IMG/VR virus record: IMGVR_UViG_3300035162_003120
Location: 1 to 26,643 of that record
DNA from: a virus
Direction: 5' to 3' (one strand)
Length of the DNA stretch: 26,643 nt
Shown in pieces: positions 1-26,643 of this stretch. The translations under genes were made by a program, and so were the position numbers. The notes under the pieces were generated by a model. The model saw nothing but the letters and a program-made list of their open reading frames with translations, had not been told where the DNA came from and did not search any database. Every line of letters begins with the position of its first letter. The stretch's first letter is position 1.

Positions 1-35
1 ATAATAAAGGTTCAACATCAAAAATAATAAGTTAA

Positions 36-2423
36 ATGGGTATATATACTAACACCAATAGCGCTTTCCCTAGTCAAGTAGTTAGCGATGCAGAAAAAGC
101 AAGCTGGGAATACGGAACGCAGGTTGGGCAAGCTATCGAATATGAATGGTTTGGTCAAGGGCGTACTAATGGTAATAGATACTTAACTAGTTGGAATCAA
201 TTTCACCAATTAAGATTATATGCTCGAGGTGAGCAGTCAATACAAAAGTACAAAGATGAATTGTCTATTAATGGTGATTTATCTTATTTAAACTTAGACT
301 GGAAACCAGTACCAATTTTATCTAAGTTTGTAGACATTGTTGTTAACGGTATATCAGCTAAAGCTTACGATATTAAAGCTTATGCGCAAGACCCTCAATC
401 AATAAAGAAAAGAACCAATTACGCTTCTATGCTTTATGAAGATATGGTATCTAAAGAATATTTAGATAGTCTTCAACAAACGTTAGGTATTAATTTATAT
501 CAAACACCTAATATTGATACAGTACCTGAGTCTAAAGATGAACTAGAATTGCACATGCAGCTGAGTTACAAGCAGTCGGTTGAAATAGCAGAAGAAGAAG
601 CTATAGCATCTGTACTTGCTCAAAACAAATTTGATCTTACTAGAAGAAGATTAAATATGGATTTGACTGTACTAGGTATGGCAGTAGCTAAAACTAGTTT
701 TAATACAGCAGAAGGAATTACAGTTGATTATGTAGATCCTGCTTACGTTGTTTATTCTTACACGGAAGATCCAAACTTTGATGATGTGTATTATGTAGGA
801 GAAGTAAAGTCTATAACAATACCTGAGCTTAAAAAAGAGTTTCCAAACATAAGTGAGGAAGAGCTTGAAAGAATTCAAAAAATGCCAGGCAATAGCCAGT
901 ACATAACAGGCTGGGGTAACTACGACAAAAACACAGTTCAAGTATTGTACTTTGACTATAAAACATACCACAACCAGGTATTTAAAATAAAAGAAACACC
1001 ACAGGGATTAATGAAAGCTTTAGAAAAGCCTGATTCATTTAATCCGCCAGAAAATGATAACTTTGAAAGAGTGTCAAGATCTATTGAGGTATTATACAAT
1101 GGAGCTAAAGTATTAGGCTCTAATGAAATGATAAAATGGGAACTAGCAAAAAACATGTCTAGACCTACCGCTGATACCACCAAAGTGGAAATGAACTACG
1201 CTTTATGTGCACCTAGGATGTACAAAGGGCGTATCGAATCTATTGTGAGTAAATGTATTGGCTTTGCCGATATGATTCAGTTAACACATTTAAAACTGCA
1301 ACAAGTGTTATCTCGCATGGTGCCAGACGGTGTTTACTTAGATATGGACGGACTTGCAGAAGTTGATTTAGGTAACGGAACTAATTACAATCCAGCGGAA
1401 GCATTAAACATGTATTTCCAAACAGGGTCGATAGTTGGTAGATCACTTACTCAAGACGGTGATATGAATGCCGGCAAAGTGCCTATTCAAGAACTTAACA
1501 GCTCTTCGGGGCAGGCTAAAATTGGAGCATTAATTCAAACGTATCAATATTATTTACAAATGATACGAGATGTAACCGGTCTTAATGAAGCTAGAGATGG
1601 CACAGCTATGGATAAGAATTCACTTGTAGGACTGCAAAAGATGGCTGCTAACGCGTCCAATGTAGCAACTAGGCATATTAATCAGTCTAGCCTTTATATC
1701 ACTCTTAAACTAGCCGAAAACATTGCGCTTAAAATAGCTGATGCATTAGAATTTCCACTAACTAGAAGTGCTCTACAAAATTCTATATCTACATTTAACA
1801 TTAAAACTTTAGACGAAATAGTAAACTTAAATCTTCATGACTTTGGTATATTCTTAGAATTAGAACCAGACGACGAAGAGCAGGCACAATTAGAAAACAA
1901 TATACAAGTTGCTTTACAGCAAGGAGGTATTGATCTTGAAGATGCTATAGACGTAAGAGGTATTAAAAATCTTAAGCTAGCTAATCAAATGCTCAAGATA
2001 AAACGTAAATCTAAAGCTAAACAAGATCAAGCTAATCAACAGGCTAATATAGCGGCTCAAGGACAGTCGCAAGCTGATACAGCAGAAAAAACAGCAATGG
2101 CGGAAGTGCAAAAGCAAGAAGCTATAATGGGTGCAAATGTTCAGTTTGAACAGTCCAAAAATCAAATGGAAATTCAACGAATGGAAATAGCATCTCAATT
2201 AAAAGCTCAAGAAATGCAAGCTAAATTTCAATACGATATGCAGCTTAAACAACTTGAAGTTCAAAACACACAACAAAAAGAAGGTGCAATTGAAGATCGC
2301 AAAGATAGTCGCAGTAAAATGGAAGCTACACAACAAAGCGAACTTATAAGCCAAAGAAAAAACGACGGCTTACCTATAGACTTTGAAAATCAACCCGAGC
2401 AGGGTATGCAGGCTTTCATGTAG
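36..2423 (+). CDS. Phage portal protein
   Basis: This is probably the dodecameric portal at the unique capsid vertex, through which DNA is packaged and ejected. The 795-residue length suits the large portals of short-tailed phages. The body is mixed alpha/beta. A motif around residues 522-537 (GTAMDKNSLVGLQKMA) leads into long helices, as in portal stem and crown regions. From about residue 648 to 770 the protein becomes an uninterrupted Gln/Lys/Glu/Met-rich coiled coil, as expected of a portal barrel tail; the C-terminus near SELISQRKNDGLP resembles portals of marine Bacteroidota phages as I remember them. It is first in the head module, 31 bases ahead of the scaffold-like gene. The start follows an A/T-only leader without a Shine-Dalgarno block. 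The stop is TAG, one of only two in the window. The family call rests on recognition and gene order; fold detection would confirm it. Confidence 0.85.
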   Translation: MGIYTNTNSAFPSQVVSDAEKASWEYGTQVGQAIEYEWFGQGRTNGNRYLTSWNQFHQLRLYARGEQSIQKYKDELSINGDLSYLNLDWKPVPILSKFVDIVVNGISAKAYDIKAYAQDPQSIKKRTNYASMLYEDMVSKEYLDSLQQTLGINLYQTPNIDTVPESKDELELHMQLSYKQSVEIAEEEAIASVLAQNKFDLTRRRLNMDLTVLGMAVAKTSFNTAEGITVDYVDPAYVVYSYTEDPNFDDVYYVGEVKSITIPELKKEFPNISEEELERIQKMPGNSQYITGWGNYDKNTVQVLYFDYKTYHNQVFKIKETPQGLMKALEKPDSFNPPENDNFERVSRSIEVLYNGAKVLGSNEMIKWELAKNMSRPTADTTKVEMNYALCAPRMYKGRIESIVSKCIGFADMIQLTHLKLQQVLSRMVPDGVYLDMDGLAEVDLGNGTNYNPAEALNMYFQTGSIVGRSLTQDGDMNAGKVPIQELNSSSGQAKIGALIQTYQYYLQMIRDVTGLNEARDGTAMDKNSLVGLQKMAANASNVATRHINQSSLYITLKLAENIALKIADALEFPLTRSALQNSISTFNIKTLDEIVNLNLHDFGIFLELEPDDEEQAQLENNIQVALQQGGIDLEDAIDVRGIKNLKLANQMLKIKRKSKAKQDQANQQANIAAQGQSQADTAEKTAMAEVQKQEAIMGANVQFEQSKNQMEIQRMEIASQLKAQEMQAKFQYDMQLKQLEVQNTQQKEGAIEDRKDSRSKMEATQQSELISQRKNDGLPIDFENQPEQGMQAFM

Positions 2424-2454
2424 AAAGTAAACAATTATTTAATTATATTTTATT

Positions 2455-3639
2455 ATGTCAGAAGAAAAAACAAATGAACCTGTTAAGCAGGAAGGTGAGT
2501 TTAAATTAAAAAAGAAAACTCCTAAAAAATTAACAACACCTAGTAATGAACCGGTAAAAGTTAACATCAAAGAACCTTTGATTGAGTTACCGCCAGAAGT
2601 TACAAAAGTGGTAATACCAAATAAAGATGCCATTCAAATCGGAGAAACAAAGGAAGTATCTGTGGAAGAACCATCCGGAGATAGCGCAAAGGTGGGAGAA
2701 CCTGTACAAGAGTCCAACAAGGATGCTGAAGGGTTTTCTCCAATCAAAGAAGTAACAGAAACTGAAAAAGTTGAAGCTCAGGTGGAAAAAGCAATACAAG
2801 ACGAAAGAATTCTTGGTAAAGCTTTACCTGAAAACATTGAAAAGCTAGTTTCATTTATGGAAGAAACCGGTGGGACAATAGAGGATTATACAAGACTTAA
2901 TGCCGACTATTCCCAAGTGGATGATGTTACATTATTAAAAGAATACTATAAAAAAGAAAAGCCTTATTTAGAAGGCGAAGACATTGATATGTTATTAGAG
3001 GACTTTATCATTGATGAAGATATCGACGAAGATAGAGATGCACGCAAAAAAAGAATTGCGTTTAAAGAAGAAGTTGCAAAAGCCAAAAGCTATTTGGAAG
3101 AGACAAAGAGTAAGTATTATGACGAGATCAAGTTGAGACCGGGCACTACTCAAGACCAACAAAAAGCTATGGACTTTTTTAACCGATATAATAAGCAGCA
3201 AGAAACAGCTAAGCAGCAACACACACAATTTAAAGAAAGTACTAAAGAACTTTTCAATGACAATTTCGAAGGTTTCGATATTAAAGTTGGCGATAAGAAC
3301 TATAAGTATAATATTCAGAATCGTGACAAAGTTGCAGAAAATCAATCAAATATTAACAACCTTGTCGGGAAGTTCCTAGACTCAGATGGTAGTGTTAAAG
3401 ACGCGAAAGGTTATCACAAAGCTATGTATGCCGCTGACAATGTGGATAAGATCGCCGCTCATTTTTATGAGCAAGGAAAAGCAGATGCCGTAAAAGAAGT
3501 TGTAAACAATTCTAAAAACTTAAGTAGCGCTAAGGCTAGATCTACTCAAGGAGATGTGTTTTTAAACGGATTTAAAGTTAAAGCTATTTCAGGCGCTGAT
3601 TCTACAAAACTAAAAATTCAAACAAAAAAATTTAACTAA
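2455..3639 (+). CDS. Putative capsid scaffolding protein
   Basis: This 394-residue, highly charged protein sits between the portal and major capsid genes, the classic place for a scaffold that guides procapsid assembly and is then removed. Residues 1-110 are low complexity (Lys, Glu, Pro, Val), probably disordered. Residues about 110-200 are acidic and helical, including a run of Asp/Glu around DIDMLLEDFIIDEDIDEDRD. Residues about 200-260 are a Lys/Gln-rich predicted coiled coil, and the last 100 residues are more globular and basic. There is no signal peptide, membrane segment or enzyme motif. The start at 2455 follows an A/T leader, and the gene ends 14 bases before the capsid gene. I do not recognise the sequence family itself, so the role is inferred from position, charge and helical composition. 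A minor head protein is the main alternative. Confidence 0.55.
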   Translation: MSEEKTNEPVKQEGEFKLKKKTPKKLTTPSNEPVKVNIKEPLIELPPEVTKVVIPNKDAIQIGETKEVSVEEPSGDSAKVGEPVQESNKDAEGFSPIKEVTETEKVEAQVEKAIQDERILGKALPENIEKLVSFMEETGGTIEDYTRLNADYSQVDDVTLLKEYYKKEKPYLEGEDIDMLLEDFIIDEDIDEDRDARKKRIAFKEEVAKAKSYLEETKSKYYDEIKLRPGTTQDQQKAMDFFNRYNKQQETAKQQHTQFKESTKELFNDNFEGFDIKVGDKNYKYNIQNRDKVAENQSNINNLVGKFLDSDGSVKDAKGYHKAMYAADNVDKIAAHFYEQGKADAVKEVVNNSKNLSSAKARSTQGDVFLNGFKVKAISGADSTKLKIQTKKFN

Positions 3640-3653
3640 AAAAACAAACAATT

Positions 3654-5129
3654 ATGAGTTTAACTCCTCAATTTGGTAGTTTAATTCCTTCGCAAGCGCA
3701 GGAACTATTAAATAGCAACTACCTACAATTTAACGGCGGTACCCCAGCAAATGGTGATTCAACCACTTTTGCTCAACAATACCTGCCAGAAGTATATGAA
3801 GCTGAAGTAGAGCGTTACGGAAATCGTACGTTATCTGGCTTTTTAAGAATGGTTGGCGCTGAAATGCCAATGTCAAGTGATCAAGTAATTTGGTCAGAAC
3901 AAAATAGATTACATATTAGCTACGACGGTGTTGATGTTGGCGGCGATGGCGCTGGCGCTGCTCCCGCTTTACAAAACCTTATTACAGTATTAGGTACTGT
4001 ATCAAACGTAGTATCAGTAAATGATACTGTAGTTATTTTAGAGCCTTCAAGTGGAAATGAAGCTAAATGTATTGTAACTGCTACAACTCCAGGCGTAGGC
4101 GGAACTTTCGTTGTTGCTCCATTTAACAATCAAGGTTTAGTTGCTGGTTCAGGATTTACTGCCGGAGCAGGGGCTAAAGTATTTGTATACGGTTCTTCTT
4201 ATGCGAAAGGTACTCAAATCAATCAGGCTGTTGCAAATGCACAAACTACTCAAACAAGAGTTTCTGTTGAACCTACTTTTACACAATATTCTAATTCTCC
4301 AATTATCCTAAGAAGCCAATACGTTGTTAATGGTTCTGATATGGCTCAAATTGGATGGGTTGAAGTTGCGACTGAAGATGGAACTTCTGGATACCTATGG
4401 TATTTGAAAGCTGAATCTGAAACTAGATTACGTTTTGAAGATTACTTAGAAATGAGTATGATTGAAAGTGAATTTAGCCAAATTGGTGGAAATGCTGGTA
4501 TAAGCACATCTCCAGGGTCTGAAGGATTATTTGCTGCTATTCAATCTCGTGGAAACGTAGAAGTAGGATTTACTGCTGCTGCTGGACTTGATGAATTTGA
4601 TGCTATCCTTAAGAATTTAGATACTCAAGGAGCAATTGAAGAGAATATGCTATTCTTACAGAGACAAACATCTCTTGATTTTGACGATATGTTAGCTTCT
4701 ATTTCTGGTGGATTCGCTGGAGGTACTGCTTTTGGATTATTTGAAAATTCTGAAGAAATGGCTTTAAACCTTGGATTCTCTGGATTCAGAAGAGGTTCTT
4801 ATGACTTTTACAAAACTGATTGGAAATACTTAAATGACGCTTCTACTCGTGGAGGAATTGTTGGAGTTAATTCCATTGAGGGCGTATTAATACCGGCTGG
4901 AACTTCTACAGTTTACGATCAAATCTTAGGAACTAATATCCGTAGACCTTTCTTACACGTTCGTTATAGAGCTTCACAAGCTGATGACAGACGTATGAAG
5001 TCTTGGTTAACTGGTTCTGCTGGTGGTGCATTTACTTCAACTCTTGACGCTATGGAAGTAAACTTCCTATCTGAAAGATGTTTAGTAACTCAAGCTGCTA
5101 ACAACTTTGTATTATTCAAAGGAATCTAA
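3654..5129 (+). CDS. Major capsid protein, HK97-fold type
   Basis: This is probably the main icosahedral shell protein. The 491-residue length fits HK97-fold capsid proteins of crAss-like and related marine phages. The N-terminal arm contains YLPEVYEAEVERYGNRTLSG and MVGAEMPMSSDQVIWSEQNR (about residues 43-90), which I recognise as typical of capsid proteins of this marine phage group. Residues about 107-187 form a Gly/Val/Thr-rich, beta-looking stretch interrupting the helical parts, probably an inserted or elaborated surface domain. The second half alternates long helices and strands and ends on a conserved-looking segment with ERCLVTQAANNFVLFKGI. Codon use tilts toward strongly used A/T-ending codons, as expected of a highly expressed gene. 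It is immediately followed by the best terminator hairpin in the window. The function is well supported by sequence style and the portal-scaffold-capsid order. Confidence 0.87.
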   Translation: MSLTPQFGSLIPSQAQELLNSNYLQFNGGTPANGDSTTFAQQYLPEVYEAEVERYGNRTLSGFLRMVGAEMPMSSDQVIWSEQNRLHISYDGVDVGGDGAGAAPALQNLITVLGTVSNVVSVNDTVVILEPSSGNEAKCIVTATTPGVGGTFVVAPFNNQGLVAGSGFTAGAGAKVFVYGSSYAKGTQINQAVANAQTTQTRVSVEPTFTQYSNSPIILRSQYVVNGSDMAQIGWVEVATEDGTSGYLWYLKAESETRLRFEDYLEMSMIESEFSQIGGNAGISTSPGSEGLFAAIQSRGNVEVGFTAAAGLDEFDAILKNLDTQGAIEENMLFLQRQTSLDFDDMLASISGGFAGGTAFGLFENSEEMALNLGFSGFRRGSYDFYKTDWKYLNDASTRGGIVGVNSIEGVLIPAGTSTVYDQILGTNIRRPFLHVRYRASQADDRRMKSWLTGSAGGAFTSTLDAMEVNFLSERCLVTQAANNFVLFKGI

Positions 5130-5152
5130 TTGATTCAACATTAATGTAATTC

Positions 5153-5190
5153 TTACCCTCGTTGTACTGACGGGGGTAATTATTACTTTT
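5153..5190 (+). terminator. Intrinsic terminator after the capsid gene
   Basis: A 10-bp stem (5153-5162 pairing with 5170-5179, all Watson-Crick except one T.G wobble) closes a 7-base loop (TGTACTG). A T-rich tail with a run of four T follows (5180-5190). It lies 24 bases past the capsid stop codon in the largest intergenic gap. It probably stops or attenuates transcription so that head genes are expressed above the downstream tail genes. Confidence 0.75.
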
Positions 5191-5214
5191 ATAACTATTT
5201 AATTTTATTATATT

Positions 5215-6039
5215 ATGGCTAAACAAGCTAAAGCAAAGCAAGTTGAGGTTGCTCCTCAAGAAGAAGTGGTAACACAAGTTACTACTCCAGTAAAACCTAC
5301 AAAACAAAAATGGGAAATTAAAGATAGAGTATATTATTTAAAAGGAAACAAAAATCCTCTTACATTAACAATACCAGGAAAGCACACAAGAAAACATGCT
5401 TTGCTATACTTTGATGAAAAAACTGGAAAACAAAGAGAAATAAGATATGCAACTAATCAAGATTCACCTTTAGTAGATGAACAAAAAGGAGAAGTTACAA
5501 TGGGGCATATTAGATTTTTAAAAGGATCTTTAACTGTAAAAAAAGAACAACAAAATTTACAAAAACTATTGTCTTTATATCATCCTTTAAAAGGTAAATT
5601 ATATGAAGAGTTTAGCGCAAAAGAAGAAGCTATTGACGATTTAAGTATTTTAGATCTTCAAATTGATGCTTTAAATGCGGCAAGAGCAATGGACGTAGAT
5701 CATGGAGAAGCAATTTTAAGGGTTGAAATAGGATCTAAAGTAAATGAAATGAGCTCTAAAGAACTTAAAAGAGACTTAATGTTATTTGCTAGAAGTAATC
5801 CAGCGTTGTTTATTAACTTAGCTAATGATGAAAATGTACAACTAAGAAACTTTGCTATTAGAGCGCAAGAAATGGGCATTATTAAATTATCACAAGATCA
5901 AAGAACATTTATGTGGGGATCAACCGATAGAAAATTAATGAACGTTCCTTTTGATGAAAACCCTTACTCAGCGTTTGCGGCTTTCTTAAAAACAGATGAA
6001 GGAGTGGAAATCTATAAGTCTATAGATAAAAAACTATAA
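5215..6039 (+). CDS. Conserved-type phage protein of unknown function after the capsid gene
   Basis: This protein of 274 residues has no enzyme motif I can recognise. Residues 1-35 are Lys/Gln/Val-rich and probably disordered. Residues about 36-115 look like a compact beta domain, with strands around DRVYYLKGNKNPLTLTIPG and ALLYFDEKTGKQREIRYATN. Residues about 115-274 are mostly helical. This N-terminal pattern seems familiar from unannotated proteins next to capsid genes in marine and crAss-like phages, which suggests a head accessory or head-completion role, but that is memory and context, not proof. There are no membrane segments and no signal peptide. The gene is isolated between two hairpins (5153-5190 and 6059-6089), so it may be transcribed at its own level. 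The start at 5215 follows an A/T-only leader. Confidence 0.6.
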   Translation: MAKQAKAKQVEVAPQEEVVTQVTTPVKPTKQKWEIKDRVYYLKGNKNPLTLTIPGKHTRKHALLYFDEKTGKQREIRYATNQDSPLVDEQKGEVTMGHIRFLKGSLTVKKEQQNLQKLLSLYHPLKGKLYEEFSAKEEAIDDLSILDLQIDALNAARAMDVDHGEAILRVEIGSKVNEMSSKELKRDLMLFARSNPALFINLANDENVQLRNFAIRAQEMGIIKLSQDQRTFMWGSTDRKLMNVPFDENPYSAFAAFLKTDEGVEIYKSIDKKL

Positions 6040-6058
6040 AAACAAGTAATATTAATAC

Positions 6059-6089
6059 AGGGCTCGTCTATTCGGGCCCTATATTATAA
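6059..6089 (+). terminator. Hairpin between the accessory gene and the tail genes
   Basis: An 8-bp GC-rich stem (AGGGCTCG at 6059-6066 pairing with CGGGCCCT at 6073-6080, one T.G wobble) closes a 6-base loop. It lies 19 bases past a stop codon in otherwise A/T-rich DNA. The downstream flank is A/T-rich but lacks a clean T run, so it may be a weak terminator, an attenuator or an RNA-processing or stability hairpin. Confidence 0.55.
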
Positions 6090-6100
6090 CACAATAAAAA

Positions 6101-6868
6101 ATGGCAGTAAGTATAAATACGGTATATCAAACAGTCTTGTACATTCTAAACAAAGAACAAAGAGGTTACATACCTCCAGCGGAATTTAATAGTTTAGCAA
6201 CGCAAGTGCAATCAGAAATATTTATGTCTTATTTTCCAGACGGTAATCAATTGAATCGTCAAAACCAAAATAACACGCAAAATGATTCGGAGTTTTTTAA
6301 CATGTTTAAAGACACCGCATATAAGCTTTATCCATTTGAAAGAGATGCAAGCTTTACATATAATACAGTAAATCTTGGTTGGACATATCAAGGAGCTGGC
6401 ATTATATACAAACTAGGAGATATAATATCTACATATCCTGGAAATCCTACTTATAATTCTATTACAGAATTAGTTAGTCAATCTGACTTTAATAAAATTA
6501 CAAGATCCAGATTAACAACACCAACTGTACAATATCCTTTGGCAGTCACAACTCAAACTACAACTTTAATAACCCCTTCTTTAGTGCAGCAACTTCTTGT
6601 AAAAGTAACTCCTTTTGCTGTGGATATGACGTTAAACATAAATTGTTTATTTGCTCCTACCGCACCTAGTTGGGAATTCAGCATAGGTACACAAGGTCAA
6701 TATATATATAACAGTGGTCCTAGCGTAGATTTTGAATTAGATGTGTCAGAAAAAAATAATTTAATAATAAATATATTAAAGTATGCGGGAGTTATAATAA
6801 ACGATCCTACTATAATACAAGTAGCTTCTCAAGAAGCTCAGCAAACATCAATTAACGAAAAATCATAG
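6101..6868 (+). CDS. Putative head-tail adaptor or ring structural protein
   Basis: This 255-residue protein is the first of the tail module. It starts with a helical segment (residues about 8-42, containing YILNKEQRGYIPPAEFNSLA), a pattern I associate with adaptor or ring proteins of Bacteroidota short-tailed phages. The rest is rich in Thr, Asn, Gln, Tyr and Ile, with many predicted strands (for example TTTLITPSLVQQLLVKVTPF). The last 30 residues are helical. It has no catalytic motif or membrane segment. It ends with TAG followed directly by TAA (TAGTAA), a double stop, and the next gene begins 6 bases later, implying a shared transcript. Its place between the capsid and nozzle genes suggests it sits under the portal. 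Which ring it forms cannot be decided from sequence alone. Confidence 0.5.
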   Translation: MAVSINTVYQTVLYILNKEQRGYIPPAEFNSLATQVQSEIFMSYFPDGNQLNRQNQNNTQNDSEFFNMFKDTAYKLYPFERDASFTYNTVNLGWTYQGAGIIYKLGDIISTYPGNPTYNSITELVSQSDFNKITRSRLTTPTVQYPLAVTTQTTTLITPSLVQQLLVKVTPFAVDMTLNINCLFAPTAPSWEFSIGTQGQYIYNSGPSVDFELDVSEKNNLIINILKYAGVIINDPTIIQVASQEAQQTSINEKS

Positions 6869-6874
6869 TAACAA

Positions 6875-8098
6875 ATGGGTTTAATAACTGAAACAAATCA
6901 ACAATACTACCAAGGGGCCCAAGGATTTTTATCTACAGGAGACAATGCTCAAGTATATCCAACTACATTTGATACAGATTTAATATTTGGTGATTGGAAC
7001 CCATCCAACACTAACTATTCTTTAAACAATTTTAAAGTATACACTAGTCCTACCGGACTTCCTCAAACTTATACAGAATATTTATTAGCTTATACTGTTG
7101 TAAATAATATTATAGACATTACGGCTACTTTACCCGCGGGAACTTTTGTTGTTGCTCAGCTAAAAGTATTAAGTGGAGGTAAGTACGGCCAAACAGAAGC
7201 TGAAAAAGCTTATGGAGATACTGTAGAAGACAATTATGGTAGCTATGAATACATAAAACTAACTGATGCTGTAGACAACTTTATGGTTGGCTATGTAGGC
7301 GATGGCAAACTAATACAAAACGCTAAAAAATCTGATGTATTGTTTTTTGCTAAAAGGTCTTTGCAAGAATTCAGCTATGATACTTTAAAAAGTATTCATT
7401 CTCAAGAGCTAAATGTACCGGCTAGCTTAAGTGTTATATTGCCTCAAGACTACGTTAACTACGTAAGAGTATCTTTTATAGATCCGCTAGGCGTAAAAAG
7501 AATTATATACCCAGCAAACAATTTAACTATAGCCCCTTTTGGAACACCTATACAAGATCAAGTAGGTGTGCCAACTCAAGATAACTTTGGGGAAAACATT
7601 GAAGGAACTTCACTCACGGTTGAAAGATGGAAAAAAGCCAATGATAATTTAATAAACGGACAAATAGCAAACAATATAGATGAAGCAGTAGACTTTCAAA
7701 ATGCTTATGGTTTTGAAGGCAGCTGGAATTGGGGTAGACAATACGGCCTTGATCCACAAACATCACAAACAAACGGATGGTTTAACATGGATGAAAGAGA
7801 AGGTAAAATGTCTTTTTCCAGTAACTTAGCGGGACGCCTTATTGTGTTAGAGTACATTTCTGATGGGTTAGCTTACGACTCAGACACTAAAGTGCCTAAG
7901 TTAGCAGAAGATGCTTTATATGCTTCTATATTGTATTCTATAATATCTACAAGATCTGGACAACAAGAGTATTTAGTTCAAAGATTGCAAAAAGACAGAA
8001 GAGCTAAACTTAGAAATGCTAAAATAAGATTGTCAAATATTAAGCTTGATGAAATTGTTCAAGTTATGAGAGGCAAATCTAAATGGATTAAACACTAA
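6875..8098 (+). CDS. Putative tail adaptor (tail tubular protein A-like)
   Basis: This is a 407-residue structural protein directly before the nozzle gene, the position of T7 gp11 (tail tubular protein A). The N-terminal 120 residues are beta-rich, with YTSPTGLPQTYTEYLLAYTV then a run of strands. Residues about 133-170 (NFMVGYVGDGKLIQNAKKSD onward) form a helix bundle, and they are followed by LNVPASLSVILPQDYVNYVR. The helical AKRSLQEFSYDTL segment followed by a strand-rich region is reminiscent of portal-adaptor proteins. The C-terminal 60 residues are helical and basic (KDRRAKLRNAKIRLSNIKLD), suited to contacts with neighbouring rings. It is spaced 6 bases from each neighbour. The role is inferred from order and general architecture; I have no motif that proves it. 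Confidence 0.55.
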   Translation: MGLITETNQQYYQGAQGFLSTGDNAQVYPTTFDTDLIFGDWNPSNTNYSLNNFKVYTSPTGLPQTYTEYLLAYTVVNNIIDITATLPAGTFVVAQLKVLSGGKYGQTEAEKAYGDTVEDNYGSYEYIKLTDAVDNFMVGYVGDGKLIQNAKKSDVLFFAKRSLQEFSYDTLKSIHSQELNVPASLSVILPQDYVNYVRVSFIDPLGVKRIIYPANNLTIAPFGTPIQDQVGVPTQDNFGENIEGTSLTVERWKKANDNLINGQIANNIDEAVDFQNAYGFEGSWNWGRQYGLDPQTSQTNGWFNMDEREGKMSFSSNLAGRLIVLEYISDGLAYDSDTKVPKLAEDALYASILYSIISTRSGQQEYLVQRLQKDRRAKLRNAKIRLSNIKLDEIVQVMRGKSKWIKH

Positions 8099-8104
8099 AA
8101 TTTA

Positions 8105-11100
8105 ATGGCACAAGCAAGAAATACTTTTATAAAAAGTAAATTAAATAAAGATTTAGACGCTAGACTAATGCCTCAAGGCGAGTATAGAGATGCCGTAAAC
8201 GTTCAAGTAAGCAGATCTGAGGGAGACTCCGTAGGTTCTTTAGAAAATGTTTTAGGTAATTTTTCTGTGCTTGATATTGATGCTGAAGTAGGAGCAGGAT
8301 TAGTGTGCATAGGGCAACAAGTTGATGAGTCTAGTGGGTTTGTGTATTTGTTTTTAACGGACAATTTTCAATCACTTAATTATCAAAAACTTGCTAAAAA
8401 TTTTATAGTACAATTTGATACAAATAATTCAAGTGGTGGATCGGATGCTGTAAAAATATTAGTACAAGGAGCATGGTTAAATTTTTCAACAGATTATAGA
8501 ATATACGCATCAAATATATTAGAAGACTTTTTATTTTGGACAGATAATTATAACCAACCTAGAAAAATAAATATAGGATTTGCTGAAGACAACGGAGTGT
8601 ATTACACAACGGAAGATCAAATAAGTGTAGCTAAATTTAATCCATATGAAAGTATAGAGTTTTGGCAACCTAGTCCATTAGGAGGTACTGGTAAGTACGA
8701 AACAACTATGAAAGATGTTACCAGTAAGTTTTTGCCTAACGGAGGTGAAGCATTTGCTGGTTTAGCGACTAGCGCGGGAGCGTCTTCAATAACGGTAATA
8801 GGGGCTGTTGGTCAAATAGCGGCTTCGCCTGGAGTTGGTCCAGGTCCAACAATAAGCGGAGATATATACGGCGCAGCTACAATAGGTGTAGTTGATCCCG
8901 TCACTAATGCTATTACTGTTATAGCTGGAGCCACAATTAGCAAGCTTGTTTATTTCTCCACATTTCCTTTTCCTGGCCCTAATCCACCTGCAGGCACAAC
9001 TGCGTGGACTGTTACAATAACAGGCGGGACTTTTCCGGCTATAGCGTTTGATCAGCAAATAATTTTTAATCCAAACCCTTATTATAATGAAAACTTTGCA
9101 GGGGATCCTGCATACCTAGAGGATAAGTTTGTTAGATTTAGCTACAGATATAGATTTGATGATAATGAATATTCTATAATGGCACCATTTACACAGCCTG
9201 CATTTATACCTAAGCAAGATGGATATTTTACTTATAATAAAGATACCGCTTTTGGGCTGCAGTTAGAAGACGATCAAACAGCTGCGTACAGAAGTACTAT
9301 AGTTTCATTTATGGAAAACAAAGTAGACGATATAGGATTAAGAATACCATTACCTTTTTCTAAATCGACTATAAGTAGTGCTTTAAAAATACAAGAATTA
9401 GAAATACTTTATAAAGAGTCTGATGGTTTGGCTGTAAAGGTTATAGATACAATACCAATAGCTAAATTAACAGAAAACCCTTCCGTTGATCCAAACACTT
9501 TTGTATATAATTATATATCTAAAAAGCCTGTAAAAACTTTACCAAGTGATGTAATTACTAGAGTCTTTGATAAAGTGCCTGTTCGTGCTTTTTCCCAAGA
9601 AATTGCTAGCAATAGAATTGTATATGGTAATTTTCAAAACAAGCACACTCCACCTGCTGCATTAGATTACAATGTAGGTGTTAGTCAAAAAAGTGTTTTT
9701 AATTTACAAAACGGAAGTTGCAAAGTAACAACCGCAGGTACCTATGCTGCTGGCTCGGCTATAGCCGTAAACACTCCAGCGGGAATTATTAATGTTGGAA
9801 GTTTGGTTTTTGGTACTGGTGTTCCTGCTTTAACTCAAATAACGGAAACAACAGGAGCTACTGTTTCAAGTATTAAATTAAACCTTCCTATAACTGTGGG
9901 AACTAATGAGGTATTAACTATAGAAGCTTTTAGCGATGACACAGAAGCAGTTTCAATAGTAGAGTACCCAAATAGCACTGTAAAACAAAATAGAACATAT
10001 CAAGTAGGCGTGGTATTGTCAGACAGATACGGCAGAACTTCTTCTGTAATTCTTTCAAACAATGAAAACTCAATAACCAGTGAAAGCAACGTGTTCCAAG
10101 GAGACACAATATATTCTCCCTATTTAGGAAGTAATGTTGATCAAAACAGTTTTCCTGGTAATTCTTTAAAAGTACTATTTAATTCTACAATATCTTCATC
10201 TAAAAATGCAAGCTTAGGCACTCCGGGTATATACAGCGGTGAAACCAACTCTAGTTATAATCCTCTTGGATGGTATTCATATAAAATTGTTGTAAAACAA
10301 ACAGAACAAGAATACTACAACGTTTATTTGCCTGGCATTATGGCAGCGTATCCTCAAGACGTTACTTTAGAAATAAATAAAACGTCTCATGTTGTTTTAA
10401 TAAATGATAATATAAATAAAGTACCCAGAGATTTATCTGAAGTAGGACCTGATCAAAGACAGTTTAGAAGTTCTGTTCAATTATTTGGTAGAGTTGAAAA
10501 TACAAACTTAACGGTTCCAACTAACATTATATCAGGTACATCTAACTTAGGAGAACCTGCTTTAATGAACGATCAATATTTTACAGGCAGACAATCACAC
10601 ACTGTCTCTACAATATCAACTCTTCAAGATTTATTTGATTACAATCCCAGCGCTGTACCAAGCCCTAATTATTTTCCTCAGTTTTATTTGCTAGATTCTA
10701 ATCCGTTAGTTGGCAGAATAAGCACTAATAACAAAATTGGACAAGTATCTACTTTAAATTACTCTCCAGGTGAAGCACAGATTTATACAGCTGGAACTAA
10801 TCAGCAATATAATTTTGGAGATGATATACCATTAAAAAATATTTCAGGAAATATAGAACCTAATTGGATAGTTACGGGAATTGGAATACCAGATGGCACT
10901 TATGTTGCGTCGTTTACGCCAGCCGCCGGAACTAATCAGCCAAAAATTACATTAAATAATAGTGTAGTTTTATCACAAAATGATGTATTGTATTTTGCTC
11001 CAGGGTTAGCTTTATCAAATACCGATCGCATATTAACAACACCGGGAATACAATATTTAGCTGTGTACGAAACAGAACCTGTAGAAAGTTTATTAGATAT

Positions 11101-12367
11101 ATTTTGGGAAACAGCTAGTACTGGTATAATAAGTGATTTAAACAATTTAATTTTAAACTCTAGTGATGCTGCTGGAGGTATAGGTTTATTTACATCTGAT
11201 TGGGATGAAGCAATAACTACAACAGATAATATATTTACGCAACCTGTATTTTTAGTAGATGCTTTTGGGACTAATTTACCTGTGTATGTTCCTGAAGCGC
11301 CACCAGCCCCTGCGACAGCTGGCGTATCTAATATAGCACTTGGAGATGTATTAAATTTAAATGGCATTAATGTTCAAGCAGTTAATCCTTATTTTGAATT
11401 AACATACAATGCAAATGGAAGCTTTGTAATAAAACCCACCGCTAGTTATTATGCTGCAATATTTTTTAGCAATGCTCCCGGCAACGAAAGACTATTTAAT
11501 TTTGAAATTATAGGCACAACAACTGACGTAAATGCAGTAGAATCTACTAGTACATTTTCAATTGGACCTTTAGGACCTTCAAACATAGCTCCTGTAACAA
11601 CTCAGCGTAAAGTTAAAGGAGTCGTTGTTCCAGCAATACCAACAACAATTGATGCTAATAGAACTCAAGTTACTGCACCTATTGTTGAGATATTTGCTCA
11701 CAATGGAGCAGGCGATTTAGGGAACAGAACACAAGATTTTACAATTGATTTGTTTAGTATAATAGATTTAAACGCTCCTGGCGGGAGTCAAAATGTTGAA
11801 AATTCTGGGTTTTTTCAATTAGATGTTTCTGTAGACTCAGCTACTAATACAAAAACAGGTGCTTTAAAGATATTGCCAAATCCAAATATACCAGCAAGCC
11901 AGTTTCAATTTGTTATAACAGCACAAGATGCAGGAGGATCGGGACAACAGCAAACATATACTTCTATAATAGATTTGACTATAACGCCTGATGAGGCTAA
12001 ATCTGGAGAAATAGATTGTCTGGATCAAGGTGGAATGGGTCAAATAAACTCTTATCCTTTTGTGTATTTTGAAGTATCAGGTGCAGCAGTTGGGCAAAAT
12101 GGATTTTATGTGTTTCCTACAACCAGCATAAACAATTTAATAAGCTCAGGAAATGTAGTAACAATTGATTATACAAATGCGGTTACAAGCACGGGGGGTT
12201 TTTGCCCTAATGATGTAACAATACCTTTCTTTAGCACAAACTTAAATACGGCATATGGTTTATACGCAAACGTAGGACAACCTTGTAATGAGTGCGGTCA
12301 AGCATTTCAAACACCGGTTACTGCAACAGATATTGATATATCCGGATATACCTTTGAAATAGTATAA
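8105..12367 (+). CDS. Tail nozzle/stabilisation protein, N-terminal part, with inserted beta modules
   Basis: This 1420-residue protein opens with a signature I recognise from nozzle or stabilisation proteins of short-tailed phages: KSKLNKDLDARLMPQGEYRD (residues 10-29), followed by propeller-like strands, including LFLTDNF and FLFWTDNYNQPRKINIGFAE. The propeller is interrupted by Gly/Thr/Val-rich beta modules at about residues 213-317, 539-609 and 890-964; the latter two look homologous. Residues about 1050-1300 resemble Ig- or cadherin-like tandem beta domains, including PVYVPEAPPAPATAG and FQFVITAQDAGGSGQQQTYT. The last 116 residues hold four of the protein's six cysteines (C1305, C1367, C1394, C1397; the last two as CxxC). 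The expected C-terminal propeller half is not here but in the next gene. It probably forms the tail tip, with the added modules projecting outward and possibly binding the host. Confidence 0.7.
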   Translation: MAQARNTFIKSKLNKDLDARLMPQGEYRDAVNVQVSRSEGDSVGSLENVLGNFSVLDIDAEVGAGLVCIGQQVDESSGFVYLFLTDNFQSLNYQKLAKNFIVQFDTNNSSGGSDAVKILVQGAWLNFSTDYRIYASNILEDFLFWTDNYNQPRKINIGFAEDNGVYYTTEDQISVAKFNPYESIEFWQPSPLGGTGKYETTMKDVTSKFLPNGGEAFAGLATSAGASSITVIGAVGQIAASPGVGPGPTISGDIYGAATIGVVDPVTNAITVIAGATISKLVYFSTFPFPGPNPPAGTTAWTVTITGGTFPAIAFDQQIIFNPNPYYNENFAGDPAYLEDKFVRFSYRYRFDDNEYSIMAPFTQPAFIPKQDGYFTYNKDTAFGLQLEDDQTAAYRSTIVSFMENKVDDIGLRIPLPFSKSTISSALKIQELEILYKESDGLAVKVIDTIPIAKLTENPSVDPNTFVYNYISKKPVKTLPSDVITRVFDKVPVRAFSQEIASNRIVYGNFQNKHTPPAALDYNVGVSQKSVFNLQNGSCKVTTAGTYAAGSAIAVNTPAGIINVGSLVFGTGVPALTQITETTGATVSSIKLNLPITVGTNEVLTIEAFSDDTEAVSIVEYPNSTVKQNRTYQVGVVLSDRYGRTSSVILSNNENSITSESNVFQGDTIYSPYLGSNVDQNSFPGNSLKVLFNSTISSSKNASLGTPGIYSGETNSSYNPLGWYSYKIVVKQTEQEYYNVYLPGIMAAYPQDVTLEINKTSHVVLINDNINKVPRDLSEVGPDQRQFRSSVQLFGRVENTNLTVPTNIISGTSNLGEPALMNDQYFTGRQSHTVSTISTLQDLFDYNPSAVPSPNYFPQFYLLDSNPLVGRISTNNKIGQVSTLNYSPGEAQIYTAGTNQQYNFGDDIPLKNISGNIEPNWIVTGIGIPDGTYVASFTPAAGTNQPKITLNNSVVLSQNDVLYFAPGLALSNTDRILTTPGIQYLAVYETEPVESLLDIFWETASTGIISDLNNLILNSSDAAGGIGLFTSDWDEAITTTDNIFTQPVFLVDAFGTNLPVYVPEAPPAPATAGVSNIALGDVLNLNGINVQAVNPYFELTYNANGSFVIKPTASYYAAIFFSNAPGNERLFNFEIIGTTTDVNAVESTSTFSIGPLGPSNIAPVTTQRKVKGVVVPAIPTTIDANRTQVTAPIVEIFAHNGAGDLGNRTQDFTIDLFSIIDLNAPGGSQNVENSGFFQLDVSVDSATNTKTGALKILPNPNIPASQFQFVITAQDAGGSGQQQTYTSIIDLTITPDEAKSGEIDCLDQGGMGQINSYPFVYFEVSGAAVGQNGFYVFPTTSINNLISSGNVVTIDYTNAVTSTGGFCPNDVTIPFFSTNLNTAYGLYANVGQPCNECGQAFQTPVTATDIDISGYTFEIV
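9719..9931 (+). repeat. Beta-rich inserted module, copy 1 (residues 539-609 of the nozzle protein)
   Basis: This coding segment begins TTAGTYAAGSAIAV, continues with a Gly-x-Gly-Val/Ile-Pro turn (LVFGTGVPALTQI) and ends in a strand pair (LPITVGTNEVLTIEAF). The same order appears in residues 890-964. Modules of the form 'xxGxGIPxGTxV...ITLxxxVxLxxxDxLxF' occur in many phage and bacterial surface proteins, which suggests a mobile, repeatedly inserted decoration domain. Confidence 0.5.
10772..10996 (+). repeat. Beta-rich inserted module, copy 2 (residues 890-964 of the nozzle protein)
   Basis: This is the second copy of the module. It starts IYTAGTNQQYNFGDDIPL, has the turn VTGIGIPDGTYVASF and ends ITLNNSVVLSQNDVLYF. 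Alignment by eye with copy 1 pairs TAGT, G-x-G-[VI]-P, the T-x-[IV] strand and the final [ND]-[ED]-V-L-[TY]-[IF]. A third, weaker relative may lie at residues 213-317. Confidence 0.5.
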
Positions 12368-12401
12368 TGGAAATGTATAATAAAATAAGTAATAATAACC
12401 T

Positions 12402-13910
12402 ATGGGTGCAGTAATCGAAGTAAAATATTTTAACTCTTTTGTTTTAAAGAAGGTTGGTGTGGCTGGTAACAATATAATATGGGATGGATCACAAGGTATA
12501 CCTAGCAATGTAGCTGGCGGATATCCTGTGGTTGCACAAACTCCTGCAGATTTTAATATTAACGATTGGGCTATTGAAGAGGCGCGAATAAGAGGCGGTT
12601 ACAATAACACATCTACTGACTACGGGGCTAAAGCATATTTAGTAGAAGAAGAGCCAAATGCAGTAACAAGATTTAATACATTAATATACTCTGGAATATT
12701 TAATTCTAGAACCGGTATAAATAATACTAATGTGTTTTCTACAGCAGATGACATAACTAAAAGTGCTGATCCAGCCAATGGTTCAATACAAAAATTATAT
12801 GCTGAAGATACTAATTTAGTTATATTTCAAGAAAGAAAAGTAAGCAGAGCATTAATAGACAAAGATGCTATTTATGCGGCAGAAGGAGGTGGAAGTGTAA
12901 CTTCAAGCAATCTAACCATAGGGGTTATTCAGCCTTACGCTGGAAAGTATGGTATAAGTAAAAACCCGGAAAGCTTTGCTATTTATGGGTATCATAAATA
13001 TTTTGCAGACAAAGAAAATAATGCAATTCTAAGGCTAAGTAGGTCAGGTATTGATGAAATTTCTTCCATTGGCATGAAAGATTTTTTTAGAGATAACCTA
13101 AATAGTTTAAATACAAATGCAGGAACAGGCTCTGTAATTGGGGCTTATGATATATATAGCAATCAGTATGTTACTTCTTTACAACAATATACGGCACCTT
13201 TAACAATACCTACAACATTTAATACATTGTCATTTGATGAATCTACGCGAGGATGGACTAGTAGATATTCTTATGCCCCCCAAGTAATGTTTAGCTTAGG
13301 AGCAAACTTTTATTCAGTACAAGAAGGACCGCAGGGCGCATTAGAACTATGGAAGCATAATGATACTAGATCAAACAGAGCGAATTTTTATGGTGTAGAC
13401 GGTGGTGCAAATGTAACATTTATATTAAACCCAGAACCGGTTAGATCAAAAACATTTAAAACAATAGGCTATGAAGGAAGTAATGGGTGGAGATTGTTAT
13501 CTTTACAATCAGACGATACAGGTAAAGACTTAAATCCTTCTAATGCATCTTTTGAATTATATTTTGATCAAACAAGTGGTATATTAAGTTATTACGATGG
13601 CGAGTATGTATTTAACCCAGCTGATGGAGCTGTAGTAACAAGGGCTAATTATCAAGCAACATTAGGAACTACAGAGCCTCCTTTGCCTAGATATTACGCA
13701 GGATTTAACAGAAAAGAAAACAAATATGTATCTAATTTAGTTAATTTTAGCGCTCCAGCTCCGGGTGAAATAATTTTTGGACAAAACATATCTGGTATAA
13801 AAGGATATTTTGTTACCGGTACATTAGCTACAGACTCCACTACAAATCCTGGCGGTGAAAAACAACTGTTTTCAATAGAAAGCGCATATACAATGAATAA
13901 TGGATATTAA
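12402..13910 (+). CDS. Tail nozzle/stabilisation protein, C-terminal part as a separate gene
   Basis: This 502-residue protein contains GSIQKLYAEDTNLVIFQERK (from about residue 127), then GKYGISKNPESFAIYGYHKY, FADKENNAILRLSRSGIDEI and a motif ending MKDFFRDNL. I recognise this block from the C-terminal half of large nozzle or stabilisation proteins in marine phages, where I remember it continuing from the KxNKDLDARL type N-terminus in one chain. Here the two halves are separate genes in different reading frames, 34 bases apart. The later part is beta-rich and ends with typical propeller or interface strands. It has no cysteine and no membrane segment. The two products probably assemble together as the tail tip. 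The start at 12402 is fixed by an in-frame TAA at 12396, six bases upstream. An independent tail-fibre-like protein is the alternative. Confidence 0.65.
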   Translation: MGAVIEVKYFNSFVLKKVGVAGNNIIWDGSQGIPSNVAGGYPVVAQTPADFNINDWAIEEARIRGGYNNTSTDYGAKAYLVEEEPNAVTRFNTLIYSGIFNSRTGINNTNVFSTADDITKSADPANGSIQKLYAEDTNLVIFQERKVSRALIDKDAIYAAEGGGSVTSSNLTIGVIQPYAGKYGISKNPESFAIYGYHKYFADKENNAILRLSRSGIDEISSIGMKDFFRDNLNSLNTNAGTGSVIGAYDIYSNQYVTSLQQYTAPLTIPTTFNTLSFDESTRGWTSRYSYAPQVMFSLGANFYSVQEGPQGALELWKHNDTRSNRANFYGVDGGANVTFILNPEPVRSKTFKTIGYEGSNGWRLLSLQSDDTGKDLNPSNASFELYFDQTSGILSYYDGEYVFNPADGAVVTRANYQATLGTTEPPLPRYYAGFNRKENKYVSNLVNFSAPAPGEIIFGQNISGIKGYFVTGTLATDSTTNPGGEKQLFSIESAYTMNNGY

Positions 13911-13922
13911 AAATACAAAAAT

Positions 13923-14612
13923 ATGGTAGGAGCAATAATAGGTGGTGCCGTTTCGATAGCTGGTGGGCTCTTTGCAGCAAGTGCAGCTAAAAAAAGAGCA
14001 GCGGCAGCAGCTAAAGAAAGACGACGCCTTACAAATAAATTAAATAATTTAGAAAAAAATAGACAAGCCATAATAAACCCTTACGATGGTATTGTAGATT
14101 TAAGCGGTATGATTAGCAATCCTTTTGCTAATTTATCTGTTGCTACTGCTGCGGCTGAAATGCAAATAGAAGAAGCTGATATATCTTTAGCTAACACATT
14201 AGATACTATACGCCAAACAGGTGGTGGTGCTGGTGGAGCTACTGCATTAGCTCAAGCGGCTTTAAAGTCTAAAAAAGGTGTTAGCGCAAGTATAGAAGCT
14301 CAAGAAAAAACTAATGAAGATAAAAGAGCGGCTGGCGAGCAAACTTTACAACAACAAAAAATGGCTGAAGCGCAAAGACTTCAACAAGCAGATGTGGCTG
14401 GTGAGCAGTTTATGTTTAGTACTAGAGAAGGCAGAGAAATACAACAATTAGATAGAACGGCAGCAATGATAGGGCAGGCTCGACAAGCAGAGGCAATGGC
14501 CACTCAAGATCAAGCTAGTGCTATAGGCGGAATGGTTAGTACACTGGGTAATATTGCTGCAACACCTGGCTTGCTAGGTAATCCAACATCACCACCACCC
14601 CCACCTAATTAA
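13923..14612 (+). CDS. Putative internal virion protein, T7 gp14-like
   Basis: This 229-residue protein begins with a hydrophobic Gly/Ala segment (residues 2-21, VGAIIGGAVSIAGGLFAASA), followed at once by an Ala/Lys/Arg stretch and a long helical, Gln/Ala/Glu-rich body, predicted to be largely coiled coil. A Gly-rich hinge lies near residue 100 (GGGAGGAT), and the tail ends in a run of five prolines. A short hydrophobic N-terminus with a helical body, encoded just downstream of the nozzle and upstream of two further proteins of increasing size, mirrors T7 gp14, which is ejected and forms an outer-membrane pore. It contains no cysteine. Similarity to T7 gp14 is architectural and positional; I see no sequence identity. 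It could also be a different minor virion protein. Confidence 0.5.
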   Translation: MVGAIIGGAVSIAGGLFAASAAKKRAAAAAKERRRLTNKLNNLEKNRQAIINPYDGIVDLSGMISNPFANLSVATAAAEMQIEEADISLANTLDTIRQTGGGAGGATALAQAALKSKKGVSASIEAQEKTNEDKRAAGEQTLQQQKMAEAQRLQQADVAGEQFMFSTREGREIQQLDRTAAMIGQARQAEAMATQDQASAIGGMVSTLGNIAATPGLLGNPTSPPPPPN

Positions 14613-14620
14613 TAATAAAA

Positions 14621-15721
14621 ATGGAAAACAACAATATACTTCAAAACTTATTTTTAAAGCAATTTAACGAAAGTAATGCCATTGCTTACAATCAAGCTTT
14701 TGTAGCTGGTGCTAGTGACTATAGCTTTCAGCTATTAGACAATGCTTACAGACTAGCTGGACAATATTATGCTAGCTTAAAAATAGCTATAGAATCTAAT
14801 AAGTGTCAATCTGAGCATTGTGCTTTAGAATTAAAACAATTAAAACAATTAGAAGAGGCTCCTCAGGCTTCTTTAGATTTTTTATCATCTATAATAAATG
14901 AGTTTAGTACAACGGAAGAGTCAAGCTTTGATCCTAATAATGACTATAGATATGCCGCTGCTAATAGCGTAATGACAGGTAAGCCTGGGTTTTCTAAAAC
15001 AGACGGATACGGTGTTTATTTAGATTTGCTACAAGATGGATCTCAGCAAATAGCTTTTTATGGACCTGCTTTTGTAATTCCGTTAATTATAAATAATTCT
15101 TCATTAAACGCTTTGCTAGATTCAGATACATCTCTTGTAGTTTCTACACCAGATATAGGTGCTGAAATGTTATTGCTTTTACCTGAAACAGGTTTGTTTG
15201 CGCAAGAAATGATTAATGAAAATAAAGAATTAAAAGCTACCGCTAAAATAAGCGAAGAGTTTGTAATGAAAAATGCAGACGGAAGTTTTGATTATGAAAT
15301 TGTAGACTTAGGAAACAATCAAGGTAAAAACGTTCTTAAGTATGACATGGATAAAATTGAACAAAAGGTTACTCCTTTTATAAACGCTGAAGTAGCTGGT
15401 TTAATGAGCTCTGAGCAAGACGTAATTGCAGCGTGGAACGTTTATATATCTAAAGATACAAGTGCTAGTGAGGACGCCCAAATGGCTCAGGATGCTAATG
15501 CGGGCGACTCAAGCTGGAGTTACGAATTAGATTTACCATTGCAACAAGAAAAGAAAGTTTTATTTGAAACAAAATACAAAGAATACTTTATGAATAATTA
15601 TCTAAAACAATTTACTACTGAACAATTACCAACAGTTAAAGAAGATGCTGCGGTTTTTAATTTAGCAGAAGCTAAGCAAGCAGAAGCTCAAAAGTTTTTA
15701 AAAGATAATAATTTAAATTAA
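14621..15721 (+). CDS. Putative internal virion protein, T7 gp15-like by position
   Basis: This 366-residue protein is mostly helical and acidic with no family I recognise. Residues 1-100 are helical, with the only two cysteines close together (C62 and C67, in the segment KCQSEHC). Residues about 140-175 form a short strand-rich part (GVYLDLLQDGSQQIAFYGPA). The remainder is Glu/Lys/Asp-rich helix. It has no signal peptide, membrane segment or enzyme motif. It sits between the gp14-like gene and the giant ejection-type gene, with 8- and 5-base gaps, so all three are almost certainly cotranscribed. By analogy with T7 gp15 it would help form the periplasmic part of an ejection conduit. That role comes from gene order only; an accessory of the giant protein is equally possible. 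Confidence 0.4.
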   Translation: MENNNILQNLFLKQFNESNAIAYNQAFVAGASDYSFQLLDNAYRLAGQYYASLKIAIESNKCQSEHCALELKQLKQLEEAPQASLDFLSSIINEFSTTEESSFDPNNDYRYAAANSVMTGKPGFSKTDGYGVYLDLLQDGSQQIAFYGPAFVIPLIINNSSLNALLDSDTSLVVSTPDIGAEMLLLLPETGLFAQEMINENKELKATAKISEEFVMKNADGSFDYEIVDLGNNQGKNVLKYDMDKIEQKVTPFINAEVAGLMSSEQDVIAAWNVYISKDTSASEDAQMAQDANAGDSSWSYELDLPLQQEKKVLFETKYKEYFMNNYLKQFTTEQLPTVKEDAAVFNLAEAKQAEAQKFLKDNNLN

Positions 15722-15726
15722 ATTAA

Positions 15727-18700
15727 ATGAACGAATTAGAAAAATTTGCAGCATCAATACCTTCTCCAGTAAGCAGAGAAAAAAGAATTCAATTAATTAA
15801 AGATTGGAAAATAAAAAACAACTGGGACAAAAAAGTTTCTGAAGTCTCACAGAAAGCCTGGGAAGGAGAATCTACAGAAATAGTAAAGATAGACCCTGTT
15901 GTGGAGAAGACTGCACCTGCACCAGGGAAAACAAAAAGCACGTCAAAACCTTTAAATTCTGGGGATTCGAAATCGGATGGATCTTCAGAAAAGCCTAATC
16001 AAGGAAATATTGGTTATGCTCTTAGTTGGAATGATAGAATTTACACAGCAGAAGAAATTGAAAAAAATCTTTTAGGAACAAAAAACTGGAAAGAAGGATC
16101 GGTTAGACTTAACAAAAAAGGAGAAAAAGATGTTTTTGGAATTCCATCTACGATGGATCAATACATAAACTATATTAATGATCATACTAATAATGAAATA
16201 ACAACTCGCCCTTTAACAGTTGAAGAGCAATATGAATCTATTTCAAACGAAAGACCTAGCGCGTTTGTTACAGAAATTGATGAAATTGAAATTGGAGGCG
16301 TAAACTCCTACGATGCAAACATTAATGATGATATGGGCATTAATCTTTGGAGGCCTGGCAGCGAAGAAGCAAATGAGGCATTGCAAAGTGTTTATCCCGA
16401 GTCAGAAACTTTATATAATGAAATACAAAAAGGGAATGCTAGCGAAGTAACTACTTCATTAATAGGAACTGAAAATCCTTACACTGACGTCAATGCATAC
16501 GCTAGAGGTCAAATCGACTTAGACCAAAATAATTTATGGACTAATCGTAACCTTGTTGGTAGACAACTTACAGGAGCTTTTGGAAATTACCAAGGGGTTC
16601 CTTTAAGTAATTTAGATGGTAATGAAACTGCTTTTGATGTAAAAGAAAGAGTAAGAACTCAGCAGCAAATTAAAAATGAAATAGATCGTTTAAAAATAGA
16701 AATTGGCAATGCTAATGATGAGGCTGTTATTTCTGAATTAAACAGTAGGCTATCCGTGCTAGAAAGAGAGCTAGTCGAGGAGTTTGGCAGTTTAACTACA
16801 GTTAATGTACCGCATGCACTTGAATATAGAATTAAAAGAGAAGGTCAAAAAGCTAAAGAAAAATTTTTAGAAGAAGAAAAACTTAAACAAAAATCAACAA
16901 CTTCTAAGTCGGATATAAAAGATCCAAGAAAAGCAATATTAAATAGGGTTTTAGAACAAGGCCTTAATCATATAGGTACTGTAGAGCAAGAATTGGCTGG
17001 ACTTGAAAGAGAATTAGAAACCTCAGTTATAAGTAATGAAAGACGAGATAAGGTTGAAAAGCGCATAAAAGAAATAGAAGAAGAGCGCAATTTTTTTGGC
17101 GGAGGGCGTCTTAAAAATGATTTTGGTGGGAAGCTTTACGACAAAAACACGGGTAATATGGTGGATTTTGATAAAGCCGATGTAAAAGTAATTGAAACGC
17201 AGCAAAAAGCTGAAGATTTAGCAGAAACCACAGAGCTTAATGTATTAGAAGATAACTTATTAAATAGAAATTTTGAATTAGTAGGAATTGCAGAAGATTT
17301 TTTAGAGCTTCATAATGAAAATAAATATAAATATGACGTAGGAAAAACTTTAGAAAACAAATTGTTTGGGCCTGGAAGAGAAGAAAAAGATTTGGCTCTT
17401 ATTAATTACTTAATAAAAAACGGTCAACTTCCTAAAGATATATACAACTTAAGCGGAGATTCTCCTATTGCTCAATATTTTAATGATGCATTAGATGATT
17501 ACGAAGTAATCAATAAAGCAATACTAATTAATAGAAATCCTTTAACAGCTAAGCAAAAAAATTATGTTGATGAAGCAATTGATGGTGTTGTAAATATAAT
17601 TGGTAAAAATATTACAACTAAGCAAGAAAATCAAATGCTTTTTATAGATGTTTTAAGAAGAGATGGAACGTTTGATGAAGAAGAATTAAAAGCATTTGAA
17701 ACAGCTTTAGAAGCAAATGCTGGCCAAAAAATAATGAAAGGAGTGCCTACTTTGTTTGCTTTTGGAGTTGAAATTGCATTAACTAGAAAATTATCTGGTA
17801 ATAAAATAGCAAAAGTTTTTAAATATTTAGATGATATAGCAATTAAATATTTTAAAGGCAATAAGTACATGAAAACTGCCATTAATGCTATAAGTAAAGG
17901 TTTAACAGAAGGATCTGAATTTGCGGCCGCAACTGCTTTAAAAAACGTAGTTCTTAACGAAGATGAAAGTGTTGGCGAATCGTTTGCACAAGGTGGCGCT
18001 ATGGGCTTTGGGGGTACTTTTGGTAAAGCATTTTTTGGAGCTTTAAATAAAACAATGCTTAAATCCTCTAGCTACGGAAAACTAAATTATTATTTAGACA
18101 AAAGCGAAGTATACAAAAACTTTATAGCAAGCGCTCAAAGCGCTGCGGGTGGTGCTACAGCTTATATTTCTGGAGGCGTTTTAATGGGAAATCAAAACCT
18201 GCATTATGAAGAGCTAACTACTACTTTTGTAGAAGAATGGTCTAAAATGTTTATATTAGGTAAGCTTCAAAAAGGTTTACGTGATCCAGGAGGAAGTATG
18301 AGAGCTTCTTACAGAAGAATGAGCAATGATATACTTGGCTTTTCAAACTTATCTTATAACTCTAAAAAAGGAGCAACTGCATTAAATGTAGATACAAAAA
18401 TTATATCAAACCCAACAGAAACTAGTAACGAACAAGTTGCTGCTGCTGCGCAAGCTAAAATTGATTCTATAGCAAAAGATGCAAAAGACGGTAAAATTAC
18501 TACTGAAGAATCTTTAATATTAATAAAGCAAGCTGCGCAAGCTAAAATGGCTCTTTTAAATCAAATTGGAATTAATCAAGCTAAAGCAGAAATACAAAGA
18601 GAAAGAAAAAGTGGCCAAGCTCCAACTGTAGCTGAAGAATATACAACTTTAAGTAAAATTAAAGGCGGGGAAAAACTAAACGCTAAAGACTCTCAAACAC

Positions 18701-21700
18701 TTTCTGAATTGCCTCCTGAGTTAATTTTAGAAAAACTAGGAATTGAATCTAGCACGGAAAGCTTAAGGCAAGCAAATGATATGATAAACCGAGAAAGCAC
18801 AATTCAAAATTTATTGAATGGTGGCAATGGTAAATTTGTTGTAACAGAGGCCGGATTTCAAGGTAAAATTATAGTTAAAGAAGGTCAATACAGAGTATCA
18901 AAAGATAATCCAAAGCTTAGAGAGGAAACTTACGAATTTTTAAATAAAAAATTTGCACTAAACGATTCATTAACTAAGTTAAAAAACATGAATACTTCTG
19001 GTATGTCCGTGCTAGAAAAAGAAACCTATAACGAAACTGTAAAAGAACAAGAAGCAGAACTTAGCAAATACCAAGAAGGAGGAGTTACTGAAAGTATTTT
19101 ACAAGGTAAATTACAAAAAGAAGCATTAAAAATATATGAAGCTGATGTAGCAAAATCTAAAGAATTAGCTAAAACCAATGTTAAAGGAGAAGTAGTAGAA
19201 TCTCTTACTAAACCGGAATTTCAAAAAGCATACGATGCTTCTGGCTTAAAAGCTAAAGACGTTAAAGATACCGTTGCTTTTATAGATCCAAATACTGGTA
19301 ATAGATTTATAAACAGGGAAAAAGCATTGGAAATTAAAAGTTTTAATGCTGCTACCCATGAAGATTTTCATGCAGTTACTTTAGATGTATTTAAAAATGC
19401 CGAAGGCAAGGTAACAGAAGAGGGGATAGCTATTATAGATAACATTGTAGGCTCTTTAAGCCCAAGACAACAAGAAATACTAAACAAAGAAGTAGAGTCA
19501 AGATACGATACCAAAAAGCCTAAAAACGAGTACGCTGAAGAATATCTAACGGTATTATCGGAGCTTATAAAAGACAAGGTTATTACTTTTAATAAAGGCA
19601 TTGGTGAAAAGCTGTTGGGCATGGTTCCTTTGTACAAAAAGAATGGTTTTAAAAATTTAGAAATAAACGCTAAAACAGGAGAAGGTATATTTGAAATGCT
19701 TAGAGGTTTAGCAGAAGGAAAAAAAGGCGCTGTAGAGGCGGCTGATAAATTTGCTAAAGAAGCGGCTGAAAGTAAAACTTTTGAAACAAAAACAGATACA
19801 GCATCTGAATCTAAAGCTAAAATTACAGAAGAAAACTTAAAAATAGCAAAAGAAAACTTAAAAGTTGAAGAAGAAATAATTAAAATTGGGGCTTTTAAAG
19901 TGTCTGAGTTAAAAGGTGAAAATAGAACAAGAATTGTTAAAAAGCTAACTGATTTAAACCTTGGCCTTGTTGTAAAACTAGCCGCAAAAGCAGCTAATAA
20001 TCCAGAAATAGCTCCGTTAGAAAAAGGAAAAAGAAAAACATTTGAAGATTTTAAACAAGGCTATTCTGAACAGTTAACTAAAATTATAAATAACTACGAA
20101 CCAATAGTAGTATCTGGTAAAGAAAATTTAGGTAAAAGAATTCCTTTTGGCGCTTATTTACAGCAAAGACTAAAGCTTAGATATGGTAATGTTTTAACTG
20201 ATCTTAAAAAAGGAGAAATTGAAACCACTTCTATAGACACTAAAGAAGCCAAAGAAATTAAAGACACTTCAAGTAGCTCTACTAAACAAGCTATAGAAGT
20301 AAACACAGATGTTAAACTTGTTGACAATATTAAAATTAACAAGGAACCTTTAAGTACTGAGTTTAAAGATAAAGTTAGAAAATTTGTAACTGAACAATTA
20401 GAAAGTGTAGATATTAATAGCGAACAATTTAGAAAACAAGTTTTTAAGCCGTCTAAAGCTTTTGTAGATTTTATTGTTAAAGATTTAATTGGCAGTCCAA
20501 AGAAATTTAAACAATTTATACTGGAAAATCCTACTTTTTACAAAGGATTAAACATAACTGAATTAGTTGCAATTGATGAGGGTAGGGCAGGAATGAAGCC
20601 TCCGCAGCCTAGATTGTTTACAGAATTTAACAGAAGGCTCACAAAGCAAGCCGATATTGAAAAGTTTATGATGCAAGGAAGAATTCCTTATCTTACAACT
20701 ACTCAACAAAAAAATGGTGCAGATCTTTATAATAGGCTTAAGCCGTTACAGCCAGCATTAAATCAACACTTTTTTGGCAGTATTTCTGATAGCAGTAAAA
20801 GTAATAGAAAGCGCGCTGCAGCCAGAGTCATTGCTTCTAAATTTATGGCAGAAGCAATTCCAAGCACAGAGGCTTTTAAAGCTAAAACTTCTGTAGATAA
20901 GGCTAGGATAGCAGAAAGGCTACAAGTTTCTCAAGAAGCTAAGTTTGCTAAAGCTAAAGTAATGGACAGCAAAAAGGAAATAATCATTAAAGCGGGTTAT
21001 GTTCCGGTTGAAAGAGGTAAAGTAGGCGTAGATCGAACCAAAGATTTTGTTTTAGGTGCAGCTGCAGATATATTTGGCGTAGAAGTAGTAAGAGCTCTTA
21101 TTGCTACCAATAAAGTATTAAGTACAGCGGGTAACAGAGCCTATAGCTACAACAAAGATGGAACAATTAAAAGTGGAGGCGGTGCAGTTGGGGGTGGTTA
21201 TAATTTTATTTCAAACGCTTTAACATTAGCAAACGTTTACGGCCCAGGTGGTAAAAAAGCTGACGCAAAAACAATAAAAGATACAAAAGCATTATTAGAG
21301 GCTGGTGAATTAGGAGATTTAGCTGTATTGCAAAAAGAATTAAGTGCAACAAAAAAAGAAGGAATATATAACGCTAAAGATATAGCTGCAATAAAAAGAT
21401 TTATTGCTCATAAAAACGCAAAAGGCGGAATAGAAAACAATACCAAAGATATTGCCGAAATTAATAGAGGTAAAAAATTAATGCTAGACGGCTTTAGAAA
21501 AATTTATGAAGCAGACAATAGTACTTTTCCTTTAATAGCTGAAGTTTCTTATAGTTTTAATTCAAACAAAAACCCGTTTAGAGACTTAGCCACATTAGTG
21601 GGAGGTATGGAAGGGTTAAAGAAAGGCACAAAAACATGGGAAGAGCATATGATGCAATTCGGTATGTATACAAATGAAATGCTTAAAGCTCTTAAAGGGT

Positions 21701-24700
21701 CTGCAAAAGGATGGTCTTCATTTGTAAATTGGTCAAACAAAAATTACTATCAATTAAAGCTGAGCAAAGAAGCTTCTGATTTAATAGATCAAAACTTTAA
21801 AGGTATTGAAGGCTTAGAGGATTGGAATGCTAAATCTCAATTTCATCCACTTCAAAGAGAAAGTTTTAAAATTGCTGAAAAAACTGGAGATTATTCCAAG
21901 GTAATAGATCCAATGATTCGCGCTTACAATGAATACGTTATGTTAAACCCTTTTTCTATAACAAGATTAGGTGTTACAGATGCTAAAAGATATTTAAACA
22001 ATGTAGAAATATCTAAAGCTGACCAAAAAAACTTAACTCTTCAAAATGAGGCTGCTAAATTAATCAATGAAGTAATACGGTCAGAAGCTGGCTTTTTAAA
22101 AGAGGGTGATTATAATTATGTTACTAGAAAACAAGCAGGCGAGCGATTATTGGCAAGCAAAAATTTAGCTGAAGGTCAAAAAGGTGCGGCTAAATTAGCA
22201 AATGAAATAATGACTCCTGACATTAAATATAACAAACCTATACCTGTTAAAAAAGGAATTGATGCTTTAGCTAAAACAGATAAGGCTTTAGATTATGGCA
22301 GAAAATTAAATCCAGAAATTAAAAAAGCAAGAGTATTTGATTTTGATGACACATTAGCTAGAACTAAAAGCAATGTATTATATACAATGCCTGACGGGCG
22401 TACCGGCAAATTAACAGCTACTGAATTTGCTTTAAAGGCAGGAGAAATGGAAAAACAAGGCGTTGTATTTGATTTTTCTGAATTTAGCAAAGTAATGGAC
22501 GGCAAAAAAGGACCATTGTTTGAGCTAGCTAAAATGATGAATGAAAGTCCAGGCAAAAGAGATATGTTTGTTTTAACAGCAAGACCTCAAGATGCTGCTG
22601 GTCCTATTAAAGAATTTTTAGAATCATTAGGTCTTAATATACCTATTGAAAACATAACTGGATTAGCTGATGGAACTCCTCAGGCTAAGGCTGGCTGGAT
22701 TATGGGTAAAGCAGCTAAAGGTTATAATGATTTTTATTTTGCAGATGATGCAATTAAAAACGTTAAAGCAGTTAAAAATGTTTTAGATGTTTTAGATGTT
22801 AAAGGAACAGTGCAGCAAGCTAAATTTAGCAAAGCTAAAACTTATGATACTATTGTAAATGAAATGATAAAAGAGTCTGCTGGCATAGAAGTTTATAAAA
22901 AATATTCTGCAGCTAGAGCTAAAACAGTTGGTGCAAGTAAGGGTAGATTTAATTTCTTTATACCGGCAAGCGCAGAAGATTTTACAGGGTTATTATATAA
23001 AATGTTAGGTAAAGGTAAAACTGGTGATGCTCAAATGGCATTTCTTAAAACCAATTTACTTGATACTTATGACAGAGCTGAATCAGCTGTAACGCAAGCT
23101 AAAATAGCCGCGGCAAATGACTTTAAAGCTTTAAAATCAAACTTAAAAACTTTGCCCAGTAGTTTAAGCAAGCCTACAGGTATTGGTGGATTTACATTTT
23201 CGCATGCAGTTCGTGTTGCTGCTTGGACAGCTCAAGGTATGGAAATACCAGGATTGTCTAAAAGAGACATTGCAGAATTAAACGACTTTGTAAATAACAA
23301 TGCGGAGCTTAAAGTATTTACTAACGAATTACTTAAAATTCAAAAAGGTAAACTATATCCTGAGCCAGGCAAAGAATGGCTGGGTGGTAACATTACTAGC
23401 GATATTATAAATGATATTAACAAAGTTAATAGAGCGGAATATCAACAAGAATTTAGAGAAAACGTAGATATTATATTTTCTGAAGCTAACATGAACAAAA
23501 TGGAAGCTGCTTACGGAACTAGATGGCGCGAAGCTATGGAAGATTCTTTAAGAAGAATGAAGTCGGGTAGTAATAGACCTCCAGGAGGCAATAGAATTAC
23601 AGATGGTATACTTGATTGGTTAAATAACTCTGTAGGTGCTGTAATGTTCTTAAACACACGTTCAGCACTCTTACAGACTATATCTGCGGTAAACTTTGTA
23701 AACTGGGGTGATAATAATATAGCTAAAGCTGGTTTAGCATTTGCTAACCAAAAGCAGTATTGGAAAGATTATATGACTCTTATGAATTCTGATTATTTAG
23801 TTGAGCGTAGAAACGGACTTAAGATAAATGTAAGTGAATCAGAAATTGCTGATGCAGTAAGAGATTCGGGTAATAAGCCTAAAGCAGCTATAGCATTTTT
23901 ACTTAGCAAAGGATTTGTTATGACAAGATTTGCAGATAGTTTTGCAATTGCTTCAGGTGGTGCTACTTTTTATAGAAACAGAGTTAAATCTTTGTTAGGC
24001 AAAGGCATGGAACAAAAAGCTGCAGAAGCACAAGCTTTTGAAGATTTTAGAGCTATTGCAGAGGAAAGTCAGCAATCTAGTAATCCAAACAGAATTAGTG
24101 CACAGCAAGCATCAGCCGCAGGTCGTGTTGTACTAGCTTGGGCAAACACGCCAATGCAATATGCTCGTATACAAAAAAGAGCAGGTCAAGATCTTATAAA
24201 TGGTCGTGGTGACTGGAAAACAAATGTATCTAAAATAGTTTATTACGGAGCTATACAAAATTTAATATTTAATTCTTTACAACAAGCAGTGTTTGCTTTA
24301 GCCTTCGGAGAAGATGATGACGAAGAACAGCAAAGCGCTAAGAAAAATGAAAAAATATCTAGAGTAGCAAATGGTATGATTGATTCTCAGCTTAAAGGAT
24401 TAGGAATAGGAGGAGCTGCAGTGGTTGCATTAAAAAGCACTTTAATGGAATTAGGTAAGCAGCATGCTAAAGACAGACCCGCTTACGAAGAAGCTGTATT
24501 TGATTTGCTAAGTTTTTCACCGCCTCTTGGGTCTAAAGTTCAAAAAATAAACGGAGGGCTTAGAAGCTTTAGCTGGAACATGAAAGATATCCAAGAAAAA
24601 GGTTTTAGTTTAGACAATCCTTCTTATTTAGCGGGAGCGCAAATAACGACTGGACTTACTAATGTTCCGCTTGATAGAGTTGTTAAAAAAATTAATAGTA

Positions 24701-25248
24701 TGCGAGGACTTGTTAATGAACAATCTTCTCTTTGGCAAAAAGTTGCTTTAGGTCTTGGTTGGTCTACTTGGGATGTAGGTCTTGGTTATTACGGAGGATT
24801 TGACGCAGCAAAAGTTTTAACACCTAAAGAGGAAAGAGTTAAAGAAATTAACGATATGAAAAAGTTAACTAAAACACAAGAGCAAGTTGATATGCTGCTT
24901 GATTTAGGGTTAACTAAAAAAGAAATAAAAGCATTAGGTAAAGAGCAATCCAGAGTTGAAAAAATTATAGAGCTGCAAAATGCAGAGGCTAAACCTAAAG
25001 AAGAAGCTAAGGTTAAAGAAGAAATAAAAGAAGAAACAAAACCAACACTAGAAGTAAAAGCAAAACCTAAAACCGAAAGCGTCGAAAGAAGGCTTAGAAG
25101 ACAATTTGATTCTATTAAAGATGAAAACAAACCTGATCAAGTAAAAACATTACTTAAGTTTGGGTTAACCAAAAAAGAAATAAGAGAATTACAATACGAA
25201 AAAAATAGAGTAAACAAAATATTAGAATTAATGGAAAAAAATAAATAA
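15727..25248 (+). CDS. Giant polyvalent, probably ejected virion protein with metallopeptidase and HAD phosphatase domains
   Basis: This 3173-residue protein occupies the T7 gp16 position. Residues about 1-600 are charged, with coiled coils near 309-350 and 420-460. Residues about 660-825 contain Gly/Ala-rich hydrophobic segments. A zinc metallopeptidase motif HEDFH lies at 1211-1215, with a Glu-rich helix at 1268-1272 as possible third ligand. Residues about 2195-2365 carry all HAD motifs: D2205 and D2207 (DFDDT), T2284 (LTAR), K2321 and D2340-D2341. Residues about 2480-3030 form a conserved-looking, partly hydrophobic domain (for example YYGAIQNLIFNSLQQAVFAL), resembling large-polyvalent-protein-associated domains. 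Two copies of a 31-residue motif end the protein. I read no cysteine in it. Such phage giants are packaged and delivered with the DNA; which substrates the two enzymes act on is unknown. The start at 15727 follows an A/T leader 5 bases after the previous stop. Confidence 0.75.
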   Translation: MNELEKFAASIPSPVSREKRIQLIKDWKIKNNWDKKVSEVSQKAWEGESTEIVKIDPVVEKTAPAPGKTKSTSKPLNSGDSKSDGSSEKPNQGNIGYALSWNDRIYTAEEIEKNLLGTKNWKEGSVRLNKKGEKDVFGIPSTMDQYINYINDHTNNEITTRPLTVEEQYESISNERPSAFVTEIDEIEIGGVNSYDANINDDMGINLWRPGSEEANEALQSVYPESETLYNEIQKGNASEVTTSLIGTENPYTDVNAYARGQIDLDQNNLWTNRNLVGRQLTGAFGNYQGVPLSNLDGNETAFDVKERVRTQQQIKNEIDRLKIEIGNANDEAVISELNSRLSVLERELVEEFGSLTTVNVPHALEYRIKREGQKAKEKFLEEEKLKQKSTTSKSDIKDPRKAILNRVLEQGLNHIGTVEQELAGLERELETSVISNERRDKVEKRIKEIEEERNFFGGGRLKNDFGGKLYDKNTGNMVDFDKADVKVIETQQKAEDLAETTELNVLEDNLLNRNFELVGIAEDFLELHNENKYKYDVGKTLENKLFGPGREEKDLALINYLIKNGQLPKDIYNLSGDSPIAQYFNDALDDYEVINKAILINRNPLTAKQKNYVDEAIDGVVNIIGKNITTKQENQMLFIDVLRRDGTFDEEELKAFETALEANAGQKIMKGVPTLFAFGVEIALTRKLSGNKIAKVFKYLDDIAIKYFKGNKYMKTAINAISKGLTEGSEFAAATALKNVVLNEDESVGESFAQGGAMGFGGTFGKAFFGALNKTMLKSSSYGKLNYYLDKSEVYKNFIASAQSAAGGATAYISGGVLMGNQNLHYEELTTTFVEEWSKMFILGKLQKGLRDPGGSMRASYRRMSNDILGFSNLSYNSKKGATALNVDTKIISNPTETSNEQVAAAAQAKIDSIAKDAKDGKITTEESLILIKQAAQAKMALLNQIGINQAKAEIQRERKSGQAPTVAEEYTTLSKIKGGEKLNAKDSQTLSELPPELILEKLGIESSTESLRQANDMINRESTIQNLLNGGNGKFVVTEAGFQGKIIVKEGQYRVSKDNPKLREETYEFLNKKFALNDSLTKLKNMNTSGMSVLEKETYNETVKEQEAELSKYQEGGVTESILQGKLQKEALKIYEADVAKSKELAKTNVKGEVVESLTKPEFQKAYDASGLKAKDVKDTVAFIDPNTGNRFINREKALEIKSFNAATHEDFHAVTLDVFKNAEGKVTEEGIAIIDNIVGSLSPRQQEILNKEVESRYDTKKPKNEYAEEYLTVLSELIKDKVITFNKGIGEKLLGMVPLYKKNGFKNLEINAKTGEGIFEMLRGLAEGKKGAVEAADKFAKEAAESKTFETKTDTASESKAKITEENLKIAKENLKVEEEIIKIGAFKVSELKGENRTRIVKKLTDLNLGLVVKLAAKAANNPEIAPLEKGKRKTFEDFKQGYSEQLTKIINNYEPIVVSGKENLGKRIPFGAYLQQRLKLRYGNVLTDLKKGEIETTSIDTKEAKEIKDTSSSSTKQAIEVNTDVKLVDNIKINKEPLSTEFKDKVRKFVTEQLESVDINSEQFRKQVFKPSKAFVDFIVKDLIGSPKKFKQFILENPTFYKGLNITELVAIDEGRAGMKPPQPRLFTEFNRRLTKQADIEKFMMQGRIPYLTTTQQKNGADLYNRLKPLQPALNQHFFGSISDSSKSNRKRAAARVIASKFMAEAIPSTEAFKAKTSVDKARIAERLQVSQEAKFAKAKVMDSKKEIIIKAGYVPVERGKVGVDRTKDFVLGAAADIFGVEVVRALIATNKVLSTAGNRAYSYNKDGTIKSGGGAVGGGYNFISNALTLANVYGPGGKKADAKTIKDTKALLEAGELGDLAVLQKELSATKKEGIYNAKDIAAIKRFIAHKNAKGGIENNTKDIAEINRGKKLMLDGFRKIYEADNSTFPLIAEVSYSFNSNKNPFRDLATLVGGMEGLKKGTKTWEEHMMQFGMYTNEMLKALKGSAKGWSSFVNWSNKNYYQLKLSKEASDLIDQNFKGIEGLEDWNAKSQFHPLQRESFKIAEKTGDYSKVIDPMIRAYNEYVMLNPFSITRLGVTDAKRYLNNVEISKADQKNLTLQNEAAKLINEVIRSEAGFLKEGDYNYVTRKQAGERLLASKNLAEGQKGAAKLANEIMTPDIKYNKPIPVKKGIDALAKTDKALDYGRKLNPEIKKARVFDFDDTLARTKSNVLYTMPDGRTGKLTATEFALKAGEMEKQGVVFDFSEFSKVMDGKKGPLFELAKMMNESPGKRDMFVLTARPQDAAGPIKEFLESLGLNIPIENITGLADGTPQAKAGWIMGKAAKGYNDFYFADDAIKNVKAVKNVLDVLDVKGTVQQAKFSKAKTYDTIVNEMIKESAGIEVYKKYSAARAKTVGASKGRFNFFIPASAEDFTGLLYKMLGKGKTGDAQMAFLKTNLLDTYDRAESAVTQAKIAAANDFKALKSNLKTLPSSLSKPTGIGGFTFSHAVRVAAWTAQGMEIPGLSKRDIAELNDFVNNNAELKVFTNELLKIQKGKLYPEPGKEWLGGNITSDIINDINKVNRAEYQQEFRENVDIIFSEANMNKMEAAYGTRWREAMEDSLRRMKSGSNRPPGGNRITDGILDWLNNSVGAVMFLNTRSALLQTISAVNFVNWGDNNIAKAGLAFANQKQYWKDYMTLMNSDYLVERRNGLKINVSESEIADAVRDSGNKPKAAIAFLLSKGFVMTRFADSFAIASGGATFYRNRVKSLLGKGMEQKAAEAQAFEDFRAIAEESQQSSNPNRISAQQASAAGRVVLAWANTPMQYARIQKRAGQDLINGRGDWKTNVSKIVYYGAIQNLIFNSLQQAVFALAFGEDDDEEQQSAKKNEKISRVANGMIDSQLKGLGIGGAAVVALKSTLMELGKQHAKDRPAYEEAVFDLLSFSPPLGSKVQKINGGLRSFSWNMKDIQEKGFSLDNPSYLAGAQITTGLTNVPLDRVVKKINSMRGLVNEQSSLWQKVALGLGWSTWDVGLGYYGGFDAAKVLTPKEERVKEINDMKKLTKTQEQVDMLLDLGLTKKEIKALGKEQSRVEKIIELQNAEAKPKEEAKVKEEIKEETKPTLEVKAKPKTESVERRLRRQFDSIKDENKPDQVKTLLKFGLTKKEIRELQYEKNRVNKILELMEKNK
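19294..19596 (+). other. Zinc-metallopeptidase domain inside the giant protein (residues about 1190-1290)
   Basis: The zincin motif HExxH appears as H1211-E1212-D1213-F1214-H1215 on a predicted helix (AATHEDFHAVTLDVF), preceded by a strand (TVAFIDPNTGNRFIN) as is usual for small phage peptidases of this style. About 55 residues downstream lies NEYAEEYLTVLSEL (residues 1267-1280), offering E1268, E1271 or E1272 as a gluzincin-type third zinc ligand. Such domains in polyvalent proteins could cut the protein itself, partner virion proteins or host targets after injection. The motif is seen directly; the substrate is unknown. Confidence 0.6.
22309..22821 (+). other. HAD-superfamily phosphatase domain inside the giant protein (residues about 2195-2365)
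   Basis: All four HAD motifs are present in order. Motif I is ARVFDFDDTLA, with nucleophile D2205 and acid/base D2207. Motif II is MFVLTARP, with T2284. Motif III is K2321 in the segment PQAKAGW. Motif IV is DFYFADDAIKN, with D2340 and D2341 for magnesium. The 75-residue insert between motifs I and II is helical, a C1-type cap position. The residues needed for catalysis look intact, so an active phosphatase or nucleotidase is likely; the substrate cannot be read from sequence. Confidence 0.75.
24883..24975 (+). repeat. C-terminal 31-residue motif of the giant protein, copy 1
   Basis: Residues 3053-3083 contain VDMLLDLGLTKKEIKAL, then KEQSRVEKIIEL. The same pattern recurs in residues 3138-3168 after a Lys/Glu-rich linker. 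It looks like a small helix-turn-helix or three-helix unit. Confidence 0.7.
25138..25230 (+). repeat. C-terminal 31-residue motif of the giant protein, copy 2
   Basis: Residues 3138-3168 contain VKTLLKFGLTKKEIREL, then YEKNRVNKILEL, matching copy 1 at the invariant core GLTKKEI and at L-L, R-V and K-I-[IL]-E-L. The DNA copies have diverged at many third positions, so the duplication is old and kept at protein level. Confidence 0.7.
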
Positions 25249-25400
25249 TGAGCATATCAGACATTAAAATGTACGCAATGAGTTTCGGAGTGGTTGGAAT
25301 AACAACGTTTGGACATATAGAAACTTGGTTAAAAATTACTTTGCTTCTTGTAACCATTGGCTACACGGTAACAAAATGGGTTAAACTTAAAAAAAAATAA
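25248..25400 (+). CDS. Small holin-like membrane protein
   Basis: This 50-residue gene's ATG overlaps the giant gene's stop codon (TAATG), so it is probably translationally coupled. The protein has a short N-terminus (MSISDIKMY), a weakly hydrophobic segment at residues 9-22 (YAMSFGVVGITTFG), a polar turn (HIETWLK) and a clear membrane segment at residues 30-42 (ITLLLVTIGYTVT), then a lysine-rich tail (KWVKLKKK). Small size, one or two membrane helices, a strongly basic C-terminus and closeness to a peptidoglycan peptidase gene are typical of phage holins, which perforate the inner membrane to let the endolysin out. No specific holin family is recognised, and it could instead be a small virion or membrane-anchoring protein. 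Confidence 0.6.
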   Translation: MSISDIKMYAMSFGVVGITTFGHIETWLKITLLLVTIGYTVTKWVKLKKK

Positions 25401-25401
25401 T

Positions 25402-25674
25402 ATGAATCAAAAATCACCGCTTCACATTAAAGAAGCCGCTTACGAAAAACAAAATCGTAAAATGCGTAAAGAAAATCCTGGAATGGGTAAAAGACTTACG
25501 TCTGGAACAAGCCCACGAAGAGTATCATTTGCATGTAGATTTGCGGGTATGGCTGGGGCAATGAAAGATGCCAAAGGAGAACCAACAAGAAAAGCTATGG
25601 CTTTAAAAAAATGGGGTTTTGGTAGCGTTGCTGCTGCTAAAAGCTTTTGTAGTAAACATAAATCTAAAAAATAA
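25402..25674 (+). CDS. Small basic phage protein with RRxSF...GEPTRKA...KKWGF motif
   Basis: This 90-residue, very basic protein is of unknown function. It contains RRVSFACRFAGMAGAMKDAK (residues 39-58), then GEPTRKAMALKKWGFGS (residues 59-75) and ends KSFCSKHKSKK, with cysteines at C45 and C83. I recognise the RR-x-SF-[AC]-R...GEPTRKAxALKKWG pattern as a widespread small-protein motif in marine phages (possibly DUF6321-like; this label is uncertain). It occurs here next to a relative of the other common small marine motif (the gene at 26348). The high charge would suit nucleic-acid or virion packing, but no role is established. The gene starts 1 base after the holin-like stop codon. Confidence 0.65.
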   Translation: MNQKSPLHIKEAAYEKQNRKMRKENPGMGKRLTSGTSPRRVSFACRFAGMAGAMKDAKGEPTRKAMALKKWGFGSVAAAKSFCSKHKSKK

Positions 25675-25678
25675 AAAT

Positions 25679-25984
25679 ATGGAATCAGGATTATATAAAA
25701 AATACATAGGATCGCCTTGTAAAGAGATTGACCCTAAAAAGACGTATCAAGATTCAGTTCAAACACTGCACAAAAAAGGCTACGAAAAATATTTTAATAA
25801 GCAAGTGCTTGGATACAGAGTTTCTGATGATGATGGACAAACGTTTAATCAAATTCCTCCTCAAAAAGATCCAAAAAAAATTAAAAGCTTGAAAGAGTAT
25901 GCTTATGCTATGGAAATTGCTAAAGGCGGATCGGTAACTAAAGACGGCAAAACAGCAGCGCAATTAGCTAGAGAAAATAAATAA
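25679..25984 (+). CDS. Hypothetical small phage protein, 101 residues
   Basis: I do not recognise this 101-residue, Lys-rich, soluble protein. It has predicted beta strands in the middle (GYRVSDDDGQTFNQIPP) and a helical Ala/Lys-rich end (YAYAMEIAKGGSVTKDGKTA). It has a single cysteine (C14). The reading frame stays open 60 bases further upstream into the preceding gene, but I choose 25679: it follows an A/T-only leader like all neighbours, avoids an overlap of 56 bases, and removes an improbable Leu/Val-rich 20-residue extension. Its stop overlaps the start of the peptidase gene (TAATG), so the two are probably coupled. Lying between holin-like and endolysin-like genes, it might be a lysis accessory, but nothing in the sequence demonstrates that. 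Confidence 0.6.
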   Translation: MESGLYKKYIGSPCKEIDPKKTYQDSVQTLHKKGYEKYFNKQVLGYRVSDDDGQTFNQIPPQKDPKKIKSLKEYAYAMEIAKGGSVTKDGKTAAQLARENK

Positions 25985-26337
25985 TGAAATATTTTAAATT
26001 AGAAGAATTTGATTCGTCAGACGAACCTGGCAGTGGTGCTAAAATGCATGAAGAAATTTTGCATATGTTAGACGCTGTTAGAAAAGAATACGGCAAACCT
26101 ATTAAAATAAACTCCGGTTACCGAACAGAAGCTAGAAATAAAAAAATAGGCGGTGTACCAAACTCTTCTCATTTAAAAGGGTTGGCTGTTGATATATCTT
26201 GCAAAAGCTCAAAAGATAGATTTGCTTTAATAAATTTATTATTAAAAGCAGGCTTTAACAGAATAGGTATAGCGGGATCGTTTATACACGTAGACATAGA
26301 TAAAAACAAATCTCAGAATGTAATCTGGGGATATTAA
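25984..26337 (+). CDS. M15-family peptidase, probable endolysin
   Basis: This 117-residue minimal D-Ala-D-Ala-type (VanY/M15) zinc peptidase cuts peptide cross-bridges or stem peptides of peptidoglycan. Its hallmarks are INSGYRTEARN (residues 42-52), NSSHLKGLAVDIS (residues 60-72) with zinc ligands H63 and D70, and SFIHVDID (residues 99-106) with H102 as third ligand. The protein is all catalytic domain: it has no signal peptide, membrane anchor or cell-wall-binding domain, as is common for endolysins of phages infecting Gram-negative-type hosts. The start is coupled to the previous gene by TAATG. Release would depend on a holin, for which the gene at 25248 is the candidate. A virion-borne role is possible but less likely, given the small-gene lysis context. 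Confidence 0.85.
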   Translation: MKYFKLEEFDSSDEPGSGAKMHEEILHMLDAVRKEYGKPIKINSGYRTEARNKKIGGVPNSSHLKGLAVDISCKSSKDRFALINLLLKAGFNRIGIAGSFIHVDIDKNKSQNVIWGY

Positions 26338-26347
26338 ATATAAATTA

Positions 26348-26602
26348 ATGGCAAAATTAAAAAAGGGAAGACTATCTGAAATAGTTAAAGAATTACAAGG
26401 GGCTTCTAAAATGCACTTAAAGCAATCAAAAGAAATTGATAGCCATATTGAAGATATGGAATCACCTTTGGAATTAAAAGACGCATGCTATAAAAAAGTA
26501 GTTGCAAGATATGGCTCTAAGAATTCGGCGTATCGAAGCGGAGCTATGGCTAAATGCAGAAAAGTAGGTGCTGCTAACTGGGGTAATAAAAGCAAAAAGT
26601 AA
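26348..26602 (+). CDS. Small basic phage protein with CYKKV...SAYRSGAMAKCRKVGAANWG motif
   Basis: This 84-residue basic protein has a helical N-terminus (KGRLSEIVKELQGASK, then a His/Asp/Glu-containing helix) and a C-terminal block with two cysteines: C47 in DACYKKVVARYGSKNSAYRS, and C70 in GAMAKCRKVGAANWG. I recognise the CYxKVxxRYxxxxSAYxSGAxxKCRKVGAxNWG pattern as recurrent in marine phages, with unknown function. The paired cysteines 22 residues apart, with a His-poor surround, could be a disulphide or, across a dimer, a metal site. The stop codon overlaps the next start (TAATG). It lies 10 bases after the M15 peptidase gene, so it is part of the same transcript. Confidence 0.65.
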   Translation: MAKLKKGRLSEIVKELQGASKMHLKQSKEIDSHIEDMESPLELKDACYKKVVARYGSKNSAYRSGAMAKCRKVGAANWGNKSKK

Positions 26603-26643
26603 TGTATCAATCACCATTTAGTAAAGTTAGAAAAACCGCAAAA
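26602..26643 (+). CDS. 5' end of a further phage gene, cut by the window edge
   Basis: The ATG at 26602 overlaps the preceding stop (TAATG), and 14 codons (MYQSPFSKVRKTAK) remain open to the last base. The overlap repeats the coupling used three times in this cluster, which makes a real gene likely. The N-terminus is basic. Too little is present for any function. Confidence 0.5.
   Translation, partial: MYQSPFSKVRKTAK

Follow-up and report, generated by a model that had tools for sequence, protein, structure and literature searches.

A zincin metallopeptidase and a HAD phosphatase with a Pnkp-like fold share one chain in a giant phage protein at the ejection-protein position

Polyvalent proteins of phages and conjugative elements join many unlike enzymatic domains in a single chain and are encoded among virion genes, and their commonest domain is a zincin metallopeptidase (MPTase) with an HExxH motif and a downstream Glu (Iyer et al. 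2017, PMC5512222). The N4 virion RNAP also contains a zincin MPTase, and processing by the MPTase is the published model for polyvalent proteins (PMC5512222). A further point of comparison is the T7 gp14/gp15/gp16 ejection cassette, which is ordered small, medium, and large, with the last and largest gene lying after those for portal, capsid, and tail. T7 gp16 has weakly hydrophobic regions on either side of a large central part, the latter extending into the host cytoplasm (review PMC8954989). T4 Pnkp (PseT), finally, combines a kinase with a HAD-fold phosphatase, the kinase preceding the phosphatase.

The window analyzed here, meaning the whole 26.6-kb virus fragment, contains an intact, uninterrupted reading frame at 15727..25248 (+) that encodes a giant protein of 3173 aa in the ejection-protein slot. 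An initial annotation, made from the sequence, had reported HEDFH at residues 1211–1215 and a complete HAD set in this one chain. Every residue that it quoted is in place (H1211, E1212, H1215, D2205, D2207, T2284, K2321, D2340, and D2341); the zincin is real and the HAD is intact. Like the polyvalent proteins, the giant carries several unlike catalytic domains in a single chain encoded among virion genes, in support of the polyvalent-protein reading offered at the outset. Pfam and NCBIfam profiles run against the whole giant gave zero matches.

Gene order around the giant is conserved (portal, capsid, a ~230-aa protein, a ~480-aa protein, and the giant), and in 100 relatives the giant comes after the ~230-aa and ~480-aa proteins. 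In the window, the portal protein (36..2423, +; phrog_6547, E 2.3e-138) is related to those of flavobacterial phages, and the virion structural protein in the capsid-protein slot (3654..5129, +; phrog_13704, E 3.4e-88) matches Elemovirus, Maribacter phage Panino, and MW202828 at 40–48%; overall, the virion genes of the window are related to those of Elemovirus, Cellulophaga, Maribacter, and Tenacibaculum phages. A 229-aa protein occupies the T7 gp14-like slot (13923..14612, +), two genes upstream of the giant, and its family profile matches gp099 of phage phi40:1 (E 1.4e-10), to which it is homologous. The T7 gp15-like slot, kept in 100 relatives with a median of 479 aa, holds a 366-aa protein (14621..15721, +) for which neither the isolates nor T7 yielded a detectable homologue. 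In phi40:1, gp099, gp100, and gp101 are annotated as virion proteins from MS/MS proteomics; gp101 has the slot in common with the giant and no detectable sequence similarity to it. Because this slot counterpart was detected by MS/MS and the ~230-aa neighbor is homologous, the giant is, by analogy, likely to be present in virions, as its initial description as a virion-type protein implied.

The accompanying placement of the giant in the T7 gp16 position is supported as a statement of synteny only: hhalign profile comparisons of gp14, gp15, and gp16 with all three slots detected no homology, and gp16-like proteins diverge strongly. Those listed in the review span 609–1337 aa (PMC8954989), compared with 2300–3450 aa in most relatives of the giant. 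No Pfam match was found in the giant for the N-terminal transglycosylase, a phage-specific feature of gp16 that is absent from P22-like members. Also comparable are the flavobacterial podovirus giants (Elemovirus gp18, phi40:1 gp101, Panino CDS0069, and the MW202828 giant), which occupy the same slot alongside related portal and capsid-slot proteins but have neither this HAD nor a significantly similar C-terminal region. Elemovirus gp18, annotated as "structural protein," does have the same zincin (hhalign probability 91%, HEIFH at 1543). Since counterparts in this slot carry other annotations (DUF3293 in Elemovirus gp18, L039; tRNA methyltransferase in Panino CDS0069, L003), the slot seems to swap enzyme cargo. 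Downstream of the giant, two small ORFs (25402–25674 and 26348–26602) each match phrog_727 and phrog_3477, and an endolysin-like peptidase (25984–26337, phrog_894) lies between them.

Relatives of the giant were found on at least 567 IMG/VR contigs. Genome collections added 13, without exception on MAG contigs, and direct tblastn of two giant segments or the C-terminus of a relative gave no match in annotated phages. The giant is a member of a large and seemingly undescribed marine phage protein family. HExxH and DxDDT were each present in 93 of 99 full-length relatives, and 81 of the 99 had both, with HExxH inside a zincin match; the combination, first presented as a one-off, is a family trait. 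An alignment of 16 relatives shows strong conservation over the final ~850 residues, comprising the HAD and a helical region, and a mosaic over the first ~2100. The helical C-terminal region (residues 2400–3020; 22924..24786, +), seen in an AF2 model, shows 43–80% identity to most relatives and constitutes, together with the HAD, the most conserved portion of the family. A few relatives lack one enzyme or the other (for example, HExxH is missing from L011 and L072, and little or nothing of the HAD is left in L050 and L051, which kept the C-terminus). Zincin and HAD therefore look like common cargo that can be dispensed with, attached to a C-terminal core that is conserved.

The flanking "hydrophobic domains" of the initial annotation recur in relatives as segments lying about 1550 to 1250 positions before the HAD motif and 600 to 700 after it, and flank the zincin–HAD part in many of them; their hydrophobicity is weak, however, both in residues 668–686 (17728..17784, +; KD 1.11) and in residues 2842–2860 (24250..24306, +; KD 1.15). 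In this respect the giant resembles gp16. In relatives, the divergent region at residues ~1874–2180 (21346–22266) has a GK motif and a Glu-His pair that hardly varies; searches assigned it to no known family, and PDB sequence profiles gave nothing convincing. The C-terminal tail (residues 3047–3173; 24865..25245, +) includes two similar ~50-aa units, as judged by eye in the translation.

The zincin-type metallopeptidase domain extends over residues ~1165–1340 (19219..19746, +) and matches its family profile with an HMM E of 2.2e-39. Besides HEDFH (19357–19371, +), it contains E1272 (19540–19542, +), the third zinc ligand, which the initial annotation had not listed and which is as invariant as HExxH itself. 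Among 25 divergent zincins, in which mean column identity was 24%, the only invariant columns were H, E, H, and this downstream E. An HExxH arises by chance in 0.4% of shuffles of the giant, and 0.25 copies would be expected over 99 relatives, compared with 93 found, one each. The structural model places helices at both motifs, with pLDDT about 58–83 in the zincin part and low overall confidence; it had no significant Foldseek match in the PDB, and PDB sequence profiles gave nothing convincing. Pfam matches of individual members were set aside as mostly chance, and a search for relatives with the zincin alone led to one locus, L035. HExxH and the Glu of the following helix match the published definition (PMC5512222), and the sequence makes a strong case that this domain is the MPTase of polyvalent proteins. 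As the commonest polyvalent domain, also present in the N4 virion RNAP, it renders the peptidase half of the proposed peptidase–phosphatase combination ordinary.

The HAD phosphatase domain covers residues ~2195–2376 (22309..22854, +). Its six catalytic residues, forming motifs I–IV (DxD, T/S, K, and DD), lie at 22339–22347 (D2205/D2207), 22576 (T2284), 22687 (K2321), and 22744–22749 (D2340–D2341), all on the + strand. DxD[DG]T alone occurs in 6% of shuffles, but the full set is invariant in every relative whose HAD is complete (109/109), and R2286, in the TAR motif, does not vary either. An AF2 model of the HAD and C-terminal region (mean pLDDT 72) aligned with T4 Pnkp at Z 13.4 (rmsd 2.6 over 128 residues). 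T4 Pnkp or Pnkp1 filled the top seven structural rows (Z 12.0–13.4), the next row scoring 11.2, within a fold similarity to many HADs at Z 9–13. phrog_415, a polynucleotide kinase family, was both the best and the commonest PHROG, matching 35/41 members and the window with E 1.8e-6; DUF2608 matched 34/41. Plain Foldseek listed acid phosphatases first, with none below E 0.001; the preference for Pnkp comes from the second structural aligner, phrog_415, and the nested kinase described below. The likeness of the HAD to Pnkp is one of fold and of weak profile matches. Profile comparison of the HAD with T4 PseT gave an alignment over motif I only (46%), and PDB sequence profiles gave nothing convincing. 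For R176 and D254, which we take to be the substrate-specific residues of the T4 phosphatase, the family has no clear conserved counterpart, and by eye only R213 matches, at invariant R2286; for this reason, we do not treat functional end-healing as certain. The domain has a Pnkp-like fold with a complete catalytic set, and nucleic-acid ends would be its likeliest substrate.

Nine distinct relatives (L063, L078, L080, L082–L084, L041, L043, and L035) carry a ~195-aa P-loop kinase between HAD motifs I and II, at the cap site corresponding to 22369..22404 (+) in the window, which itself contains no kinase. Its motifs are a Walker A (GGPGAGKT in most, GGAGSGKS in L035), NQD, and an Arg-rich lid. 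The nested kinase profile matched residues 2–145 of the T4 PseT kinase (hmmsearch E 9e-4; hhalign E 9e-6, probability 83%), bacterial Pnkp TIGR04075 (2.4e-5), and structures 4gp7/4jst (6e-4), which are labelled metallophosphoesterase and represent a bacterial Pnkp kinase domain. In T4 Pnkp the kinase comes first in the chain, with the phosphatase after it, whereas in this family most members have no kinase and the others carry it within the HAD cap, and the Pnkp-type enzyme sits within a virion-type giant; it is unusual for a phosphatase to enclose its partner kinase. In a C-terminal tree, the kinase falls in three separate lineages, that of L063 being sister to the clade of the window, a distribution that could reflect one gain with many losses or repeated transfer.

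Kinases similar to the nested one occur in hypothetical proteins of Pelagibacter phage HTVC008M, the Methylophilales Melnitz phages, and Agrobacterium phage Atu_ph07. In a neighboring clade (L062, L064–L069, and L072), the same cap site holds a different insert of 30–40 aa, and L064 and L065 have DFDYT in place of DFDDT. The records of 16 relatives contained no RNA ligase PF09414; PF09511 matched nothing, controls included, and is therefore uninformative here. A short T4-PNK-like query returned PNKs as common in phages, a result that carries no weight for the giant. The main text of PMC5512222 mentions neither phosphatases nor the HAD superfamily, and a HAD with a nested kinase appears not to be described there; nor did we find a HAD, a Pnkp-like fold, or a nested kinase in an ejection-type giant in the open-licence papers searched. 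The peptidase half was already known, and these three features in such a giant appear to be new.

The best overall explanation, in which our confidence is evenly divided, is a polyvalent ejection protein whose zincin processes the giant itself and whose HAD acts on 3′ nucleic-acid ends. The virus would be a podovirus with flavobacterial phages as its relatives, and the giant, encoded where the largest ejection protein belongs, would be an ejection-type component of its virion; synteny with an MS/MS-proven virion protein suggests packaging of the giant in the head and its delivery along with the DNA. If T7 gp16 is a guide, the two weakly hydrophobic regions may insert in the inner membrane, with zincin and HAD reaching the cytoplasm. 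The domain identity of the zincin (H1211, E1212, H1215, and E1272) predicts an active Zn peptidase, and its likeliest job would be to cleave the giant at the junctions of its domains, either inside the head or following entry. The HAD, with its Pnkp-like fold, would be active as a Mg-dependent phosphatase, with D2205 as nucleophile, D2207 as acid/base, and T2284, K2321, and D2340/D2341 completing the site; most probably it would take phosphate off 3′ ends cut by host defense nucleases or during entry. In relatives with the nested PNK-like kinase, a two-step end-healing enzyme would be completed. The domain identities are strong, and substrate and timing are what we infer from them.

An ejected, polyvalent giant whose HAD targets host nucleotides, second messengers, or phosphoproteins, the Pnkp likeness being that of the general small-cap HAD fold, is rather improbable. 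Other HADs (Nir2, phosphoserine phosphatase, and acid phosphatases) do reach Z 9–11, acid phosphatases are the nominal top rows of Foldseek, DUF2608 is nearly as frequent a match as phrog_415, and the giant of the window is without a kinase; against this, Pnkp takes the top seven structural rows, a PNK family is the best and commonest PHROG, and the kinase nested in relatives is PNK-like. The action on host nucleotides or proteins that was first suggested is, given that fold and that kinase, less likely than a nucleic-acid-end substrate.

It is distinctly unlikely that both enzymes serve assembly only, the zincin acting inside the head to mature the giant or partner proteins, the HAD serving as a structural or regulatory module, and neither having a role in the host. 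Processing of P1 DdrB precedes its packaging (PMC5512222), and the loss of the HAD from a few relatives in which the C-terminus is retained (L050, L051) would fit such a role, but a catalytic set complete in every full HAD would be unneeded for a purely structural one. Least probable of all is that the giant is a non-virion late protein such as a scaffold or tail-assembly chaperone, because its phi40:1 slot counterparts are MS/MS-detected virion proteins and Elemovirus gp18 is annotated as structural.

A more specific form of the polyvalent ejection-protein reading, which we offer tentatively and consider doubtful as it stands, is a Pnkp-like end-healing enzyme, in some members with the kinase in its cap, delivered by a widespread marine phage family at genome entry inside an ejection protein, freed by the zincin of that protein, and undoing host tRNA- or DNA-cutting defenses before phage gene expression. 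In T4, cleaved host tRNA is repaired only once Pnkp and ligase have been made in the cell; a virion-carried end-repair enzyme, if true, would be active from the first moment of infection. The family is common and has enzymes of a size that suits assays, and it makes testable the idea that ejection proteins carry enzymes and do not serve only as DNA channels. In the family giants, the motif [AVILM][KR][FY]S occurs 140 times compared with 56 in shuffles (2.5-fold) and clusters near the edges of the HAD, with the copy of the window at residues 2365–2368, at the end of that domain. The motif is in part inherited sequence, but is a candidate zincin cleavage linker.

Follow-up and report, generated by a model that had tools for sequence, protein, structure and literature searches.

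We found a depletion of cysteine in those viral proteins that exit the particle and either pass along a conduit through the host envelope or help to form it. This depletion recurs in unrelated viruses and is independent of amino-acid composition, and the few surviving cysteines occupy particular positions, close to chain ends or in close pairs. The window, which is the whole stretch of 26,643 nucleotides that we analyzed (positions 1 to 26,643 of the IMG/VR record IMGVR_UViG_3300035162_003120), contains a gene for a giant protein of 3173 amino acids that the initial annotation described as free of cysteine. This observation was confirmed and extends far beyond the window. The genes used in the comparison are as follows.

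36..2423, + strand: portal protein, 795 aa, 2 Cys, used for comparison (phrog_6547, E 2.3e-138)
2455..3639, + strand: scaffold-position protein, 394 aa, 0 Cys, identified from its position only (no PHROG match)
3654..5129, + strand: capsid-position virion structural protein, 491 aa, 2 Cys, used for comparison (phrog_13704, E 3.4e-88)
8105..12367, + strand: nozzle protein, 1420 aa, 6 Cys, used for comparison (phrog_14478, E 1.3e-40)
12402..13910, + strand: tail-nozzle protein, 502 aa, 0 Cys, with 0-2 in relatives (phrog_14478 virion structural protein, E 1.8e-44)
13923..14612, + strand: gp14-like protein, 229 aa, 0 Cys (aligns with Flavobacteriia phage homologues at ~20% identity)
14621..15721, + strand: gp15-slot protein, 366 aa, with a Cys pair, C62 and C67 (the exception; 2 Cys counted)
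15727..25248, + strand: giant putative virion protein, 3173 aa, 0 Cys, encoded by the last gene of the ejection cassette (gp16 position)

A short frame just past the giant gene (25984-26337) matches endolysin/peptidase families (phrog_894, E 4e-31).

A search with the window portal protein retrieved 87 phage records, every one at <60% identity. These are Flavobacterium phages elemo, Cellulophaga phages, phages of Tenacibaculum and Maribacter, and one unassigned phage. Sequence comparison places the window as a relative of the Flavobacteriia short-tailed phages (Elemovirus, Callevirus, Pachyviridae). The gene order is that of these relatives: portal, scaffold position, capsid position, nozzle, and then a small, a medium and a giant protein. 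In phi40:1, MS/MS underlies the structural annotation of the last three genes, and the gene at the place of the giant gene is annotated “structural protein” in both phi40:1 and elemo. The best explanation for the window giant protein, reasonably probable when taken jointly with the thiol-selection mechanism set out below, is that it belongs to the ejection cassette of a short-tailed phage of Flavobacteriia, as the largest protein encoded there, and we infer that it is ejected.

The region 15727-25248 is a single open frame of 3173 codons with no stop. We searched its translation for in-frame TGT and TGC and counted none of either. TGT or TGC triplets number 40 and 162 in the two remaining forward frames of this DNA, so the triplets themselves are not scarce, and a single substitution would turn 551 of the 3173 codons into a cysteine codon. 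The remaining 13 genes of the window encode 18 cysteines in 5424 amino acids (0.33%). At this rate 10.5 cysteines are expected in the giant protein and none is seen (Poisson P 2.7e-5), and base composition by codon position predicts 35.7. The counts initially given for the neighbors were also right: six cysteines in the 1420-aa nozzle part, two each in the 491-aa capsid-position and 366-aa proteins, and none in the 229-aa gp14-like protein. Five other window genes (394, 274, 407, 502 and 229 aa) are also without cysteine, so that the window, which is cysteine-poor, is by itself moderate evidence. It is the relatives that make the evidence strong, as 56 out of 58 giant homologues in the family lack cysteine.

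Two motifs were noted in the giant protein, HExxH at residue 1211 and a HAD-type DxDxT at residue 2205. The HExxH motif is present in 33 out of 38 family giants of >1800 aa, and residues 2195-2376, which cover the DxDxT motif, have a weak match to a polynucleotide kinase family (phrog_415, E 7e-5). A Pfam search returned no families at E up to 1, a PDB sequence search returned no chain at E below 0.7, and there was no match to a lytic transglycosylase. The AlphaFold model of the last 1002 residues is worthless (pLDDT 38). Large polyvalent proteins of phages carry curated enzyme or LPD domains within a single giant chain. The giant protein was considered as one of these and set aside, as it shows motifs and a weak PHROG match only, and no Pfam domains.

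The family set comprises 80 metagenome loci found by the nozzle domain, many of which are close relatives and not independent. The giants of this family contain three cysteines in 102,929 aa, counted in the 58 frames mentioned above, most of which are cut by contig ends. There are no cysteines in the gp14-like family (17,624 aa; 71 out of 71 frames) or in the long gp15-like family (22,731 aa, 43 frames). The upstream virion proteins and nozzle of these loci contain 971 cysteines in 286,520 aa, and the nozzle relatives in the 1420-aa size class contain 624 in 115,896 aa. Among six cultured relatives, the small, medium and giant proteins of elemo, phi40:1, phi46:3, Gundel_1 and Panino are all free of cysteine, and the sole cysteine is in the giant protein of ctfjg026 (one in 3859 aa). 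Two further giant relatives from metagenomes, of 2733 and 3055 aa, also have none. Neither the cultured relatives nor the 80 metagenome loci thus show the normal cysteine content in homologues that would have spoken against the observation. The giants can barely be aligned across genera, with only patches at 20-30% identity, and the absence of cysteine is therefore kept where the sequence is not. Beside one of these two metagenome giants, a tail protein (L003:940-4791) has 67 cysteines in 1283 aa and is encoded at most five genes away from cysteine-free ejection proteins.

The initial annotation proposed comparing the proteins in the gp14, gp15 and gp16 positions with capsid, tail and enzyme genes across related phages. 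The gp14-like, long gp15-like and giant proteins are depleted, but the 366-aa protein in the gp15 slot is not. Both of its cysteines are invariant in 18 out of 18 aligned members, in an alignment that leaves out L178 and the 387-aa protein of L232 (not of the family). The pair is spaced CxxxxC, or CxxC in two members, and the family is otherwise cysteine-poor (window 14621-15721; L177-L251). It is possible that the pair is a disulphide or a metal site. A profile match to the cysteine-free long gp15-like family (143 columns, hhalign probability 94.6) suggests that the 366-aa protein is probably a remote relative of that form. Three partial frames in the short gp15-slot class have no cysteine. 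The model of the 366-aa protein is fair (pLDDT 79) and has no match in the PDB at E up to 0.001.

We compared the ejection proteins of nine well-known phages with other virion and non-virion proteins. T7 gp14-16 have one cysteine in 2261 aa, N4 gp50 has none in 3500 aa and P22 gp7/20/16 have none in 1309 aa. The ejection proteins of Sf6, HTVC011P and P-SSP7 have one each (in 1326, 2034 and 2282 aa, respectively), and phiEco32 gp23/24 have none in 672 aa. The background in the nine phages is 0.45-1.0% cysteine for other virion proteins and mostly 1.2-1.9% for non-virion proteins. The N4-type set contains three cysteines in 62,927 aa of gp50, and none in gp51 (9,627 aa) or gp52 (2,034 aa). The T7-type set contains none in 33,585 aa of gp15 and five in 60,459 aa of gp16, and its other virion proteins have 0.37-1.6%, except for the scaffold gp9 and the fixed single cysteine of gp14. 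Cysteine is also absent from the phiX174 pilot protein H (328 aa; F has three and G five), from the PRD1 delivery proteins (684 aa) and from the tape measures of lambda (853 aa), T4 (590 aa), P1 (1140 aa) and 80alpha (1154 aa). The initial proposal that cysteine absence marks ejected proteins is upheld for the envelope-conduit class, including unrelated short-tailed phages, phiX174 and PRD1, but does not extend to all ejected proteins. The ejection labels come from the literature for T7, N4, P22 and crAss001, from record annotation for phiX174, PRD1, phiEco32 gp23/24 and 80alpha gp44, and elsewhere from gene position.

Pooled over 21 phage rows, with phiX174 H, PRD1 and the four tape measures among them, the conduit class contains 12 cysteines in 47,447 aa where 270 are expected. 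Its rate is below that of other virion proteins in 21 out of 21 rows, with P from 0.048 to 4e-14; these values are uncorrected, take residues as independent and ignore shared ancestry, and seven rows belong to the window family, three are T7-like and two are P22-like. Scaffolds, T7 gp6.7 (one cysteine in 88 aa), gp7.3, gp13, phiEco32 gp22, PRD1 P6, P10 and P16, and several small or unassigned virion genes were placed in neither class. crAss001 was kept outside the pooled count, its other virion proteins being mostly beyond the stretch examined. Scanning bacterial genomes with P22 gp16 yielded no relative, the scans with lambda gpH gave near-identical sequences only and added no diversity, and the scan with crAss001 gp50 gave only two loci. 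Contigs identical to lambda (L406-L412, L415, L417) were present in GTDB genomes of Streptomyces, Pseudomonas, Oceanobacillus, Shewanella, Bradyrhizobium and others, and are probably sequencing spike-in or contamination.

As a control for composition, we used a Poisson model that predicts cysteine from the other 19 residues and was trained on the other proteins of the same loci. The model predicts 146 cysteines in the giants of the window family, 386 in those of the T7-type set and 545 in those of the N4-type set, whereas three, five and three are seen (observed/expected 0.021, 0.013 and 0.006). A flat rate would predict 369 in the family giants. Methionine is undepleted in the giants, at 1.03-1.44 times its level in other virion proteins, and tryptophan is about halved. 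Amino-acid composition does not explain the depletion. In N4, the non-virion RNA polymerase gp15/gp16 has 13 cysteines in 673 aa, against none in the 3500 aa of the virion polymerase. BLAST matched gp16 to T7 RNA polymerase (E 6e-7) and gave no match between gp50 and T7 RNA polymerase; we take gp50 to belong to this same polymerase family. Residues 997-2103 of gp50, the polymerase domain solved as 3q0a, are inside the cysteine-free chain. We consider it very probable that there is selection against cysteine in conduit-class proteins.

The positions of surviving cysteines were counted in 63 conduit-class proteins, consisting of the pooled set and five crAss001 proteins, with 19 cysteines in all. 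Eleven of these are within 20 residues of a chain end, where 0.87 would be expected; this pattern was recognized post hoc, and homologous gp14 proteins make up four of the 11 cases, giving 8 out of 16 when they are counted once. For 49 other virion proteins, the corresponding number is 19 out of 219 (13.7 expected). Of the other eight conduit-class cysteines, six fall into three pairs with spacings of 5, 8 and 23 residues. T7-type gp14 has one cysteine in 39 out of 42 distinct frames, and wherever present it is residue 2, allowing for one over-extended start (L092:27728-28318; L127-L174). The gp14 cysteine is also at residue 2 in HTVC011P, P-SSP7 and epsilon15 (L096, L097, L099), and T7 gp6.7, annotated as injected, likewise starts with Met-Cys. 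For an outer-membrane pore protein, a cysteine at the mature N-terminus points to a lipid anchor or to some other modification of the end.

Cargo bound for the cytoplasm behaves differently from the conduit class. T4 Alt has three cysteines in 682 aa, P1 DarB/DarA/DdrB have 12 in 3889 aa, the phiKZ virion RNA polymerase gp80/178/180 has 13 in 2390 aa and 80alpha gp44 has three in 331 aa. Together these amount to 31 cysteines, against ~28 expected from the other virion proteins of the same phages, while the tape measures of the T4, P1 and 80alpha virions have none. The relatives of DarB are mostly near-identical, and the 60 frames listed out of 64 distinct ones all have six to nine cysteines. 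The non-virion polymerase of phiKZ (gp68/71/73/74) has 18 cysteines in 1887 aa and its internal proteins gp89/90/92-96 have nine in 2994 aa; phiKZ counts are without gp149, gp55 and gp123. The 2237-aa phiKZ tail protein gp181 (L102:14334-21047) has a single cysteine. Scaffolds are also cysteine-poor, with 4 seen and 70 expected from composition in the T7-type set, 0 and 23 in the N4-type set, and 0 and 9 in the window family; the Sf6 scaffold has three in 294 aa. The ejection proteins of epsilon15 retain five cysteines in 2574 aa, and the crAss001 cargo gp45/47/49/50 seven in 6944 aa.

The explanation that we favor, as likely though well short of certain, is that thiols are selected against in viral proteins which exit the particle and either traverse an envelope conduit or form one, with disulphide formation as the presumed cause. 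Partly unfolded, the ejected chains would reside in or move through oxidizing places, first the free virion and later the periplasm. Two distant cysteines joined by a disulphide would close a loop and obstruct passage, or would lock or cross-link the chain before it refolds. The loss of interior cysteines would avoid this without a reductase or isomerase, and end cysteines and close pairs would be unable to form large loops. The tube of long-tailed phages may shield cytoplasmic cargo from the periplasm, which may be why Alt and DarB are exempt and the tape measure is not. Disulphides are described between tail-hub and ring proteins in the crAss001 virion (PMC10172136) and across the tail of Milano (PMC10811340), and the bacterial envelope is an oxidizing environment with DsbA (PMC7598926). 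In short-tailed phages, ejected proteins are believed to traverse a 30-45 A channel in a partly unfolded state and then to assemble in the envelope (PMC12633501; PMC8954989).

The initial annotation suggested that the absence of cysteine could come from having to unfold through a narrow portal or tail. Were threading alone responsible, any protein that unfolds through such a passage would lose its cysteines, which we regard as unlikely. Both the narrowness of the channel and unfolding have been considered for N4 (PMC12633501) and crAss001 (PMC10172136), and the proposal agrees with the missing cysteines being interior and widely spaced. However, Alt, DarB/DarA/DdrB and the phiKZ polymerase pass a tube with ordinary cysteine content, the cysteine-free tape measures of T4, P1 and 80alpha lie beside cysteine-bearing cargo in the same virion, and scaffolds are cysteine-poor without being ejected into a host. 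It is somewhat less likely still that long, helical, charged and partly disordered proteins just have few cysteines. Scaffolds are of like character, the composition of the family giants predicts fewer cysteines than the flat rate does, and the C-terminal third of the window giant is mostly helical in its very poor predicted fold. This reading is weakened by the composition-corrected counts, from a model that uses composition rather than structure, and by the folded RNA polymerase domain of N4 gp50.

Less probable again is the idea that everything packed in the shell (scaffold, core and cargo) avoids thiols through crowding or free-virion oxidation. Depleted scaffolds and the rather low cysteine content of portal proteins would agree with it, but the internal proteins of long-tailed phages (T4 Alt, P1 Dar, phiKZ polymerase and gp89/90/92-96) keep their cysteines, and tape measures have none although they are in the tail tube, outside the capsid. 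Chance, codon bias or sulphur economy is very improbable and already contradicted. The window and its family are cysteine-poor overall (0.33% in the window), yet the giant gene has many TGT and TGC triplets out of frame, neighbors under the same bias keep cysteine, methionine is undepleted, and the pattern recurs across unrelated hosts and viral realms.

We compared the window proteins to known systems. The window cassette is a contiguous small-medium-giant series downstream of the tail genes, in the same order as in its relatives. T7 gp14, gp15 and gp16 (PMC8954989) have this order after the tail genes, with the giant last, and are near cysteine-free. Unlike in T7, for which the family is phrog_805, no PHROG matched the gp14-like protein of the window, and the homologue from elemo matches phrog_13764. 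PHROG scans of the window cassette, which are weak for remote homology, found no T7-type internal virion family. N4 gp50 is a single chain of ~3500 aa that is packaged and ejected (PMC12633501) and, with gp51 and gp52, resembles the window giant as a huge chain with no cysteine, but the window giant lacks a polymerase match and has the HExxH and HAD-type motifs instead. The last structural genes of Elemovirus, Callevirus phi40:1 and Pachyviridae have the same place and cassette as the window giant and are cysteine-free, although their sequences are barely alignable.

An exclusion of cysteine from exported proteins is known in Gram-positive bacteria. Family I.3 RTX lipases lack cysteine and are exported by type I secretion (PMC3034196). 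Like the window giant they cross an envelope cysteine-free, but they are secreted outward by bacteria rather than ejected from a virus. The absence of cysteine in exported proteins thus has precedent, and we did not find the rule stated for phage ejection proteins in the literature searched. The ejection literature, searched by term and covered in excerpt, with subscription sources mostly outside it, contained no mention of cysteine in this role; an older remark on the cysteine-free N4 polymerase may exist.

We propose a cysteine-excluded class of ejection proteins, defined by a composition-corrected cysteine content far below that of the remaining virion proteins of the phage, as found here. 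We give about even chances to the broader generalization that, across three viral realms, conduit proteins which exit the particle have lost all cysteines but those at chain ends or in close pairs, and that cysteine topology is a sequence-only predictor of ejected proteins that splits conduit proteins from cytoplasm-bound cargo. Out of 191 complete frames of at least 400 aa from 22 phage records or parts of records, 48 have no cysteine. Ejection or tape-measure positions account for 32 of these 48, and for 13 out of 13 of those of at least 1000 aa, with assignments sorted by hand and several made by gene position only. The field has yet to settle how giant ejection proteins become unfolded, traverse a channel of 30-45 A and fold again (PMC12633501). 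A cysteine rule visible in the sequence gives a direct test of unfolding and refolding through the placement of cysteines, and the absence of cysteine serves as a finder for ejection proteins that are too diverged for alignment.
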